Below, piece after piece: positions 1 to 64,000 of a stretch of DNA of 64,000 bases. Source of the DNA: Rhizobiaceae bacterium (GTDB taxonomy: Bacteria; Pseudomonadota; Alphaproteobacteria; Rhizobiales; Rhizobiaceae); the NCBI GenBank assembly GCA_019635775.1, contig JAHBYU010000011.1, positions 62,001 through 126,000 of the forward strand, given 5' to 3'. The position numbers and the translations under genes are program-made. Positions within the stretch are counted from its first letter, which is position 1; every line of letters begins with the position of its first letter. The notes beneath the pieces were generated by a model, which was not told the DNA's origin, ran no database searches, and saw only the letters and a program-made list of their open reading frames with translations.

Positions 1-688
1 TGCCGAGCAGCAGCTTGTCCTGAACGCCAAGTTTAATCCGCGCCAGAGCCCGCGTGATCTTGCGGGTGACGAAGGTCTCGCCACGCAGCGGAGACTCATG
101 ATTGAACAGGATGCCATTGCAGGCGTAGATGCCATAAGCCTCCCGGTAGTTGACTGTAATCCAGTACGCATAAAGCTTGGCAACGCCGTAGGGGCTGCGT
201 GGATAGAAGGGCGTCGTTTCAGTCTGCGGTGTTTCGCGCACAAGACCATAAAGTTCCGATGTGGAAGCCTGATAGAAGCGGGTCTTTCCCGCCAGTCCGA
301 GGATGCGGATCGCCTCAAGCAGGCGCAACGTCCCGAGCGCGTCGGAATTGGCCGTGTATTCTGGTTCCTCGAACGACACCGCGACATGGCTCTGGGCGGC
401 AAGATTGTAGAGCTCGTCCGGTTGCACCTGCTGGATGATGTGGGTGAGACTGGAGGAGTCCGTCATGTCCCCGTGATGCAGCACGAAGCGCCCCTCGCGG
501 CCTGCCTCGCCATCGAACAAGTGGTCAATCCGGGCGGTGTTGAACATGGACGTCCGCCGCTTGATTCCATGAACGACGTACCCCTTGTTCAAGAGAAACT
601 CGGCCAGATATGCCCCATCCTGCCCTGTAACCCCTGTCAGGAGCGCGACCTTGCCCACTGTTTCCGATAGGGAACGGCCTGCAATCAT
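1..688 (-). CDS. gmd: GDP-mannose 4,6-dehydratase, 3' end outside window
   Basis: Converts GDP-mannose to GDP-4-keto-6-deoxymannose, the first step to GDP-fucose/rhamnose-type sugars for surface polysaccharide. About 229 N-terminal codons are visible. The translation shows the Rossmann motif [12 protein letters not shown] near the start, the segment STSELYG, and the catalytic pattern YGVAKLY (YxxxK) typical of extended short-chain dehydrogenases of the Gmd family. The ATG at 688 is chosen because the Rossmann strand begins about 13 residues later; a GTG just downstream is an alternative. The gene runs off the left edge. It belongs to the host, outside the prophage. Confidence 0.9.
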
Positions 689-874
689 CTGGATGCGCCT
701 CCTGGCATGAAACCGCCGCTTACCTTCGGTTCCAGTCAAATGCAATCTGACAAGCGCTTGAAGACGCCTACGCAATCCGGGATTGCGTGTCGGTTTCGAA
801 GCAACCGCTGGTGACCGACGGCGCCGCTGAGCCGATTGCACACCTGCCGCCAGCCGTGATAGTCAATCGCCAGC

Positions 875-948
875 GCGGGTATGATGTAATGGTAGCTTGT
901 CAGCTTCCCAAGCTGAACGCGCGGGTTCGATTCCCGCTACCCGCTCCA
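875..948 (+). tRNA. tRNA-Gly (anticodon CCC)
   Basis: The 74-nt sequence folds as a tRNA. The acceptor GCGGGTA (875-881) pairs with TACCCGC (938-944), followed by a discriminator T and an encoded CCA (946-948). The anticodon stem TCAGC/GCTGA encloses loop TTCCCAA, giving anticodon CCC. The T arm is GCGGG-TTCGATT-CCCGC. Its 3' part from the anticodon stem onward is duplicated at 44596-44643, so this gene is the integration site of the prophage. The copy here remains complete and keeps its host-side upstream region. Confidence 0.95.
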
Positions 949-949
949 G
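902..949. repeat. attL, left copy of the 48-bp attachment core
   Basis: This stretch is identical over 48 bp to 44596-44643 and covers the tRNA-Gly anticodon stem-loop, T arm, acceptor 3' strand, CCA and one more base. The flanks diverge on both sides, as expected for a site-specific recombination core. Confidence 0.92.
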
Positions 950-999
950 CTTGCAGCACAAGGGTTTGCGGCCTCTGGCCATCCTGCCAAAATCAGATG

Positions 1000-1019
1000 G
1001 TTTTACACCCTGTTTTACA
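1000..1019. promoter_or_regulatory. Candidate integrase arm-type sites, left arm
   Basis: Two direct copies of GTTTTACA (1000-1007 and 1012-1019) lie about 50-70 bp from the attL core. Related copies lie at the same scale from attR (44493-44500 exact, 44515-44522 one mismatch) in the same orientation. Repeated short sites on both arms of attP are typical of tyrosine-integrase arm binding. The assignment is an inference. Confidence 0.4.
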
Positions 1020-1073
1020 GGTTGCGTTCCTGTTTCGTCGCCTTCAACGCTATCAGGGAAAGGGAGTGAGAGG

Positions 1074-1286
1074 ATGAAGCGCGCGCAGTACTACGCAATC
1101 GGGCTGGCGTTAGGAGTCATATTCGGCATGCCGTTCTGGTTAATGCCGCCTATCTGGATAACTGGCTTTACCACAGAGGTGGCAATTGTGGCTTACGTGA
1201 TCGTAGGGTTTGGGTTGTTAACGTCACACAGCTTCTATCGGCTAGCCCACCCCACCGATAAGGAGCATGGAGATGGACGTGGTTGA
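1074..1286 (+). CDS. Small membrane protein next to attL
   Basis: A 70-residue protein with two hydrophobic stretches (about residues 6-24 and 31-50) and a charged C-terminus, predicted to be an inner-membrane hairpin. The ATG at 1074 follows a strong purine-rich site (GGGAGTGAGAGG), so the upstream extension of the frame, which crosses the tRNA, is not used. It is the first of three overlapping plus-strand genes lying against the direction of the late operon, a typical place for a gene expressed in the lysogen. The family is not recognised. Confidence 0.6.
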   Translation: MKRAQYYAIGLALGVIFGMPFWLMPPIWITGFTTEVAIVAYVIVGFGLLTSHSFYRLAHPTDKEHGDGRG

Positions 1287-1455
1287 GAACGATGCAATGC
1301 GCATTGCCCGAGATCTGATCGCCAGTGGGTTCAAGCGACTCCCGAGATGGTACGAATTTTGGCGATGGGGTGAGGAGAGGCCCAATTCGCAGGTTCTATT
1401 CTGGGTCGGCTATATTTTGGAAGATGCGCAGAACGAACGGCAGGATTGTCAATGA
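1273..1455 (+). CDS. Small hypothetical protein
   Basis: About 60 residues, acidic N-terminus (MDVVENDAMRIARDL), aromatic middle (PRWYEFWRWGEE). The ATG at 1273 has AAGGAG 7 nt upstream; the ATG at 1267 is too close to that site. It overlaps the stop of the upstream membrane-protein gene and its own stop overlaps the next start (ATGA), so the three are probably translationally coupled. Function unknown. Confidence 0.5.
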   Translation: MDVVENDAMRIARDLIASGFKRLPRWYEFWRWGEERPNSQVLFWVGYILEDAQNERQDCQ

Positions 1456-1541
1456 ACACCCGCCGCATTGAATCCCTTGCTCTAAGGGCTATCCTGATCG
1501 GAATGGTGGGGGTGGTGGTTTACAGCTTCGTCTTCTCGTAA
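1452..1541 (+). CDS. Tiny single-pass membrane peptide
   Basis: A 29-residue ORF whose ATG overlaps the TGA of the preceding gene (ATGA). It has a basic N-terminus (MNTRRIESLALR) followed by one hydrophobic segment of about 15 residues. The overlap with its neighbour and the membrane-peptide pattern support it; its size keeps confidence low. It ends 22 bp inside the convergent gene at 1520. Confidence 0.4.
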   Translation: MNTRRIESLALRAILIGMVGVVVYSFVFS

Positions 1542-1795
1542 ACCATAGCCCCGGATACCACGTTGAGCCATGCCCTTGCCTGGTTTGAAGCCTCCAGAGG
1601 TTCAATGGCAACCTTCGTACCGTCAGGATTGAGTACGAATATCTCGCTTCCCTCTCTAAGCGGGCGTTGTAGCTTCCGGAGATTCTGGGGCTGGGATGTC
1701 GAGCGCTTCGACCCGCGTCTTGGGAAGAGATCGGGCAGAAGATAAAGAGCCAGCCCGAACAAAACCAGCGGAAACACGATAGCACGAAACAGCAT
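1520..1795 (-). CDS. Small membrane-anchored protein at the distal end of the late operon
   Basis: 91 residues from the ATG at 1795: a hydrophobic N-terminal anchor (FPLVLFGLALYLLP), a basic stretch (RRGSKRSTS), then a soluble tail. A longer start at 1858 exists but would lie within the upstream reading frame. It overlaps the gene at 1656-1898 by 140 bp in another frame, which is unusual; one of the two may be spurious. Function not recognised. Confidence 0.45.
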   Translation of the reverse strand: MLFRAIVFPLVLFGLALYLLPDLFPRRGSKRSTSQPQNLRKLQRPLREGSEIFVLNPDGTKVAIEPLEASNQARAWLNVVSGAMVYEKTKL

Positions 1796-1898
1796 GGCAG
1801 CGCACCAGCAAATCCAGTGCCAGCTCAATGTCCCCGCCCGCGAGATATACGACATCATCCCTAAGCCTTTGCTCGTGGTCGTCCAGTGTGATGTTCAT
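1656..1898 (-). CDS. Small hypothetical protein coupled to the phosphoesterase gene
   Basis: 80 residues (start MNITLDDHEQRLRDD). The ATG at 1898 overlaps the TGA of the upstream metallophosphoesterase (ATGA), which decides the start. The N-terminal half looks protein-like (acidic/helical); the Ser/Ala/Pro-rich C-terminal half overlaps the 1520-1795 gene and is less convincing. Function unknown. Confidence 0.45.
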   Translation of the reverse strand: MNITLDDHEQRLRDDVVYLAGGDIELALDLLVRCHAVSCYRVSAGFVRAGSLSSARSLPKTRVEALDIPAPESPEATTPA

Positions 1899-2947
1899 GC
1901 CGATCTCCGAAGCCACGCTAGATACTCAGCGGCCTGCTCCACATCCTCAAAGCATTGAATGCGCGTCCGTGAGCCGGGATTGATGACGGCAAGCACGGAA
2001 GATCCCATCTGCGATTCTGCGAAGTTGTTGTGCAGTGCATGGGAATCCATGAACTTGTAGCCGCGTAGCTGGACAAGCCAGCAGGAGCGCCCCTGCTCCG
2101 CTATTTCCAGATGTTCCAACCCGTAATTGTGGGTATGGCCCGTCGCATAGAGGTCTGCTGCCTCACCGAGTTTTGCCGCTCTGAGGGTTGCATGGAGATT
2201 GTTCCATATCGAGGAACCCTTGCGCCCATGAGACGCATCCACCTTCACATCGGAGCCGTCAGGGTGCGAGAGGCGGAATTGAGCCCGCCAGTCGATGACG
2301 GGGATTTTCTTCTTTGCGAGACGGGTAAGAAAATCGACGCCTTCATTCCATGCATCATGGTTGCCCGCAACCCAGCAAAGCCACGTCGCCCCGCTGTCCC
2401 ACATGAACCAATCAACAAGCCGCCTTCCGGTGTTCCTGCTTGTTTCCTGATGGGCATAGAGGCGTTCAAGCCTGCCAACCCAGTTGTTGGACGTGTCGCC
2501 TATGTTGACGCTGTAGATCCCCGGCTGACGGGCAACCGTCAGGTGCCTTTCGATCAAGGGAATGTTGCACCCGTCATCGTCAAGGTGGGGGTCGCCCCAG
2601 AGAAGGACGCCATAGGGCTTGTTCTCTTTCACCTTGATTTCAAACCACTGGCGAGCGGCGTTGGCGGCATGCTTACGTTCGAAGTGCTTGCGCTTCCTGT
2701 CCAGGATGTCCGCTATTGGCTCGTCTTCGTCGGAAGCGAGGAAGGCCGGCATTTGGATGGCCTGATGTTTTTCTTCAGCGGCCAGCTTATGCCTCCACCC
2801 CTGGATGGTCTGCCGCGGCACATTCATGATGCCGGATATGGCTGCTATATTAATCGTGCCGTCCGATTTTATGTGTTCCTTTGCGAGTTTCTGGAATTGC
2901 TCCCACTTGGCGGGATCGGTCGATGTAGCGCCACACGGGTTTGCCAT
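1895..2947 (-). CDS. HTH-calcineurin-like metallophosphoesterase
   Basis: A 350-residue phage protein. Residues about 15-55 resemble a helix-turn-helix (ISGIMNVPRQTIQGWRHKL). From about residue 112 come the classic dimetal phosphoesterase motifs in order: GDPHLD (D119, H121), GDTSNN (D151), GNHDAW (N196, H197), a histidine at 240, and GHTHN (H271, H273). It should hydrolyse phosphodiesters or phosphomonoesters with two metal ions; the substrate is unknown. The HTH suggests nucleic-acid targeting. The ATG at 2947 follows GGGGGA. It lies after the lysis genes, a place where phages often carry optional genes. Confidence 0.75.
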   Translation of the reverse strand: MANPCGATSTDPAKWEQFQKLAKEHIKSDGTINIAAISGIMNVPRQTIQGWRHKLAAEEKHQAIQMPAFLASDEDEPIADILDRKRKHFERKHAANAARQWFEIKVKENKPYGVLLWGDPHLDDDGCNIPLIERHLTVARQPGIYSVNIGDTSNNWVGRLERLYAHQETSRNTGRRLVDWFMWDSGATWLCWVAGNHDAWNEGVDFLTRLAKKKIPVIDWRAQFRLSHPDGSDVKVDASHGRKGSSIWNNLHATLRAAKLGEAADLYATGHTHNYGLEHLEIAEQGRSCWLVQLRGYKFMDSHALHNNFAESQMGSSVLAVINPGSRTRIQCFEDVEQAAEYLAWLRRSA

Positions 2948-2950
2948 CCA

Positions 2951-3154
2951 TCATCCCCCGAACTTCACGCCAAGGGCAGCGAGTAGAACCTTGATGTTGG
3001 CAATGGCGGCTCCGATCCCTATCCAGAGCGAGATGATTACCCACCGCGCGCCCTTTGCCTGCACGAAGGCGTCATACATCGCGTCCACCTTCTTCTTCAT
3101 GTCGTCTACTTGGGTTTCGACGCGAGCAAGGCGCTCGTTCTCCGGGCCAGTCAT
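2951..3154 (-). CDS. XhlA-like small coiled-coil/membrane protein
   Basis: 67 residues: an N-terminal amphipathic coiled-coil segment (ERLARVETQVDDMKKKVDAM) then one hydrophobic segment near the C-terminus (WVIISLWIGIGAAIA). This two-part layout is that of XhlA/haemolysin-type phage lysis accessory proteins. The start at 3154 overlaps the upstream stop (ATGA). It lies in the lysis cassette, so a role as membrane lysis partner is plausible but inferred. Confidence 0.55.
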   Translation of the reverse strand: MTGPENERLARVETQVDDMKKKVDAMYDAFVQAKGARWVIISLWIGIGAAIANIKVLLAALGVKFGG

Positions 3155-3342
3155 GCATCCCTCCACCGAACGAAGCCGATAGGGTCCATTTTCTGGCGGG
3201 CCATGACACGGTTGCCGTCTGAATCCAGAACGCCAATGTCGATCAATTCTTCCGGCTCATAGCCGGTTCTGGCGAGGTACTGTTCACAGTCAACTTCCTC
3301 ATCGATCTTCGCAGATCGGACGATGACGTAATCCCGTCTCAT
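3151..3342 (-). CDS. Small acidic hypothetical phage protein
   Basis: 63 residues, no membrane segment, rich in D/E with a C-terminal segment QKMDPIGFVRWRDA. It overlaps both neighbours by ATGA junctions. Function unknown. Confidence 0.55.
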   Translation of the reverse strand: MRRDYVIVRSAKIDEEVDCEQYLARTGYEPEELIDIGVLDSDGNRVMARQKMDPIGFVRWRDA

Positions 3343-4067
3343 TTCACCGTCTCCGGGAGAGCCACCTTCAAATAGTTGTGGATCACCTCAAGGGGCGTGT
3401 AGAACGCTACGAATGTGAAGGCTCTATGTCCGGCTGACGTGACGCCTATAAGCTCATAATCGCCCGTGGCATTGGTGCGGTACATTGCACCGCCGCTGCT
3501 GCCACCCACAACGTCAGGAGTGGCCCGGAAATACTCGACGCCGATGGTCGGATAATCTATCGTCTCAAGCGAGCCAAACAGCCCTGCTGTGACCGTCAAT
3601 TGAAGGCCAAGGGGATAGCCTACCGTCCAGACCTGATCGCCCATTGAGGGGATGCCGTCTACAGGCGCAATCTTCGCGGTCTTTGCAAAAAACGTCTGCT
3701 TGTCCTTCAGGACGACAAGGGCGAGGTCCGCGTTGAAGTACTTGCCCAGAAGGCGGGCGATATAGCGGTCCTTCTTCACCACCCTGCCCTTCTGGTAAAC
3801 GGGCATGTCGATGAACATATCGGCCTTGTCGTTATCGACGCAGTGCTTTGCCGTGAGAAAGACGGTTTTGACATCGCCTGACTCGTTATCCCGAACGGAG
3901 CTTATGAGCGTTGCGGAACAGTTGCCGTTAAGCTGCCCCGTCATGGAAAGAGCCTGGGATTGCAGCTTGTTCTCGCCAGCGAAGGCAACGCCAAGCGAGA
4001 GGATGATTGCCCCTATGCCGACAAGCAGGAGAATCCAGTGAGCGGGATCGAGGATGAATTTGCGCAT
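3339..4067 (-). CDS. Trypsin-like serine protease with N-terminal membrane anchor
   Basis: 242 residues. Residues 11-30 form a hydrophobic signal or anchor (WILLLVGIGAIILSLGVAFA). A chymotrypsin-fold triad follows: TAKHC (H75), ADLALV (D114) and GGSSGGAM (S191, the GxSGG box). The protein is therefore predicted to be an active periplasmic or membrane-tethered peptidase. It sits between the spanin pair and the XhlA-like gene, so a role in lysis, envelope remodelling or superinfection control is suggested by context only. It ends with an ATGA overlap into the next gene. Confidence 0.75.
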   Translation of the reverse strand: MRKFILDPAHWILLLVGIGAIILSLGVAFAGENKLQSQALSMTGQLNGNCSATLISSVRDNESGDVKTVFLTAKHCVDNDKADMFIDMPVYQKGRVVKKDRYIARLLGKYFNADLALVVLKDKQTFFAKTAKIAPVDGIPSMGDQVWTVGYPLGLQLTVTAGLFGSLETIDYPTIGVEYFRATPDVVGGSSGGAMYRTNATGDYELIGVTSAGHRAFTFVAFYTPLEVIHNYLKVALPETVK

Positions 4068-4099
4068 GTCGGTTGCCTTTCGTGGCTGGAGAAGTGGGG

Positions 4100-4312
4100 T
4101 TATTTCTGGCCCCGGCAGTACGCATCACGCTTGGCGTTAAGGGCGCGGACTTCGGCCACGGTTTGCGGCGTGTCCTGCGTCCCGGAATAGGTGACGTTGC
4201 CCCAGATGGCGCAGACAGCCTTACCGGTTGTCGCGGTTGTTCCTGTCGTGCTGCATGCTGCCAACGGGGCGAGCATCAGCAGCATCAGCAAGCTCCTTGA
4301 GAGATTGTTCAT
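4100..4312 (-). CDS. Rz1-like outer-membrane spanin lipoprotein
   Basis: 70 residues with a type II signal: a hydrophobic stretch, then the lipobox LAAC with the acylated cysteine at 20, leaving about 50 residues in the periplasm with two further cysteines. It overlaps the Rz-like gene in another frame by 92 bp, the classic arrangement of o-spanin within or after i-spanin. Together they should fuse inner and outer membranes at the end of lysis. Confidence 0.7.
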   Translation of the reverse strand: MNNLSRSLLMLLMLAPLAACSTTGTTATTGKAVCAIWGNVTYSGTQDTPQTVAEVRALNAKRDAYCRGQK

Positions 4313-4445
4313 AGGCGTCCGCGTCCTTTGCGCGCTGGTGATTGCGTTCGAGGCGGGCGCCTGTGAGCCTGCCCTTCATGTATGCGACAAGAGCGCCGAT
4401 AATGGCCGCGCCAAGCAGGTAGAAAATGCCGTTGGGGCCGAACAT
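4221..4445 (-). CDS. Rz-like inner-membrane spanin
   Basis: 74 residues: one N-terminal transmembrane segment (FYLLGAAIIGALVAYM) followed by a charged, helical periplasmic domain (ARLERNHQRAKDADAYEQSL). Short, but it has the topology of an i-spanin and is nested with the Rz1-like lipoprotein gene. Its ATG shares one base with the stop of the upstream holin-like gene (TGATG). Confidence 0.65.
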   Translation of the reverse strand: MFGPNGIFYLLGAAIIGALVAYMKGRLTGARLERNHQRAKDADAYEQSLKELADAADARPVGSMQHDRNNRDNR

Positions 4446-4654
4446 CAGAGGTCCGCCCGGCGACGACGCAGGAACTCGGTCAGCACGCCGTTGACGACGA
4501 GGAAGGCCGGGAACCAGTCACTGGGGATGACAGGCGCAAGCACCTGCGGATCAACGTAGGTGACGATGACAGCCACTACGCCGATGAATGCTTGTAGCCG
4601 AGCCCAGAATATGGTTTCGCTGTCGGCAAAGAACTTCTTGATGCGGGACCACAT
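4445..4654 (-). CDS. Candidate holin
   Basis: 69 residues from the ATG at 4654, preceded by GGAAAGGAAG. It has a basic N-terminus, a hydrophobic segment around residues 20-34 (FIGVVAVIVTYV), a second weaker one around 46-58 and a strongly basic tail (LRRRRADL). The size, topology and position directly after the endolysin gene fit a phage holin. No family-specific motif was seen. Confidence 0.55.
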   Translation of the reverse strand: MWSRIKKFFADSETIFWARLQAFIGVVAVIVTYVDPQVLAPVIPSDWFPAFLVVNGVLTEFLRRRRADL

Positions 4655-4656
4655 TG

Positions 4657-5379
4657 TCACTTCCTTTCCGGCCAGAAGATTGCGGTGATGATGTCGATGA
4701 GCCATGCAACGAAGCGGTTCTTTGTCTCGGGAGGCTTTGGCTCTGAGGGGACGATTACGACGACAGTGCCATGATCGAGCGGCAATGTCGGTTTTGGAAT
4801 TTCGTGTGCCGCTTCTGGAATTTCGTGGCTTTTCTCGCCATAGCCTTCAGCCTTCAGTAGCGCGTCGTATTCCTTGGCATAGCCCGCGATCAGGTCGGCC
4901 TTGTCGGTGCCGTTGACAATGCGGCGCGCACCCTTGAAATCGGACTTCTGGAGCGTGATGTAATCGGATAGCTTCTTGCCGGTGAACCATCCGTCGCGCA
5001 TGCCGTTGACCAGAACCTTGACGGCAATGTCAGGCTCAAGAGCGAGGGAAGGACGCTCGGCAAGAGGAACGCCCAATTGCTCGCCCGCATAGGCATAGTT
5101 GGCCTTGTGCGTAAGCTGTACGTAGCCGCGTCCGAAGTATCCGCCCGACCAGTAGTCGGACTTCACCCAAGGCAGCTTCCCAGCCTTCCATGCCTTGTTC
5201 AGGGCAGCGATTGCGCCAGCGTCCGTCTTGGCCAACGCTTCCCGTACCGGCTTCATCGTCGCGGCGGTTTCATGATGGGCCGTGGCCAGCACATAAGCGC
5301 ACTGGTTTCGGAGAAGGTTGTGGTCCAGACAGGCGTCAATAATCAGCCGACTGTCCCCCGTGCTAAGGGATCGGGACAT
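4657..5379 (-). CDS. GH19-type endolysin with hydrophobic C-terminal tail
   Basis: 240 residues. The N-terminal 150 residues match the chitinase class I/GH19 lysozyme-like fold: AHHET (catalytic E37) and FGRGYVQLTHKANY (83-95). It should cleave the glycan strands of peptidoglycan. A proline-rich linker follows (about 185-215), and the last 20 residues contain a hydrophobic segment (RFVAWLIDIITAIFWP) that could anchor or peripherally attach the enzyme. The ATG at 5379 has GAAGGAAGA upstream. First gene of the lysis cassette. Confidence 0.85.
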   Translation of the reverse strand: MSRSLSTGDSRLIIDACLDHNLLRNQCAYVLATAHHETAATMKPVREALAKTDAGAIAALNKAWKAGKLPWVKSDYWSGGYFGRGYVQLTHKANYAYAGEQLGVPLAERPSLALEPDIAVKVLVNGMRDGWFTGKKLSDYITLQKSDFKGARRIVNGTDKADLIAGYAKEYDALLKAEGYGEKSHEIPEAAHEIPKPTLPLDHGTVVVIVPSEPKPPETKNRFVAWLIDIITAIFWPERK

Positions 5380-5404
5380 CTGGTCTTCCTTCGGTTGTTG
5401 GGGG

Positions 5405-6577
5405 TTAGGCGGCCTTTGCGGCTACGTCTTTGCCTTCGTACCAGCCCTGTCCCCAGAGCGACGAAAGCCGGGTGAAGTAGGCTTCGTATTGCTTGGCGAC
5501 GACCGGCATGGAGAAGCGGGCGAATGCGTCATCACGGATGCGCTTGCGGTCGAGACTGTCCACCTTGTCGAGCGCATCGCAGAACTCGGCAAAGGTTCGG
5601 CAGCGGAAGCCGTGCACGCCCTGCTGGACGGTTTCTGTAAAGACGCCCCAGTCGGTCGAGATGATCGGCGTGCCACATGCCATCGCCTCGATGTGGACGG
5701 TTCCGAACGGCTCAATGTATTGCGTCGGGACGAATAGACAGCGGGCGCGGGCCATAAGCCAGAAACGCTCGCTTGCATTTATCTCGCCTATAAACTCACC
5801 GTATCCAGACTGCGGACCCGGCCCCGCCAGGATCAGCCGCACACCCTTCGCCTCGCAAACCTCTTGAGCAATCCGATAGCCCTTTCGATCGATCAGGCGC
5901 CCTACATAGAGAGCGTAGGGGCCTCGATAGTTTCGAGTGCATGGGCAGTGCAGATCATGGATGAAGTCGGCGCGTTTGTCGCCGGTCGGCCCGCAGGGAC
6001 CGCCACAGGCTCCGGGTTCACCGGCGCCCGGCTCGTCAAAATGAAGAAAGCTGTCTGTCTGGTTCGGAATGACAGCATCCCACCAGCCGCCATCCTTCTT
6101 GTCGGGCGTCCCGGCTTCAGCACCGTATACGGCATGGAGCCATGCGTAAGACTCGAACACGCGGTATTTCGCGAATGTCCCGGCATAGCCTATGCCGAAC
6201 TCGACAGAGAGATGGTTCGGGAAGGCGTCTGCAATCGGCTTGTGGCTGTAGCCGCCGATCAGGCAGATGAAATCGCGAGGCTGAATCCTCTCATGCATCT
6301 GGCCGATCACGTTGGCGTTGAAGCCCTGCCAATACGGATGGCCCCAGTCCGCTTCTGTGTAGTGCTTGTCGCCAACCATTTCGGCACGGCGCTTTTCCGA
6401 GATGCAGGGCACATGTTCTGTGCATGGCGCTTCGTTTTCCTCACCCGAATACAGGAACACCTCATGGCCCAAGTCCGTCATCATCTTGCAGAAGCGGACA
6501 ACTTTCTGGGTAAAGGCGCAGGAGGGGAAGGTTGCCGAGGTGTGGGTGTGCGGGAGGGAAACGACATGGAAGCGCAT
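5405..6577 (-). CDS. GT4-type glycosyltransferase
   Basis: 390 residues with the C-terminal Glycos_transf_1 half: ALYVGRLIDRKGY, a GPGPQSG loop and the donor-site segment PFGTVHIEAMACGTPII (EX7E-like). It transfers a sugar from a nucleotide-sugar donor; the acceptor is unknown. The middle carries a Gly/Cys-rich insertion (around residues 195-215) that looks unusual. The ATG at 6577 is preferred (MRFHVVSLPHT is a normal GT-B first strand); a TTG four codons upstream is possible. It lies between the lysis cassette and the tail-fibre genes, so it may modify the host surface polysaccharide or the collagen-like fibre. Confidence 0.75.
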   Translation of the reverse strand: MRFHVVSLPHTHTSATFPSCAFTQKVVRFCKMMTDLGHEVFLYSGEENEAPCTEHVPCISEKRRAEMVGDKHYTEADWGHPYWQGFNANVIGQMHERIQPRDFICLIGGYSHKPIADAFPNHLSVEFGIGYAGTFAKYRVFESYAWLHAVYGAEAGTPDKKDGGWWDAVIPNQTDSFLHFDEPGAGEPGACGGPCGPTGDKRADFIHDLHCPCTRNYRGPYALYVGRLIDRKGYRIAQEVCEAKGVRLILAGPGPQSGYGEFIGEINASERFWLMARARCLFVPTQYIEPFGTVHIEAMACGTPIISTDWGVFTETVQQGVHGFRCRTFAEFCDALDKVDSLDRKRIRDDAFARFSMPVVAKQYEAYFTRLSSLWGQGWYEGKDVAAKAA

Positions 6578-6640
6578 CAAGCTCGACAATCCTCGGTTGC
6601 ATTGTTATTTGTTCCGCATCACAGGATTGCGGAGGGATGC

Positions 6641-7318
6641 ATGGGTCTGCGTGAGCGCGTCAGGCATTTGCGGCGACGGTACAAATACGCACGACGAGGC
6701 TGGAAGGGTGAATTCCCGGAGCCCCTGACCTATTCAAGGCGCTACGGGGTCCGCAGCTTCTATCGTCATCGGCCCGACAACGCGTTCTTTGACGACACTC
6801 CGCACGCGGATGAATATCAGAATGAAGTCTACCAGCGGGCCGCAGAGTTAGCCCAAGAGATTGATGCCCAGCATGTGGTCGATGTCGGCTGCGGCTCGGC
6901 GTTCAAGCTGCTGAAATTCTTCCCCGACAAGCGCACTATCGGGTCCGATCTAGAGCCTACCGTGTCCATCTTACGCGAGCGATATCCGGAGAGAGAGTGG
7001 CGCATCTCCGATTTCAGTGCCCAAGTAGAAAAGTCTGATCTCGTCATCTGCGCCGATGTTGTCGAGCACCTGCCGAACCCGGACGAATTGATGGCCTATC
7101 TGGTTCGCCTCACCGGAAAGAAGCTCGTCATTTCGACACCCGAGCGATTCCTTGTGTACGGCTTCAATCACTCCGGCCCTCCAAGCAACAGGGCACATTG
7201 CCGAGAATGGAGCGCGAGAGAGTTTAGCCGATACACCTCCCGTTGGTTTACCATCGAAGAGCAGAAGATCACCAACAGGGAGCAGGCCACGCAGATGCTC
7301 GTTTGCTCGCCTCGCTAG
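6641..7318 (+). CDS. Class I SAM-dependent methyltransferase (moron)
   Basis: 225 residues from the ATG at 6641, with GGAGGG just upstream. Motif I is VVDVGCGSAF, followed by an acidic strand end (GSDLEPT) and the post-motif ICADVVEHLPNPDEL, the signature of Methyltransf_11/23-type small-molecule or sugar methylases. The N-terminus is basic (RERVRHLRRRYKYARRG). It is on the plus strand, divergent from the glycosyltransferase and convergent with the small genes after the fibre, so it is probably transcribed separately. Substrate unknown; a surface glycan is a reasonable guess. Confidence 0.75.
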   Translation: MGLRERVRHLRRRYKYARRGWKGEFPEPLTYSRRYGVRSFYRHRPDNAFFDDTPHADEYQNEVYQRAAELAQEIDAQHVVDVGCGSAFKLLKFFPDKRTIGSDLEPTVSILRERYPEREWRISDFSAQVEKSDLVICADVVEHLPNPDELMAYLVRLTGKKLVISTPERFLVYGFNHSGPPSNRAHCREWSAREFSRYTSRWFTIEEQKITNREQATQMLVCSPR

Positions 7319-7566
7319 GCCGTATCTTCCGCCATAATGGCATCAGGATCGGCTCCTATTGCCTTGAGTAGAGCGAGCGCGTCCGGATCATCTGCATAGA
7401 CGTCGTCAAAGCCGGGGGCGAACCAGCGCCCATATGCATTTGCGTCGGCATCGAGGGCGACTTTTGCCGCTGCCATCTTGCCAGCCTCAATAAGGCGCTG
7501 GTGAACAAGAGCTTTGCTGACTTTGCGACGAACAGGGGGGGCTTTGCGAATGGTTATGACGCTCAT
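7315..7566 (-). CDS. Small hypothetical phage protein
   Basis: 83 residues; basic N-terminus (ITIRKAPPVRRKVSK) and an acidic, Ala-rich C-terminus. The ATG at 7566 overlaps the upstream stop (ATGA). Its position two genes after a tail fibre suggests a structural or assembly accessory; nothing diagnostic is visible. Confidence 0.55.
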   Translation of the reverse strand: MSVITIRKAPPVRRKVSKALVHQRLIEAGKMAAAKVALDADANAYGRWFAPGFDDVYADDPDALALLKAIGADPDAIMAEDTA

Positions 7567-7811
7567 AGCCCCTTCTCCGCTCTCCAAGCATCAGGACCGA
7601 TGCCGTAGCCATCAGGATCGGAAAAATCCGCGGTCCAAAGGTTACGCAGTTCATCCTTAACCGGAATGTCATCGTCATTGACAATCCGATATGGAATGCC
7701 CGCCGGCGTGTCTTTGCGCGCCGCGTCCTCTACGGTGAAGCCGGCCACCAGAAACTTCGGGTCTGGATAGATGACGGACACGCCGTCGCCGTTGGGATAG
7801 ATGATCCGCAT
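7563..7811 (-). CDS. Small protein following the tail fibre
   Basis: 82 residues from the ATG at 7811, with GGAG upstream. It begins MRIIYPNGDGVSVIYP and has a pattern common to short genes directly downstream of phage tail fibres, where fibre-assembly or capping proteins are found. No motif proves that role. Confidence 0.55.
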   Translation of the reverse strand: MRIIYPNGDGVSVIYPDPKFLVAGFTVEDAARKDTPAGIPYRIVNDDDIPVKDELRNLWTADFSDPDGYGIGPDAWRAEKGL

Positions 7812-7812
7812 G

Positions 7813-9030
7813 TCAATCTCCGAAAACAATGACGCTACAGTCATCAGCGTCGAGCGCTGTTTCGTTGAAGAGCGCCCATGAACGCACACGGACGGCAGTA
7901 GTGCTTCTTGCTGTCACGCCGGGACCGCGCATACGGCCCGTTGATTGTGTGGATATACTGCCGCCCACGGCGTAGTTCGCATTCGCCATCGCGTTGGTGA
8001 AGTTGACAGAATAATCGCCGGTCCCATGATCCGTGATACTGGACACGTTGAAGCTGTCGTTGATGGCGACTGTGCCCGTGCCGTTGAAGTTCACCCAAGC
8101 CTTGGCAATCCCGTCCGTAGGGGCCGCCGGTCCAGTCGGACCCGTTGGACCTGTGGCACCTACACTACCCGCCGCGCCAGTGCCGCCAGTTGGGCCGGTT
8201 GGACCGGTTACCCCGGCAGGACCTGTTGGCCCCGTTGGCCCGGTTGGTCCTGTGGCACCTACTGCCCCGGCAGAGCCCGCATCACCTTGCGGACCCGTAG
8301 GGCCGGTCGGACCTGTCGCACCCACGGCACCCGCCGAGCCTGCATCGCCCTGAGGCCCGGTTGCGCCTGTTGGCCCCGTTGGCCCGGTAGCACCGGTAAC
8401 GCCCTTTTCAACCCACAAATCCCATTCGGGGTCGACGCCGGGCTCATCGCCAGTGGTCGAGGTGTTCGCGATCCACGACGAGCCGTTATGCTCGACGCCA
8501 TCGTTCGCGACATAGGCCGTGCCGATATCCCAAGGGCCTTGCCATGAAATACCCGTTCCCGGCGCTCCTGATGGCCCTGTGGCTCCAGTCGGGCCGGTCG
8601 GTCCAGTTGGTCCCGGAACAGACGAAGGCGTACCAGACGGACCTGTTGGCCCCGTCGGCCCTGCCGGTCCAGTCGGACCCGTAGGACCGGGGACCGTGGA
8701 AGCATCCCCTTGCGGTCCCGTTGGACCCGTAGGGCCGGTTGCGCCAACACTGCCCGCCGCCCCCGAAGGGCCAGTCGGACCCGTTGCGCCGGTAACACCT
8801 GCTGGACCGGTCGCGCCGGTCGTCCCTACACCTGTGGGTCCGGTTGCTCCAGTCGCGCCCACACCTGACGGTCCAGTGGGGCCAGTCGGCCCTGACGGGC
8901 CTTGTGGACCAGACGGGCCGGATGGGCCTGTCGCACCAGTCGGACCAACGTCCGAAATATTCGGAACAATCCGGGGGATGGCCCTTACCTGGAAAGACGG
9001 GTTCGGGCGAACTATGACCTTGAACGTCAT
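7813..9030 (-). CDS. Collagen-like tail fibre with embedded carbohydrate-binding-like module
   Basis: 405 residues. A short N-terminal domain (1-28) is followed by two Gly-X-Y tracts (about 29-160 and 211-303), dominated by GPT, GAT and GPS triplets. They are separated by a compact aromatic module (about 161-209, with [21 protein letters not shown] and SSWIANTST) that resembles CBM5/12-like chitin-binding or tail-fibre repeats. The C-terminal about 95 residues form a beta-rich head domain. The protein should trimerise as a collagen triple helix and act in host recognition. Threonine at position Y is frequent, the pattern glycosylated in spore collagen-like proteins. Confidence 0.85.
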
Positions 9031-9371
9031 CGCCAGGTAAATCCTCGTTCTTCGACAACAAGGCCTTCGAGGAAGAGCATCGTTATGGCGCTATCGACAG
9101 TCAGCCGACACGCCACCTTGTACTTCTGTCCTGAAGGGAGAGCGGACACCCGCGACCACGGGAACCGCCATGTGAACATCCCGGACTCGCCGGGCTTTAT
9201 GATCGTACCATCATCCGACGAACCGGAGAGGACGACATTGCCACAATCGTCCTGCACCTGAAGCTCGATGAGGCCGGTATCAATGTCAGTCAGCGGACCG
9301 CCATCGTCGCTGATGACTTCGACGGTTTGCGCCCAGTCTTCGCCGGATGTGATGGTGAAATTCTTTGCCAT
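9027..9371 (-). CDS. Small beta-rich virion-associated protein
   Basis: 114 residues with alternating hydrophobic strands ([30 protein letters not shown]), lying between two tail-fibre genes and overlapping the collagen-like gene by ATGA. It resembles short beta-sandwich baseplate or fibre-attachment proteins, but I cannot name the family. Confidence 0.55.
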
Positions 9372-9375
9372 TGGA

Positions 9376-10329
9376 TCAGAGCTTTATGAAGGCCGGGATG
9401 ACAACAGACGGCTGGAGGTTGTTGTGCGGCGTGTCCTCACCGACATCCGAGTTGGCCACGGTGATGCCAGTGGTGTTTGACTCGGCGGTCAGCGTGTATT
9501 GGGCTGATTGCGAACCGGCACTCAAATTGTTACCGGTTCCCGTCCCTCTCCAAACGCCAGTTGCATTTGTCAGCGCGTGTGTATGTCCAGGATCGGTTAC
9601 GGCGGCGTCGTGGGTATGCTCGGGAAGCTCCGCAACAATCAGCGTGTGCGTCTCTGCACCGCCTGCGGAAAGCAGCGTGTCGCTGTCTGCCCCGAGGTTT
9701 GCGTCGGTAACCCGGCCAGCAGCCGAATTGCCGAAAGAGTCAGGGCCAATGACAACACGCCCGCGAAGATCGGGAAGGTTTATCGCTTTATCAGCAGCCC
9801 AGTCCCCGTTTGCCGTGCCGCCTCGTCCACCAGCAACTGAAAGCGTGGTATTGTTCCAGAGAAGCAGATAGAGGTCTTCGCAGTCCGCATTGGCGCGCTC
9901 AGAAGCACCAGATGCCGCAGAGCCGATAGTGCGGCCATTCGCCCTCACCCAGCCCGTAGGGGCGGACGAGCGGATTGCCCATTTCAGATCCCCGGTCTGG
10001 AAAAGCTGCTCGGTCGGCGTCTCGGAATCGGGGATTTCTGGAGGCGTGGTTGTCGGGACGGAGATGTTGTCCACATCCCAGAGCGTGTTGTCGTCGCCAT
10101 CAAGGATGCGCAGCCGGTGAGAGGACTGGTCGGGAAGGAAGACCGGAGGGAACCAGCCATTCGCGAGAGCAACAACCGGATGGTCGTGCGGGATGGAAAG
10201 CGCAGCATCGGTATAGGTGATTTGCGGCGTGGTTGTCCCTACATCGAAGAAATAGGCCTTTGCGCCCGTATATGGTGCATTCGATGCGTCATGCCAAGGC
10301 ACAAGGGATTTATCCCAGAGAACAGCCAT
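9376..10329 (-). CDS. Tail-collar-domain tail fibre
   Basis: 317 residues. The N-terminal about 95 residues form a beta-rich attachment domain. From about residue 115 there is a phage tail collar domain: GWVRANGRTIG, INLPDLRGRVVIG and paired His motifs (EHTHDA, GHTHAL) of the kind that bind metal ions along T4 gp12/gp37-like fibres. It ends NNLQPSVVIPAFIKL, typical of this family. Predicted receptor-binding or short tail fibre. Confidence 0.82.
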   Translation of the reverse strand: MAVLWDKSLVPWHDASNAPYTGAKAYFFDVGTTTPQITYTDAALSIPHDHPVVALANGWFPPVFLPDQSSHRLRILDGDDNTLWDVDNISVPTTTPPEIPDSETPTEQLFQTGDLKWAIRSSAPTGWVRANGRTIGSAASGASERANADCEDLYLLLWNNTTLSVAGGRGGTANGDWAADKAINLPDLRGRVVIGPDSFGNSAAGRVTDANLGADSDTLLSAGGAETHTLIVAELPEHTHDAAVTDPGHTHALTNATGVWRGTGTGNNLSAGSQSAQYTLTAESNTTGITVANSDVGEDTPHNNLQPSVVIPAFIKL

Positions 10330-10472
10330 CTGGTTTTCTCTCGTCTAGGTTGAATCTGAAGTTGAACGGAAGCCCGCGACCGATCTGGCTGCCCTACTGG
10401 CTGCCAGATGAACTCGACAGGCGTCCGTTCGATCCTATGGACCCCGGCGGGCCACCCTGATATTGAGTGCGA

Positions 10473-10895
10473 ATGCCGAACTGGCTTATGCGCCTCATCC
10501 AGCTTTCAATCGCTTCCGCCGTTGCCGGGGCCGCTGCCTATTGGAAGTGGACGGATAACGGATACCTGATCGCCGTGTGGGCGTTTTGCGCCGCCTACGG
10601 CTTTACGCTGGCCTATATGAAGATTGCCGAGTTACTGGCCAGCCCCGCTGACAGAGCCGCCGCCGCTGCCTACGCGCGCGAGGTAGAGGAGGCGAATCGT
10701 GTTATTGACGACCCCAGCATCCGCTTTGGTCCCGGCAAGTTCACGGAAGACCCTGGCCCCCTGTGGATCGGTAATCAGCGCCGCAATCTCATCGACATTA
10801 CGCCCGAGCCTCCAGCGCTCGACAGTCTCAAGGGCCTTCCGGGGCCAACTGATACCGGCACCAGCCCCAAGGGTGGCAGCGGTTCCAAGCGGTGA
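10473..10895 (+). CDS. Putative small membrane protein, antisense-overlapping
   Basis: About 140 residues with two hydrophobic segments (LIQLSIASAVAGAAAYW and YLIAVWAFCAAYGFTLAYM) followed by a helical charged stretch. The N-terminal 55 residues lie in an otherwise empty gap and look like a real membrane hairpin. The C-terminal half lies opposite the 3' end of the ejection-protein gene and has biased composition that may be a shadow. A GTG at 10467 is an alternative start. No clear ribosome site. Confidence 0.4.
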   Translation: MPNWLMRLIQLSIASAVAGAAAYWKWTDNGYLIAVWAFCAAYGFTLAYMKIAELLASPADRAAAAAYAREVEEANRVIDDPSIRFGPGKFTEDPGPLWIGNQRRNLIDITPEPPALDSLKGLPGPTDTGTSPKGGSGSKR

Positions 10896-12602
10896 GCCTG
10901 ACTGCAAATCCTTCAGCGCTTCCGCGTTGAACGCCGTCTGCGAACCGATGCGCTGCCTCTGCCCCTGAGCCTCAAGGACGGTCAGGAACTTGTCGAAGCC
11001 TTCCCACACCTGATCGCCGTTCGGGAGGGCGCGCACCGACGCCTCAAGGTTCGCGGCCTGCTGTGGATTGCCCTTCAGTTTCGCGGCGAAGCCAGCCCCG
11101 CCAAACTGGTTAGCCCCGGACTGCAATTCCCTTGTCGCCTGATTGAACGTGCTTTCGATATGGGCACGGACAAGCTGACGTGCGGCATAGGCGTTGCGCT
11201 TCGACAACATGCCGACCGTGCGGCCAATCTCGGCCTGAGAGTTCGGAAGCGGGTTCTTCGGGAACAGCGCGTTGATGGCGTCCTGTGTCGCGGTGTCTTT
11301 CGAGGCAATCTTGCCAAGCGGACCTTGCAGCAGGGGGTCTAGGTAACGCTGCCTCAAATCGGCCTGCACCTGCACGGCTTGGGCAAATTCGGGAGAAGCT
11401 TGTTCCGCTGCCTGCTTCACCATTCGCTGATCGGAGCCATAGCCCGCTGACACCTGCTGGTTACGCTGCTGCGCAAACGGGCCGACAGCGTTATCCGACT
11501 GCTCCTTGAGATACTTCTGGACTTCGTTCAGGAAGCCTACGGAGTCGTCCGGGAGGCCTTTCACATAGCGTTCAAGCTGGGGGTTTTCCCTGACCGCCTT
11601 ACGGGCTTCCTCCCAACCCGGCGCATTCTGCACCTGCTTGAATGTAGCCGCGTCGATGCGCTTGGTTTCCGCCGCCGTATAGATCGGATCGGTAACGTCG
11701 TTGATCTTCTTGCGCACGTCCGTGACGATGCCTTCTGCCTCACGGCCAACAGCCGGTCCTATCGTGGATGGAGCCTGCGTCGGCGGCGTGATGGTATCGA
11801 ACGCCTGGCGCGCAGCGGCTTCATTCTGAGCCGGTCGAGCCGCCATGAAATCACGAAGCCCGCCCTGCCCTTCCACAACCCTCTGAAGGTCGCCCGCGCG
11901 GGTTCCGCCACCTGTTACCTGTTGGATAGCCTCAAGGCGCGTGATCGGCGTCCCCTGGTCCTGCGCCTGACGGAACAGCAATTCAGCCTGACGACGCTGG
12001 TCTGGCGAAGCCCCTTTCATCGCATCAGCAATGGCCTTGCCCGTTGTCTTGGACTGAGTGGCCGCTACAGTGCCACTACCGAATACAGCAGCAAGAGCCC
12101 GTGCCCACGGTTCGAGAGCCGTGCCCTCAGTAAACTGTCCTGCCGTCTCTGAGGCGATGGCTGGAACAACCACCTGCGCGGCCCGACGAAACGCACCGGC
12201 CTTGTTGCCGAATGCGGCGGGGGCAAACTCCGTTACCGTCTTGGCGTACTTACCCGCCTTTGTCTGTGGATCATGCTTGAGCGCATCGCCCATTACAGGG
12301 TCAGTCACGTTCTCCCGTATGAACTCTGTATCCGGCCCTGAAGGAAGCGGCGTTGCCTTGCTGGCGATCGTGCGCGCCCAGTCCGCAGTCTCGCGGGATG
12401 CCCCAAGCTTTTCCGCTGCCCAGCCGGCAACATCACCCTGTACGCGCCCTACATCGCCAAGAGCGCCAAGTGTCATCTCAAGGACATTGCGAGCGCCGGA
12501 ACCTACCGAACGCGCGACATCTTCTCCGGTAGACATTGGCTGCGCAAACAGGTTTCGGCCTTTCGGCTTCTCCTGCTCTGCGAAAAGGTTGCGTCCGGCC
12601 AT
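10632..12602 (-). CDS. Large internal/ejection protein
   Basis: 656 residues, mostly helical, Ala/Gln-rich, with a duplicated N-terminal motif (GRNLFAEQ then GRNLFAQP). It sits third in a row of ejection-type genes after the gp10-like gene, matching the position of P22 gp16-like or podovirus internal virion proteins that leave the capsid with the DNA. No enzymatic motif was recognised. It abuts the upstream gene with no gap. Confidence 0.6.
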   Translation of the reverse strand: MAGRNLFAEQEKPKGRNLFAQPMSTGEDVARSVGSGARNVLEMTLGALGDVGRVQGDVAGWAAEKLGASRETADWARTIASKATPLPSGPDTEFIRENVTDPVMGDALKHDPQTKAGKYAKTVTEFAPAAFGNKAGAFRRAAQVVVPAIASETAGQFTEGTALEPWARALAAVFGSGTVAATQSKTTGKAIADAMKGASPDQRRQAELLFRQAQDQGTPITRLEAIQQVTGGGTRAGDLQRVVEGQGGLRDFMAARPAQNEAAARQAFDTITPPTQAPSTIGPAVGREAEGIVTDVRKKINDVTDPIYTAAETKRIDAATFKQVQNAPGWEEARKAVRENPQLERYVKGLPDDSVGFLNEVQKYLKEQSDNAVGPFAQQRNQQVSAGYGSDQRMVKQAAEQASPEFAQAVQVQADLRQRYLDPLLQGPLGKIASKDTATQDAINALFPKNPLPNSQAEIGRTVGMLSKRNAYAARQLVRAHIESTFNQATRELQSGANQFGGAGFAAKLKGNPQQAANLEASVRALPNGDQVWEGFDKFLTVLEAQGQRQRIGSQTAFNAEALKDLQSGSPLGTAATLGAGAGISWPRKALETVERWRLGRNVDEIAALITDPQGARVFRELAGTKADAGVVNNTIRLLYLARVGSGGGSVSGAGQ

Positions 12603-14234
12603 TTACTGCCCGCCCATCAAGCGCTTCATGACTTCTTCGCGCGTCATGTTGTTGGCGCGCATGGTTTCAATGATGTCGTCTTCCGTGACGCCTGCCGGAA
12701 GGCCTGTAGGGCTTGCAAGGTCTTCCTCTGAGAACAGCGGGGTGCGCGCCGCCCATTCGCGAACCATCTGATTGAATCCTGCATCGAGACGGCCATTTTC
12801 CTGCACGTACTGGTCAGCCAGAGCGGCAATCTCCACCTTGCGCTGCTCGACCTTGCGATACGCGGCCAGCATGCGGCGGTTGCCTTCGGGAGATCGATCG
12901 ATGCCAATCTGCGAATCCTTCAGGAACTTGATGTCCCGATCCGACAAGGCCCCCGGCATGCCCATGCCGCCATCAGGCGAGCGCATGGTCAGCGCCATCC
13001 GGTTCTGGATCGAGCGGATCAACTCACCGCCCGCCAGCTTCTCAGGGTCGGTATCGATACCCATTGCCGCACCAAGCTGGCGAAGATTCAACTCCGTCTC
13101 GGCTCCGAAGCCGGTGCGAACGCCAGAGTTAAGCGCCTGCTCTGCGAGGTCATACATGCCGAGCATTTGCTGCGCGTTACCAGCGCCGGCCGTGATGTCA
13201 TCGTAGCGTTTGGCAAAAAGCTTTGCGCTTTCCTGATCCCACGACTTCTCGCCGCTGTTCACGTTGACATTGGTTGCACCTGCCCTACGGTTGCCGACAA
13301 TCCAATCCTGAAGGGAGCCTTGGAAGCCCTGAGCGCGCGCTGCTGCATATTCGCGCATGTCGTCGGTAGGCTTCTCCTGCGGATTTTCCAGCGCCTGAAC
13401 TTCGGCCTGCAACTTGCGCAGTTTAAGCGCAGCCTCCGGGTCACCACCCCTAGCCGCCTGTGCGGTCTGGGCGAGTTGGATGGCAAGCGGGCGGGTTTGT
13501 TCACTCCTGAACAGCTTTTGCATGACTTCGGGAGGAGGCAGCACCGAGCCACCCGTGGCCTGCGGATCGGCTTGGACCATCTGAGGCGCAGAACCGCCAG
13601 CCATAGCGTTTACAGCGCCCTGAGCCGTCCCTATGCCGTCCCTGTCGCCTATTCCTGCCTTGGCCGCACCATACCATGCGCCCCAGCCGTTTTCCTTGGC
13701 CTTGTCGAGCGCGAAATCTATGGCCTTCTGCCATGCGTTCCTGTCGCCTGGATGCATGCCCGTGGCCTGCTGAAACTCATTACCGAGCCCGCCACCCATG
13801 TAAAGCTGGAACGGGCCATAGGACTGCTCGCGAACGCCGTTTTTCACGACATCGCTCTGCCGAACCGGATCTTCCAACCCACCCTCCGACATGGCAACCT
13901 TGATGGCCGTATCGGGATCAATACCCCTTTTCTGGGCAGCGTGGCGGATATAGCTTTCAATCGCACCCTGAGGTGGATTCCCACCCGATGCAGCATGCGC
14001 CTGCGAGACACGCTGAGAGGCGTAATCCATCGGCTGGGCCTGATCGATCGGTGCAAGATTGGAAAGCGTGGGCTGCTGCGGTGCGGCTTGGGGAGCAACG
14101 CCCTGTAGCCATTCGTTATAGGCGTCGAAAGCCCTGCGGCCCTGTATGTTCTGCCCAAGCTGGTCAAGCCCGCCGAACAGACCGCTGTAATCAACGCCCT
14201 GAGGGGCCTGAGGAGTGCGAATGCTGATCGCCAT
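12603..14234 (-). CDS. Virion protein with lytic-transglycosylase-like domain
   Basis: 543 residues. Residues about 85-200 resemble a lysozyme/SLT-like fold: IESYIRHAAQKRGIDPDTAIKVA, SEGG (candidate catalytic Glu), then SYGPFQLYMGGGLG and a later NGWGAWYGAAKAGIG. Such domains open the cell wall during DNA ejection in podoviruses. The rest is helical and Gln-rich. It overlaps the upstream gene's stop by one base. Confidence 0.7.
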   Translation of the reverse strand: MAISIRTPQAPQGVDYSGLFGGLDQLGQNIQGRRAFDAYNEWLQGVAPQAAPQQPTLSNLAPIDQAQPMDYASQRVSQAHAASGGNPPQGAIESYIRHAAQKRGIDPDTAIKVAMSEGGLEDPVRQSDVVKNGVREQSYGPFQLYMGGGLGNEFQQATGMHPGDRNAWQKAIDFALDKAKENGWGAWYGAAKAGIGDRDGIGTAQGAVNAMAGGSAPQMVQADPQATGGSVLPPPEVMQKLFRSEQTRPLAIQLAQTAQAARGGDPEAALKLRKLQAEVQALENPQEKPTDDMREYAAARAQGFQGSLQDWIVGNRRAGATNVNVNSGEKSWDQESAKLFAKRYDDITAGAGNAQQMLGMYDLAEQALNSGVRTGFGAETELNLRQLGAAMGIDTDPEKLAGGELIRSIQNRMALTMRSPDGGMGMPGALSDRDIKFLKDSQIGIDRSPEGNRRMLAAYRKVEQRKVEIAALADQYVQENGRLDAGFNQMVREWAARTPLFSEEDLASPTGLPAGVTEDDIIETMRANNMTREEVMKRLMGGQ

Positions 14235-14884
14235 CAGAGATACCCCAGACCAAGGCCAAGAAGGCTCAAGCCAGCCGATGCGCCCTGATTGCGGGCCTGT
14301 GCAAGCTGGTTATTCGCGCCCATCTGGCCGTTGACGATCTCGGAAGCAAGGTTGAGGCGCTGGTCAACCCCGCCCTGTGTCAGATTGGACAGTCCACCAA
14401 GCGCCCCGGCCTGTCCTGCAATGCCCGTCAGCATGTTATTGTTCTGCTGCTGATCGTAGCCCTGAAGGTTGTTCAGGTAGCTCTGCCACGTATTGTCAGC
14501 CAGACCCGTCGCATAGCGCAGCGTGTCGATGTTGGTATTACCGGAGTTCAACTGCCCCCTTGCCGCTGCCGTGCGGTTGAGCGCATCAAGCCCCTGGCTC
14601 ATCGTAAAGTCGTAGCCGGGGCCAGCCTGGAACCGGGAAAGAGCATCTGCGCTGCCCTGTGCGCCATTGAGGCCAAGAGCATCCTTGTAATAGCCGAGAT
14701 TGCCCTGTGACGTGCCGGTAAGGTCGCCATAAAGGCCCTTGGCTTCGTTGAGGTAGCCCTGAGACTGCTGCTGCCCCTGATCGATATAATTCATGCCCTC
14801 GGTCTTCAGACCGGAAAGCATGGCCATGTTCGCCTTGGCGGCCTTTTTCGAGGCCCCGCCAAACATATCGGAGAGGAAGCCCAT
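14234..14884 (-). CDS. Ejection-type protein, gp7-like
   Basis: 216 residues, very rich in Gly, Gln, Asn, Leu (GQQQSQGYLNEAKGLYGDL and similar), ending in the hydrophobic GLSLLGLGLGYL. This composition and the start MGFLSDMFGGASKKAAK are typical of the small DNA-transfer protein at the head of podovirus ejection modules. Named by pattern and position only. Confidence 0.6.
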   Translation of the reverse strand: MGFLSDMFGGASKKAAKANMAMLSGLKTEGMNYIDQGQQQSQGYLNEAKGLYGDLTGTSQGNLGYYKDALGLNGAQGSADALSRFQAGPGYDFTMSQGLDALNRTAAARGQLNSGNTNIDTLRYATGLADNTWQSYLNNLQGYDQQQNNNMLTGIAGQAGALGGLSNLTQGGVDQRLNLASEIVNGQMGANNQLAQARNQGASAGLSLLGLGLGYL

Positions 14885-14895
14885 GATGATGTTCC

Positions 14896-15570
14896 TTATC
14901 GGAGCGAAACGACGCTCATCGCTACGTAGATTGTGACGGATGTGCGCTGGTAGCGAACCGCCCTGTTCAATTCGTCTGCGGTCACGAGATAATGCCCCGC
15001 AGACACACCGTCTGTGTTGTAGTCGTCTGTTACGCCTTGGGTAAAAGTGCCGGGGTTGGTCTTGCCGACGCCGCCAAATACGACCCCGCCTTCAAGGCAG
15101 TCCACGTTGCGGGTGATGCCGTCTATCGTCCCGGTTATCCCGGTTGCCCCGCCACCCACATCGACAGGTGTTAGCGAAAGCAGGTTTCTGACCTTGTAGC
15201 TGCCGGTATAGACGATACCAATATTCCCGCCCGTTGCGTTGATTACGATTGGCAGGCTTGCATCGCCGGAACTTACCTTGGCCCCAAGAAAGGCTATGCA
15301 ATTGTCTTCCGAAAATTCGGTTCCCGCGTCTAACGCATCCTGTCTCAGGATAGATGCAGAAACCCCGTCTATCGTTGCGGACCCTATCCGTGCATTCGTG
15401 CTGGCGGCCGCACGATAGTGAACAGCGAGAATTACGGTCTTGTTGGAGACCCCGCTGCCTGTATCAACGCTAAAAGAATGACTAGACGCCAGACCAGTCG
15501 CATTGTTGATGACATCGATCCACTCAACATCAACCGGCCCACCACCATCCAGAATATTGATCCTTGTCAT
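14896..15570 (-). CDS. Hypothetical virion protein
   Basis: 224 residues, beta-rich, Gly/Thr/Ser-rich with repeated short strands, no signal or membrane segment. It lies between the gp10-like gene cluster and the ejection genes and overlaps its upstream neighbour by ATGA. It may be a structural or decoration protein; no family recognised. Confidence 0.6.
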   Translation of the reverse strand: MTRINILDGGGPVDVEWIDVINNATGLASSHSFSVDTGSGVSNKTVILAVHYRAAASTNARIGSATIDGVSASILRQDALDAGTEFSEDNCIAFLGAKVSSGDASLPIVINATGGNIGIVYTGSYKVRNLLSLTPVDVGGGATGITGTIDGITRNVDCLEGGVVFGGVGKTNPGTFTQGVTDDYNTDGVSAGHYLVTADELNRAVRYQRTSVTIYVAMSVVSLR

Positions 15571-16049
15571 GCGACCACAATGGTTCGCGCTGTTTTGACG
15601 TTCACGCGCATCTCGACGCAGGAAGAATTGGATGAAATGGTCATCACCAGATCATCCCCGACGCCAAGGACGTTGGATGTGGAGTGGGCCTGGCTCTGCT
15701 CCGTTGATGAAACGCTGTTGGCCGTCCCGCCCAGCGCGGTCGTGTTCACCTTGAAAGTGGCCGTACAAGTCCCTGAATCGCAATCAGTGACAGTCGCGAC
15801 AACCTCCCGCTCAACATCGTTGTTCTGGATCAGAACATAGTCCTTGTTCGCGGGGAATGGCACAAGCGCGGGCCATTGCTCGTCAAGCGTGAACTCGGGG
15901 TCAGGCGGGACAATATTGGAGAAGTCCACCACGTTGACCAGCGCGTTGCGCATGTCCTTGAAGAAATTGTACCAGTCCGGGTGCATGTTCCCGTCCGTAC
16001 TCATCACCCTCAGATTGAAGTCGGGAATGACGGTCGGGCGCTTGGTCAC
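15567..16049 (-). CDS. Hypothetical virion-associated protein
   Basis: 160 residues: an N-terminal segment (PDWYNFFKDMRNALVNVVDF) that could bind a neighbour, then a beta-rich domain with C..C pairs (TDCDSGTCTATF, SSCVEMRV). The order after the gp10-like gene suggests a neck or fibre-base role. Overlaps at both ends by ATGA. Confidence 0.6.
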   Translation of the reverse strand: MTKRPTVIPDFNLRVMSTDGNMHPDWYNFFKDMRNALVNVVDFSNIVPPDPEFTLDEQWPALVPFPANKDYVLIQNNDVEREVVATVTDCDSGTCTATFKVNTTALGGTANSVSSTEQSQAHSTSNVLGVGDDLVMTISSNSSCVEMRVNVKTARTIVVA

Positions 16050-17458
16050 AGCCTGCTATCCCCAAACATCGATCCACCAAGAAGCGAGAACTCAACCGGA
16101 TCGGAGCAACGGATTTTCCACTGCCTGCCTTCGCGCTTTGTCCGGCCGCAATTCCTGATATCGATCGTGCGGTATTCGCCCTGCGTTCCAAGGTTTCTCA
16201 GAAGCGGGTTGCCCCACGTCCTGCCGCCATCGTCCGACCACGAAATGGAAACCCTTGGACCGCTCTCGATAGGGTCGATACCCCTGTCCATGCCGACGCC
16301 GGTCACGAAATCAAAAGCCGCTCTTGTGATGACAGAACGGGCAGGGAATGAAGGATGCTGGGCCGATACGATCTCGGCAATAAGCGGGTGTGTCGCCTCT
16401 CTCGGGTTGCGGTCGTTGACGCGATAGACCTGATTGGAATCCTTGTCGAAGGCCAGCCATTCATCGAAGGCATAGGCTGTTGCACCGACGCGCCAGGTAG
16501 TGGCTCCATAGGACTCGCGCTCGTGCCATTGGCCGGTTGCGGTATCGAGCACCCACGTCCAGTCAGGAGTTGTCAGGGCAACAAAATGATGGCCGGCGGA
16601 AATGAACGAAAACAGCCGAAGCGTTCCACGGTCGGATATCTGACTGATCAGCCTTTCAAGATAGGACTGCGAAACCGGCTCCATCTGCCCGACCGCGCCC
16701 ATGCGATAGACGACACAGTTCTGCCCAACAAAGACAAGAGGACCGGGGAAACCCGGTTCATACCCAGCAACCGCGTTAAGCCCGAACAAGCCAATCGGGA
16801 GAACCGTCTGCCTTTCATATGGAAACGGTGTAGATCCCGCATTCGTCCAGACTTCGGTCGAATAGTCGCCCATGAACAGGGTATCACGGCGATACGGCAC
16901 AACCCGGACCAGACCATCCGGGGCGCTTTCTGCCGTCACAAATGAGTTGGCGTTCACCTCGTCATCGTTGAGGTCGGAAGCCGTTACCCTGCCGTTTGTG
17001 GCGCACCAGAAGAAATAGCCATCCTGATAGGCAACCATCGTGGAGGATGGCAGATCGGAATCAACAAAAGCCGCGACCGTGGTCGCCTGGATATCGTATG
17101 GCCCGGAGGTGGTCTGGATGATGATCTGCTTCGTAGCGCGCATATTGTGCGCCATTGTCACCAGACCTTCGCCGCTAAGGTCGCCGGTCAACACATCGAC
17201 GTTGTACGAACTCCCTGACTTGGTGACGGAATAGACCTTATCGCCATTGGCGACATAGAGGATTGAGCCGACCAGAAGCGAGCCGCGATAGGTGGCAGAA
17301 CCAACCGTAAACGCAGCATCAAGCCCCGGTGCGCGTCGATAGATTGCCTTGGAACGTGCCCCCTGTGGTGCTGTCTCCGCATAGGCATTGATGAGCCGTC
17401 CGCCGTTCTCGCTCGGGTTTTGCGAGGGAGCGGTGGAGAGAGGAAAAAGGATTTCCAT
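16046..17458 (-). CDS. P22 gp10-like packaged-DNA stabilisation / neck protein
   Basis: 470 residues. It starts MEILFPLSTAPSQNPSENGGRLINAYAE and continues as a beta-propeller-like protein with repeats such as GYEPGFPGPLVFVGQNCVVYRM and GHHFVALTTPDWTWVLDT. This start and layout match the tail-hub/DNA-stabilisation protein gp10 of P22-like podoviruses. It follows the gp4-like gene, as in P22. Predicted to plug the portal and connect the tail needle or fibres. Confidence 0.7.
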   Translation of the reverse strand: MEILFPLSTAPSQNPSENGGRLINAYAETAPQGARSKAIYRRAPGLDAAFTVGSATYRGSLLVGSILYVANGDKVYSVTKSGSSYNVDVLTGDLSGEGLVTMAHNMRATKQIIIQTTSGPYDIQATTVAAFVDSDLPSSTMVAYQDGYFFWCATNGRVTASDLNDDEVNANSFVTAESAPDGLVRVVPYRRDTLFMGDYSTEVWTNAGSTPFPYERQTVLPIGLFGLNAVAGYEPGFPGPLVFVGQNCVVYRMGAVGQMEPVSQSYLERLISQISDRGTLRLFSFISAGHHFVALTTPDWTWVLDTATGQWHERESYGATTWRVGATAYAFDEWLAFDKDSNQVYRVNDRNPREATHPLIAEIVSAQHPSFPARSVITRAAFDFVTGVGMDRGIDPIESGPRVSISWSDDGGRTWGNPLLRNLGTQGEYRTIDIRNCGRTKREGRQWKIRCSDPVEFSLLGGSMFGDSRL

Positions 17459-17808
17459 CAGAAGTACAGGTTCTTTGCCGTCTGGTAGGAGAACGTTTCG
17501 GCGTTGATCTCACGCAGCATGCGCTCCGCTTCCATCACGGCTGCCTGATCGATCGATGCGCCAAACCTCCCGGCTACAGCGGGCGTATAGGCAAGGCACG
17601 TCGCGAGATAGGTAAACGGAGCGTCCTCGATCTCGTCTACGTCCCCGTAAGGATAGACCTTGCGGGCATCGAGAGAGGACAGGACCGAAGGAACGAGATT
17701 GTTCACGAAGCTGAAGTCTTCGGGGTCTGCGTCCTGCCCGGAGCCACCATCCGCATAGCAGAGCGACAGGGCAAGGTTCACGAGGTCTTCACGCGTTTTC
17801 ATGCGCAA
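17458..17808 (-). CDS. P22 gp4-like head-completion protein
   Basis: 116 residues beginning MRMKTREDLVNLALSLCYAD, mainly helical, placed between the capsid genes and the gp10-like gene, which is the gp4 position. It is shorter than P22 gp4 (about 166) and lacks its muramidase-associated C-terminus. The stop shares a base with the next start. Family assignment rests on position and the N-terminal helix pattern. Confidence 0.55.
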   Translation of the reverse strand: MRMKTREDLVNLALSLCYADGGSGQDADPEDFSFVNNLVPSVLSSLDARKVYPYGDVDEIEDAPFTYLATCLAYTPAVAGRFGASIDQAAVMEAERMLREINAETFSYQTAKNLYF

Positions 17809-17989
17809 GTTCCCCCAGCCTATCCGCCTCTGCCAGGAGCGCGGCGCTAAGCGCGCGAATGTCGTCAGGCTTCAGGTAAGCGGAGTGCCACCAGCCTTGC
17901 GCGCCGTTGAACGTCTGTATTTCGACAAGACCGTTCGGCCCGTCGCCGCTGATACGGAAGCGTTCATTCGCGATGGAAACGATGGTCAT
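17789..17989 (-). CDS. Small hypothetical phage protein
   Basis: 66 residues: a beta-like first half (IVSIANERFRISGDGPNGLVEI) and a helical second half (DDIRALSAALLAEADRLGEL). It overlaps the gp4-like gene by 20 bp. Function unknown. Confidence 0.55.
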   Translation of the reverse strand: MTIVSIANERFRISGDGPNGLVEIQTFNGAQGWWHSAYLKPDDIRALSAALLAEADRLGELAHENA

Positions 17990-18002
17990 GGCTCACCTCG
18001 CA

Positions 18003-18035
18003 AAAGAGAAAGGGGCCAGCGCAAGGCCAGCCCCA
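18003..18035 (-). terminator. GC-rich hairpin with U-rich tail
   Basis: On the minus strand a GGGGC...GCCCC stem with inner complementary bases is followed by TTTCTCTTTT. It lies in the 52-bp gap after the 18041-18607 gene, so it may end or attenuate the capsid transcript. Confidence 0.5.
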
Positions 18036-18040
18036 ATCGA

Positions 18041-18607
18041 TCAGTCGTCGCCCATGAAGGTGAAGTTCACCGATATGGTGCCAGTGACAGCCAGCCAGCC
18101 GTTGCCGTCAACGGTCGCCGCCGATCCCGAAACGTTCAGGTTGAGCGATGCAGCCGTTGCCGTGCCGTTGATGGCCGTGGTTGAGGCCGTGACGGCTGAG
18201 CCGGTGGTAGTGCCGGACGAAAGCGTCTGGCTTACCGCCTGCCCGATGTCTTCATTCACACCGTTGCCGAGAGTGCCGTCAGCAGCGGAGCTAATGGCGG
18301 CCGAACCAACGCCGATCTCGAATGCGGTATCATTCGGAACGCCGGTTCCGTCACTGGCGTAGGCCGTGTAATCCTGCCTTGAGCCAAGGAAGGAAATCGC
18401 CTGCTGGTCGAACGTGAACAGCTTCAGCGTTCCATGCGAGCCGCTGGTCGTCGCGTCCGTTACAGGCACACGCGCCTTGGACAGTTTCAGGTCGAGCCGA
18501 TAGTATGGCCCTTCCTTGTACACGCCCGTTACTTCGATCTTGCCGTTGGCAGGCTCCGATACGGAACCAATGCCATCAAGGCCAGGGATTGTGCGTCCTG
18601 GAAGCAT
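18041..18607 (-). CDS. Putative head decoration protein
   Basis: 188 residues, Ser/Thr/Gly-rich and beta-rich, with no membrane segment, directly downstream of the major capsid gene. The position and composition suggest a capsid decoration or head-fibre protein. The ATG at 18607 has AAAGGAGAA upstream. Not matched to a named family. Confidence 0.5.
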   Translation of the reverse strand: MLPGRTIPGLDGIGSVSEPANGKIEVTGVYKEGPYYRLDLKLSKARVPVTDATTSGSHGTLKLFTFDQQAISFLGSRQDYTAYASDGTGVPNDTAFEIGVGSAAISSAADGTLGNGVNEDIGQAVSQTLSSGTTTGSAVTASTTAINGTATAASLNLNVSGSAATVDGNGWLAVTGTISVNFTFMGDD

Positions 18608-18621
18608 GTCATTTCTCCTTT

Positions 18622-18656
18622 GAAAATGAGAAACGGGAGAGCCTAAGCCCTCCCGT
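18622..18656 (-). terminator. Hairpin downstream of the capsid gene
   Basis: On the minus strand ACGGGAG (with one inner mismatch, then GC/GC) pairs with CTCCCGT around a four-base loop, followed by TTTCTCATTTTC. It lies between the major capsid gene and the decoration-like gene. Confidence 0.5.
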
Positions 18657-18667
18657 CATGCCCCTGA

Positions 18668-19819
18668 TCAGGCGTCAGCCGCTGCCGAGAAGAATCCGTT
18701 CACGACGCCCCACTGGGTGAGGTCGCTGTTGGAGTCCTTCTGGAAGATTTTGGCCACGCCGTAGCACATCTTCACGCCGACACCCTTGATGAACTGGTAG
18801 TCGGTCGTGTCGCGGAAGGTCGGGGTCGGCATCTTCGCCCACGGCATCGCAAGAGCGCTCTGGCCGCAGAAGAAGACCGGTGCCACACGGCTGGTGTTGT
18901 CGCCGCCCGTCTTCAGGTTGCCGTCGATACCGCTATCCCAAACCTCATCAACGAAAGTGTCGATTTCCGGGACTTCGCGGATGATCACACCATCGTACAT
19001 GATGTCGCCATCCTGGAAGATGATGTTGTCCTTGCTGCGCGGAAGAGCGTTCTGATGCGCCGTACCCATGTCGGTCTTGAGGTCGCGGAAGCAAGTCGTC
19101 GGCGCGAAGGCGACGAAGTACTCATAACCGTCCTTGGTCTTGTAGGGACGGATGCGAGGGTTCGCCAGCTTGGCCACACGCTTCAGAAGCGAGACAGACG
19201 ATGCCTTGAACTTGTCGGCAGATGCGTCGATCTTCGCAAGGTCCGTCGCGTGTACGCCGGAGTAGTTGCCCACGGCATTGCCGTACAGGATACGGTCAGC
19301 ATTATCGACCGCCCATGCGTTAAGCTGGGAAGTCGTCGCGGCTGCGTAGGTCACGCCGTTGACGCGCTGGCCGGTCGAAGAGCCAAGGCCAGCAGGAGCA
19401 GACTCGGAGGGAATCGAAGCAAAGGCCTCGATGATCTCGTCGCGCTGCAATTCCTTGCCCCAGTCAGACAGGAGCGGCTTGGCTTCACCGAAGATGTCAG
19501 CAGAATCCTTCTGCTCTTCGGCGTCGTTGGTGGCCACGGCGTGACGTGCCCAGTCAACCCAGACGCGCATGCCATAGTTGTTGATCGCCTCTTCCTGGTC
19601 GGTGAGCGTGCCGGTGGATTTGGCAGTGCCCTTCAGGGAGGTGACGAGGGGGATGTTGACCTGCTCGCCGCCCTTCTTGGGGTCGTGCAGCGTGCGGATG
19701 ATGGAGTTCATGCTGTCGCCCATGTACGGCGAGAACATGTTTTCACGAACAAACTCGCGGATGATTTCCTTGCGGTACTGGACGAGCTTGTTGTTGGACT
19801 GAGGTGCAGTGAGCGCCAT
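18668..19819 (-). CDS. Major capsid protein, N4-gp56/DUF4043-like
   Basis: 383 residues. The start (VQYRKEIIREFVRENMFSPY) and the segments GEQVNIPLVTSLKG, MRVWVDWARHAVATNDAEEQ and a C-terminal GVGVKMCYGVAKIFQ fit the N4-gp56/DUF4043 family of podovirus major capsid proteins. It follows the scaffold gene, as expected. The ribosome site is strong (GGGAAGGAAATTCC before the ATG). Hairpins flank the gene on both sides. Confidence 0.75.
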   Translation of the reverse strand: MALTAPQSNNKLVQYRKEIIREFVRENMFSPYMGDSMNSIIRTLHDPKKGGEQVNIPLVTSLKGTAKSTGTLTDQEEAINNYGMRVWVDWARHAVATNDAEEQKDSADIFGEAKPLLSDWGKELQRDEIIEAFASIPSESAPAGLGSSTGQRVNGVTYAAATTSQLNAWAVDNADRILYGNAVGNYSGVHATDLAKIDASADKFKASSVSLLKRVAKLANPRIRPYKTKDGYEYFVAFAPTTCFRDLKTDMGTAHQNALPRSKDNIIFQDGDIMYDGVIIREVPEIDTFVDEVWDSGIDGNLKTGGDNTSRVAPVFFCGQSALAMPWAKMPTPTFRDTTDYQFIKGVGVKMCYGVAKIFQKDSNSDLTQWGVVNGFFSAAADA

Positions 19820-19854
19820 TGGAATTTCCTTCCCAAGCGCCGCGACCGCACGAC

Positions 19855-19879
19855 AAAAAACCCGCCTCCAAGAGCGGGG
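19855..19879 (-). terminator. Hairpin between scaffold and capsid genes
   Basis: On the minus strand CCCGC and GCGGG pair around an 8-base loop and are followed by TTTTTT. It looks like an intrinsic terminator, yet lies directly ahead of the capsid gene with no obvious new promoter, so partial read-through or RNA processing is likely. Confidence 0.6.
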
Positions 19880-19905
19880 TGTTCATTCTGTCGAAGTGGG
19901 GTCGT

Positions 19906-20745
19906 CTATCGGCGCAAAGCGGATTTCAGAAGCCCCGCATCGCTCTCATCGTCGCCGTCCGGGTGCCCCCCGGCTCGGGTCATCTTGTTCAGAGAGGGCG
20001 GGAGTTGCGTGACAGGACGCTGCTGCTGTGCCGTTCCGCGAATGCGCTCCATGACCTTGGCCTGATACTCAGGATCGGCAAGACGCCGTTCCATTTCAGC
20101 CTCCAGCCATGCCTCAGGGTCGTTGCCGACCTTCTGCAATGTCTGGCTGCGCTTGTACCATTCCACGGCTGCGGAGTAGCGGTTCTGGGAGTTGACGACG
20201 CGGTTGTAGTCGGCGGGGTCGAGTGTCCGATCCGCCATCGACTGCATGAATGCCCGCTCTGCTTCGGTAACAACTGCCTCGGTATGACGCACGATTGCGG
20301 TTTCCTTGGCAAGCTGCTGGATAGCGCTTTGCATCTGGGTCTGGATCGGGCTGATTTCCGCTTGCACAAAGGCGCGCGGGTCATCCCATATCTCCGGGGT
20401 CGGCTTTTCCGGCTCCGGCTTCCTGCCCATTTCCTCGATACGGCGCTCAAGCTCGGCCATCCGCCTTTCGGCAGCCAATGCCCGTTCTTCAGCGGCCCGC
20501 TTGGCCTCAGCTTCTTCCTTCAGACGCCATGAGGGTATCCCCTGCGGCTTCTGTTCGGGTTCCTGCTGCTGAACAGGTGCCTGCTCCTGATCTTCATCAA
20601 GTGCGGACTGTTCCTGCTCCTGAGCCTTGGCGGCGAACCGGCCATGCTCATCGCGGGGTTGTGCCGGAGCCTGTTCAGGTGCCGGCGTATCGATCGCTTG
20701 TTCCTCGAATGCAGAGTCAAACAGTTCCTTGTCGTCTTCGGCCAT
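19906..20745 (-). CDS. Scaffold protein
   Basis: 279 residues, highly charged, Glu/Gln/Ala-rich, with a long predicted coiled coil around residues 75-110 (EAEAKRAAEERALAAERRMA) and a basic C-terminus (LLKSALRR), the usual coat-binding end of scaffolds. It lies between portal and capsid genes, the standard scaffold position. Predicted to direct procapsid assembly and then leave. Confidence 0.75.
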   Translation of the reverse strand: MAEDDKELFDSAFEEQAIDTPAPEQAPAQPRDEHGRFAAKAQEQEQSALDEDQEQAPVQQQEPEQKPQGIPSWRLKEEAEAKRAAEERALAAERRMAELERRIEEMGRKPEPEKPTPEIWDDPRAFVQAEISPIQTQMQSAIQQLAKETAIVRHTEAVVTEAERAFMQSMADRTLDPADYNRVVNSQNRYSAAVEWYKRSQTLQKVGNDPEAWLEAEMERRLADPEYQAKVMERIRGTAQQQRPVTQLPPSLNKMTRAGGHPDGDDESDAGLLKSALRR

Positions 20746-20862
20746 AGCCTATACGTCCTTTCGCTTGTCGTGCGATTACGATATTCACCCTTCATCGCCG
20801 GGCGTGGCGGTTGCCGTTACGTGGCAACTGACGAATGCGCCGTATCGTGGCGCGGACGATCT

Positions 20863-22830
20863 CTAGGCAGCGGAGCGCTGGCGAAACTGCTGTTCGCGGC
20901 TCTGCCTGTCGGCTTGCCGGTCAATGGCTTCCTGCCGCGCCTTCATCGGCGCAAGGCGGGCTTCCTCGGCGGTCTTGAATGCGTCGGCATAGCTCTTTTG
21001 GGTGTCGGCCTCGATCTTGTCGATTTCAGCCATTGTCTTCATGCTCTGAAGCTCGATGGGCACTTCAGGAGCCTGCGGTGATTGCATCTCGGGGCGACCG
21101 GCTTCCTGAGCCTTGGCCACATTGAGCATGGTCTTGGACTTGCGTTCCTCGATCTCAGCCTGAGCGCCTGCAATCTGCAATTGCTGCTCTGGACCGGGCT
21201 GGCTGGCCTGCTCGATAAGGCCCATAACCTTTTTCTTGGTCCTGGAATCGATACCGGGCGACAGTTCGATCAGAACAGCCGGCGGAACCTGTGCACCGGC
21301 CTGCGCAAGGGCAAGCAGCGCGTCGTAGGTATCGGCCTGCATGTTCAGGGTATCCGGGCCCTCATCAATGATGATGTCCACGTCCAGCGAGCCAAGGCCG
21401 TTGATGATGGCAGGAAGGCCAGTATTCGGGTCAATGCCAAGGCTGTTCACCTGTATGAATTGCGCCAGCCCTTCATCATCGGTCACGCGAATCCAGCGCT
21501 CTGCCGTCCAGTTCCTTTGGACCGCATTCCAGATCGCGCGGTAGACGCGGACCTTCCACCCCTTGTACCCGACGATGTACGGGCCAAGCTCGGCAATGCC
21601 CGCCTGCTGTAGAAGCTGGATGGCGCGTCCTGATTGCTTCTCAACACCTTGGCCCAGAACAGCCGGATTAGGCCCGAAGTTCTCAATCTCGGTGCGGGAA
21701 AGCTCCAGAAGCTTTGTCCATCCAGCGAAGTCGAACGACTGGTCATCCGCCTTGATCTCGGAGTTTGGCCCGCCATTGACCAGCACCACGCCGTCAGGCT
21801 TGGCCCATTCCCTGCGCGCAACCTCAACATCCTCAACTGACACATTCGTCATGATGAGGCGACGGGACGCCATGATATGGTCAACCTTGGCCTTCTTGTA
21901 GTTGATGGAGTCCTGTGGCGACTTCAGGTTGCGAACGAAGCCGTAGCGGTCGCCGTCATGGTCCACCCCGGACGAATACATGATGTACTTGCACTGCGGT
22001 TCACCCTTCTCATCCACCAGAAAGCTTTCGCCTTCCATGAGAATGTCGGCCCCGGTGAAGATGGACCAGCACCATTTACCCTTATGCTTGTACCAGCAGT
22101 CCACGAGACGGATATGCTTGTTGGTCGAGTCGTACCACATGTTCTCACGGTCGGGATGCGTGGTCAGGTCGGTGCCAGTTTCCACCGATGCATCGATCGC
22201 ATCTTCCTTGTCCGGGAACATCTCCTTTGCGAGCTCGATGTCCATCCACTTCGAAACGCCCATGTAACGAGCGTCCGAAAAGTCAGCCCGATATGAGCGC
22301 GGGTCGTAAAAGAACGTGTCAGGCTCAACAATCTCAAACCCGATATCAGGGTCGCCCTGATCGCCCTGGATAAGCTCGATCTCAATCCCGGCTATGCCTT
22401 CGATAGCGCCGTCACGAGCCGCTTCAGATGACTTCGGCTGCCATTCCTGTTGGTCCAGCACATAGCGGATGACTGCTGTGGCGAGGTCAGCGCCCTCTTC
22501 ATGCTGTGGCGTACGAGGATAGGCCTTCGGGTCTTGGCGCATCCTCTCCAGAACGCCAACAACGCCATCGATCTTACGGGAAATGACATTATCGGTATGG
22601 ACGGGCTGATTGCGGGCCCTCAGAACCTTGATCTGCTTTTCGGTCCACTGCGCGCCATGATAGTAGCGCCGGGCGTCCTTTGCCTCATCGATTTCAGCGC
22701 GCTTGTTGCCGAGATAGTCGTTATAGGCGCGGCGAAGCTTCCCTATATCCCAGTATTCGACCTGCTTTTGAGGGATGGACGCAGACTGAGAACCGCTGGT
22801 CGGCGTTCCTGCGCTGTAATCAGCCTGCAT
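20863..22830 (-). CDS. P22-like portal protein
   Basis: 655 residues, the length of P22-type portals. The N-terminal half contains KDARRYYHGAQWTEKQIKVL, QPVHTDNVISRKIDGVVGVL and the long wing; the C-terminal third is a Glu/Lys/Gln-rich helix that would form the barrel. It forms the dodecameric ring for packaging and ejection. The ATG overlaps the TerL stop (TAATG). Confidence 0.82.
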   Translation of the reverse strand: MQADYSAGTPTSGSQSASIPQKQVEYWDIGKLRRAYNDYLGNKRAEIDEAKDARRYYHGAQWTEKQIKVLRARNQPVHTDNVISRKIDGVVGVLERMRQDPKAYPRTPQHEEGADLATAVIRYVLDQQEWQPKSSEAARDGAIEGIAGIEIELIQGDQGDPDIGFEIVEPDTFFYDPRSYRADFSDARYMGVSKWMDIELAKEMFPDKEDAIDASVETGTDLTTHPDRENMWYDSTNKHIRLVDCWYKHKGKWCWSIFTGADILMEGESFLVDEKGEPQCKYIMYSSGVDHDGDRYGFVRNLKSPQDSINYKKAKVDHIMASRRLIMTNVSVEDVEVARREWAKPDGVVLVNGGPNSEIKADDQSFDFAGWTKLLELSRTEIENFGPNPAVLGQGVEKQSGRAIQLLQQAGIAELGPYIVGYKGWKVRVYRAIWNAVQRNWTAERWIRVTDDEGLAQFIQVNSLGIDPNTGLPAIINGLGSLDVDIIIDEGPDTLNMQADTYDALLALAQAGAQVPPAVLIELSPGIDSRTKKKVMGLIEQASQPGPEQQLQIAGAQAEIEERKSKTMLNVAKAQEAGRPEMQSPQAPEVPIELQSMKTMAEIDKIEADTQKSYADAFKTAEEARLAPMKARQEAIDRQADRQSREQQFRQRSAA

Positions 22831-24290
22831 TAGACCTGTCTCCAGTCGTCATGGGTGTCACGCTCGACTTCACTGTAGCCACTCGGGTCTGGATTCTTCT
22901 TGGGAGCCGGCGGCTTTGAGCCGTGCTGCATGTGGTCAAGCAACTGGCCGACAAGACCCAATGCATCCACCTGATCGTCATGCTTGCCGGCAGGAAAGCT
23001 CAGAAGTTCGCTTCGAAGGTCAGGCCACCACTTGGCGTCTGCCTGGTAATAGATGCTCGACAGAGCTGCCCTGCCCCTGATGGACTGAGCCCGAACTGCC
23101 TTGTCGCCCCTTGTGGGGAATTGCTCACGATAAACCCAGGCGCCGCGCTCTCTTTGCCTACGGTCAAGGAACGGGCCGATACCAGCCCTGATCTGCCCTT
23201 GTTCTTCTGCCCATCCCATCGGCTTGTGGGCCTTAACCAGATCGCAGAACGCCTCAATCCAGATATCGGATGAGGCTTGCTTGCGCCACAGGTCGAGGAT
23301 GTAAATGCGCCCTTCCGGGTCAACGCCAATCACGACATGGACAGTGTAATCGCCACCATCTGCCGTGACTGCGTAGTCAGAACCGCCGTAAACCCGTAGT
23401 GTTTTAGGATCAGGCAGCTTTTGGACTGGCTTGAACCAATCAGCCTTGAAGTAATTGCCTTCCTCGGGCGATGGCCGCTGCTGATAGAGTGCGGACCAGT
23501 CTCTGGGGCCGATTGCCTGCTTGATCTTCTCAAGCGCCGCGATATCGTACTGCTCGGGCCACAGGGCCTGGCCAGCATCGTTGATGGCCGGCAGGTCGAG
23601 GACTTCCCAGTCCTCGTGCTTGTGTTCCGCCAGAAGCCAGCCCGAAAGGTCGTCTTCATGCCAGCGGGTTTGGATGATGACTATGCGGCCACCAGGCATC
23701 AAGCGGGTGTAGGCTGTTGAGGTGTACCAGTCCTTTGTCTTCTTGCGGATAAGCTCTGAGTCCGCTTCCTCGCGGTTCTTTACCGGGTCATCGATCAGCA
23801 GCAGATGTGCGCCACGACCCGTAAGCGGGCCACCAACACCAACGGCATAGAATGCGCCGTTCTGCTTTGTCGAATGTTCGTAGCCGCCTTCCCAGCCTTG
23901 AATATGGAAGCGCTTGGCTGCCCTGCTGTCTCCCGCTAGCGTCACACCAGGGAACACAGCAGAGTACGCGGGGTCCTCTATCTGGTTCTTGACCTTGCGG
24001 CCGAAGTCGTCGGCCAACTCCTGCGCATAAGCAGCCGATACAACGTAGTGATCCGGGTTTCTTCCGAGATACCATGCAGGGAAGAACTCGCTTGCCAGCA
24101 TGCTCTTGCCGTGCCTTGGCGGCATGGTGATCATGAGGCGGGTTATCTCACCCCGCTCAACTGCCTCAAGCTTCCTTGCGATCAGCCTGTGATGCGGCGC
24201 GTCACGGTATCCCGGCCATTGGTATGCTGCGTATGAGATGAGCCGCGAAAACGCGAAGTCTTCAGGTGTTGGCGCGTGTTGCGGCTGCAA
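22830..24290 (-). CDS. Terminase large subunit
   Basis: 486 residues, the packaging motor. ATPase: Walker A MPPRHGKS (56-63), Walker B LLLIDDP (163-169). RNase-H-like nuclease: SDYAVTADGGDYT (D305, D314) and KHDDQVDAL (D438-D442). Both domains appear intact. It overlaps the small subunit by 29 bp. Confidence 0.93.
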   Translation of the reverse strand: MQPQHAPTPEDFAFSRLISYAAYQWPGYRDAPHHRLIARKLEAVERGEITRLMITMPPRHGKSMLASEFFPAWYLGRNPDHYVVSAAYAQELADDFGRKVKNQIEDPAYSAVFPGVTLAGDSRAAKRFHIQGWEGGYEHSTKQNGAFYAVGVGGPLTGRGAHLLLIDDPVKNREEADSELIRKKTKDWYTSTAYTRLMPGGRIVIIQTRWHEDDLSGWLLAEHKHEDWEVLDLPAINDAGQALWPEQYDIAALEKIKQAIGPRDWSALYQQRPSPEEGNYFKADWFKPVQKLPDPKTLRVYGGSDYAVTADGGDYTVHVVIGVDPEGRIYILDLWRKQASSDIWIEAFCDLVKAHKPMGWAEEQGQIRAGIGPFLDRRQRERGAWVYREQFPTRGDKAVRAQSIRGRAALSSIYYQADAKWWPDLRSELLSFPAGKHDDQVDALGLVGQLLDHMQHGSKPPAPKKNPDPSGYSEVERDTHDDWRQV

Positions 24291-24642
24291 CTGCTGCGTC
24301 CCGCTGCTCTTTGGTGCTGACCGTCATTTCGCCCGAATGCTCGACTTCCTTGCGTTCCGTGTAATCATCGCGGAATCGCGCCTCGACGGATTTCTTCCAG
24401 ACGGCTGCATTGAAGCCAGCCTTTTCCATGCCGGTCTGGCCCTTGTCTTCCCACCAAGCCTGGCAGTGAGCCATTGCGCGATTGAGCGCTTCTAAAAACT
24501 CAGGGTTTGCATCGGCCCAATTGTCGATTGTCTGGCGCGACACGTCGAAGAAGGAGGCCATCTGAGCCTTGCTCTTGCCTTCCTTCCCGAGCTTGATCAC
24601 GTCATCGCAATAGCTTGGGAGGTATGTGCTTGGGCGGCTCAT
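24262..24642 (-). CDS. Terminase small subunit
   Basis: 126 residues. The N-terminal HTH (KSKAQMASFFDVSRQTIDNW) would recognise the pac/cos site; the central helical part (EFLEALNRAMAHCQAWWEDKG) would oligomerise. Directly upstream of, and overlapping, the large subunit. The start overlaps the previous stop (ATGA). Confidence 0.85.
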   Translation of the reverse strand: MSRPSTYLPSYCDDVIKLGKEGKSKAQMASFFDVSRQTIDNWADANPEFLEALNRAMAHCQAWWEDKGQTGMEKAGFNAAVWKKSVEARFRDDYTERKEVEHSGEMTVSTKEQRDAAVAAATRANT

Positions 24643-24914
24643 GCTGCGTCTGCCATTGCTCGCTGCTGGTTGTGCCGGTTCTCAGCCTCGATAGCCATCT
24701 TGGCGGCAGGGATGAACCGTGACATGTCCGAGCCAAAATGGTCCAAGCTTTCCTTTATTGCCCACGCTACTTCCAGGATACGAACATGCTCGCGGGAAAG
24801 CTCAAACCAGTGATCCTCGATGCGCACCATGCGCTTATCCTTAAGCACCGCGTCAACGGTGCCTTGCACCGGGAAGAATTCAACGCGAGTTCCGAGAACG
24901 TCTTCAGGCGTCAT
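24639..24914 (-). CDS. Small hypothetical protein upstream of terminase
   Basis: 91 residues from the ATG at 24914 (AAGGCGAGG upstream). Beta-rich N-terminal half (TRVEFFPVQGTVDAVLKDKRM) and helical C-terminal half. Overlaps TerS by ATGA. Function unknown. Confidence 0.55.
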   Translation of the reverse strand: MTPEDVLGTRVEFFPVQGTVDAVLKDKRMVRIEDHWFELSREHVRILEVAWAIKESLDHFGSDMSRFIPAAKMAIEAENRHNQQRAMADAA

Positions 24915-24993
24915 ATTGCCTCGCCTTACGGTTGGATCAGGACGGGCCAATCAAAGCTACGTTGATATTTTCCCGGCCAGACGTACTTCGCCC

Positions 24994-25476
24994 CTAAGAA
25001 AGGGGCGGGTCATACTGAATTTCGCCATTCCAGAACACTCTGGCCAGCACGTCGAACTTGTTTTGCGCGCCCTTGCTCGCGAGGACCTTGCCTTTGACGT
25101 TGTAGGCCGTCTTCACCTCAACGCGAATAACAGCACCACCTACCCTGTGAACCGCCACCAAGTCGCAAAGACCGCGCCCTGTGATGCTCCGGTAAACGTC
25201 GTAGCCGAGCTTCAGCAGGTCGATCGCAACAAGCAACTCGTTCATTTCCCCAACGACATAAGGCGGCAAGCCTTCATGCTTGGAGAACTTAACCTTCACC
25301 TTGTCGACGGGCTTAGACAGAACCGTGGTCGGCCGAGCTAAAACGATGCCCTCAGTTTTTAGGATCTGATAAAGGCGCTGCCTTGACACCCCAAGCTTCT
25401 CAGCCGCCTCCCTAGCTGTGATTTCCGGGTTGCGGGCGACTAGCCTTTTAAGCTTATCCCTTGATGAGTCCTGCAT
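24994..25476 (-). CDS. HTH-PD-(D/E)XK nuclease-like protein
   Basis: 160 residues from the ATG at 25476, chosen for GAAGGAG upstream. Residues about 18-42 are a helix-turn-helix (ITAREAAEKLGVSRQRLYQI). Residues 77-125 show the nuclease core: GEMNELLVAIDLLKLGYDV, a strand with D105 (GRGLCDLVAV) and the E-x-K strand VIRVEVKTAY (E120, K122). Likely a site-directed endonuclease or resolvase-like factor; it could act in packaging, mobility or defence. It is followed by a hairpin that contains its stop codon. Confidence 0.65.
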   Translation of the reverse strand: MQDSSRDKLKRLVARNPEITAREAAEKLGVSRQRLYQILKTEGIVLARPTTVLSKPVDKVKVKFSKHEGLPPYVVGEMNELLVAIDLLKLGYDVYRSITGRGLCDLVAVHRVGGAVIRVEVKTAYNVKGKVLASKGAQNKFDVLARVFWNGEIQYDPPLS

Positions 25477-25520
25477 AATTATCTCCTTCACTATTTACAC
25501 TAGTAAAGGAGTACCCACTA

Positions 25521-25548
25521 TTGACAACTCAGTCAAGCCTTGTATGAT
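25521..25548 (+). promoter_or_regulatory. Sigma70-type promoter
   Basis: TTGACA (25521-25526), a 16-bp spacer, then TATGAT (25543-25548), 26 bp before the ATG of the plus-strand gene at 25575. It is a near-consensus promoter facing against the late operon, so the two following genes can be transcribed independently, perhaps in the lysogen. Confidence 0.7.
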
Positions 25549-25574
25549 TAGGACATCAACAAGGGAGAACGCAG

Positions 25575-25763
25575 ATGACCCTCACATCAAAAGAGCACTA
25601 CGACCTTATCGAGATGTTCGAGAAGGAGTTCCACGGCGAAGGCCGGTTCGACAAGGAAGACAAGGCTCTGTGGCCCAGGGGAAACGTCTACCAGTCCGGC
25701 GAAATCAACCGCCTTTTCCTCGCCTACCGCCGGGGCGCATCATATGGGAGGGCCACGGCGTGA
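25575..25763 (+). CDS. Small hypothetical protein, plus-strand island
   Basis: 62 residues, acidic and aromatic (TSKEHYDLIEMFEKEFHGEG). AAGGGAG lies upstream of the ATG, and a near-consensus promoter ends 26 bp before the start. The stop overlaps the next start (GTGA). Function unknown. Confidence 0.6.
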   Translation: MTLTSKEHYDLIEMFEKEFHGEGRFDKEDKALWPRGNVYQSGEINRLFLAYRRGASYGRATA

Positions 25764-25951
25764 CCCCAACATCTTTCAATTCCTGGCTCGCTGACATGAA
25801 GTCAGCGGGGCTTGCCCGTTCAGACGCCGAATGCGCCCGGCTGCTTGGCATATCCGCGAACTCTATAGTCAACATGAAGAGGAGCGGGGCCGATCTGCGT
25901 ACCGCCCTTGCTTGTCGCGCATTACTCCATCGTATGGAGCCGTATGTGTAG
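25760..25951 (+). CDS. Cro/C1-type HTH protein
   Basis: 63 residues starting at the GTG in the GTGA overlap. Residues about 20-42 form a helix-turn-helix (DAECARLLGISANSIVNMKR), with a short C-terminal helix. A second small DNA-binding regulator beyond the main switch; its target is unknown, perhaps its own promoter or late genes. Confidence 0.6.
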   Translation: MTPTSFNSWLADMKSAGLARSDAECARLLGISANSIVNMKRSGADLRTALACRALLHRMEPYV

Positions 25952-26147
25952 GTTTGCCGCCCGCGCTCACTCTGCGTTGATAAGGGGCTCTGAGGCTTAG
26001 AAGTGGCCGGCGGCAAGGGGTGGTGCCCTAGCGATTCTGGGCAATATTTCTCAAGCGCTCTGCTGTGAAGGCAGGCATGGCGGCCGTGACGAATCCCTGG
26101 CACCGCGCAAATCACTTGTGGTAACATATTACCTTCAGCGCCAACCG

Positions 26148-26708
26148 TCAAGCCGCTAGTACATCGCTATCCAGCGGCATTGAAATGGTGCCCGCTATGT
26201 CCAGTTTCTCCACCAGCTTTTGCAGTCTCGGGTCTGTCTTGGCGTTCTTCCTGAGTTGCTTGCGCGCGTTCCTGGTCTGCTTGTCGAACTCGACTTCCGC
26301 TTCTGCCTCAATAACCCGGATCATGAGGATTTCAGCCGTGGAAATAGGCATGGGAGTGCCGCCATCGACAGTAACGATCCCCTTAATGCCGGGGACGCCA
26401 GCATACCCAGGCCTGCCTAGAAGCGCGTCGAGATTGCATGGCATGCGAATGAAGATATACCCAACCATCAGGGCGAACCTGCGTTGCTTCCACAGGTCCG
26501 TATGCCGCCTGTCTCGGACAAGGCGCTTTTCTGCCGGCATGTAGTATTCAAAGCCCGCCTTGGATAGCGCAAGCTCCACAGCCGAATAGTTCGGGTTGAG
26601 GCTGGGGACGATCCTGTAGCCCTTGCCGCACTCTGTCGTTTCGGTAACATACTCGCGTTGCGGCTTTTGAGAGCCTGGGACCGTGGTTGCCGCTATCCAG
26701 TAGGCCAT
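26148..26708 (-). CDS. NusG/RfaH-like antitermination protein
   Basis: 186 residues. Residues about 45-130 look like a NusG N-terminal domain: AGFEYYMPAEKRLVRDRRHT, then FALMVGYIFIRM, a variable loop, and VPGIKGIVTVDGGTPMPISTAEI, which parallels the NusG pattern of a FPGYVFV-like strand followed by a V-GV--FVG--G-P-PI segment. A clear C-terminal KOW domain is not visible; the tail is helical and charged. It could bind RNA polymerase and promote read-through of the terminator-like hairpins in the late operon. Confidence 0.65.
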   Translation of the reverse strand: MAYWIAATTVPGSQKPQREYVTETTECGKGYRIVPSLNPNYSAVELALSKAGFEYYMPAEKRLVRDRRHTDLWKQRRFALMVGYIFIRMPCNLDALLGRPGYAGVPGIKGIVTVDGGTPMPISTAEILMIRVIEAEAEVEFDKQTRNARKQLRKNAKTDPRLQKLVEKLDIAGTISMPLDSDVLAA

Positions 26709-26999
26709 TCAGCATTTCCCCGCTTCTGTTTCGGGCAGCTTCTCCAGCCGGTAGCGGGCGCGGTTGCCTCTGCCTTTTGACTTGCTCGTGTTGATTATCC
26801 GGTAACCCATGCCGGCCAGCTTGCGCTTCATCTTGGAAAGGGTGCTTGGGAAGCTAAGGACATCCATTGATGAGCCATTCATAATTTCAGGGGCAGTCAG
26901 TGGCTCGTCTGCGTTTGCGAGCGCGGAAATGATGTGTTCCTCGCCACGGCTGAATCCGTCCAGTGTCGAGCGACCACAGCATGGGCAGGTGAGGTTCAT
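26709..26999 (-). CDS. Zinc-ribbon/winged-helix-like small protein
   Basis: 96 residues from the ATG at 26999 (ATGA overlap). It starts with a CPCCGR motif, then a wHTH-like region (LTAPEIMNGSSM, STLSKMKRKLAGMGYRI) and a basic tail. Probably DNA-binding. Its stop is directly followed by the NusG-like start. Confidence 0.55.
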   Translation of the reverse strand: MNLTCPCCGRSTLDGFSRGEEHIISALANADEPLTAPEIMNGSSMDVLSFPSTLSKMKRKLAGMGYRIINTSKSKGRGNRARYRLEKLPETEAGKC

Positions 27000-27277
27000 T
27001 TCCCCTCCTGCTCGGCTTCTGCGATGATGGAGTCGATCATGGCTTGCCATGCCTCTCGCTGTTCGTCGGGACCGATATGGGGCAGTTCATAAGCCCACAG
27101 CATCGCCTCTGTCGGCTCCCGCATTGCCTTGACAGCGGCGAGGGCCCTAACCTCTGGCGGTATGATGCCCCTGTGGGCGAATGCAACTCTCTCGGGGTGC
27201 GCTGCGATATAATCCTGGTACCACTTTTCAGCGGCGGCCTCCATCGCCCGCGCTATTTCCTCAAGCTTGCTTGACAT
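26996..27277 (-). CDS. Small hypothetical helical protein
   Basis: 93 residues, helical at both ends with a central segment HRGIIPPEVRALAAVKAMREPTEAML that resembles short conserved motifs of many rhizobial phage proteins. It overlaps the HNH gene by 17 bp. Function unknown. Confidence 0.55.
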   Translation of the reverse strand: MSSKLEEIARAMEAAAEKWYQDYIAAHPERVAFAHRGIIPPEVRALAAVKAMREPTEAMLWAYELPHIGPDEQREAWQAMIDSIIAEAEQEGK

Positions 27278-27743
27278 GGCACCACGTCTTCCCGGCTAGC
27301 ACCTGATATATGGTTCGCTTTGCTACCCCAAACTTTGCCGCGAGATGCTCGGGTGTCCCCGCGCCGCTGCGGATCATCCTCACTTTATCTGGCGTTAATT
27401 TAGCGAGGTGTTGGCGCTCACCCCTAACTTGCCTAGCCGCGCTGCACCGGGGAGGACGCACAAACCTACCTTGTACGTCCCTATCCCGTGCATTGTCCTT
27501 GTAGGTTCCGGCGTAAAGATGATCAGGTCTTACGCAGGAGGGGTTGTCGCATTTATGACACGCGATCAAGCCTTGCGCTGGCCATGAGCCAGTATCCAAT
27601 AAAATGGATACGTGCGTTGCCTTGCGCATCCGCTTCCCGACTCTAATTGCCCCGTACCCCTGACGATTCACGCTCCCTGTCCATAACCAGCAACCCTCGC
27701 CTTTAGCGACTTTTGCCCAAAACCGTTCCTCAAGCTTGGTCAT
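27261..27743 (-). CDS. HNH endonuclease, homing type
   Basis: 160 residues. N-terminal GCWLWTGSVNRQGYG, then the HNH core ACHKCDNPSCVRPDHLYAGT with KDNARDRD, typical of HNH_3 free-standing homing enzymes. The C-terminal HTH (PEHLAAKFGVAKRTIYQVL) gives DNA specificity. It lies between small early genes and may be a mobile intruder. Confidence 0.8.
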   Translation of the reverse strand: MTKLEERFWAKVAKGEGCWLWTGSVNRQGYGAIRVGKRMRKATHVSILLDTGSWPAQGLIACHKCDNPSCVRPDHLYAGTYKDNARDRDVQGRFVRPPRCSAARQVRGERQHLAKLTPDKVRMIRSGAGTPEHLAAKFGVAKRTIYQVLAGKTWCHVKQA

Positions 27744-28189
27744 TCACCGCTCCTGTAGGCTAGGGAGGAATGATGCGAGCAGAACGATCCTGTCGATGGC
27801 GCTCCGCAAAACAAATGCATCTCACCGCGATCCGCGTCGTTTACCGGCCAGCGGCATTGACGAGAATCCAGCATCACAATCGGCCTGCCGCACGTGTGAT
27901 CGCCCGCATACGTTGGCTCAAACACGACTTCCGGGATGAAAGGGATATTCTGCTTCTTCCGCTTGGGAAGCTTCCTGCCTGTCCTCGGCTTTGTTGAACA
28001 CGCTCGGAATGGGCGAAGCGGGAATTGCTCCAGTTGCTTTGAATAGCGTCCGTACATGCCGATGATGGCGTTGCGCGTCGGCCCCCCTATCGAGGCGGCT
28101 ATCTCGCTTGCCGACATTCCAGGCTCATAAACGGCCTTGATCGCCTCAATGCGACCTTCTGTCGTCAGATCGACCCAGTGCATGGACAT
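27740..28189 (-). CDS. Phage GcrA-family cell-cycle regulator
   Basis: 149 residues with the two parts of GcrA. The N-terminal HTH (MSASEIAASIGGPTRNAIIGMYGRY) matches the host GcrA pattern (LSASQIAAQLG, TRNAVIGKVHR). The C-terminal sigma-binding-like segment has SRQCRWPVND, LFCGAPS and FCSHHSSLAY, as in the host protein. GcrA normally acts with sigma70 at GANTC sites methylated by CcrM. The phage copy may redirect host cell-cycle transcription to phage promoters. The start at 28189 overlaps the upstream stop (TGATG). Confidence 0.85.
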   Translation of the reverse strand: MSMHWVDLTTEGRIEAIKAVYEPGMSASEIAASIGGPTRNAIIGMYGRYSKQLEQFPLRPFRACSTKPRTGRKLPKRKKQNIPFIPEVVFEPTYAGDHTCGRPIVMLDSRQCRWPVNDADRGEMHLFCGAPSTGSFCSHHSSLAYRSGE

Positions 28190-28509
28190 CAGGGAGCCTT
28201 TCTCAAACTGCGACCCATCTTCGCGCGCTTCTCCACATACGAAATGCGGCCCCGCTTGATTGTCGTCGGATCACGTCCTCCCATGAGCCGGCCAATCTGT
28301 GTCAGGGACAGCTTGGTACGGCGCCGCGTCCAGTACATGACGAACTGGCGGGCGAGCGTTTGCCGTCTCTTGGAACGGACGGCATGCAATTCGTCGCGGG
28401 TGATATTAAATATCCGCATTGCCAGCGCTTCGATCTTCCTGAACTCGGAACGCACTGGCGCGGGGCGATAGGTCGTAATCCCGTCTGGCCTGTATGAATC
28501 GATGAACAT
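28189..28509 (-). CDS. Stand-alone DnaA domain IV-like DNA-binding protein
   Basis: 106 residues. From residue about 35: LAMRIFNITRDEL, then RQTLARQFVMYWTRRRTKLSLTQIGRLMGGRDPTTI. This parallels the DnaA domain IV signature (A-R-I-A-M-L, S-L-IG--FGGRDHTTV). No AAA+ ATPase part is present. It could bind DnaA boxes at the phage origin or compete with host DnaA. It abuts the replication-protein gene directly. Confidence 0.7.
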   Translation of the reverse strand: MFIDSYRPDGITTYRPAPVRSEFRKIEALAMRIFNITRDELHAVRSKRRQTLARQFVMYWTRRRTKLSLTQIGRLMGGRDPTTIKRGRISYVEKRAKMGRSLRKAP

Positions 28510-28875
28510 TTACCTGCCTTCGTATTGCTTCAGGAATGCCGTCTGGCCTCTTGGCCCTATGCTGACGACATTCGCGCGCTGAGATTGCTCTGCCATGCGA
28601 GCCTGGTAGGCGCGTTCCTTTACCGCCCAGTCGGCATAGGCTTCCTTGTTCAGCCATGAGGCAGCGAGCGGAACATAGGGCTTGTCCTTTTCCTGCATGA
28701 AGCGGAAGAAGCCGGTTGCGCCGTCTATGATGTCCTGCGGATCGGCACCCATGAGGATATGCTTGCGGAATGCCTCTCTGGCATCGCCGCGCCCGTCTGT
28801 GTGTCGCATGTGGGGTTGCCAGACAGCCCAGAAGGTGGCGAACCCGTCCGGCTCTGGAGTGCGAACCTTCTTCAA
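28510..28875 (-). CDS. Replication organiser / helicase-loader-like C-terminal domain
   Basis: 121 residues from a TTG overlapping the methyltransferase stop (TTGA), with AGGAG upstream. It has GFATFWAVWQPH, a helical middle and KPYVPLAASWLNKEAYADWA, the pattern of the C-terminal half of phage replication organisers (FW--YP ... PH-A-WLN---W-D). The usual N-terminal winged-helix half is missing; a DnaA domain-IV-like gene follows directly and may supply DNA binding. Confidence 0.55.
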   Translation of the reverse strand: MKKVRTPEPDGFATFWAVWQPHMRHTDGRGDAREAFRKHILMGADPQDIIDGATGFFRFMQEKDKPYVPLAASWLNKEAYADWAVKERAYQARMAEQSQRANVVSIGPRGQTAFLKQYEGR

Positions 28876-29570
28876 AACATTTGCTCCTGAACTGGCTGGA
28901 TTTGTCTGGCTTGATCCACGAAAAAATCGGGTTGCGCATAGGCCTTGCGAATGCGCTCGCAGGCGATCTCGAAATAGCCAGGGTCTATCTCTATGCCGAT
29001 GAACTTGCGGCCAAGCTTGACGCAAGCAACTCCGGTTGTTCCGCTTCCCATAAACGGGTCGAGTATGGTTTCAGCTTTGGGGAATTGCTGGACGCACCAC
29101 TTCATAAGCGGAACAGGCTTCTGTGTCGGATGCGCCCGCTCTTTCGTTTCTGCCATCAAGGATTGATCGCGGAAGCAGTAAACGCCGTGGCCCGAAGAAC
29201 ACCACGCCAATTCCGCATCGCTTAGAAACGAACCAAACGCTTCATCAGACCGTTTAATCCATACGAGCGCCCTGCCCTTCGAAAGCCTTTCGGGGAAATG
29301 GTTGAAGCCCCAGAAAAGCCGGTTTTGAATGCCAGAAAAGGGTTCGGGATCGAAAGGGCGATCATCGTTGATAATCTTGGTCCCGTAGTGCTTGGCTTTG
29401 GCCCCGGCTGCACCATGTCCGCCCTTGCCAACTGTGACCTTGCCGTCCCAATCCATACCGTATGGTGGATCGCTGACGACAGCATCGACCTTGCCAAGTA
29501 GCGGAAGGATTTCGAGGCAATCGCCCAGCAACAGCCGGCAGTCGCCTATGATTTCCTCGCGGCGGATCAT
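28872..29570 (-). CDS. DNA N6-adenine/N4-cytosine methyltransferase
   Basis: 232 residues, beta-class order: DPPYGMDW (catalytic, 34-37), then the SAM motif DPFMGSGTTGVA (171-182) and FIGIEIDP. It methylates exocyclic amines of DNA bases; the target site cannot be read from the sequence. No partner restriction enzyme is adjacent, so it is an orphan methylase, likely for protection from host restriction or for marking sites used by regulators such as the GcrA homologue nearby. Confidence 0.85.
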   Translation of the reverse strand: MIRREEIIGDCRLLLGDCLEILPLLGKVDAVVSDPPYGMDWDGKVTVGKGGHGAAGAKAKHYGTKIINDDRPFDPEPFSGIQNRLFWGFNHFPERLSKGRALVWIKRSDEAFGSFLSDAELAWCSSGHGVYCFRDQSLMAETKERAHPTQKPVPLMKWCVQQFPKAETILDPFMGSGTTGVACVKLGRKFIGIEIDPGYFEIACERIRKAYAQPDFFVDQARQIQPVQEQMF

Positions 29571-29914
29571 TGTGGCACCTCGATTTCAAATCTGACGTTG
29601 CCACCCTTGATTGGCTCGCCACGGCGAAGCGGTTGAATGCGGAACGCTCTGTCATTGACTTCCAACCCGTCCGCTATGCCGTCGAGATAGGCCTTGCAGC
29701 GCGCTATGAAGTTGTCATCATCGAAGGCGGCGCGCGTCGGCGGATATGCCGTGATGGTAACGATTGCTTTGTCTGCCTCGATTGGGCCGTGAGGCTTAGT
29801 GCGCCAGTGGGCATCCTCGCGGTGCTTCTTGGCCGTCCGATGCTTTTCAGCCCAATGCACCCGAGCGTTCGGGGACAGGTCTTTGGACGGCCAAGGGAGA
29901 TCGATCTGAATCAT
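29567..29914 (-). CDS. RusA-like Holliday junction resolvase
   Basis: 115 residues from the ATG at 29914 (GGGGAGG upstream). Contains SPNARVHWAEKHRTAKKHRE and the acidic centre AFDDDNFIARCKAYLDGIADGL (D65-D67, D78), as in RusA. It should cut four-way junctions at phage recombination or replication intermediates. Overlaps the methyltransferase by ATGA. Confidence 0.8.
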   Translation of the reverse strand: MIQIDLPWPSKDLSPNARVHWAEKHRTAKKHREDAHWRTKPHGPIEADKAIVTITAYPPTRAAFDDDNFIARCKAYLDGIADGLEVNDRAFRIQPLRRGEPIKGGNVRFEIEVPQ

Positions 29915-30084
29915 CTCACCTCCCCGCTGAGGATCAACCAGGTCAAGCCGAACGAGGAGAGTCCGCCAACGCCACCAAACACCCACGCCCCGGCCCAATC
30001 GGGGCTTACAGCAAGGAACGGGGTCACCATGACGTATGCCCACACCAAGACACCGGCTGTTGCTGCCTTAATGATGTCTGTCAT
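29911..30084 (-). CDS. Small two-segment membrane protein
   Basis: 57 residues, two hydrophobic segments (AATAGVLVWAYVMVTPFLAV and WVFGGVGGLSSFGLTWLIL). ATGA overlaps at both ends decide the start. Function unknown. Confidence 0.6.
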   Translation of the reverse strand: MTDIIKAATAGVLVWAYVMVTPFLAVSPDWAGAWVFGGVGGLSSFGLTWLILSGEVR

Positions 30085-30296
30085 TGCGATACCTCCGCCA
30101 GCTTGCGCGCTACGAAATCGTGCTCTGCCTTCGTCCATCCTGTCTTTGCCTTGCGTTGGCTGATACGATTGGAGCGGGGATTCTCGGGCCTGCCTACATA
30201 GGTCATCACAACCATGTCGGTCGGTCGCCATCCATTGCGGCGGAGAACCTTGGACTGCTCGTATGGAACGGTTATCGTGTCGCCCAGTTCGGCCAT
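30081..30296 (-). CDS. Small basic hypothetical protein
   Basis: 71 residues from the ATG sharing a base with the upstream stop (TGATG). Beta-like N-terminus (GDTITVPYEQSKVL) and a basic C-terminal region (SQRKAKTGWTKAEHDFVARK) resembling a half Myb-like helix. Possibly DNA-binding. Confidence 0.5.
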   Translation of the reverse strand: MAELGDTITVPYEQSKVLRRNGWRPTDMVVMTYVGRPENPRSNRISQRKAKTGWTKAEHDFVARKLAEVSQ

Positions 30297-30652
30297 CAGA
30301 AGGCCCTCGGCGGGATAAACAGGCATATCGTGCGGCCATCATCTGCACCGGCTACGCTGCACCAGTGGTAGTCTTGGTCAGGGCTGTTTTTCAGCCGCGT
30401 GTCGCCATAGGCTATAACCTCGCCAGTGGCCTTGATGACATATCCTTCCGGCCGCTCTGATATGGCGTCCTGCGCCACAGCGCGGCAGTCGTAGCCAGAG
30501 CAGCAAGAGAATGGATATGACCACCCTTGAGGCTGCGCAGCCGTTGGCAGCGCGTCATGAGCCAGTGCTGGCCACGACCATGCTATGAACATCATCCCGA
30601 CCGCCAAGCCGGCAGCGATGGCTGTTGGTATTGAAGTATGCGGTTGTCTCAT
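30296..30652 (-). CDS. Exported cysteine-rich protein
   Basis: 118 residues with a signal peptide (AAGLAVGMMFIAWSWPALA, cleavage near AHA/ALA-HD). The mature part has SCCSGYDCRAV and a later CSV...ICLF, suggesting two disulphides. It resembles small periplasmic proteins common in Rhizobiales and their phages. GGGAGCGGGAA lies before the ATG. Confidence 0.6.
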   Translation of the reverse strand: MRQPHTSIPTAIAAGLAVGMMFIAWSWPALAHDALPTAAQPQGWSYPFSCCSGYDCRAVAQDAISERPEGYVIKATGEVIAYGDTRLKNSPDQDYHWCSVAGADDGRTICLFIPPRAF

Positions 30653-30714
30653 TTCCCGCTCCCATGAAGCGGAGGCTGGTACTCCCCCAGCCGGGGAACA
30701 CTGGGTGGGGTTAC

Positions 30715-31050
30715 TCAGGCGGACGGCGGGGTCGACAACGGAAGCCAATGCGTCGGCTTGAACTCATAAAGCCGTGACCAGATTGTCCAATCGCTACGCC
30801 AACATTCGTTGCGCTTGGCAAATTCCACGTCCTCGCGAAGAAGAACTTCATCACCGACAGGGACATGCGCGAAACTACGCGGCTCATACCTGTTATTGGT
30901 TCGGTAGTTCAGCCGTCCTTGGGCGTCGTATCGCGTGACCCATACTTCTCGGTCGTGGTTGACAGACAGAAACACAGTTCCATCGGTTGGCGCTGTTTCG
31001 ATAGGCCTCCAGTCGGTAGCCCGTGCGTCGTTGTCTGCCTGCTTTGCCAT
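30715..31050 (-). CDS. DUF551-like phage protein
   Basis: 111 residues starting with WRPIETAPTDGTVFLS and ending THWLPLSTPPSA, the two conserved ends of DUF551-type proteins common in phage early regions. A second protein with the same motif is at 42604-42984. Function unknown. Confidence 0.65.
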   Translation of the reverse strand: MAKQADNDARATDWRPIETAPTDGTVFLSVNHDREVWVTRYDAQGRLNYRTNNRYEPRSFAHVPVGDEVLLREDVEFAKRNECWRSDWTIWSRLYEFKPTHWLPLSTPPSA

Positions 31051-31077
31051 TGTCAGGGTGTCCTCTCGTCTTTGAGT

Positions 31078-31440
31078 TCAGGCGATGCCGACGCGCTTTT
31101 CCATGAGCGCCAGTCGCCGGTTGATTTTCAGGCGGGACCAGATCACCCACAAATGCAGCGGCTGACCCGGTTCCGGTTTCTCGATTGCCTTGCGAAATTC
31201 CTTCTCGGGCATCCTGCCCTTGACGCGGTTACAGTGGCCGCATGCGGCAACAATGTTGTTGCGATGATCAGTTCCGAAGACCGCCTTGGCCTTCACGTGG
31301 TCGGCGGTCGCGGTCTTGGAGTTGATGGGTTCCTCGCAATAGAAGCACTTGGACTTCTGAGCGGCGCGAGCATCATCCCGCCATGACCGGCGAAATGCGG
31401 AATCCATCATCTTCTGTTGGAATTGCGATAGAGGTTTCAT
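31078..31440 (-). CDS. HNH endonuclease
   Basis: 120 residues: KCFYCEEPI, then ATADHVKAKAVFGTDHRNNIVAACGHCN, a complete HNH core with two CxxC zinc knuckles. C-terminal helix. It is typical of phage HNH nucleases, which may assist packaging or act as homing enzymes. It is followed at a 27-bp gap by the DUF551-like gene. Confidence 0.78.
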   Translation of the reverse strand: MKPLSQFQQKMMDSAFRRSWRDDARAAQKSKCFYCEEPINSKTATADHVKAKAVFGTDHRNNIVAACGHCNRVKGRMPEKEFRKAIEKPEPGQPLHLWVIWSRLKINRRLALMEKRVGIA

Positions 31441-31443
31441 TGC

Positions 31444-31803
31444 TCACCCTTCAGCTTTCTTTCCAGCCACACGATCAGCCAGGCCAAGAAGTTTCGAACC
31501 GCGCGCATCAGCCAGTTTCCTTTCGGCCTCGTAGGCTCTCTCACTTGCCTCACATGCCGCCCTGTACGCATGCACGATTGCTCCGAAAGCGGAGACCGGC
31601 ATGTCTGTTATTTGTCGATACCGGAGCCGGTGCAGCCATGAGGCGGGGACGCCATACATGCGTTCGGCCCGGTGCATTGCTGCGTCCACCGTGTCGCCGG
31701 GACCGCGATGGACCTTCTGGAGAATGAAGTCGGCCATCCCCCTAGCCTCACTGACGTACTCGACACTCATCTTGTCAGTTCCTTCAAAGCCTTTGTCGGA
31801 CAT
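31444..31803 (-). CDS. Helical phage protein, unknown
   Basis: 119 residues from the ATG at 31803 with GAGGAG upstream. Helical, with MADFILQKVHRGPGDTVDAAM and VPASWLHRLRYRQITDMPVSAF, a pattern seen in many rhizobial prophages. It may bind DNA, but no defined motif is visible. Confidence 0.6.
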   Translation of the reverse strand: MSDKGFEGTDKMSVEYVSEARGMADFILQKVHRGPGDTVDAAMHRAERMYGVPASWLHRLRYRQITDMPVSAFGAIVHAYRAACEASERAYEAERKLADARGSKLLGLADRVAGKKAEG

Positions 31804-32101
31804 TGCAAAACTCCTCTGCTTTACTGCGCTCATGAAGAACAGCAGCGACAGAGGAGTAGAAACACTTGGCGAAGCGGCGGCTCGATTGCTTCGCAGGCTG
31901 AGCGAGCGCGCCAATAGACCAGCCGGTGAGATACCGGCAGAGATTCAGCAATCCGACGCGGAAGTCCCTCATAGCGTCGGTGATGGGGCTGGCCGGGATG
32001 ACGCAAAGAAGCCGAAGGCGCTCAATCCCGGCCAGTGGCCCGCCGCATGCTTGGGAGGACGCGGGGACAGAATACTGCATATGAATGATAATCTGCCTCA
32101 T
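31784..32101 (-). CDS. Uncertain ORF in a chain of small genes
   Basis: 105 residues. The start overlaps the stop of the small membrane gene (ATGA), and the 3' end overlaps the next gene, which favours it. Its composition (Leu/Cys-rich) is not convincing, and an opposing plus-strand ORF at 31832-32146 has more typical codon use. Either or neither may be real. Confidence 0.3.
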   Translation of the reverse strand: MRQIIIHMQYSVPASSQACGGPLAGIERLRLLCVIPASPITDAMRDFRVGLLNLCRYLTGWSIGALAQPAKQSSRRFAKCFYSSVAAVLHERSKAEEFCNVRQRL

Positions 32102-32220
32102 AGCCCGATCTCCGTTTCGTCCAGTTCGACACGTGGGCGGGAATAGGGGCGCATGAGGTGGGCACCAGCACAGAAGCCAGCTACCAGTCCGATGATGAGG
32201 CCGACGATGAGGTTGAGCAT
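32098..32220 (-). CDS. Tiny membrane protein
   Basis: 40 residues: a glycine-rich transmembrane segment (LIVGLIIGLVAGFCAGAHL) and an acidic/basic tail. Its ATG directly follows the stop of the preceding ORF (TAGATG), and its stop overlaps the next start. The membrane pattern supports it. Confidence 0.45.
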   Translation of the reverse strand: MLNLIVGLIIGLVAGFCAGAHLMRPYSRPRVELDETEIGL

Positions 32221-32328
32221 CTACGCTGCCTCGGAATTGTGCGCCGGGACACTCGTGAGGGGATTCGAGGCCCCGGCGCTTACCGTCTGGGAGGTGGCAG
32301 ACGGATTGGAAAAGTGGTGACGGCTCAC
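32221..32328 (-). CDS. Tiny Ser/Thr-rich ORF
   Basis: 35 residues starting at a GTG in a GTGA overlap and ending directly at the next ATG. Supported only by tight packing between neighbours; function unknown. Confidence 0.25.
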   Translation of the reverse strand: MSRHHFSNPSATSQTVSAGASNPLTSVPAHNSEAA

Positions 32329-32370
32329 GACGCGGCCCTCATATCGGAGGGGGCGGGACGGGGCACGATC

Positions 32371-33159
32371 TCAACCACCAAGCTTACCGTTGCGGAGGCC
32401 TTGATCGTACTGGCGGATAAGGACGCGGCTTACGCAATGTCCGAGAGACCCGCCCGTGATCTCACGCTCGCCTTTCGCGTTTCCGATCAGGCGACCGGGC
32501 GTAAACTTCTTGGCTGTTTGTTCACGCAGCCGCTTGAAATCGAGGTGGCCTCTATGTTCGCCAATCAGGGCTGCAAAGCCTTCGATGATAGGCCCGTCTA
32601 CAGCATGACAGTCGTCGCTCCAGGTTCCCTTGATCGTCATCAAGGTTTCTTTGAGGACTTCCAGCCCGAACGTCTTGTAGACCGACATCAGCGCGGCGAC
32701 GGCGCGGATTGTTCCATCCGACGTTTCCCCGGTGATGCGATAGCCAAGCCATGTCACCACCTTGTTGATGGCAACCTCATCTTCATAGCCGGCTGTCACG
32801 CGAACCTTGAACTTTTCGACCGCAGACGGCGACCGTCGCCCTGTATTGATCTTGTCGAAGATCGCGGCGGCACGGGACGGGTCCGTCGCATTAACGACAC
32901 GACACGGAACCTTTTCGTCCTCACCATAAAGCTTCTGAATTGCCGCCTTGCGATGCTGGCCATCAACTACGTGATAGATGCCGTTACCGTTGGGGAGCGT
33001 GACAACAAGATCGTCAAAAAGGTCCGGGTCGAAGCCCGATGCAATCTTGTCGGCGTGGCGTTCGTTGAACTCACGTTGAGCGGTAGCCCAGACGATCGAG
33101 AGGTTCTTTACCGGAATCCACTGCGTAGCATGCGCCGACTTGGTGAAGCCGTCAGTCAT
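32371..33159 (-). CDS. ParB-like nuclease-domain protein (DUF6551-like)
   Basis: 262 residues. The N-terminal 110 residues look like a ParB/sulfiredoxin fold: WIPVKNLSIVWATAQREFNE, YHVVDGQHRKAAIQKLYGED. The C-terminal part is helical. Such phage proteins may be nucleases or DNA-binding partition-like factors. It overlaps the second ParB-like gene by 8 bp. Confidence 0.7.
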   Translation of the reverse strand: MTDGFTKSAHATQWIPVKNLSIVWATAQREFNERHADKIASGFDPDLFDDLVVTLPNGNGIYHVVDGQHRKAAIQKLYGEDEKVPCRVVNATDPSRAAAIFDKINTGRRSPSAVEKFKVRVTAGYEDEVAINKVVTWLGYRITGETSDGTIRAVAALMSVYKTFGLEVLKETLMTIKGTWSDDCHAVDGPIIEGFAALIGEHRGHLDFKRLREQTAKKFTPGRLIGNAKGEREITGGSLGHCVSRVLIRQYDQGLRNGKLGG

Positions 33160-34306
33160 GATGAATCGCCTCTATACGGTTGAGAAGGGTTTGAAGATGC
33201 TTGCGCGCAGTCTTGACTTCGCGCGCCGCAGCCTTGGCTTGGGCGACCGACAGATATGGGAGGTCCAGTTCGGCGGCGGCCGCACAAGTGTGATTGATGA
33301 CGCCGAACGCATGTTCAAATTGATCGACGCGCGCCTGTTCGCGATCTGCGCGCGGTGCCTTGCTCTTGCCCCAGACTTTGACCGCGACAGGATCGATGAT
33401 CTCGCGGGCATCGGCTATCTTCATGTCGAGCATCGTCTTGAAGGCGAGGTCAACTATCGCTGCGTCAGAAGGCGAGTAACCGCTACGGTCTGCCAGGAAT
33501 ACGATGTCGCAAGCGGCGCGATAATTGATGGCGCTGATTTTCAGCGACTTGGCGATCGTTGCCGCGTCTTCACCGTTTTGTTCCCGAGCCATACCCTGAC
33601 GGGCAACGTCAACAGGGGTCATCCCATCAGGCAAAATGATCTTGTTGCCGCGCCGCAGATCAATCTGCGTCTCTTCGAAATCCTCGTCTTCCTCTACATC
33701 CATCTCCGGTTCCGCTTGTTTCGTTTTGCCGATGGCAGACGTGTTCATCGTCGCCCTCGTGCCGTGTTTCGTGGTGTAGGTGCGTGGCTTGCTGTCACTG
33801 GAAGAAATTCCAGTGAGCTTCGGACGCAGGCTGGCAACGAGGGGATGACCGACGTTGCACTTGCGGGCGATTTCGCGATCGGACCACTTCGCCCACTCCT
33901 CATCGTTCAGCAGGACAAGGACCGCGCGGCGCTTGTCGTCGTTGGTACGGCGAAGGCCGTGCGTCTCGTTCGCGCCTACGCTGTAGAGGATGGCATCGCG
34001 GCGCGTGCCCTGGCGAATGTCGGCGGGGATAAGATCAATGCCGGCGACTGCAAAAGCACGGACGCGATGGAAGCCGTCCGCCAGCCAATGATCGGTACCG
34101 TCATAGAAAAGCACCACGGGCGGGAACTCGACACCCGCCGCTATGGCGCTGGCGTATTCCTCAATCACAGAGTTCTGAAGCATGGCGCGGGACTGCGTGC
34201 CACCATCGACGCGAATAAGGTTCAGGGGAACGCCTGCGCTTGCACGTGCCGCTACCGCCCGCGCTGCAATTCCGTTCGGCTGCGCGATCTGGTGTGCGAG
34301 GCTCAT
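33152..34306 (-). CDS. ParB domain protein
   Basis: 384 residues from the ATG at 34306 (AGGAG upstream; ATGA overlap). The N-terminal ParB domain shows VPLNLIRVDGGTQSRA, WLADGFHRVRAFAVAG and an HTH-like WSDREIARKCNVGHPLVASL. A long acidic region follows (about 205-235), then a helical C-terminus. It is the first gene after the Cro-like regulator, so it is made early. It may act in replication or gene control; there is no ParA, so plasmid-type partition is unlikely. Confidence 0.72.
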   Translation of the reverse strand: MSLAHQIAQPNGIAARAVAARASAGVPLNLIRVDGGTQSRAMLQNSVIEEYASAIAAGVEFPPVVLFYDGTDHWLADGFHRVRAFAVAGIDLIPADIRQGTRRDAILYSVGANETHGLRRTNDDKRRAVLVLLNDEEWAKWSDREIARKCNVGHPLVASLRPKLTGISSSDSKPRTYTTKHGTRATMNTSAIGKTKQAEPEMDVEEDEDFEETQIDLRRGNKIILPDGMTPVDVARQGMAREQNGEDAATIAKSLKISAINYRAACDIVFLADRSGYSPSDAAIVDLAFKTMLDMKIADAREIIDPVAVKVWGKSKAPRADREQARVDQFEHAFGVINHTCAAAAELDLPYLSVAQAKAAAREVKTARKHLQTLLNRIEAIHHD

Positions 34307-34539
34307 GCCGCTTCTCCTGTCTCGGATGGAGCGGGGCCAAAAATGTCGGGACGAAGCTCGTGACGGGATATGCCGGTGATGCGCTCGACCTCTACCGCGC
34401 GCTCTGGCGGTATCTGCCCACGCTCCCACCTCAAGACCGTGGATTTATCGACGGACGGCGTGAACAAGGCCCCGAACTGCTCAAGGCTCATTCTGTCGTT
34501 GTCGGCGCGGTACGTTGAAATCGGGGATGCGTGTTCCAT
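34303..34539 (-). CDS. Cro-like HTH regulator
   Basis: 78 residues from the ATG at 34539. The HTH MSLEQFGALF...DKSTVLRWERG and the end ITGISRHELRPDIFGP are typical of Cro/YdaS-type phage regulators. It is the first gene of the leftward operon and diverges from the repressor gene. An operator-like palindrome ends 11 bp upstream of the start, so the mRNA leader must be very short or absent. A start further upstream would lie in the operator. Confidence 0.75.
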   Translation of the reverse strand: MEHASPISTYRADNDRMSLEQFGALFTPSVDKSTVLRWERGQIPPERAVEVERITGISRHELRPDIFGPAPSETGEAA

Positions 34540-34549
34540 GCAGGCATTT

Positions 34550-34566
34550 GTTGCATAAGTTGCAAC
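34550..34566. promoter_or_regulatory. Operator O1, GTTGCA-N5-TGCAAC
   Basis: A perfect 6-bp inverted repeat with 5-bp spacing between the divergent cro-like and repressor genes. The same 17-bp pattern recurs at 35372 and 35406. Likely the binding site of the phage repressor and/or Cro. Confidence 0.7.
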
Positions 34567-34635
34567 TATGCGCAAGAGAAAAAGTTGCAGACCACGCTAA
34601 CGAAACGAAGGGGCCGGCGCATTAGCTGTTGCAGC

Positions 34636-34977
34636 ATGGTCAACACGCGATCGATTCATGCCGACAAAACGCCCGTCCGCATCCATTTCATTGAGGAGTG
34701 GGCCGAGCGCCGAAATTTGAAACAGGCGGACATCGTTCGTGAGATCGGGGCCGACAAGGGACTGGTATCCAGATGGTTCGACGGCACCGTTCCTAAAGGT
34801 GAGTACCTGGAGAAGCTGGCCGCACTTTTCGGGACCGATATTCATGGCCTTTTCCGGCACCCGGACGACGATTGGCTGGCCAAACTATTCCGGGACAAGT
34901 CGGAAGCAGACCGCGAGCGGGCGATTGACATGCTCAAGCTCTTTTTCCAGAAAGACCGCACTGGAACAGACGGTTAA
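34636..34977 (+). CDS. XRE-family phage repressor (CI-like, no peptidase domain)
   Basis: 113 residues from the ATG at 34636. N-terminal HTH: IHFIEEWAERRNLKQADIVREIG, DKGLVSRWFDG. C-terminal helices replace the usual S24 LexA-like domain, so induction cannot use RecA-stimulated autocleavage of this protein. Divergent from the Cro-like gene. No clear ribosome site is seen, so the mRNA may be leaderless or the start may differ. Confidence 0.7.
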   Translation: MVNTRSIHADKTPVRIHFIEEWAERRNLKQADIVREIGADKGLVSRWFDGTVPKGEYLEKLAALFGTDIHGLFRHPDDDWLAKLFRDKSEADRERAIDMLKLFFQKDRTGTDG

Positions 34978-35308
34978 CCTGCTCTAACCCTTATCTTGCT
35001 TCATATAGTCCATGACAGTCCGGTGAATCTGTTGTCCGGGCAAAAGGGTGACTAGCCCCGTGCTTCATCAGCATCCGGGGTAGTCCCCTTCCCTTGACAG
35101 TCGGAGCCATCCGCCGCCTCGGGCCTGACAGACGAACACGGCGCTGTCAGATTTTCCGCTACTTCACGATCCCCCGTTAGGAACCGGCATACACCCCTTC
35201 GGAACTTCGGGCTGGGGCTTCCATTTGTATGCGCCCGGTGGTATGGAGGTACCTCTTGCACAGAGGTGTGAGCGCCACCGTCTTCTCAACCTTTCCGCTC
35301 AGCATCAG

Positions 35309-35338
35309 CCCCGGCCATCGCGCCGGGGTTTCGCTTTT
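35309..35338 (+). terminator. Intrinsic terminator before the early promoter
   Basis: CCCCGGC (35309-35315) and GCCGGGG (35322-35328) pair around a 6-base loop, followed by TTTCGCTTTT. It should end the repressor transcript and insulate the early operon. Confidence 0.7.
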
Positions 35339-35371
35339 GTAGGCCACATCATACTGCCCTGCAACAAAAAA

Positions 35372-35388
35372 GTTGCAACTTATGCAAT
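35372..35388. promoter_or_regulatory. Operator O2, GTTGCA-N5-TGCAAT
   Basis: Same 17-bp pattern as O1 with one mismatch in the last base, just upstream of the proposed rightward promoter. Confidence 0.6.
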
Positions 35389-35396
35389 TTCATGTG

Positions 35397-35425
35397 TTGA
35401 CGCGCGTTGCACGTTATGCAACTAT
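35397..35425 (+). promoter_or_regulatory. Rightward early promoter overlapping O3
   Basis: TTGACG (35397-35402), a 17-bp spacer and a weak -10 AACTAT (35420-35425). Operator O3 lies inside the spacer, so bound repressor would exclude RNA polymerase. The first early gene starts 60 bp downstream. Confidence 0.5.
35406..35422. promoter_or_regulatory. Operator O3, GTTGCA-N5-TGCAAC
   Basis: A perfect inverted repeat identical in half-sites to O1, with spacer CGTTA, between the -35 and -10 of the rightward promoter. Confidence 0.65.
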
Positions 35426-35453
35426 CTCCCCATCGAAGCACGAAGAAGCCAAC

Positions 35454-35484
35454 GCCGATCTGCTTCACAGGAAACGGAGAACGG
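35454..35484 (+). repeat. 31-bp leader repeat, copy 1
   Basis: Identical over 31 bp to 35705-35735; contains the purine-rich ribosome site used by the gene that follows. Each copy lies 3 bp or fewer before an ATG. Confidence 0.85.
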
Positions 35485-35486
35485 AA

Positions 35487-35690
35487 ATGACGAACGAGCA
35501 AACCGCAATGACTTTCAGCAACGGCTTGTCGCCGGACGAGGACGACCGCCTGGACGATCTCATCATTGAGTGCGTGAAGCTCATGTCGGCGATCGAAGAC
35601 CTCGGCAGGCATCGTTCCTATTCGCTCGCCCTCACAAAGATTGAGGAAGCCAAGCACTGGCTGCGTGATCGGAAGAACAAGCCTGCCTGA
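35487..35690 (+). CDS. Acb2/Tad1-like hairpin protein (candidate anti-CBASS sponge)
   Basis: 67 residues, first gene of the early operon. The ATG at 35487 follows GGAGAACGG. It folds as two helices: an acidic helix (DEDDRLDDLIIECVKLMSAI) and RHRSYSLALTKIEEAKHWLRD. The second resembles the conserved S-x-x-x-S-x-A-x-TK-x-EEA-x-x-W segment of Acb2/Vs.4-type proteins, which sequester cyclic di- and trinucleotide messengers of CBASS and block that defence. Recognition is by eye; other short helical phage proteins could look similar. Confidence 0.5.
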   Translation: MTNEQTAMTFSNGLSPDEDDRLDDLIIECVKLMSAIEDLGRHRSYSLALTKIEEAKHWLRDRKNKPA

Positions 35691-35735
35691 ACACCAACCC
35701 CGGAGCCGATCTGCTTCACAGGAAACGGAGAACGG
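35685..35735 (+). repeat. Composite intergenic repeat unit
   Basis: The left 33 bp (35685-35717) recur at 36084-36116 with one mismatch; the right 31 bp (35705-35735) recur at 35454-35484. The unit starts at the stop of the Acb2-like gene and ends at the ribosome site of the next gene, so it looks like the scar or recombination point of gene cassettes. Confidence 0.8.
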
Positions 35736-35737
35736 GA

Positions 35738-35923
35738 ATGACGAGCAACCCACTTCGACGCAGAGGCGAGCGTTCCTACTACGTTTGGATCAAAGGTCGC
35801 CGCGCCGAAACCCAAGACCGCGTGACTGGCGACAACAAGGGCGAGGCAATCTGGAAGTTCGCAAAGTATCGCAACGTCAAGACAATCGAATGCGATGCAA
35901 AGTGGATGCGGGGCTTCATCTAA
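35738..35923 (+). CDS. Small basic hypothetical protein
   Basis: 61 residues, basic and aromatic (RRRGERSYYVWIKGRRAETQDR), with a beta-then-helix pattern like small phage nucleic-acid-binding proteins. GGAGAACGGG precedes the ATG. The stop overlaps the next start (TAATG). Function unknown. Confidence 0.6.
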   Translation: MTSNPLRRRGERSYYVWIKGRRAETQDRVTGDNKGEAIWKFAKYRNVKTIECDAKWMRGFI

Positions 35924-36108
35924 TGACGGCTCTGCTTTTCACATGCTCCAAGTGCAGATGCATTGTTGACTATTCCTGCATGTGCAGCGGGCCCCGTGAG
36001 ATTACATCTTTTGAGGGGCACCAAAGTGTTGCCGACGCCAAACGGCGCGTCAGCGAGTGGCAGAGTTTGCCGCAAATCCCGCCGCCTGAACACCAACCCC
36101 GGAGCTGA
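35923..36108 (+). CDS. Small cysteine-rich protein
   Basis: 61 residues with CSKCRC...CMC near the N-terminus, a likely zinc site, then SVADAKRRVSEWQSL. The last nine codons are read from the third copy of the intergenic repeat, where one base change creates its stop. Function unknown. Confidence 0.55.
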   Translation: MTALLFTCSKCRCIVDYSCMCSGPREITSFEGHQSVADAKRRVSEWQSLPQIPPPEHQPRS

Positions 36109-36116
36109 TCTGCTTC
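36084..36116 (+). repeat. Intergenic repeat, third (partial) copy
   Basis: 33 bp matching 35685-35717 with one C-to-T difference. Here the sequence encodes the C-terminus of the preceding gene. Confidence 0.8.
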
Positions 36117-36140
36117 GGAAGCGAAACAAGGGGAATGGAT

Positions 36141-36824
36141 ATGGCCGAACTTATCGACCGGCTCAGGGGAGCAACCATCGACGCCTGCAAGGTGCTGATG
36201 GACGAGTGGGAATTGACGCCCGAGGAAATCGACAGCGTTGCACGCCTCATCCCGCAAAGGTGCAAGGCCATTCAAGAGGCCCGAGACGAGGACGCATGGC
36301 AGGAGCATCAGGAGAGTCTGATGTCTGAAGGCGGGCCGCATAACCACACCCACCGCGACAACATCATTCAGGCCGGTCGCGGCACTGCTCCGCTAACCCC
36401 CAACCAACAGAGGCCCGAGGCCATGACAACCGCATTTGCAGAAGCAGCGTACCTTTCTGAACACCTCCGAGAATGGGCAGGGCGCGGCTACGCTTCGTTC
36501 AACCCGCACGATAAGCCGCTTGAAGAATTGCCCATCATCTTCGGCTTCAACAATGGCGGTTCGCCGGGATGGCTGAACGCCGCCTTGATTGCCGAGGATG
36601 GCACAGTCATGGGTGGTCATATCTGCTCCAACGAAGGCTACATGCCGCACGACCTAGGCATTGTCGAAGGTTCACGGCCCGACATGCATGAGAGCTTCAA
36701 AGCCCACTATCCTGACGGCTACCGCATGGATTTCGTCAAGCACGACGACCCGCGCCTGGATACCGCCTTTGAAAAAAACCGCAAGCTTGTGGAGGCGATT
36801 TCTCCCGCCGAGGCCACCCCATGA
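36141..36824 (+). CDS. Hypothetical early protein
   Basis: About 227 residues from the ATG at 36141, placed 7 nt after AAGGGG; the ATG at 36135 is too close. The N-terminal 60 residues are helical; a linker around residues 70-95 (HNHTHRDNI...TPNQQRP) joins a second part (FAEAAYLSEHLREW, IIFGFNNGGSPGWLNAALIAEDGTVMG). It may be two fused small phage proteins. No known domain recognised. Confidence 0.6.
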   Translation: MAELIDRLRGATIDACKVLMDEWELTPEEIDSVARLIPQRCKAIQEARDEDAWQEHQESLMSEGGPHNHTHRDNIIQAGRGTAPLTPNQQRPEAMTTAFAEAAYLSEHLREWAGRGYASFNPHDKPLEELPIIFGFNNGGSPGWLNAALIAEDGTVMGGHICSNEGYMPHDLGIVEGSRPDMHESFKAHYPDGYRMDFVKHDDPRLDTAFEKNRKLVEAISPAEATP

Positions 36825-37114
36825 ACACGACACGCAGAGGGCAGGAACTTGGGCCGGGTCCGCTCAAGGTGGCAAACCGCACCCACACCCGGCAGTTTTC
36901 CATCCAGAGCGACGTTCATCGCCGCAAGGGCGAGTGGGACGATATCTACGTGGACTTTAGCGGCTATTTCGGAAGCTACGGCCCTGACATGTTCGCCGCC
37001 GCCCCCGACATGTTCGAGGCTCTGAAGGAGACGCTCGCAATCGCCACCCGCAACGAAGATGGGCCGTGGGCCGACCGTGCCCGCGCCGCTCTCCGTAAGG
37101 CCAGTGAGGGCTGA
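36821..37114 (+). CDS. Small hypothetical early protein
   Basis: 97 residues with the segment MFAAAPDMFEALKETLAI, which matches a motif frequent in short proteobacterial phage proteins (AAPDLLEAL). ATGA overlap with the previous gene. Function unknown. Confidence 0.6.
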   Translation: MNTTRRGQELGPGPLKVANRTHTRQFSIQSDVHRRKGEWDDIYVDFSGYFGSYGPDMFAAAPDMFEALKETLAIATRNEDGPWADRARAALRKASEG

Positions 37115-37118
37115 GACG

Positions 37119-37580
37119 ATGAACGCCGCCAACACCTACACCGTCGAACAAACCGAAAATGCAGAAGCACACCCAGCGCTTGGCGCAGAGTATTTTGCAG
37201 CCCACAGCTTCGCTGAGCGCTTCATGGCCCATTGGCAGGAAGAGCATGCCGAGAAGCTGGCCAGCGAGATTATGAATCCGGTTCTGGACGCCGTGCAAGA
37301 TCGCGTTTGGGACGCCTTCCGGGATTACCTGCTTTCCGACACTGAAAGCAACATCGCCAGCGAAATGCGCGACATGGTTGAGAAGTCCGTCCGCGCCCTT
37401 CTAGGCGGCGAGAAGTGGGCCAACGTCAAGTACATCGAATACCCATATCGCGAAGGCCAGAAGGTCCGCGAGGCGCTGGCGAAACTCCATAGCGATCCGA
37501 TCAAGGACGGGCGCATTGCCGACCTCGAAAAAGAGATTGAGCGCCTTCAAGAGCAACTCCGCTGGGCAAATCGCGCCTAG
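37119..37580 (+). CDS. Hypothetical helical early protein
   Basis: 153 residues from the ATG at 37119; helical, ending in a coiled coil (RIADLEKEIERLQEQLRW). No domain recognised. Confidence 0.6.
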   Translation: MNAANTYTVEQTENAEAHPALGAEYFAAHSFAERFMAHWQEEHAEKLASEIMNPVLDAVQDRVWDAFRDYLLSDTESNIASEMRDMVEKSVRALLGGEKWANVKYIEYPYREGQKVREALAKLHSDPIKDGRIADLEKEIERLQEQLRWANRA

Positions 37581-37610
37581 CCCCATCCACCGTCTGACGA
37601 GGGACTCTCA

Positions 37611-37898
37611 ATGAACACGACACGCATGCTCCCACTTAAAATAGAATGCGCGCTTGCAAGGCTTGAGGGCATGGCACAGGCCTTTGATACCCAAGGTCTG
37701 GATCTGCCAATACTGAGAGAGACGGCTGGCGAACTTCGCAAAATCCTCACAGCGCAAGTCGAGGCACTTGAGGAAGCCGCCGAGTATTTCACCAACCAGT
37801 CAGATGTTGTGGACGGCTCTTACGGCATCCCTGAGCCGAACAAGGAAATGCAACTCGCCAGTGCTATGCGTGAAGCGATTTACGGAGTGGGACCATGA
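37611..37898 (+). CDS. Small hypothetical helical protein
   Basis: 95 residues; helical (LALARLEGMAQAF, LRKILTAQVEALEEAAEYF). It starts with the same 16 bp as the gene at 36821 (MNTTR), hinting at a shared start cassette. Overlaps the next gene by ATGA. Confidence 0.55.
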   Translation: MNTTRMLPLKIECALARLEGMAQAFDTQGLDLPILRETAGELRKILTAQVEALEEAAEYFTNQSDVVDGSYGIPEPNKEMQLASAMREAIYGVGP

Positions 37899-38167
37899 AC
37901 GCCCCTGACTGGTTTCTCGTTTTCGACACCGCAGAGCCTCAACACGCCTCCCTGTGCAAGGGCCGTAACGACGCTCTCGAATGTATCTCGTGGTTCAAGG
38001 AACCTGAGAACCTTCGTGTTCACCGCGTCACGCCTGACGAGCTTGTCCGGGACGTGACTGACGACTTCATCAAGCCCGAGCCAGACGAATGGGCAGGTTC
38101 CGCATGGGATCGCTCTGCTTCGGAAGGCGACAGGCTTTACCAGGAACGCATGGAGGGAGTGGCTTAG
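37895..38167 (+). CDS. Small acidic hypothetical protein
   Basis: 90 residues, aromatic N-terminus (PDWFLVFDTAEPQHA) and acidic C-terminus. Directly followed by the SpoU-like gene with no gap. Function unknown. Confidence 0.55.
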   Translation: MNAPDWFLVFDTAEPQHASLCKGRNDALECISWFKEPENLRVHRVTPDELVRDVTDDFIKPEPDEWAGSAWDRSASEGDRLYQERMEGVA

Positions 38168-38635
38168 ATGCGCGGATTTGCTTCCATCGGCCTTGTGCGG
38201 CCAAAGGACGTTGCGAACGTCGGATCGGTACTGAGAGCGGCGTTTTGCTATGACGCGGCGATGGTCGCAATCCAGGGCGACCGGACTCCTGTGAGGTCCC
38301 ACATCGATACCGCGAAGGCGTGGCGTCATATGCCTGTTTTGCGCGGCGAAGACCTGCGGACGCTTATCCCATTTGATGCGGCTCCAGTCGCCGTGGATTT
38401 GGTCGAAGGCGCTGTTCCATTGCCGGATTTCTCGCACCCGCAGCGGGCATTCTATGTGTTCGGCCCGGAGGACGGCACACTCGGGAAGGCAACGCTTGAT
38501 TGGTGCAAATACCGCGTCATGGTGCCGACACGGCTCTGCATGAACCTCGCAGCGACGGTAAACGTCATTTTGTACGACCGGCTCGCCAAGGACTCGTCAC
38601 GCTTAATCGTCCCCCGCCAACCGAGGGCTGCGTGA
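38168..38635 (+). CDS. SpoU/TrmH-family RNA 2'-O-methyltransferase
   Basis: 155 residues forming a minimal SPOUT domain. Motif 1: VANVGSVLRAAFCYDA (N17, R23). Motif 2: RAFYVFGPEDGTLG. Motif 3: RLCMNLAATVNVILYDR, the knot that binds SAM. The length equals TrmL-type tRNA methylases, which modify the wobble base. A phage copy could repair or protect tRNAs or alter rRNA; the target is unknown. The stop shares a base with the next start. Confidence 0.8.
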   Translation: MRGFASIGLVRPKDVANVGSVLRAAFCYDAAMVAIQGDRTPVRSHIDTAKAWRHMPVLRGEDLRTLIPFDAAPVAVDLVEGAVPLPDFSHPQRAFYVFGPEDGTLGKATLDWCKYRVMVPTRLCMNLAATVNVILYDRLAKDSSRLIVPRQPRAA

Positions 38636-38838
38636 TGATCCGCCAGATGCTCGCCTATGACGGCCCGCTCCCCGGCTACGAACGGCCCGCCCCAGTCGTC
38701 ACCTTCCCTCACCTTCGCAGGCAGGAGAGCAAGGTTCTTGAGCGCCACATGGTTCTGGCGGCCGAGCACGGCGACGATGAATACGTGAAGGCCTGCCGGG
38801 CCGAACTTGCCAGACGTGAAGCTGAAAGGAGTGCGTGA
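38635..38838 (+). CDS. Small basic hypothetical protein
   Basis: 67 residues; TGATG overlap with the SpoU-like gene. Helical C-terminus (ESKVLERHMVLAAEHGDDEYV). Function unknown. Confidence 0.5.
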   Translation: MIRQMLAYDGPLPGYERPAPVVTFPHLRRQESKVLERHMVLAAEHGDDEYVKACRAELARREAERSA

Positions 38839-39026
38839 TGGGCGGCAATCAGCACCTCATCCCCTCAGAGCAAGAACCCAAGCTCAAGAGCCTCCCCCAA
38901 GGCTATGCCGAATGGAAGTTCAGGGAAGCTGTAGCTGACCTTATCCAGGAATGCGGCGGCAACCGGAAGATTGCCGAGGGGCTGGCTATCGAACTCGTCA
39001 AGGAAGAAGTGGAGCGCAGATCGTGA
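38838..39026 (+). CDS. Small hypothetical protein
   Basis: 62 residues, helical (YAEWKFREAVADLIQECGGN). The ATG overlaps the previous TGA; a GTG one codon upstream is possible. It overlaps the annealing-protein start. Confidence 0.5.
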   Translation: MGGNQHLIPSEQEPKLKSLPQGYAEWKFREAVADLIQECGGNRKIAEGLAIELVKEEVERRS

Positions 39027-39790
39027 GCAATACCGAACTGTGGGACAAACTCGGCAAGACCGATCCGGCGCAGACGAAATCCTTCACTCGCGGCGGAGGG
39101 TTCAAGGGCACGGCCATCAAGCCAATGTGGTCCTACCGTCGAATGACGGAGGAATTTGGGCCGTGCGGCACAGGCTGGGGAATAGGCGCACCACAATTCC
39201 AGGTTCTACAGGGCGCGGATGACGAGAAGCTTGTCTTTTGCACGGTTACTGTCTGGTACGGCCCGGAACGCCATGAGCTTGTAGGCGTCGGCGGCGACAA
39301 GGCGGTCGGCAAATTCTCCAGCGGGCTCAAGAGCGACGATGAGGCGTTCAAGAAGTCTTTCACGGACGCGGTAACAAACGCCCTGAAGATGATTGGCGTC
39401 GGCGCGGACGTTCACATGGGCATGTTTGACGATAGCAAATACGTCAACTCGCTCAGGGATGAGTTCGCCGAACCAGCCAACGAAGGCCAGAAGCGGCAAG
39501 TCGGATGGAACGCCAGCGGTACCGCGCGGACGGCGCATTCGCTCAAGAAGGAAGGCGTCTGGGATGAGTTCCAGATGGAACTCCGCGAGTGCGAGACGCT
39601 CCATTCTCTCACCAAGCTTGCCCTGATCTGGTCGAAAAAAGCCGAGGATGACAAGTGGCCGGAGCAGTGGCGCGAACTCGCCAAGGAAGAAATCAACAAG
39701 CGCAAGGACGTGCTGAAGGTTGTTCCGGACGACGACACGTTCCCCGGCGACCGCCCGTCCACGCGCACCAACATTCTAGCAGGAGGCTAA
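39023..39790 (+). CDS. Single-strand annealing protein, Rad52/Erf-like
   Basis: 255 residues starting at a GTG (GTGA overlap). FTRGGGFKGTAIKPMWSYRRMTEEFGPCGTGW, then a beta strand (LVFCTVTVWYG) and AFKKSFTDAVTNALKMIGVGADVHMG, which parallels the A--DA--RA----G motif of Rad52-type annealing proteins. The next genes are SSB-like and NinB, so a recombination module is likely. Family assignment is by pattern; a distant Sak or Erf member is possible. Confidence 0.55.
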   Translation: MSNTELWDKLGKTDPAQTKSFTRGGGFKGTAIKPMWSYRRMTEEFGPCGTGWGIGAPQFQVLQGADDEKLVFCTVTVWYGPERHELVGVGGDKAVGKFSSGLKSDDEAFKKSFTDAVTNALKMIGVGADVHMGMFDDSKYVNSLRDEFAEPANEGQKRQVGWNASGTARTAHSLKKEGVWDEFQMELRECETLHSLTKLALIWSKKAEDDKWPEQWRELAKEEINKRKDVLKVVPDDDTFPGDRPSTRTNILAGG

Positions 39791-39791
39791 C

Positions 39792-40064
39792 ATGGCCAAT
39801 TTCGACCCGACCAACAAGGGCACCATCGCCAAGAACGATCGTAAGGAGTCGGACAACCACCCCGATATAGCCGGATCGCTCAACGTGGACGGTAAGGACT
39901 ACTGGATTAACGGTTGGCTGAAGACGAACAGCCGTGACGGTTCCAAGTTCTACAGCCTCACCGTCAAGCCCAAGCAGGAGCGCGCGCAAGAGATACGGCG
40001 CGAGGCTTCAAAGCAGTCCTACGCCGAACAGAGCGGCGGCGAAGATTCGGAAATCCCCTTCTGA
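39792..40064 (+). CDS. Single-stranded-DNA-binding-like protein
   Basis: 90 residues: beta-rich core (PDIAGSLNVDGKDYWINGWLK, SKFYSLTVKP) and an acidic tip EDSEIPF, the SSB C-terminal peptide (D-x-IPF) that recruits replication and repair partners. Directly after the annealing gene. Confidence 0.65.
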   Translation: MANFDPTNKGTIAKNDRKESDNHPDIAGSLNVDGKDYWINGWLKTNSRDGSKFYSLTVKPKQERAQEIRREASKQSYAEQSGGEDSEIPF

Positions 40065-40075
40065 CAACCAGATAA

Positions 40076-40095
40076 CCCCGGCGCGAATGCCGGGG
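40076..40095 (+). other. Stem-loop before ninB
   Basis: CCCCGGC and GCCGGGG pair around a 6-base loop directly before the ninB ribosome site, without a T tract. The stem equals that of the terminator at 35309. It may affect translation or RNA stability. Confidence 0.45.
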
Positions 40096-40108
40096 AGAAA
40101 GGTTTCCC

Positions 40109-40486
40109 ATGCAGACAGTCATCCTTGGAAGCCACAGAGCGAAAGCTCACGAGCTTGTGGATCTCGCCCCACACAACGCGGTGATGACCATCAAGGCGGC
40201 ATCCAGAACGAAAGACCAGAACTCGCTCATGTGGGCGCTTCTGTCGGAAGTGTCGCGGGCAAAGCCAGACGGTCGCTGCCATACGCCGGAAGTATGGAAG
40301 GAACTCTTTATGCATGCCTGCGGCCATGCGGTGCAATTCGAGCTTGGCTTGAACGGCCAGCCCTTCCCGACCGGCTTCCGTTCCTCCCGGCTGACCAAGC
40401 AGGAAATGGGCGACCTTCTGGACTTCATCTACGCGTGGTGCGCCGAGAGGGGCATCCATCTGAGCGATGAGAGGATGGCAGCGTGA
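40109..40486 (+). CDS. ninB: NinB-like recombination mediator
   Basis: 125 residues with the NinB (lambda Orf) pattern: TKDQNSLMWALLSEVSRA, PEVWKELFMHACGHAV, and RLTKQEMGDLLDFIYAWCAERGIHL. Lambda Orf loads recombination proteins on SSB-coated DNA, fitting its neighbours. Stop overlaps the next GTG. Confidence 0.8.
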   Translation: MQTVILGSHRAKAHELVDLAPHNAVMTIKAASRTKDQNSLMWALLSEVSRAKPDGRCHTPEVWKELFMHACGHAVQFELGLNGQPFPTGFRSSRLTKQEMGDLLDFIYAWCAERGIHLSDERMAA

Positions 40487-40698
40487 GACACGTCCGCTCC
40501 TATACCCGTCGCCCGCCAGCAAGGCCTGCAGCCTTCATGGAGAAGTGCGAGCAGCTTCTTGCCGACCTGTGGCTAGAGCGTGAATGGCGGGCACTTGAGG
40601 CCTGCGAATACGCCCTTCCCGTACTTGAGCGTGACCTGTCCGAAATAATCGAGCGGGACGTTCTTGACGATCCCCCAGTTCAACGACCTGTCGCGTGA
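40483..40698 (+). CDS. Small hypothetical protein
   Basis: 71 residues from a GTG (GTGA overlap); basic N-terminus and acidic helical C-terminus. Function unknown. Confidence 0.5.
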   Translation: MRHVRSYTRRPPARPAAFMEKCEQLLADLWLEREWRALEACEYALPVLERDLSEIIERDVLDDPPVQRPVA

Positions 40699-40728
40699 CG
40701 ACAAGGCGCGCATGGAGCAGACATACTA

Positions 40729-41127
40729 ATGCCCCGCCGCGAGTTCACCGTCAAAACCCGCAAGGCTGCGCTCAAGCGCTCCGGCCTGATCTGCGAGGCT
40801 GTTGGTGAATGGTACGGGCTTCCCGCCGGTCAGCGGTGCGTCCGCAATCTGGGCGATGGCGTCGAGTACGATCATTACATTCTCGACGCCAATTCCAAGG
40901 ACAACAGCCTGGAAAACTGCCGGGCGGTTTGCCCGAAATGTCACGGCTGGAAAACCCGGAATCATGACACGCCTACAGCGGCCAAGACCGTTCGCCAGCA
41001 ATTCATGGGCATGAAGACGAAGGGGAAATCTCCCCTCGCAGCCAAGCCTAAAACACCGAAGCAATCCCGGCACGATTGGGCCCCGGAGCTTCCCAGGTTT
41101 CGCAATTTCAAAGGAGTGGAAGGATGA
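40729..41127 (+). CDS. HNH nuclease-like protein
   Basis: 132 residues: EYDHYILDANSKDNSLENCRAVCPKCHGWKTRNHD, an HNH centre with a CxxC pair and the D-H dyad. N-terminal basic (RKAALKRSGLICE). Third HNH protein of the prophage; probably a phage endonuclease for replication or repair. Confidence 0.7.
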   Translation: MPRREFTVKTRKAALKRSGLICEAVGEWYGLPAGQRCVRNLGDGVEYDHYILDANSKDNSLENCRAVCPKCHGWKTRNHDTPTAAKTVRQQFMGMKTKGKSPLAAKPKTPKQSRHDWAPELPRFRNFKGVEG

Positions 41128-41321
41128 CTCCCAAGCAGAAATATGACGAGCGCAAGCGGCTCCGGCTGGAGAACGACCTTCGCGAGCAGCAGCAGCGCAA
41201 GGATCGTCTGGACAGGCAGGACAGCGCCGAGCAGCTCATGGATCGTTTCGTCAATGCCGTGGAGCGTCTGGCGGATGCTGCTGAACTTTGGGCCGACCAG
41301 CAGCGGGAGACGACCCCATGA
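41124..41321 (+). CDS. Small coiled-coil protein
   Basis: 65 residues, almost fully helical and charged (ERKRLRLENDLREQQQRKDR). ATGA overlaps at both ends. Function unknown. Confidence 0.55.
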   Translation: MTPKQKYDERKRLRLENDLREQQQRKDRLDRQDSAEQLMDRFVNAVERLADAAELWADQQRETTP

Positions 41322-42232
41322 GCGAGATACCGGAAGACGTGATGGAGCGGGCGCGGGAATGGACTGGGCCCTTCAAGGGAGATGCAGCGGGCGCGCTAGA
41401 CAGTCTGCGCCGTTCGGTCGCGGAGCTTATTGGAGAAAACCCCGACACTTGGCCGACACACAAGAATGCACCGCTGGCGATTGCTGCCGCTGTCGCGATC
41501 TTGGTGCGCGATGCCCAAGACGCCGCTCTCGTTCCCGCCGCGCTATCCGCCCAGCCTGTGCAGCCCGTGGTGAAAATGCGCACTGGCGATCATGTGCTTC
41601 ATCGACCAAGTCAGGAAACGTGGGTTGTAGCATGGGCCGATTACGAAACGGGTTACATGGCCCCATGCGGCTGGCCAACGTGTCAAGCTCGCATAGATGA
41701 CTGCGATATCGTAAAGGACGCCACCGACGAAGAGTCGGCCCAAATTGTTGCCGCGCTGGCGATATCAGGTCGCACGGATGCGCATAAGGCTACCCAAATC
41801 GCGGATCGTTCCGTGTCCGCCACCCCTCCAGCAAGCGCAGGACCGGAGCCGCAGGGAGAGGCCACCCGCCTCCAGCCTGTCGCATCGCCTGTGCAAGGGT
41901 ATCGCGATCAGATCGCCACCCTCGCCGCAGAAGTAGAAGCCCTGCGGCGGGAGCGGGATGAACTGGACCTGCTCTACAAAGCGGCAAGCGATCTAGGTGA
42001 GAATAACCATAGGATGGCGTCTCGACGCGCCGACTCCCTCGACGCAGTGCTTGCGCAATGCAGGGAGGCGCTGAGGCCGTTTGCTGACATAGCCGGAGAG
42101 GCGTGGGCAGATGAAAATGGCTGGACGGATGCCGCATGCCAGAATGACAGAATACGCGACTGGTTAGGACCGTCTGCCTTCTTTGCCGCCCGTACAGCCC
42201 TGAAAGGAGCCAGCCATGAGCCTACTATCTAG
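41318..42232 (+). CDS. Hypothetical multi-part early protein
   Basis: 304 residues: a helical N-terminal part, a small beta-domain (KMRTGDHVLHRPSQETWVVAWADYETGYMAP), a variable linker and a coiled coil (IATLAAEVEALRRERDEL) followed by CREALRPFADIAGEAWADE, common at the end of short phage proteins. Probably a mosaic of early-protein pieces. Function unknown. Confidence 0.55.
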   Translation: MSEIPEDVMERAREWTGPFKGDAAGALDSLRRSVAELIGENPDTWPTHKNAPLAIAAAVAILVRDAQDAALVPAALSAQPVQPVVKMRTGDHVLHRPSQETWVVAWADYETGYMAPCGWPTCQARIDDCDIVKDATDEESAQIVAALAISGRTDAHKATQIADRSVSATPPASAGPEPQGEATRLQPVASPVQGYRDQIATLAAEVEALRRERDELDLLYKAASDLGENNHRMASRRADSLDAVLAQCREALRPFADIAGEAWADENGWTDAACQNDRIRDWLGPSAFFAARTALKGASHEPTI

Positions 42233-42611
42233 AGTGGCGAAGCTAGAGGGGGCGGATCGGGAAGTGGACGCCGAGATTGATGTTCATCTTTTCGGAGGCG
42301 AAACCGTATGGAAGATGGCGATCTATACTATGGAGAGTTATCCCGCTTCCCGCAGGCCAAGTAAACAGCACATCGGGGGCTTTGCCAACGAATACGTCCC
42401 TTTATACACTTCCTCCCTCGACGCTGCGGTAGCGCTTGTAGAGCGCGTCAGGCCGGGATGCGACTGGCAAGTTTCTAACGGGCACGAGGACGGGTGCGCG
42501 GCCCGTATTGACTATGGCGAAAGAGCCACCTTCCATGCCGGTCACACCCCCGCCATAGCGCTTATCCTTGCCCTTCTCCAATCTCTCGATATGGAGCCGT
42601 CCGATGCCTGA
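42216..42611 (+). CDS. Small hypothetical early protein
   Basis: 131 residues with SLDAAVALVERVRPGCDWQVSNG, found in many rhizobial phage proteins, and HTPAIALILALLQSL at the end. Overlaps both neighbours. Function unknown. Confidence 0.6.
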   Translation: MSLLSRVAKLEGADREVDAEIDVHLFGGETVWKMAIYTMESYPASRRPSKQHIGGFANEYVPLYTSSLDAAVALVERVRPGCDWQVSNGHEDGCAARIDYGERATFHAGHTPAIALILALLQSLDMEPSDA

Positions 42612-42984
42612 CTACAAGGAAAAGGCGCAGGAGATTGCGGCACGGTGGCGCGGTCCAGTTGGCGGCGTTCTGTATGGCGACATCCTTACCGCCCTACGCG
42701 AGGCGCACGAAGCTGGACGGCGGGAGGAAAGGGAGGGGTGGCAGCCTATCGAGACAGCGCCGAAAGACGGAACGCCCATCTGGCTTGGGAGTGAACACGG
42801 CTCAATGCGGGTCGGCTTATGGGAAGGTGGCGCGCAGCACGAGAACCACGGAACTGTAGGTGGCGGATGGCGAGACTTCTACCGTATCGAATGTGATGGC
42901 CAGCGCGATACCCTGTGGCCTGTGGTCTGGTGGCACCCGCTTCCTTCCCCGCCCGCCATCCTCTCGGAGCAAGGCGATGGCTGA
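42604..42984 (+). CDS. DUF551-like protein
   Basis: 126 residues; WQPIETAPKDGTPIWLG at the centre and WWHPLPSPP near the end, the DUF551 pattern. A related protein is at 30715-31050 in the leftward operon. Function unknown. Confidence 0.65.
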   Translation: MPDYKEKAQEIAARWRGPVGGVLYGDILTALREAHEAGRREEREGWQPIETAPKDGTPIWLGSEHGSMRVGLWEGGAQHENHGTVGGGWRDFYRIECDGQRDTLWPVVWWHPLPSPPAILSEQGDG

Positions 42985-43267
42985 GACTGTGCGGGAATGG
43001 AAAGAGGCGTTCACACACAGAACGCCGAAATGGCCGCTGGCGGGGTATGCTCCGGGCGGATACATGGCGACCTGCGTTCGTTGTGAGCAACAGTTCATCG
43101 ACATGGATAAACGGGCCATTCACTGCTTCCCATGCGCCATCGACGCAGCAAACGAGTGCATGGAACAGCAGCGTATCCGTATCAGGGAACTTGAGGCGGA
43201 GAACGAAACCCTTCAGTCGGCTTTCGCAATCCTCGCCCGCCCCCGCCCTACAGGAGGCCAGGGATGA
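42977..43267 (+). CDS. Small zinc-finger-like protein
   Basis: 96 residues: CVRCEQQF...CFPC, a possible zinc site, then a coiled coil (CMEQQRIRIRELEAENETL). Function unknown. Confidence 0.55.
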   Translation: MAETVREWKEAFTHRTPKWPLAGYAPGGYMATCVRCEQQFIDMDKRAIHCFPCAIDAANECMEQQRIRIRELEAENETLQSAFAILARPRPTGGQG

Positions 43268-43470
43268 CGAGGGCGCTCCGGTTCAGCAAGGCAGAGCTTA
43301 AGCGCGCTGTTGAACTGGTGCGCGACGAAGACGTTGCCGTGAAGCTTACTAGAGACGGCGGTATCCTCCTAATCCCCGCTAAACACATAGCCGGAAGGGT
43401 TGACCCGACCGAAGACGATATCCTCGATGCCGAACTAAAGGCATTCGAGGAAGAACATGGTTACCGTTGA
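43264..43470 (+). CDS. Small protein directly upstream of integrase
   Basis: 68 residues: FSKAELKRAVELVRDEDVAVKLTRDGGILLIP, then an acidic tail. In the place where an excisionase would be expected, but no clear winged helix is visible. Overlaps the integrase start by 14 bp. Confidence 0.55.
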   Translation: MTRALRFSKAELKRAVELVRDEDVAVKLTRDGGILLIPAKHIAGRVDPTEDDILDAELKAFEEEHGYR

Positions 43471-44488
43471 GATGAAGGGCCTGCATGTCGTCAAGTCAAG
43501 AGGGAAGACCTACGTCTATGCATGGCGCGGCGGGCCTGCCGTCAAATGCGATGCGGACCCCGGAACCCCCGAGTTTTTCGCAGCCTATCAGGAAGTCATA
43601 ACCTCCAATGCGGTTCCGAATCGGAAAGCATTCAAATCAGTTATCATCCGCTACCGCGCAAGCCCGCAATTCAACGCCCTCGCCGATTCCACCAAGAAGA
43701 ACTGGCGACCGTGGCTTGACCGGATAGAGGAACATTTCGGCAAGATCAGGACAGCGCAATTCGGGCGCATCGAAAAGATATTGCCGATCATCCGCCGCTG
43801 GCGTGGAAAATGGGAGCAGAACCCAAGGACAGCCGACTACGGTATCCAGGTTCTGTCACGCGTCCTTGCCTATGCCGTTGACCCATTGGGTGAGTTGAAC
43901 CGGAACCCTTGCGAGGGGTTGAAACAACTCTACAGCGCCAACCGCTCGGAAATCATTTGGACCCCGGAAGACCTTGCGAGGGTCAAGCCGCATTGTTCAT
44001 CCGACATATGGAACGCGGTCGAGCTTGCTGCGCATACGGGGTTGAGATTGGGCGATCTGGTCAAGGTGTGCTGGTCGCATGTCGGGGAAGACGCGATCAT
44101 CATGCGAACGGGAAAGTCGCGGGGAAAGAAGGAAGCCATCATCCCGCTCTATCCCGAGCTAAGGGATTTGCTGGCGAGAATCCCAAAGCGCTCGACGCAG
44201 ATATTGACCAACAGCAAGAAGCGCCCTTGGCACAAGGACAGCATCACCGGACTGTTTCCAGAGATCAAGACGAAGGCATGGCCGGAAGGAACGAACCTCC
44301 ATTTCAACGACCTGCGCGGGACCGCCGCAACGAAGTTCTATCTGGCGGGATTCACGGTTCGGGAAATAGCCGAGATGATGGGCTGGGAAGAAGGCTCTGT
44401 GGACAAGATCATTCGCCGCTATGTGAGCCTTACGGCGGCGTTGAAAGAGCGCATCAAAAAGCTTTCGCGCGAGGCTGAAAATGGCTAG
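43457..44488 (+). CDS. int: Tyrosine integrase
   Basis: 343 residues. The C-terminal catalytic domain has the first arginine in HTGLRLGD (R197), a lysine-bearing beta hairpin (GKSRGKKEAI), the second arginine in HFNDLRGTAATK (R287), GW (W310) and the nucleophile in IIRRYVS (Y322). In the HxxR box the residue at the histidine position is Asn (N284), with a His two places earlier. It should recombine attP with the tRNA-Gly(CCC) gene; attR begins about 100 bp after its stop. GAGGAAG precedes the ATG. Confidence 0.9.
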   Translation: MVTVEMKGLHVVKSRGKTYVYAWRGGPAVKCDADPGTPEFFAAYQEVITSNAVPNRKAFKSVIIRYRASPQFNALADSTKKNWRPWLDRIEEHFGKIRTAQFGRIEKILPIIRRWRGKWEQNPRTADYGIQVLSRVLAYAVDPLGELNRNPCEGLKQLYSANRSEIIWTPEDLARVKPHCSSDIWNAVELAAHTGLRLGDLVKVCWSHVGEDAIIMRTGKSRGKKEAIIPLYPELRDLLARIPKRSTQILTNSKKRPWHKDSITGLFPEIKTKAWPEGTNLHFNDLRGTAATKFYLAGFTVREIAEMMGWEEGSVDKIIRRYVSLTAALKERIKKLSREAENG

Positions 44489-44492
44489 AATT

Positions 44493-44522
44493 GTTTTACA
44501 GTTCGCCGTCCGAAGCTTTACA
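44493..44522. promoter_or_regulatory. Candidate integrase arm-type sites, right arm
   Basis: GTTTTACA at 44493-44500 and GCTTTACA at 44515-44522, in the same orientation as the left-arm copies. Between the integrase stop and the attR core. Confidence 0.35.
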
Positions 44523-44595
44523 AATCAATGGGTTAGTAACAGGCGTTTTGGGTATGGCATTTGGTGTAAGTCGTTGATTTTGCAAGGAACCCTTT

Positions 44596-44643
44596 AGCTT
44601 CCCAAGCTGAACGCGCGGGTTCGATTCCCGCTACCCGCTCCAG
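44596..44643. repeat. attR, right copy of the 48-bp attachment core
   Basis: Perfect copy of 902-949. It carries only the 3' part of the tRNA, and the host gene downstream ends two bases later. Confidence 0.92.
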
Positions 44644-44644
44644 T

Positions 44645-45412
44645 TCACTTCTCGCCATAGATGTCGATGTCGAAATAGCGTTTGCGGATCGCGTCGTACG
44701 TCCCATCGGCGAGGATTGCATTCAGCGCTGCCTGCAGGCGGTCGTGCAAGTCGCGGTCGTCGAGCCTGACGGCCAGGCCCGCCTCAGCGCCGGTCCCCGG
44801 GACATCGCCAACCATAACACAGCAATCGGAGCCGTCCGTCCTCATCCAGTCGATCAGCTGGAGTTTATCCGACAGAACCGCGTCAAGACGGCCGCCGGAC
44901 AGATCGAGCATCGCATCCGTCTGGCCCGGATAAAGCTTCAGTTCCGCGCCGGCCTTGCCGAATGTCCTGGCAGCATAATCCGCCTGCCAAGTCTGCCCTT
45001 GCACGCCGAGCGCCTTGCCGGTCAGTTCCGAAGCATCTACGCCGGCAACGCCTGCCTCCTTGCGCGCGACGATCGCCAGCGGCGTCGCGTAATATTTGTC
45101 CGTGAACAGGACCTGCTTGCGACGTTCCTCGGTAATGGTGAGTGAAGCCGCAATGATGTCGATCTTGTCGCCCTGCAGGGCCGGAATCAGCCCCTCCCAG
45201 TCTATTGTGACGACGCTGCACTCGACGTTCATGCGCTCGCAGAGGGCCCGGGCGATATCCACATCGAACCCGACGATCTGGCCGTCCGAGGAGATATTGT
45301 TGAAGGGCGGATAGGCCCCCTCAGTCCCGATGACCAGATCCTCCGCCGAGGCCATGCCGGCCATCATGGCGAAGATGATCCCGGCTTGGCGGATCAGTCG
45401 GACGACACGCAT
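44645..45412 (-). CDS. Amino-acid ABC transporter substrate-binding protein
   Basis: 255 residues with a signal peptide (IIFAMMAGMASA). The mature part shows the SBP_bac_3 pattern: LVIGTEGAYPPFNN, GFDVDIARALCERM, DIIAASLTITEERRKQVLFTDKYY, and AVLSDKLQLIDW. Such proteins bind Lys/Arg/Orn/His-type amino acids in the periplasm. No permease genes adjoin it, so it may be an orphan. It shares one base with the upstream deaminase gene. Confidence 0.8.
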   Translation of the reverse strand: MRVVRLIRQAGIIFAMMAGMASAEDLVIGTEGAYPPFNNISSDGQIVGFDVDIARALCERMNVECSVVTIDWEGLIPALQGDKIDIIAASLTITEERRKQVLFTDKYYATPLAIVARKEAGVAGVDASELTGKALGVQGQTWQADYAARTFGKAGAELKLYPGQTDAMLDLSGGRLDAVLSDKLQLIDWMRTDGSDCCVMVGDVPGTGAEAGLAVRLDDRDLHDRLQAALNAILADGTYDAIRKRYFDIDIYGEK

Positions 45413-46521
45413 CAGTCGGCGGGCCGGAAATGCTTGGAAAGCTTGAGGCCCTGCGCCTGATAGTTGGAGCCGAGGTCGGTGCCGTAGAGCGCCTTCGGAC
45501 GCTTCAGCATGTGCTCGTACACCAGACGGCCGACGATCTGGCCGTGCTCAAGGATGAAAGGCACTTCGTGGCTGCGCACCTCCAGCACAGCACGGCTGCC
45601 CGTGCCGCCAGCGACGGAATGACCGAAACCGGGATCGAAGAAGCCCGCATAGTGGACGCGGAACTCGCCGACCAGCGGATCGTACGGCGTCATCTCGGCC
45701 GCGTAGAGCGGCGGCACGTGAACCGCCTCGTTGCTGACCAGAATGTAGAATTCATCCGGATCGAGTACGAGTTCGGGCGCGCCGTGGGCATAGAGCGGCT
45801 CCCAGAAATCGAGTACGTCATGCGCCGCGCGCCTGTCGACGTCGACCAAGCCGGTGTGGTGCTTGCCGCGATAGCCGACCAGCGCGCCCTTTTCCCCGCT
45901 GAGATCGATGGAGAGCGCGATACCACCACCTGAAATGTTGGGCGGCTCGGTCGCCACCAGCGTCTCCGCACGATGCAATATCTGCAACTCGCCTTCCGAA
46001 AGCAGCGCATTGCCCGTGCGGAACCGTATCTGTGACAGACGCGAACCGGTGCGCACGACGATGGGGAAGGTGCGTGGGCTGACCTCGAGATAAAGCGGGC
46101 CCGAATAGCCGGGAGCGATCTTGTCGAATTCCTGGCCCTGATCGGTCATTACCCGGGTAAAGATATCCAGCCGACCCGTCGAGCTTTTGGGATTGGCCGA
46201 GGCGGAGATGCCGGCCGGAAGCTTCAGCGTCTCCAGCAAGGGGACAATGTAGACGCAACCCGTTTCCAGCACCGCTCCGCCGGCGAGGTCGATCTCGTGC
46301 AGCCTGAGGCGTTCGAGCTTGTCGGCGACGTTGCTGTTCGGACCAGGCAGGAAGCTGGCGCGCACGCGCCAGGCCTTCTCGCCAAGTCGGAGGTCAAGGC
46401 TGGCCGGCTGTATCTGGTCCGCATCCAGCGGGCGACGGCTCGCCAGCGCGCCGGCCTCGAAAAGAGCGGCGATGTCGGTGTCGGGCAGGATGCCGGTCTG
46501 GCGCAAACGCTTCTTCTCCAT
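45412..46521 (-). CDS. dcd: dCTP deaminase, tandem-domain type
   Basis: 369 residues, about twice the usual Dcd length. N-terminal half: LDLRLGEKAWRVRASF, SANPKSSTGRLDIFTRVMTDQGQEF; C-terminal half: FYILVSNEAVHVPPLYAAEM, HYAGFFDPGFGH, RSHEVPFILEHGQIVGRLVYE. This matches the two-domain 2'-deoxycytidine 5'-triphosphate deaminases of Rhizobiales, which make dUTP for dTTP synthesis. Confidence 0.82.
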   Translation of the reverse strand: MEKKRLRQTGILPDTDIAALFEAGALASRRPLDADQIQPASLDLRLGEKAWRVRASFLPGPNSNVADKLERLRLHEIDLAGGAVLETGCVYIVPLLETLKLPAGISASANPKSSTGRLDIFTRVMTDQGQEFDKIAPGYSGPLYLEVSPRTFPIVVRTGSRLSQIRFRTGNALLSEGELQILHRAETLVATEPPNISGGGIALSIDLSGEKGALVGYRGKHHTGLVDVDRRAAHDVLDFWEPLYAHGAPELVLDPDEFYILVSNEAVHVPPLYAAEMTPYDPLVGEFRVHYAGFFDPGFGHSVAGGTGSRAVLEVRSHEVPFILEHGQIVGRLVYEHMLKRPKALYGTDLGSNYQAQGLKLSKHFRPAD

Positions 46522-46615
46522 GCGGCATCAGACGATGCCGGACCCCATACTGGCACAGTGGTTTAGCAATCGACGCAATTGACGCAAGCCGGGGACAGGT
46601 CTAAAGGGCCTTTAT

Positions 46616-46672
46616 CCCGTGGTGATTTGGCCGGTCGGCTTGCAGCCACGTTAAACAAGTCGCTAAAGGACC
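46616..46672 (+). promoter_or_regulatory. SAM-II riboswitch (metA motif)
   Basis: The stretch matches the SAM-II consensus: CGTGGTGATTTGG, the second strand segment GCTTGCAGCCACG that closes the first stem, TTAAA and the pseudoknot end CGCTAAAG. It lies about 70 bp before metZ, the expected target in alphaproteobacteria. It binds S-adenosylmethionine to shut down methionine synthesis. Confidence 0.93.
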
Positions 46673-46692
46673 GTAGGGCGCGAGCCACATGG

Positions 46693-46722
46693 ACCGGTTG
46701 CGACTTCGCGGCCGGTTTTTTT
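46693..46722 (+). terminator. Expression-platform terminator of the SAM-II riboswitch
   Basis: ACCGG and CCGGT pair with an inner GCG/CGC, followed by eight Ts, between the aptamer and the metZ start. This suggests transcriptional rather than only translational control. Confidence 0.65.
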
Positions 46723-46740
46723 GTTGTTTGAGGCACGTCC

Positions 46741-47931
46741 ATGACTGGCAAGAAGCGCAATTTGAAGCCTGCTACGCAGATGGTGCATTCCGGGACGTTG
46801 CGCTCGCAGCACGGAGAAACGTCCGAGGCGATCTATCTGACCCAAGGTTACGTCTACGAGACGGCCGAAGCGGCGGAAGCGCGTTTCAAGGGCGAGGAAC
46901 CCGGCTTCATCTATTCGCGCTACGCCAACCCGACGGTCGACATGTTCGAAAAGCGCATGTGCGCGCTGGAAGGCGCCGAGGATGCGCGCGCGACCGCGTC
47001 CGGCATGGCGGCGGTGTCGGCGGCCGTCCTGTGCGGCCTGAAGGCAGGCGACCACATCGTTGCGGCGCGCGCCCTGTTCGGATCGTGCCGCTGGGTGATC
47101 GAGACGCTTGCGCCCAGATACGGTATCGAGGCAACCCTCATCGACGGCCGGGACATCGCGAACTGGGAGCAGGCCGTTCGCCCCAACACCAGGCTTTTCT
47201 TCCTCGAAAGCCCCACGAACCCAACGCTGGAAGTGGTGGATATTGCGGCGGTGGCGGGCCTTGCCAATTCGATCGGCGCCCGGGTCGTGGTGGACAATGT
47301 CTTCGCCACGCCACTTTTCCAGAAACCCCTGGAACTGGGTGCCCATGTCGTCGTCTATTCGGCGACGAAACACATCGACGGACAGGGCCGCTGCCTGGGC
47401 GGCATCATCCTTTCCGATAAGGAATGGATCGACAAAAATCTGCACGACTATTTCCGCCATACCGGCCCCAGCCTTTCGCCCTTCAATGCATGGGCGCTGC
47501 TGAAGGGGCTGGAGACGCTGCCGCTGCGTGTGCGGCAGCAGACGGAAAGCGCAGGAAAGATCGCGGATTTCCTCGCAGGGCGGCCGGAAATCTCGCGCGT
47601 GATCTATCCGGGCAGGGACGATCATCCGCAGGCCGCCATCGTGAAGCAGCAGATGAGCGGCGGCTCGACGCTGATCTGCCTCGATCTCAAGAACGGCAAG
47701 AAGGACGCGTTCGCGCTTCAGAACGCCCTTGAGATCATCAAGATCTCCAACAATCTCGGAGACGCAAAAAGCCTGATCACCCATCCGGCGACGACCACGC
47801 ACAAGAACCTGACGGACGAGGCGCGCGCCGAACTGGGCATTGGCGGCGGGACGCTGAGGCTTTCCGTCGGGCTGGAAGATGCCGACGACCTCATCGCGGA
47901 TATCGGCGAGGCGCTGGACCGCCTGCGATAG
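46741..47931 (+). CDS. metZ: O-succinylhomoserine sulfhydrylase
   Basis: 396 residues, PLP enzyme of the Cys/Met family: YSRYANPTVDMFEKRMCALEGAE, SPTNPTLEVVDI, and the PLP lysine in YSATKHIDGQGR (K210). It turns O-succinylhomoserine and sulphide into homocysteine. Controlled by the SAM-II riboswitch directly upstream. Confidence 0.93.
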   Translation: MTGKKRNLKPATQMVHSGTLRSQHGETSEAIYLTQGYVYETAEAAEARFKGEEPGFIYSRYANPTVDMFEKRMCALEGAEDARATASGMAAVSAAVLCGLKAGDHIVAARALFGSCRWVIETLAPRYGIEATLIDGRDIANWEQAVRPNTRLFFLESPTNPTLEVVDIAAVAGLANSIGARVVVDNVFATPLFQKPLELGAHVVVYSATKHIDGQGRCLGGIILSDKEWIDKNLHDYFRHTGPSLSPFNAWALLKGLETLPLRVRQQTESAGKIADFLAGRPEISRVIYPGRDDHPQAAIVKQQMSGGSTLICLDLKNGKKDAFALQNALEIIKISNNLGDAKSLITHPATTTHKNLTDEARAELGIGGGTLRLSVGLEDADDLIADIGEALDRLR

Positions 47932-48671
47932 GCACTTGCGGCGGGATGCACTATCACATTGCCACGCCCTGCTGATTCTTTTCGCTTACGGCCGAACGCT
48001 CGCATTGCTCGCTGGCCTCCGCGAGGCCATCTTTCGCTCACGGGCCGTAACGCAGCCTTACGGCTGCTGGCCCTTCGCGGGAGCGCCGAACGATCGGCGG
48101 CCCGCCCCTTCGACACGCTCAGGACGCGGGCTCGGCCCTCGGCCGGAAGGCAGGGGTATGCTTGACGATACCCCTCATCCGACCTCGCTTCGCTCGGCCA
48201 CCTTCTCCCTCAAGGGGAGAAGGGAGTTCGCACTTAATCGTTGCCACGCCCTGCTGTTTCGCAGTCTGGCTACTTCAAAGAGCGCTCCTTGCGCGGCAAG
48301 GAGTAGTCGGGAAGCGGGGCACGAGGCCGTGCCTCTACTGATTGTATGTACGTGGCCGGTCTTCCGCGCCCCGCCGGCGTTCTTGCCCTGAAGGAGGACA
48401 CGGCCGTTGCCGCTGGTCTCCATCAAGGCCCGGATCTGGGGGTTCATCACCCAGCCAGCGCGACCGCAGCGCTGACCGATCCGGCACCGCCGCCCTCCCT
48501 GATACCCGGTGCGCACCAGGTTCCCGTGAGGGCGATGGGGAGATTATGCGGGTGACGGCAAGCGCGTGGAAAGACCGGGACGATTTTTCTCGCGATCGGC
48601 AATGAAATCATCCGGTTGAGGCAAAAGCGTTTCCACGGGTAATCGGGTCGGTGTCACGCGCAACATAGCCT
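47932..48671. other. Repeat-rich intergenic region
   Basis: 740 bp without a convincing gene. It contains GC-rich palindromes, a common rhizobial intergenic palindrome at 48172-48228, and a 16-bp direct repeat (47959-47974 and 48241-48256) that brackets it. A minus-strand ORF at 48175-48516 has no ribosome site and mixed composition. Confidence 0.6.
48172..48228. repeat. Rhizobial intergenic palindromic repeat
   Basis: A CCCCTCATCCG...GGCCACCTTCTCCC-TCAA-GGGGAGAAGG block whose ends pair (CTTCTCCCxxAAGGGGAGAAG). This sequence type is spread over many Mesorhizobium-like genomes as a small repetitive element. Confidence 0.65.
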
Positions 48672-48989
48672 TCAACGTGAAGTCGGCGCGACAGACCTCC
48701 AGGCATATTCCATCGCGTGGCGGACGGTGGCTTCATCCGCCCGGTCGAGAACGACTCGCGTCCAGCCTTTCAAGCCCCACGATCCCTTGACCGGTTCGAA
48801 CAGGCCGGGTGCGGTTTCCAGGAGCAACTTCTGCTGGTCAGGCGAGAGCTTCAGCACGGCGCGGCCGTCGGCTTCGCGCAACGTGGCGAATATCTTTCCG
48901 CGCAGACGGAAATCGGCGCTCTCGAAGTGGCTGGACTCGACCGCTTCCGGAAAGCTCAAGGCTATGGCGCGAAACTCGTCCTGCTGCAT
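48672..48989 (-). CDS. MmcQ/YjbR-like protein
   Basis: 105 residues with the YjbR pattern: ALSFPEAVESSHFESADFRLRGKIFATL, LKLSPDQQKLLLE, and GWTRVVLDRADEATV. The fold is double-wing DNA-binding-like; biological role unknown. Confidence 0.75.
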   Translation of the reverse strand: MQQDEFRAIALSFPEAVESSHFESADFRLRGKIFATLREADGRAVLKLSPDQQKLLLETAPGLFEPVKGSWGLKGWTRVVLDRADEATVRHAMEYAWRSVAPTSR

Positions 48990-49095
48990 GGCACCTGTCC
49001 GCGTGGCTTCGGTCCCTTATATTGCCTTGCCAAGATCACAATCCGCAAGCAGATGTCCCGGGTAAAGTGACCCGCGTCACGATCGGAGCCACCTC

Positions 49096-49488
49096 ATGTA
49101 CAGCGCCGTTACGCGCAGCATTGCCGTCAATGTCGAGCCCTTCTATCTGGAGGAGCAATCCGAGCCGTCGGAAAATCGCTATGTCTGGGCCTACCGCATC
49201 ACAATCGACAACCAGTCGGACGAATGGGTCAAGCTGCTCTCGCGCTACTGGCGGATCACGGACGGGGCGGGACGTGTCGAAGAAGTGAGCGGCGAAGGGG
49301 TGGTCGGGGACCAGCCGGAACTCGATCCGGGCGACAGCTACCAATATACGTCGGGATGCCCGCTCTCGACGCCATCGGGCTTCATGGTCGGGCGCTACAC
49401 GATGCGCAACGGCAAGGGCGAAACGTTCGAGATCGACATTCCAGCCTTCTCCCTGGACTTGCCCGACACCACGCGAAGCCTGAACTGA
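49096..49488 (+). CDS. apaG: ApaG protein
   Basis: 130 residues, full length for Apa[64 protein letters not shown] and MVGRYTM-like blocks. An immunoglobulin-like fold linked to metal or nucleotide metabolism; the true function is unsettled. Confidence 0.9.
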
Positions 49489-49500
49489 GGAAAAAACCCA

Positions 49501-49959
49501 ATGAATGACACGACGCTCGCGAAGGAAGGTGGCTGCCGGTGCGGTCGAGTGCGCCTGAAGGTGACGAAGCGACCGTTTCTGACCATGGCCTGTCATTGCA
49601 CTGGATGCCAGAAGATGACTTCGAGCGCATTCTCGCTCAGCGCGGCGATCCCGTCAGACGGATTCGAGGTTACAAAAGGCGAGCCTGTTATCGGAGGGCT
49701 GCACGGAGCCTCCAGGCACTATTTCTGCGGCTGGTGCATGAGCTGGCTGTTCACCCGGCCGGAGGGCATCGACTGGTTCGTGAACCTGCGTCCAACAATG
49801 CTGGACGATGCGGCGTGGTCGACACCCTACATAGAGACGTGGACAAGCGAGAAGCTGCCGTGGGCGACGACCGCCGCGGTGCACAGCTACGACGAACTTC
49901 CGCCGATGGACGCCTATGAAGGGCTGATGAGCGCATTCGCAGACTGGCAAGGCGCCTGA
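49501..49959 (+). CDS. GFA-family protein
   Basis: 152 residues: GGCRCGRVRLKV, ACHCTGCQKMTSSAFSL and FCGWCMSWLF give the zinc-cysteine pattern of the glutathione-dependent formaldehyde-activating (GFA/CENP-V) family. It starts 12 bp after apaG and is probably co-transcribed. Confidence 0.82.
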   Translation: MNDTTLAKEGGCRCGRVRLKVTKRPFLTMACHCTGCQKMTSSAFSLSAAIPSDGFEVTKGEPVIGGLHGASRHYFCGWCMSWLFTRPEGIDWFVNLRPTMLDDAAWSTPYIETWTSEKLPWATTAAVHSYDELPPMDAYEGLMSAFADWQGA

Positions 49960-49983
49960 ATTGACCGACGGCGACTGCGGACG

Positions 49984-50826
49984 TCACGACCTGCCAAACA
50001 GTCTTCTCATGGAGCGCAGCGGGGCCGTCACTTTCCAGGACGTCGAACCCAGCAGCGCGGACTTGGCGGCTTCCAGCTCGTCGATACGGCGCAACGCGGA
50101 ATCGATTTCGGCCCTGTCGGGCGGCAATCTCACTTCAGCGATTTGCGGCACGGGAGACGGCTGAACCGTGCCCTCCTGGACGGCGCCGGTCTCTATTGAA
50201 AGACGTCTTCCCTGGGGGCGTTTCTCGAAGACGACAACACTGTCATAGACGTTTATCGACGATGTCGAGCGGGAGAACCGGCTGTCCGGCAGGTCCGCGC
50301 AGTGAGCGGCATTGATGTCGTCAAGACGGTCCTTCACGAACTCCATGAAGCTTCCCGCACGCTTCAGCCCGCCGCCGTAGCGGTCCCAATAACAGGTGTG
50401 GGTGTCCTCGACGAGATAGACGCCATCGGGCGAAACGCGGTCATACAGATGCTCGAACGACGCGATCATGTCCTTCATGACATGACTGCCGTCGTCTATG
50501 ACGATATCGATCAGCGGGTATCTTTCCAGAACGGTTTCAAGGAAGCGCGCGTCGCCCTGTTCGCCAATGAATATTTCGATACCTTCTTCCTCATGCTGCC
50601 TGCAATCGGGATTGATATCGATGCCCACGACGCGGGCTCCCTCGCCGAAATAGGCCTTCCACATCTGCAGCGAACCACCAGAGGCCACACCGATCTCGAC
50701 CACCACCGGCTTTTTCGCCCGGAAGCGTTCAAGATGTCGCTCATAGATGTCGAAATAGTGCGTCCATTTGTGAACGCCCAGATTGCCGTGGTTGAGGAAA
50801 TAGCGGTGGAGAAATCCGTCAGTCAT
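49984..50826 (-). CDS. Class I SAM-dependent methyltransferase
   Basis: 280 residues from the ATG at 50826. VVVEIGVASGGSLQMWKAYFGEGARVVGIDINP is the SAM motif, followed by IDIVIDDGSHVMKDMIASFEHLY, a Methyltransf_24-like (CmcI/TylF-type) pattern. The C-terminus (GSTSWKVTAPLRSMRRL) occurs in proteins of polysaccharide synthesis. Possibly methylates a surface sugar. Confidence 0.7.
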   Translation of the reverse strand: MTDGFLHRYFLNHGNLGVHKWTHYFDIYERHLERFRAKKPVVVEIGVASGGSLQMWKAYFGEGARVVGIDINPDCRQHEEEGIEIFIGEQGDARFLETVLERYPLIDIVIDDGSHVMKDMIASFEHLYDRVSPDGVYLVEDTHTCYWDRYGGGLKRAGSFMEFVKDRLDDINAAHCADLPDSRFSRSTSSINVYDSVVVFEKRPQGRRLSIETGAVQEGTVQPSPVPQIAEVRLPPDRAEIDSALRRIDELEAAKSALLGSTSWKVTAPLRSMRRLFGRS

Positions 50827-50893
50827 GATCCCTCTGGTAGCATGGAAGACGGAAATCGTCCCCCCTCCCGATCGGGAAGGAGGACCATGGCAC

Positions 50894-51904
50894 TCAGTTC
50901 GCGGCGAGGAATTCCGACGGCTCGAATTCATAGCTTTTCGAGCAGAATTCGCAGGCTACCGATATCTTTCCGTCTTCCGTCGACTCGACGATCTCCTCGG
51001 CGGAAAATCCTTCGAGAATGCCGCGAATGCGGTCATGCGAACAGGAGCATTCGTCGGCGACGGGCGCGCCTTCGAAGACACGGACGCCATGCTCGTGGAA
51101 CAGGCGGTATAGCAGCCGCTCCGGCTCGATCGTCGGATCGATCAGTTCGCCGGGCTCGATGGTGCCGGCCAGCGCCTGCACCTCGCGCCAGGCATCATCC
51201 GCAAGGACCTCGACTTCAGGCGCGCCGTCGCCACCGGGAAGATCGCCCGAACGCATGCGCTCCGGCGATTCCGGCAGGAACTGCGCGATGAGGCCGCCCG
51301 CACGCCACACCTCGCCCTCGCCCGGACGCACCAGCTTGGCCACCTGCAGCCTGATCTCGGTCGGGATCTGCTCGGACTGGCGGAAGTAGGTGTGCGCGGC
51401 CTCCTGCAAGGTCGTGCCGTTCAGCTCGACGATGCCCTGATAGCGCTGGGTATAGGCGCCCTGGTCGATGGTGAGCGCCAGCACGCCATTGCCCAGAAGC
51501 GTCTCGCTCGACGTCTCGCCCGCGGCGACAAGCGCCTCCAGACGATCGGCGTCGAAGCGCGCATAGGCACGCAGCGATCCCGGCGTGGTGAAGTCGGCGA
51601 CAAGCATGTCCACCGGCCCGTCGGTGCGGGTCTGGAGGATGAATTTGCCCTCGAACTTCAGCGACGAACCGAGCAGCACGGCGACCAGCGCGGCCTCGGC
51701 CAGAAGGCGCGCGACCGGTTCCGGATAGTCGTGCCGGCCAAGGATGGCATCCAGCAGCGGGCCAAGCACAACGATGCGGCCGCGCGCATCGAGCGGGCCG
51801 ACCTCGTAGGGGATGACATGGTCCTCGCCGGCAAAGCCGAAATCGCCAAGTTTCCTGGTGTCGTCGTTCTGGTTGTTACTGGGCACGCTTGTGGTTTCCA
51901 ACAT
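50894..51904 (-). CDS. hslO: Hsp33 redox-regulated chaperone
   Basis: 336 residues with the C-terminal redox zinc site: DECSCSH and ACEFCSKSYEF (CxC...CxxC). The N-terminal domain shows LGSSLKFEGKFILQTRTDGPVDML. Under oxidative stress the cysteines form disulphides and the chaperone becomes active. Follows argF, likely in the same transcript. Confidence 0.88.
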   Translation of the reverse strand: MLETTSVPSNNQNDDTRKLGDFGFAGEDHVIPYEVGPLDARGRIVVLGPLLDAILGRHDYPEPVARLLAEAALVAVLLGSSLKFEGKFILQTRTDGPVDMLVADFTTPGSLRAYARFDADRLEALVAAGETSSETLLGNGVLALTIDQGAYTQRYQGIVELNGTTLQEAAHTYFRQSEQIPTEIRLQVAKLVRPGEGEVWRAGGLIAQFLPESPERMRSGDLPGGDGAPEVEVLADDAWREVQALAGTIEPGELIDPTIEPERLLYRLFHEHGVRVFEGAPVADECSCSHDRIRGILEGFSAEEIVESTEDGKISVACEFCSKSYEFEPSEFLAAN

Positions 51905-52020
51905 GACACATCTCCAGCGCCGGCGAATGCCGCCGTCGTGGAAGCATGCGCACTACGCCCTTATTTTCCGGGATGCGGGTGAGATAGGCATCGCAGACCG
52001 CATCTTCAAGCCGCGCGCCA

Positions 52021-52935
52021 TCAGGCCCCAAGGCACCAGGCGAGCACGGCCTTCTGCGCGTGCAGGCGGTTCTCGGCCTCGTCGAAGACGACCGAATTGG
52101 GCCCGTCGATCACCCCGTCGGTGACCTCCTCGCCACGGTGTGCCGGCAGGCAGTGCATGAACAGCGCGTCGGGCTTCGCCTTCGCCATCAGAGCCTCGTT
52201 GACCTGATACGCCCCGAAGACGTTGTGGCCGCGCGCGCGATGCTCCTGGTTCATCGAAACCCAGCAATCGGTGACCACGCAGTCGGCGCCGCTGACCGCC
52301 TCCTCCGCGGAATGGGTCATGTGCACCGAACCGCCATTGGCGCGTGCCCAGTCGACATACCGAGCCTGCGGTTCGCTGCCCTCTGGCGTGGCGATCCGCA
52401 GGTTGAAGGAGAAGCGCGCCGACGCCTCGAGCAGCGAATGCAGCACATTGTTGCCGTCGCCGCTCCACGCGATCGTCCTGCCGGCGACCGGGCCGCGATG
52501 CTCCTCGAAGGTAAGGATGTCGGCCATGAGCTGGCAGGGATGGGTGTCGTCGGTGAGGCCGTTGATGACAGGGACGCTGGCATGCTCGGTGAGTTCGAGC
52601 AGGCGGGCATGATCGGTCGTGCGGATCATGATGGCATCGACATAGCGCGACAGGACCTTCGCCGTATCCGCGATGGTCTCGGAACGGCCGAGCTGCATTT
52701 CCGTGCCGGTCAGCATGATGGTCTCGCCGCCGAGCTGGCGCATGCCGACATCGAAGGAAACGCGCGTGCGCGTCGAGGGCTTGTCGAAGATCATGGCAAG
52801 CACCTTGCCTTCCAGCGGCTTCGAACGCTCGCCGGCCTTCAGGCGCGCCTTGCGGGCGGCTGCGTCGTCCAGCATGCCGCGCAGCGTGGCGGCGGGAATA
52901 GCGGAAAGATCGGTGAAATGGCGAAGTTCTGACAT
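52021..52935 (-). CDS. argF: Ornithine carbamoyltransferase
   Basis: 304 residues from the ATG at 52935. Carbamoyl-phosphate motif STRTRVSF, ornithine-side HPCQLMADI, and [11 protein letters not shown]. Makes citrulline in arginine synthesis. Begins 14 bp after argD. Confidence 0.93.
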
Positions 52936-52949
52936 GAATACGTTCCGGA

Positions 52950-54137
52950 TCAATTCGACGCGGCGGCGGACAGCGCTTTCGCTGCGCCGCGAATGCGCTG
53001 CAGCCCCTCGCGGATGTCCTCGTCGGTCACGTTGAGCGCAGGGATGAGGCGCACGACATTGCCGCCTGCCGGGACCGCAAGAAGCTTCTGCTCGCGCAGC
53101 GCGGCATTGAAGCCTGCATTGGGAACCTTGCACTTCACGCCGAGCATCAGGCCGGTCCCGCGGATTTCCTCGATCACATCGGGAAACTCGTCGGCCACCG
53201 CTGCCAGCCCCTGCTTCAGAAGGAGCGACTTGCGGACCACCTCGTCGAGGAAACCGTCGGCGAGGATGACGTCGAGAACGGCGTTGCCGACCGCCATCGC
53301 GAGCGGATTGCCGCCGAAGGTGGTTCCGTGCACGCCGGGCACCATGCCCTTCGCCGCCTCCTCGGTGGCGAGGACCGCGGCCATTGGAAAACCGCCGCCA
53401 ATACCCTTGGCGACCGCCATGATATCGGGCGTGACGCCGGCCCATTCATGCGCGAAGAACCGGCCGGTACGGCCGACGCCGCACTGTATCTCGTCGAAGA
53501 TCAGCAGCAGGCCGCGCGCGTCGCACAATTCGCGCAGACGGCGTAGCGATTGCGCCGGGAACGGGCGAATGCCGCCCTCGCCCTGCACGGGCTCCAGCAT
53601 GATGGCGGCCGTTTCCGGACCGATCGCCTTTTCCGCCGCGTCGATGTCGTCGAAGGGAACCTGGTCGAATCCGTCCGCCTTGGGGCCAAAGCCCTCCAGA
53701 TATTTCGCCTGGCCGCCGGCGGCGATGGTGGCGAGCGTGCGACCGTGGAACGCACCCTCGAAAGTGATCGTGCGGAAGCGCTCGGGCTGGCCGTTGGCAT
53801 AATGATAACGACGCGCGGTCTTGATGGCGCCCTCGATCGCCTCGGCACCGGAATTTGTGAAGAACACCTTGTCGGCGAAGGTGGCGGCTGCAAGTCGCTC
53901 GCCCAGCCGCTCCTGGCCGGGTATCCGGTAGAGGTTGGAAAGATGCCAGAGCTTGCCGGCCTGCTCGACCAGTGCGGAGACAAGATGCGGGTGCGTGTAG
54001 CCGAGCGAATTCACGGCAATGCCCGCACCGAAATCGAGATATCGCTCGCCACTTTCCGCAACCAGCCAGCTGCCCTCGCCCTTCTCAAAGGACAATGGCG
54101 AGCGTGCGTAGGTATCGAAAAGCGCCGAACCGCTCAT
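52950..54137 (-). CDS. argD: Acetylornithine transaminase
   Basis: 395 residues, class III PLP aminotransferase: [47 protein letters not shown], and the PLP lysine in [15 protein letters not shown]. Forms N-acetylornithine; first gene of argD-argF-hslO. Confidence 0.93.
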
Positions 54138-54211
54138 TATATGTCACTCCGGGGCCGAGCCTTGGCCTCGCCGGCAACCGGCTTTGTCGCCCAGGCACAC
54201 GGCCAAAAATC

Positions 54212-54231
54212 AAAAAAGCCGCCCAAGCGGC
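54212..54231 (-). terminator. Leader hairpin with U6 tract ahead of argD
   Basis: On the minus strand GCCGC-TTGG-GCGGC is followed by TTTTTT. It falls in the first about 30 nt of the predicted argD transcript, 75 nt before the start codon. This is the shape of an intrinsic terminator and so a candidate attenuator. Confidence 0.5.
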
Positions 54232-54244
54232 GGCCGACCGGGGC

Positions 54245-54273
54245 CATATTGTGGGTTTCGGCGGTGAAGTCAA
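54245..54273 (-). promoter_or_regulatory. argD promoter
   Basis: Read on the minus strand: TTGACT (54273-54268), a 17-bp spacer and AATATG (54250-54245). The start of transcription would be near 54238, just before the leader hairpin. Confidence 0.55.
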
Positions 54274-54543
54274 GAAAACGCGCGTGCAAGGACGCGCCAC
54301 AACCTTATCCCCGCTGGCCCGCATGTCAGGTCAGGCAAGTTGGGGAAAACCGAAAAAACCGATTCGTGTTGCATCCGGGACTCTTGTCACCGAGTCAGCC
54401 GATGGGCTAGTTTGGGAACAACAAACGACTACATCTCGTGCGGCAAAACTAATCCTCAGCGTATATGTGGTGTCGAGCCAGGCAAGCCCTGGGTGCCGAT
54501 GGATTCCGGATTCCGCAAGAAGGACGACATGGAGCAAACAGCC

Positions 54544-55062
54544 ATGAACTGGACGGACGAACGAGTAGAGCTTCTGCGTAAATTGTGGTCAGAGGGCCTT
54601 AGCGCCAGCCAGATCGCCGCGCAGCTCGGCTCGGTCACGCGCAACGCCGTCATCGGCAAGGTGCATCGCCTGAAGCTGTCGAGCCGCGGCCGAACGACGG
54701 CTGCGCCGACGCGACAGAAAAAGACCCCTTCGGCTGGCGGCAGCGTCACGAAAAGCGTGACCCGCAGTACGACGGTGACCCGTTCGGTCACGACGATCGG
54801 TGCAACCGCACTCCAGGCGCAGTTCGACGCCGAGCCGGTCGCTCGCTACCATGTCCGGCCGGTGGAGGATGTCGTGGTTCCGATCTCCCGGCGCCTGCAA
54901 CTCGTGCAGCTCTCCGAGCGCACCTGCAAATGGCCCAACGGCGACCCGCTCAGCGAAGATTTTTCGTTTTGCGGCAACGACGCAGGCGACAACGGCCCAT
55001 ACTGCACCTATCACTCCCGCATTGCCTTCCAGCCGGCGGCGGAGAGGCGGCGCAGCCGCTGA
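54544..55062 (+). CDS. gcrA: GcrA cell-cycle regulator (host copy)
   Basis: 172 residues from the ATG at 54544, with GGAG 9 nt upstream. N-terminal WTDERVELLRKLWSEGLSASQIAAQLG and TRNAVIGKVHRLKL, the DNA-binding HTH; C-terminal LSERTCKWPNGDP, FSFCGND and YCTYHSRIAF, the sigma70-binding part. Together with sigma70 it activates promoters carrying methylated GANTC. The promoter region itself has five GANTC sites. A homologue is in the prophage (27740-28189). Confidence 0.92.
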   Translation: MNWTDERVELLRKLWSEGLSASQIAAQLGSVTRNAVIGKVHRLKLSSRGRTTAAPTRQKKTPSAGGSVTKSVTRSTTVTRSVTTIGATALQAQFDAEPVARYHVRPVEDVVVPISRRLQLVQLSERTCKWPNGDPLSEDFSFCGNDAGDNGPYCTYHSRIAFQPAAERRRSR

Positions 55063-55608
55063 CATCCGCCAGCGGACATCATACTCCCTAGCCTCGCCAC
55101 GCTAAAATGCGGGGCTTCGCGACATAGAAGCTCCTTGGCGTGGTGCAGGCGCCCTTTGGCTGCCTAGCGCCGCCCTCCCCGCACGCTCCCGTTCATCAGT
55201 CGATGACTAATCCAGTGCCCGCGCCCGGAGGGATTTGTCCTTTTGCGGGCGAGCGCAAGCAGGCGGACGCGTGCCTGTAGGCTCGACCATCGGAACGGAC
55301 AGTCACATGTCCACTTTTCCAATCCCGCGTCACACCTCGCCAAGGCCCCTCACTTTTTCCACAATTCCGGCGCGCCCGGCCGGGCCGATACGCCCGCCCC
55401 AAAGACTTTTCCTAAAATAGTATTGATTCGCCAGTTCGCGATTAAAGATGATTTAAAACATAATTTTGTGTTTGTAAAATTTGATTTAAATACCGAAATA
55501 TACTTACTTTCATAAGTGAAATTAACTACGTCAATAGTAAACAATTGATAAACTGTGGATAACAATGGCAAGAAAAGGAGGGTTAATAACGGGTAAAGGG
55601 GAGTATCA
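55063..55608. other. AT-rich intergenic region with a DnaA box
   Basis: 545 bp without a gene. From about 55415 to 55600 the base composition becomes strongly AT-rich, unlike its neighbours. It ends with a perfect DnaA box (TGTGGATAA, 55554-55562) and a purine-rich leader before the repeat gene at 55609. Confidence 0.65.
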
Positions 55609-56644
55609 ATGTCTTACTTATCCAAACGACTTGCCCTGGCCGCAGCAGCGGCTTCAGGGTTTCTTCTTTTGACAGGAATGGCTCAGGCAAACGTCAGGCT
55701 ACCCACGACGTACACCTGCGAGGATACCGGCGAGATCGTCAAAGCAAACCCGCCCAGCATCGACGAGGCGCGGCGCGCTTGCGCTACCGACCCGGACCGG
55801 GAAAACAAGCCGGTAGCCCAGACAAAAAACAGCCGAGAAGAAGAAAGACAAACACAAGCACAAGCACAAGCATAAGCACAAGCACGGCAAGAAAGACTGG
55901 AAAGACAAGAAGCACGACAAGCATTGGGGCAAGAAAGGCCACAAGAAGGATAAGCACGGCTGGGGCAAGAAGGGTCACAAGAGCGACAAGCACGGCTGGG
56001 GCAAGAAGGGTCACAAGAGCGACAAACACGGCTGGGGCAAGAACGGTCACAAGAGCGACAAGCACGGCTGGGGCAAGAACGGTCACAAGAGCGACAAGCA
56101 CGGCTGGGGCAAGAAGGGCCACGGCAAGGACTTCGGCAAGAAGGGTTCGCGCCACGGCAAGGACTTCGGCAAGAACGGCTCGCGCCACGGCAAGGACTTC
56201 GGCAAGAACGGCTCGCGCCACGGCAAGGACTTCGGCAAGAACGGCTCGCGCCACGGCAAGGACTTCGGCAATACCAACCGTCACAGCGGCTATCAGAATG
56301 GCCAGCACAGCAGGAACGGCCAGCAGACCGGTGGTCGCGAAGGTGGCCAGCAGTCCGGCGGCCGCGAAGGTGGCCAGCAGTCCGGCGGCCGCGAAGGTGG
56401 CCAGCAGTCCGGCGGTCGCGAAGGTGGCCAGCAGTCCGGCGGTCGCGAAGGTGGCCAGCAGTCCGGCGGTCGCGAAGGTGGCCAGCAGTCCGGCGGTGGC
56501 GAAGGTGGCCAGCAGTCCGGCGGTCGCGAAGGTGGCCAGCAGTCCGGTGGCCGCGAAGGTGGCCAGCAGTCCGGTGGCCAGCAGTCCGGTGGCCAGACGC
56601 AGCAGACCGGCGGTCAGCAGGGTGGCCGTCCGCGCGGCAACTGA
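55609..56644 (+). pseudogene. Secreted His/Lys-rich repeat protein with a frame break at an A6 tract
   Basis: The ATG at 55609 opens a signal peptide (LALAAAAASGFLLLTGMAQA) and a short mature domain (YTCEDTGEIVKANPPSIDEARRAC). At an A6 tract (55824-55829) the frame leaves the natural path: as written it stops at 55875. Skipping one base gives an open frame to 56644 with KKKDKHKHKHKH, five or so 12-residue units (KSDKHGWGKKGH), 11-residue units (RHGKDFGKNGS) and about ten 9-residue units (GGREGGQQS), ending GGRPRGN. So it is either a frameshifted gene, a sequencing error in the A run, or a gene using slippage. The His-rich part could bind metals. Confidence 0.65.
55936..56580 (+). repeat. Tandem coding repeats of 36, 33 and 27 bp
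   Basis: Three successive arrays: 36-bp units (about 55945-56120), 33-bp units (about 56121-56270) and 27-bp units (about 56329-56580), all multiples of three and in the downstream frame, so they are protein repeats, not a CRISPR. Confidence 0.85.
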
Positions 56645-56673
56645 TCCGACCGTCTCGGCAACAAGACGAAAAA

Positions 56674-56709
56674 ATCCGGCGCAGCTCGTAAGCTGCGCCG
56701 GATTTTTAT
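56674..56709. terminator. Bidirectional intrinsic terminator
   Basis: A perfect 13-bp stem (56674-56686 with 56691-56703) around loop CGTA, with A-rich and T-rich flanks. It serves the repeat gene and the convergent phoU gene. Confidence 0.85.
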
Positions 56710-56745
56710 TGTGTCAACCCGGTTGCAATGAAGTCCATGCCTGCG

Positions 56746-57456
56746 TCATTCTTTCGACAAGACAACTCCGTGGCTCTTGTCTTCCTTGGGACGCTCGATC
56801 GGCATCTGCTCGCCCTTGACCACGTAGTAGACAGTTTCGGCGATGTTGGTTGCGTGATCTCCGATGCGCTCGATGTTCTTCGCGCAAAAAAGCAGATGCG
56901 TGCAGGGCGTGATGTTTCGCGGATCCTCCATCATGTAAGTCAGGAGCTCGCGGAACAGCGACGTATACATCGCATCAATCTGATCGTCCCGATCGCGCAT
57001 GAAGGCGAGACGATCGACAGAGCGAGACGCATAGACGTCGAGCACATCCTTGAGCTGCGTGAGTGCCAGCTCGGCCAGCGCCTGCAACCCGCGAAACAGG
57101 CTGAGCGGCTGGCGGCCCTCCGTCACAGCCACAACGCGCTTGGCAATGTTCTTGCCCAGGTCCCCTACCCGTTCCAGGTCCGCCGAAATGCGGATCGCAC
57201 CGACAACTTCGCGCAGGTCGTCGGCCATAGGCTGCCGCCTCGCGATCAAGAGTATCGCCTTGTCGTCAACCTCACGCTGCGTCTCGTCGAGGAAGACGTC
57301 GTCCTCGATGACCTTGCGCGCCAGTCCGGCATCCGCGTTCACCAGTGCCAGGACGGACTGATCCACCATGCGCTCGGCATGTCCTCCCATCGCCGCGAGG
57401 CGATTGCGCAGATATTTAAGTTCCTCGTCATATGAGCGTACTATGTGCGTGTTCAT
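56746..57456 (-). CDS. phoU: Phosphate signalling protein PhoU
   Basis: 236 residues from the ATG at 57456. Two PhoU repeats: DADAGLARKVIEDDVFLDETQREVDDKAI and AFMRDRDDQIDAMYTSLF, with RISADLERVGDLGKNIAKR and KNIERIGDHATNIAE, the metal-cluster helices. It links Pst transport to PhoR. Confidence 0.9.
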   Translation of the reverse strand: MNTHIVRSYDEELKYLRNRLAAMGGHAERMVDQSVLALVNADAGLARKVIEDDVFLDETQREVDDKAILLIARRQPMADDLREVVGAIRISADLERVGDLGKNIAKRVVAVTEGRQPLSLFRGLQALAELALTQLKDVLDVYASRSVDRLAFMRDRDDQIDAMYTSLFRELLTYMMEDPRNITPCTHLLFCAKNIERIGDHATNIAETVYYVVKGEQMPIERPKEDKSHGVVLSKE

Positions 57457-57614
57457 TGCGATCCGGCGACTCACGTAGGGGCAACATGCATGGCTGTTGA
57501 CCTTCCGTCATAGGGTAATCCGGTGACAGAAAAAAGAAACATAACCAGCAAGACCTCGCGCGCGCGGATTTCCGCCGGCGGCACACCTGCACTCGGCAAA
57601 GAGCGGTAACCGGT

Positions 57615-58886
57615 TTACCTGGCCGGCAGATGCACCGTGAAGGACGCTCCCTCGCCGACCTTCGACTTGATCGTCAGCCTTGCGTTGTGCCGCGTCAGTA
57701 TGTGCTTGACAATGGACAGTCCGAGCCCCGTGCCCTTCTGGGCACGACTGTTGTCGACATCGACACGATAGAAGCGTTCGGTGACACGCGGAATGTGCTC
57801 CTCCGCTATGCCGGGCCCGAAGTCGCGAATGGTGACGGCCACCTCGGGCTCCGGCACTTCTGTCCGTTCTATCGACACCACGACGCGGCCGCCCGACTGA
57901 CCATATTTGCAGGCGTTTTCCAGCAGGTTCTCAAAGACCTGAAACAATTCGTCCCGGTCCCCCCTCGCCACGATCGGCTCGTCGCCGAAGGTTCGCTCGA
58001 TCACAACGCCCGACTCGGCAGCAAGCGGTGACAGTGAATCGATGACATTCTGGACGATCAGGCGCACGTCCACCGAAGCGCCGGGCGGGAGGTAGGGCTT
58101 CATCTCCAGTCGCGACAGCGACAACAGATCATCGATGAGGCGGGCCATGCGCTGCGTCTGGTTCTGCATGATCTGGAGGAACTGCTCGCGCGCCGCCGGG
58201 TCGTTCCTGGCCGGCCCACGCAGCGTTTCGACGAAGCCCGAAATCGATGCGAGCGGCGTACGCATCTCGTGGCTGGCATTGGCGATGAAATCCGCGCGCA
58301 TGCGATCGATTCGGCGCGCTTCACTCTGGTCCCTGAAGGCCATGACGAACAGGCCGCTTCCCTGCCCGATTGCGGAGAGAGTGACCCTGTACACGCGCTC
58401 GATCGGCACGCGCTCGGCATAATCGACCGTTTCCGCCTGAGAAGCGCCCGAGCGTATGTGCTCGATGGCCGCCTGCATCTCGGGCGCACGAAACTTCATC
58501 AGGATCGACAGACCAGGCGCCACGGCCCCGAACGCCACGCGGGCTGCGTCGTTCACCAGAACAGCCGTGCCGGCGGCATCGAAGACGACAAGCGGATCCA
58601 CGACGGCCGCCGCGAGGCTCCGGGCGGACAGACCTTCCAGGCTGGCGCCATCCGCCGCAGCGGAACGGACCGCCCGCTCGCGCTGCGCGGGGCTGCGCGG
58701 CGACAGCGCGGCGACGAGGATCAGGAGAAGGCTGGCGGCCACAACGAGTACGGGATCGACGGAACCAAACCAGCCCACGGCGACAAGAAGCGTCATTGCG
58801 ACAGCCAGCAGCCACCGGTTCAGGGCAAGCCGCCCTGCAACGGCGCCGAGCAGGCGGCGCGCATGTTCTTCCCGTGATTCCGACAT
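57615..58886 (-). CDS. phoR: PhoR-type sensor histidine kinase
   Basis: About 423 residues from the ATG at 58886 (a GTG at 58943 is an alternative). Two N-terminal transmembrane segments, a PAS-like domain, then the H box [17 protein letters not shown] box [16 protein letters not shown], and G boxes DFGPGI and GTGLGLSIV. It senses phosphate starvation through the Pst/PhoU complex. It lies 160 bp upstream of phoU; no phoB or pst gene is present between them. Confidence 0.85.
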
Positions 58887-58984
58887 CGCCACGACAAGCA
58901 CCAATCGACGGCCATTTTTCACTCTGGACCGTTCTACAGGCACCCAATAGCATGCCTTTCATGACAGGAAAGGGGTCCGCCGCA

Positions 58985-59887
58985 ATGGCAACTGCGAAAA
59001 CCGAAGAACCCGTGAAGGCCACTGGCCCGCTCAAGATCAAGGTGGCAGGCGTGGAGCGCGTGTTCGACATAGACAATCCGCAACTGCCGGACTGGGTCGA
59101 GGACAACGACCTGAGCGCAGGCGGATACCCCTACGACAAGCGGATGAACAAGGACGAATACGCAGAGACGCTGGAACAACTGCAGGCCGAACTGGTGAAA
59201 CTGCAGGCATGGCAGCAGACAACCGGCGAACGCGTGCTTATCCTCTTTGAGGGGCGCGACGCGGCGGGAAAAGGCGGCACGATCGGCCAGATGCGCTATT
59301 ACATGAACCCGCGAACGGCCCGAAACGTGGCGCTGACGAAACCAACCGAAACAGAGCGCGGACAATGGTACTTCCAGCGCTACATCTACCACTTTCCGAC
59401 GGCCGGCGAGTTCGTCACCTTCGACCGCTCCTGGTACAACAGGGGTGTCGTCGAGCCCGTCATGGGGTTCTGCACGCCCGAGCAGCACAAGAAGTTCCTG
59501 AAGGAGGCGCCGCGCTTCGAGAAGATGATCGTCAGCGAGGGCATCCGCTTCTTCAAGGTCTGGCTCAACCTCGGTCAGGAAACGCAGCTGAAACGCTTCC
59601 ATGAAAGGCGGCACAGCCCGCTGACGAACTGGAAGTTTTCGCCGATGGACGTCGCCGGCATCACGCGCTGGGACGACTACACCAAGGCGCGCGACCTGAT
59701 GATCAAGGAAACGCACACCGACTACGCGCCGTGGACCGTGGTACGCTCCAACGACAAGCGGCGCGCGAGGATCGAGACGATCCGCCATGTGCTGCTGGCG
59801 CTCGACTACACGGGGCGCGACCTCGACCTGATAGGCAAGCCCGACCCCAAAATCATCGGCACCGGGCCGAAGCAGCTTCTGGACTGA
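58985..59887 (+). CDS. ppk2: Polyphosphate kinase 2
   Basis: 300 residues from the ATG at 58985 (ATGs at 58952 and 58961 are possible). Walker [14 protein letters not shown], Walker [10 protein letters not shown], and the lid [16 protein letters not shown], all features of PPK2. It moves phosphate between polyphosphate and nucleotides. It is divergent from phoR, so the two may respond to the same phosphate signal. Confidence 0.92.
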
Positions 59888-59894
59888 GCTAGCA

Positions 59895-61859
59895 TCAGCC
59901 GCCTTTCAACTGGCGGGGGAGCGTCGCCCGCAACGGACGGTGCGGCGTCTTCTCCCACACATGCGGCGTGCGCCATAGCTGCCAGATCGCCCTCCACGCG
60001 GCCCATGACAGCATCATCCAGTACACCGGCGTGAACAGGACGATCTTCCAGAAGGCGAACTTCTCGCGCAGGTTGAGAACCTGCCAGCCAAGCAGCAGGA
60101 AGGACAAGTAGCCGCCGGCTACGCTCAAGAAGTCGATCGTCAGCAGCGCCGACTTCCATGTGGCGGTGGGCCGCTGGAGCGCGAAGTCGATCGCCAGCAC
60201 CAGACCGGTGACAAGCAGGAACGGGTGGGCGAGCGCCGACAGGACCATGCCGGCAAACAGGATCTGGGCAACGAGAAACGGCCAGAAGCCAAGTTCGCGC
60301 AAAAGGACGCGCGGCGATCGCATGTGGACGAGCCAGGTCTTGGTCCACCCCTTGAACCACCGCGTACGCTGGGGCAACCAGTCGGACAGTTTCTCGGGCG
60401 CCGTCTCCCATGTCGGGCAGCGTGTGGTCTCGGTGCGATAGCCGAAGCGGGCAAGACGCATCCCGAGATCGGCATCTTCGGTGACGTTGTAGGGATCCCA
60501 GCCACCCACCTCATCAATCGCGGAACGGCGAAAATGATTGGACGTGCCGCCAAGCGGAACGGGAAAGCGCTTGCCCGACAGCCACGGAAGCATACCCCGG
60601 AAAAGCGCAGCGTATTCGAAGGCGAACATGCGCGCGAGCAGGCCCGCGCTCCTGTTGGCGATCTCCAGCGGCGCCTGCACGCAAGCCACATCAGGCGAAG
60701 AATCGCGCAGGACCTGCCAGGCATGCAGGAGCTGCCTGGGATGGGGATGGTCCTCCGCGTCATAAAGCGCGACGATTTCGCCGCCGGCCAGCGGCAGGGC
60801 ATAGGAAAGCGCCTTGGGCTTGGTGCGCGGGCCTCCCTCCGGAACCTCGATCACCTCGAAATGCCGGGGCAGAGAGAGGGAACGCAGAGCATCCAGGGTT
60901 TCGCGGTCGTCCGCCTCGCAGACCAGCTTGATCTCAAGCTTGCTGCGTGGCCACTCCAGCCGCTCCAGCGCCACAACCAGTTCCGGCACCATATGCGCCT
61001 CCCTGTAGAGCGCGACCAGCAGGGAGTAGACGGGCATGTCGGCCGAAAAGGATGGCGGGGCCTTTTCACGCTTGCCGCCGATGGCCAAAAGGGCGGCGAA
61101 GCGAAGCCCGATACAGGCGAGAAAGAAGAAGGAAAACAGGATATGCAGCGCAAGCCATGAGCTACTCGGCACAAGCCACAAAAGCACGGGAAGGGCGACA
61201 AGCAGCGCGCCGACAATCGTGCCCTGCCAGGCATTCATGACGAAGCGGGCGGAAAGATACGGATAGCGGTCGAAAAGACCCGAAACCGCGCCGGCCAGAA
61301 GGTGGATGCGAAAGCGATCGAGGAGCGCGGCGCGAAGCGTCTTAGACGGAACGAGTTTCAGCCGGCGACCGATCGGCGCATTGTCGTCGATCCAGCGGCG
61401 CAGGCCGGCAATCCCCGATTCCGCGAATGGAACGAGGTAACCGATCGTGCCGTCTTCAGCGGCGAACCTGACAGGCCTCAAATCGGCCGCACCCTTCAGA
61501 TGCAGCATCGCGAGTTCGTCCTGAATGATGAGCCTGGAAGGATCGACCCGCTCCATGGAGTCGAGATCCATTGAGGTCGCTACGGCGCGGCAGACCTGTT
61601 CCTCGCTGACTGTTCCCGAAGCCACAAGCTCGGCGATGAGGCCCGTCCCGTGGCGCTCGGAAAGCCGGGCACAATTCGCAACATCATCAGCCGCCAGCTT
61701 CAGCCGTGTCAGCACCGGCAACCAGGGCCGAAGCTTCGGGTACACAGCCGCGAGATGCGACAAGCCGTCAGCTTCACCCGATAACGGGGATGCTCCTTCA
61801 AACGGTCTTTCATGCGCTACGCCGTAGTCGCTCAGCAGCGGCATGCTGCCCTGAAGCAC
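59895..61859 (-). CDS. Membrane GT2 glycosyltransferase with MshEN-like N-terminus
   Basis: 654 residues. N-terminal about 200 residues resemble a T2SSE_N/MshEN domain (ELVASGTVSEEQVCRAVATSMDL), often a cyclic-di-GMP site. Two transmembrane segments follow, then a GT2 catalytic domain (FSADMPVYSLLVALYREAHMVPELV, LVCEADDRETLDAL, EIVALYDAEDHPHPRQL, VTEDADLGMRLARFGY, QRTRWFKGWTKTW as QxxRW) and C-terminal membrane helices. It resembles cellulose-synthase-like polysaccharide synthases. Product unknown; c-di-GMP control is inferred. Confidence 0.78.
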   Translation of the reverse strand: MLQGSMPLLSDYGVAHERPFEGASPLSGEADGLSHLAAVYPKLRPWLPVLTRLKLAADDVANCARLSERHGTGLIAELVASGTVSEEQVCRAVATSMDLDSMERVDPSRLIIQDELAMLHLKGAADLRPVRFAAEDGTIGYLVPFAESGIAGLRRWIDDNAPIGRRLKLVPSKTLRAALLDRFRIHLLAGAVSGLFDRYPYLSARFVMNAWQGTIVGALLVALPVLLWLVPSSSWLALHILFSFFFLACIGLRFAALLAIGGKREKAPPSFSADMPVYSLLVALYREAHMVPELVVALERLEWPRSKLEIKLVCEADDRETLDALRSLSLPRHFEVIEVPEGGPRTKPKALSYALPLAGGEIVALYDAEDHPHPRQLLHAWQVLRDSSPDVACVQAPLEIANRSAGLLARMFAFEYAALFRGMLPWLSGKRFPVPLGGTSNHFRRSAIDEVGGWDPYNVTEDADLGMRLARFGYRTETTRCPTWETAPEKLSDWLPQRTRWFKGWTKTWLVHMRSPRVLLRELGFWPFLVAQILFAGMVLSALAHPFLLVTGLVLAIDFALQRPTATWKSALLTIDFLSVAGGYLSFLLLGWQVLNLREKFAFWKIVLFTPVYWMMLSWAAWRAIWQLWRTPHVWEKTPHRPLRATLPRQLKGG

Positions 61860-62151
61860 AAATTCACGCCGCCCGCCCCCAGATCAGCTTTCTGCGTGGT
61901 CGAATTTCCATCCACCCTGCAACGGAATACAACCTACAGTAAACAAAGATCAAGGCAAACGTTGCTGAAAGAGCTTCGACCTCAAGAAGGCCAAACATGC
62001 GCACCGGTCGGCCTGCCGCAACGTGGCTCTAGCCGCAGGATGACACGAACCGAGAAGAAAAAGGCGTGACGGATGGCGTTGCGCGTGAAGGCCGGACTAT
62101 GCGGGATTGACAGGCCCTGTACGCAAGTGACGGGCCCGAGCCGGCCGCAGG
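61860..62151. other. Intergenic stretch, nothing recognised
   Basis: About 290 bp between the GT2 start and the crotonase 3' end. I found no gene, terminator or promoter that I could support. Confidence 0.5.
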
Positions 62152-62937
62152 CTATGCGACCAGCCGGGCGATCCTTGCAAGACGACGCAGTGTCGTCTCA
62201 TCCTGAAGGGCCCTATGGAACAGCGAGATCTCCTCGTCGATCCTTTCGCAAAGCTGGCTGCCATCTCTCCGCAGAAGGCCACGTGTCTGGCGAAGCGCCT
62301 CGACCGGCTTGCGTGCGAGCTGGCGGGCTCGCTCGAACGTACGCCCTTCGGCACTGCCCTCAGCAAGCTCGGCAACCAGGCCGAGTTGCCTTGCCTCGGA
62401 AGCGGTGAACGTATCGCCGAGACAGAAAAAGCGGAACGCGGCGGGATGGCCCATGCGCTGGGGCGCAAGGATGCTGGTGGCAGCGTCCGGCACAAGACCG
62501 AGGTCGACGAATGGGACGCGGAACGTGCTGCGATCGGATGCTATGACCATGTCGCAATGGAAAAGGATGGTGCAGCCAACCCCCACCGCGTCGCCATCCA
62601 CGCATGCAATGATAGGCTTGGGGAAAGTCGCCAGCCTGCGAAACATGCCTGTGACCGCATCGATCAAGCCGGCATGCTTGGTGGCGTCGAGAAATTCGGA
62701 GAGGTCGCCGCCGAGACAGAAACAACCGGCAAGGCCACGCAAGACGACCACGCGCACCTGATCGTCGTCGGCTGCCTCGCCCAGCGTGGCTGCCAGCCGA
62801 TCGTAGGCCTTGCGGTCGAGCAACGGCCGGCCGTCATCGGCTGCAACCGTTATCGTCATTATGTGGTTGCGAAATTCGCTGTGCGCCCGGAAGCCGCCCA
62901 ACGCAGTTCCGTCGGAAATGCCCTGCCCAATCGTCAT
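62152..62937 (-). CDS. Enoyl-CoA hydratase/isomerase-family protein coupled to luxI
   Basis: 261 residues from the ATG overlapping the luxI stop (ATGA). Crotonase fold: VRVVVLRGLAGCFCLGGDLSEF (oxyanion hole), KPIIACVDGDAVGVGCTILFHCDMVIAS and VPFVDLGLVPDAATSILAPQRMG. The usual catalytic Glu in the PE motif is replaced (PFVD), so the reaction may differ from simple hydration. The tight coupling suggests it prepares or modifies the acyl chain of the quorum signal. Confidence 0.75.
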   Translation of the reverse strand: MTIGQGISDGTALGGFRAHSEFRNHIMTITVAADDGRPLLDRKAYDRLAATLGEAADDDQVRVVVLRGLAGCFCLGGDLSEFLDATKHAGLIDAVTGMFRRLATFPKPIIACVDGDAVGVGCTILFHCDMVIASDRSTFRVPFVDLGLVPDAATSILAPQRMGHPAAFRFFCLGDTFTASEARQLGLVAELAEGSAEGRTFERARQLARKPVEALRQTRGLLRRDGSQLCERIDEEISLFHRALQDETTLRRLARIARLVA

Positions 62938-63572
62938 GATGCCTGCCGCTGGCCCAGAAGTTCGGGATAGCCTCGCGAGAGAACAGGCGCATGATGGGCA
63001 CGCCTTTCGCGCACCACCTCCAGCGTCTTTTCGTTGAAGGTCAGCAACGTGGCCACGACCTGCTGGCGGCCATAGGTGCGCTGATAGCCAAGCGGACGCG
63101 CCAGGAAGTGGAGTTGCAACGCACGCAGAACCCACATCGGCTCGAATTCGATGATGACCTGGTTGACCCCGCGCGGCAGGCCCCATTCTACGAAACCCGC
63201 TATCAGTTCCGTGCCCACGGTCGATACACCACGACGACCATCCCTGTAGTTGGCGGCGACGGCATAGCGCGTCAGTTCCCATACATTCGGACCTGAAGGC
63301 GGATCGCCTACGAACAGGTCGGTCAGGACCTCGGTCAGCAGATGCGGGCGCGTGGTCGGCAGCATCCGCTGGTAGCCCGCCAGTTCGCCATTGCGAATGA
63401 CGATATGATGCACTGCCTCGTCGTGATCGAACTGATCTATCTCCAGACCATCATCGCGATAAAGATCCGACCAGCCCATCTCCTGCACGAAGATGCTGTG
63501 GCGCAGCCGGTGAACTGCCTCCCAGAGATCCGGCCTGTCCATCAGTTCTTCTGTAGTAAGCGCGTAAAGCAC
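62934..63572 (-). CDS. luxI: Acyl-homoserine lactone synthase
   Basis: 212 residues, LuxI family: LRHSIFVQEMGWSD (R24, F28, W34), DQFDHDEAVHHIVI (D46, D49), AGYQRMLPTT (R69), and VWELTRYAV (E99, R102) all present. It makes the quorum-sensing signal from SAM and an acyl donor. Start at 63572. A lux-box-like palindrome lies 55-78 bp upstream. Confidence 0.92.
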   Translation of the reverse strand: MLYALTTEELMDRPDLWEAVHRLRHSIFVQEMGWSDLYRDDGLEIDQFDHDEAVHHIVIRNGELAGYQRMLPTTRPHLLTEVLTDLFVGDPPSGPNVWELTRYAVAANYRDGRRGVSTVGTELIAGFVEWGLPRGVNQVIIEFEPMWVLRALQLHFLARPLGYQRTYGRQQVVATLLTFNEKTLEVVRERRAHHAPVLSRGYPELLGQRQAS

Positions 63573-63626
63573 GAAAGTCTCCTTGATGTCTCAAGGCAGA
63601 CTAGGAAATCCTTCCCTTAAAGAGGC

Positions 63627-63650
63627 TTACATGAACATTTAGGAATGTAA
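63627..63650. promoter_or_regulatory. lux-box-like palindrome
   Basis: TTACAT...ATGTAA inverted repeat spanning 24 bp with an inner ACATT/AATGT pair, in the gap between luxI and luxR. A natural place for LuxR binding and positive feedback. Confidence 0.5.
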
Positions 63651-63688
63651 CGATCTCTACTATTTCTTTCAAATCCGGGAGTTCCGGG

Positions 63689-64000
63689 TCAGATATATCC
63701 GCGCCTGATCGCCTCCGCGACCGCCTGAACACGGTTCACCGCGCCAAGCTTCGTCTTGGCGTTCAGGAGGTGCTTCTCGGAGGTGTGTTCCGATATGCCC
63801 AGTATCTGGGAAATCTCCCATTCCGATTTGCCGGCCGCTGCCCATTTCAGGCACTCGCGCTCACGCGGCGTCAACTCGACATGATCGATCGTCTTGACTG
63901 CGCCGGTATGCAACTGCATGGCTCGACCGATCGCAAAGGTCGAGACCAGCGATATCATGCCGAACTCGAGGCCGGACATCTCGACCTGCTCGCCGCCAAG
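63689..64000 (-). CDS. luxR: LuxR-family quorum regulator, 5' part outside window
   Basis: The C-terminal about 103 residues are visible; the frame stays open to the right edge. The HTH is intact: LTPRERECLKWAAAGKSEWEISQILGISEHTSEKHLLNAKTKLG, the LuxR/GerE signature. Just before it lies the end of an autoinducer-binding domain. It is upstream of and in the same direction as luxI, the usual receptor partner. Confidence 0.9.
   Translation of the reverse strand, partial: LGGEQVEMSGLEFGMISLVSTFAIGRAMQLHTGAVKTIDHVELTPRERECLKWAAAGKSEWEISQILGISEHTSEKHLLNAKTKLGAVNRVQAVAEAIRRGYI

Follow-up and report, generated by a model that had tools for sequence, protein, structure and literature searches.

We identified, in a prophage of a Rhizobiaceae bacterium, a 67-residue protein that is probably a minimal sponge for cyclic trinucleotides. 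It would be produced when repression of the prophage ends and would counter NucC-type CBASS. The ligand, the oligomer, the timing and the protection we infer. By profile comparison, the protein is homologous to the hairpin domain common to the Acb2 and Tad1 sponges. In the following, the window is the whole stretch of DNA that was analysed (64,000 nucleotides of contig JAHBYU010000011.1), and coordinates without a prefix refer to it.

A conserved 67-residue gene and its hairpin domain

The gene and its leader are located as follows:

35487..35690, + strand: 67-residue hairpin-only protein of the Acb2/Tad1 superfamily, predicted cyclic-trinucleotide sponge; helices at residues 16-38 and 43-64
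35457..35486, + strand: leader with a purine-rich ribosome-binding region; near-identical copy before the next gene, 35708-35737

The reading frame opens with an ATG at 35487, closes with a stop codon ending at 35690 and follows the purine-rich leader ACAGGAAACGGAGAACGGAA. In agreement with the initial annotation, which had described a product of 67 residues with two helices, the AlphaFold2 monomer model (mean pLDDT 86.6) contains two antiparallel helices preceded by 15 residues. The block pLDDT over residues 21-60 is 96-97, and the fold as such is not discriminating. The segment RHRSYSLALTKIEEAKHWL, which had been singled out in that annotation, corresponds to residues 41-59.

The ORF is a genuine, conserved gene that evolves under purifying selection. 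When the window gene and four of its relatives were compared pairwise, dN was lower than dS in 10/10 pairs, for example 0.128 versus 0.738 for the pair L001-L073, with many dS values lying near saturation. The short length of the ORF and a score under the curated Pfam cut-off might invite the reading that it is spurious, or that its resemblance to the sponges arose by chance. Given the dN values, five relatives with 52-61% identity on separate contigs, and a profile test in which the protein scored 43.3 bits and shuffled sequences at most 10.8 bits, we consider the probability of this negligible. The profile in this test was a joint one of Tad1 and Acb2-like hairpins, built without the window subfamily. 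With this joint profile, the other five members of the subfamily scored 33.6-39.3 bits. As controls, the best of 6,000 shuffles gave the 10.8 bits and the best other of 470 window ORFs 4.6 bits; ORF 35373-35690 is the same sponge-like gene with an earlier start and was not counted as another ORF.

A search of the whole Pfam library matched the protein to PF24729 ('Acb2/Tad1, hairpin domain') with E=2.1e-5. Its scores of 25 bits as protein and 24.1 bits as DNA do not reach the curated gathering cut-off of the family (27 bits); judged apart from this cut-off, the homology is statistically significant. PF24729 was also found in 5/5 members of alignment A5 and 11/11 members of alignment A3, with the window protein counted in both and with four of the five close relatives scanned (L150 left out), all four of which match. 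Though two bits below the cut-off, the profile search thus bears out the membership in the Acb2/Tad1 family that the initial annotation had proposed. By hhalign, the window type aligned best with Tad1 (E=4e-13, 39 columns), followed by the Acb2-like proteins (E=6e-10, 54 columns); Tad1 and Acb2-like proteins aligned with each other at E=1e-6 over 20 columns.

In the PDB, the A3 profile, which combines both hairpin-only groups, matched Acb2 homolog 43 (9ptq, 5e-4), Tad1 (0.025), Vs.4 (0.032) and p26 (0.29), the last of which we take to be an Acb2; the unrelated chain 3jqh scores in the same range (6e-4). Searches with the single 67-residue sequence returned no NCBIfam family, seven non-sponge PDB chains with E values of 0.79 or higher, no tblastn match in INPHARED and PLSDB, no PADLOC profile at E 0.01, and, among 394 genomes of the family, its own genome only.

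Pocket signatures and placement among the sponges

Three scans of IMG/VR yielded 56, 44 and 41 loci on largely shared contigs. In the first scan, 53/56 loci (L004-L056) were read as Tad1-type, including L031, which matches the PDB Tad1 8kbb at 6e-21. The close hairpin-only relatives are found on five contigs (L001, L002, L073, L075 and L150, with the starts of L075 and L150 picked within longer open frames), and a set of short-loop Acb2-like relatives comprises L003, L079, L102, L112, L113 and L114. A scan of genome contigs gave 13 loci, all of which were put in the Tad1 signature set before duplicate removal. For the signature counts, 66 Tad1-type loci were reduced to 50 distinct rows, and 6 of 29 Acb2 rows, which have no anchor, were left out to give 23. 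Other genomes of the same family encode short-loop Acb2-like proteins with RHxYRxLSDxEK and IKD-like motifs (L122, L123, L125, L126, L129, L131) or long-loop ones (L121, L124, L127, L128, L130, L132, L139, L140).

In PaMx33 Acb2, Y11 and K26 reportedly bind dinucleotides and R67 trinucleotides, a distinction said to come from Huiting et al. 2023 and Cao et al. 2024. The Y-x14-K signature of the dinucleotide pocket (Y11/K26 in PaMx33, Y8/K23 in T4) occurs in 19/23 anchored Acb2 rows, in 0/50 Tad1 rows and in 0/6 window-type sequences. Counted without the anchor, it is present in 24/28 non-window rows, all six unanchored rows among them; it is missing from L079, L136, L137 (probably a false match) and L141 (where the frame begins late). 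Aligned to PaMx33 Acb2, Tyr11 corresponds to S11 and Lys26 to I26 of the window protein, and the six members have Ser, Asn, Thr, Asp or Val at the Tyr position and Ile, Met or Ala at the Lys position. The same alignment pairs R67 with R43 and T74 with T50, both of which are kept in 6/6 subfamily members. An Arg seven residues before the helix-2 Thr is found in 6/6 window-type, 50/50 Tad1 and 20/23 anchored Acb2 rows. It is from this spacing and the alignment that R43 is equated with PaMx33 R67, which we take to be the channel-site Arg for trinucleotides; T4 Vs.4 has an Asp at this place, which weakens the R67 rule. Since the dinucleotide-pocket Tyr and Lys are missing and helix 2 is nearer to Tad1 than to Acb2, the family assignment of the initial annotation is refined: the protein is not a close Acb2/Vs.4.

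These substitutions bear on the view that the protein is an ordinary Acb2-like sponge, also or mainly for cyclic dinucleotides such as cGAMP, in which F10 stacks in place of the missing Tyr. Such a sponge would share the hairpin-only architecture of Acb2, and the 29 residues from the conserved Leu to the conserved Arg are as in the short-loop Acb2-like group (by eye). F10 adjoins the missing Tyr, is present in 6/6 members and could still stack a dinucleotide. Nevertheless, the residues at the Tyr and Lys positions and the cA3 type of the CBASS found in the host (see below) make this quite unlikely in our judgement. T4 Y8 aligns with PaMx33 Y11, and T4 T68 with T50 of the window protein. PMC12657230 calls T4 Acb2 Y8A binding-deficient, which also speaks against a dinucleotide sponge, and says that T68M lowers affinity.

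The Tad1 helix-2 core R-x-x-x-[LI]-A-x-T-K-I-E-E-A-x-H-W is present in the window protein (alignments A2 and A5), and F-x-[NKEQ]-G occurs in 6/6 window-type and 49/50 Tad1 rows (the exception being L068, a short frame) and in 1/23 anchored Acb2 rows. Together with the best hhalign score, these likenesses would be expected if the protein were a degenerate Tad1 directed at gcADPR and Thoeris. This is very improbable, however, since the N-terminal beta domain of Tad1, which according to PMC12043709 forms part of the gcADPR pocket, is absent from all six members by the starts chosen. Moreover, the Tad1 REN motif reads R-x-Y in the window type (R-S-C in L150), and no TIR_2 or ThsB_TIR protein was found in the host genome. 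In the window, operator-like sites lie upstream of the gene, where the N-terminal domain of a Tad1-type protein would precede the hairpin.

A Tad1 with a simple deletion, in which FxNGLT would represent FQNG...NGLT joined, was considered unproven and set aside. The region of helix 1 and the turn exceeds that of Tad1 and has the length seen in the short-loop Acb2-like group (by eye), and in an unrooted tree the six rows fall between both groups and do not form one resolved clade. This tree (30 hairpins, 49 columns, with short-loop Acb2-like rows only) recovered the Tad1 rows and the Acb2-like rows as two supported groups; 4/27 inner branches are well supported and the bootstrap is not settled.

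Judged by sequence, the window protein and its five IMG/VR relatives form a third, hairpin-only type between Acb2 and Tad1, distinct from Tad1 and from standard Acb2. A hairpin-only Tad1-like subfamily is not named in the titles or abstract openings of the literature searched, from which we make no claim of its absence from print.

No shared gene order was seen around the relatives, of which four were compared by tblastn with all window ORFs and five by ORF listing; close to L073 lies a relative of the HNH ORF 40729-41127. Different surroundings in the five relatives are what would be expected of an accessory counter-defence gene, not of an operon-specific partner, and the sponge-type gene behaves like a movable accessory gene. 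Near a further sponge relative, L074:1503-1940 and L074:5780-6082 resemble window ORF 27261-27743 (37% and 30%), and an epimerase-like ORF is also found there (by eye).

Alternatively, the hairpin may have taken on a different role, for instance that of a small regulator or of an assembly partner within the early operon, without binding any nucleotide. The protein is small and divergent, and its ligand pocket is a predicted one. Structural comparison was uninformative on this point: the top Foldseek match of the predicted model was Vs.4 at E=3.2 and none was significant, two-helix hairpins being too common to discriminate. The protein has weak matches to four PHROG families (best E 0.0023), of which one comprises transcriptional regulators (E=0.25) and three have no assigned function. 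Against such a role stand the different surroundings of the relatives and the concentration of conservation on helix-2 residues that are the same in the sponges (R43, A48, T50, K51, E53, E54, A55 and W58), and we regard it as unlikely.

The prophage and the CBASS operon of its host

The sponge-type gene is part of a prophage in tRNA-Gly(CCC), which is bounded by exact 48-bp repeats and has the following landmarks:

902..949, + strand: attL, the 3' part of tRNA-Gly(CCC) (tRNA 875-948) plus one base
22830-24290: large terminase
34303..34539, - strand: Cro/YdaS-like HTH protein, divergent, leftward (YdaS_toxin E=1.4e-8)
34551..34565, - strand: exact copy of the operator-like 15-mer, between the Cro/YdaS-like and repressor-like genes
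34636..34977, + strand: repressor-like HTH_3 protein (HTH_3 E=1.9e-5)
35307..35330, + strand: terminator-like hairpin between the repressor-like gene and the operator-like sites
35373..35387, + strand: operator-like 15-mer TTGCAACTTATGCAA, upstream of the sponge-type gene
35407..35421, + strand: second operator-like site, two mismatches
43457..44488, + strand: phage integrase, end of the rightward cluster (Phage_integrase E=3.8e-14)
44596..44643, + strand: attR, 48-bp exact copy of attL

The initial annotation had placed the gene first in a rightward early operon, behind a repressor-controlled promoter. It does stand at the start of the rightward cluster, with the repressor-like gene and two operator-like sites upstream; its early expression and its control by the repressor we infer. 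A sigma-70 consensus scan upstream of the gene found no promoter, so that the promoter claim is carried by the operator-like repeats alone. The 15-mer pattern was derived from the sequence itself, and what counts is therefore its second exact copy; a scan with it gave three matches at up to three mismatches versus 0.92 expected, and 6/100 shuffles had at least three. Three terminator-like sites were found in 34300-35800, versus 1.5 expected in shuffles. With operator-like sites and a terminator-like hairpin after the repressor-like gene, the sponge-type gene plausibly heads a repressor-controlled transcript.

The roughly 400 bp that separate the repressor-like gene from the operator-like sites (34978-35372) contain no convincing ORF on the + strand. 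The leader GATCTGCTTCACAGGAAACGGAGAACGG(A/G)AATGACGA recurs at 35457-35490, 35708-35741 and 36107-36140, with near-identical copies ahead of the first two cluster genes and a partial one ahead of the third; it could be either a shared translation signal or a trace of recent duplication. In Rfam, the region 34000-36500 has a single match, which falls short of the gathering score and is of no meaning here; in INPHARED, megablast with 34000-46000 retrieved a single record, which shares only about 45 bases annotated as tRNA-Gly. Inside the rightward phage cluster, 38168-38635 encodes a SpoU-type RNA methyltransferase (E=1.8e-13).

By sequence comparison, the host carries a CBASS operon of the cA3 type. 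It is located on host contig C35 (L120:5594-9130, - strand) and encodes a TRIP13-like ATPase, two HORMA proteins, a CD-NTase (CdnD) and NucC, with PADLOC E-values of 1.5e-144 (TRIP13), 1.5e-74 and 1.8e-82 (HORMA), 1.6e-146 (cyclase) and 2e-111 (NucC). The cyclase matches 6p8u, 6p82 and 6p8j at 7e-152 to 6e-150, and NucC matches 6q1h at 1.3e-123 and NucC of E. coli MS115-1 at 1.7e-113. PMC13424991 describes 6P8J as PaCdnD, a cA3-making enzyme with a TGSY motif and a Lid2 His; TGSY and TNPKIH are visible in the host cyclase (by eye). NucC, according to PMC10419184, is activated by cAAA. Two sets of tyrosine-recombinase and IS91-like transposase ORFs flank the operon (L120:2911-5073 and 11250-13252; by eye), which suggests that it is on a mobile island.

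Besides CBASS, the search for signalling systems covered TIR_2, ThsB_TIR and Cas10-palm. Since TIR_2 and ThsB_TIR had no match in the host genome, Thoeris was set aside as a target. So was type III CRISPR, because the two Cas10-palm matches sit in ORFs with the GGEEF motif of diguanylate cyclases (GGDEF-type, by eye).

Across the family, strong NucC matches (profile E < 1e-70) occur in 9/388 genomes, a partial match in G173 among them, and PF24729 in 18/388, two of which (the host genome and the doubtful G346) are below the curated cut-off. Taking both 388-genome samples as the same set, the two overlap in one genome, that of the host, versus about 0.4 expected. Strong NucC is present in 0/17 of the other PF24729 genomes (G178 has a weak match, 9e-4), and no general association of sponge and NucC was found among the 388 genomes. 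The pairing in the host fits the prediction, but is one case.

Proposed mechanism and comparison with known systems

Acb2 and Tad1 are described in the review PMC12043709 as hexamers that both bind cyclic trinucleotides at a trimer channel, independently of the dinucleotide and gcADPR pockets; Acb2 is said there to act in induction, not in the maintenance of lysogeny. In the window protein the hairpin is kept and the parts peculiar to both other pockets are missing, so that we predict a cA3/cAAG sponge of minimal size, which should bind cA3, and cGAMP and gcADPR weakly or not at all. By analogy with Acb2 and Tad1, its two-helix protomers would assemble into trimers and hexamers, and the central channel ends of the oligomer would hold cyclic trinucleotides such as cA3. 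Release of the prophage repressor would switch on the sponge, which would sequester cA3 before this can activate NucC to destroy the DNA.

More tentatively, the hairpin-only proteins may be hairpin sponges of a third class, intermediate between Acb2 and Tad1, which has neither the dinucleotide pocket nor the gcADPR domain, is dedicated to trinucleotides and lies near the smallest working core of the fold. If so, the other two pockets would have been added to a trinucleotide channel whose function is ancestral or irreducible. In the known sponges, which bind several signals simultaneously, the role of each pocket is hidden. A 67-residue relative that seemingly has the trinucleotide site only, in a host with CBASS of the cA3/NucC type, would offer a clean test with one fold, one pocket and one signal. 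If this holds, it would also yield an annotation rule for sponge specificity from sequence, namely retention of Arg and Thr with loss of Tyr-x14-Lys, as well as a compact binder of cA3.

The presumed target of the sponge, as distinct from its relatives, is a CBASS of the P. aeruginosa CdnD/NucC type (6p8j, with the close entries 6p8u and 6q1h), to which the cyclase and NucC of the host operon are closely similar by the E-values given above. We take 6p8u and 6q1h to come from this type of system.

Among the sponges themselves, the window protein resembles Acb2 (PaMx33 ORF24; T4 Vs.4), an anti-CBASS sponge, in being hairpin-only, small and phage-borne and in its helix-2 core A/G-x-T-[KD], and PaMx33 Acb2 in the Arg seven residues before the helix-2 Thr. 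Unlike Acb2, it has 67 residues (93 in PaMx33, 88 in T4), has neither the Tyr-x14-Lys pair nor the long inter-helix loop, and its helix 2 reads ALTKIEEAxHWL, as in Tad1. Acb2 homolog 43 (76 residues), the top PDB match of the A3 profile, was compared by part of its sequence. With Tad1 (Thoeris anti-defence 1; PDB 8kbb, 7uav and others) the protein shares F-x-N-G before helix 1 and the strong profile-profile match, and its residues 43-62 match Tad1-type loci at 70%. In contrast to Tad1, it is without the N-terminal beta domain and the C-terminal RGVEGT tail, has R-x-Y (C in L150) for REN, and its helix 1 and turn are about five residues longer (by eye).
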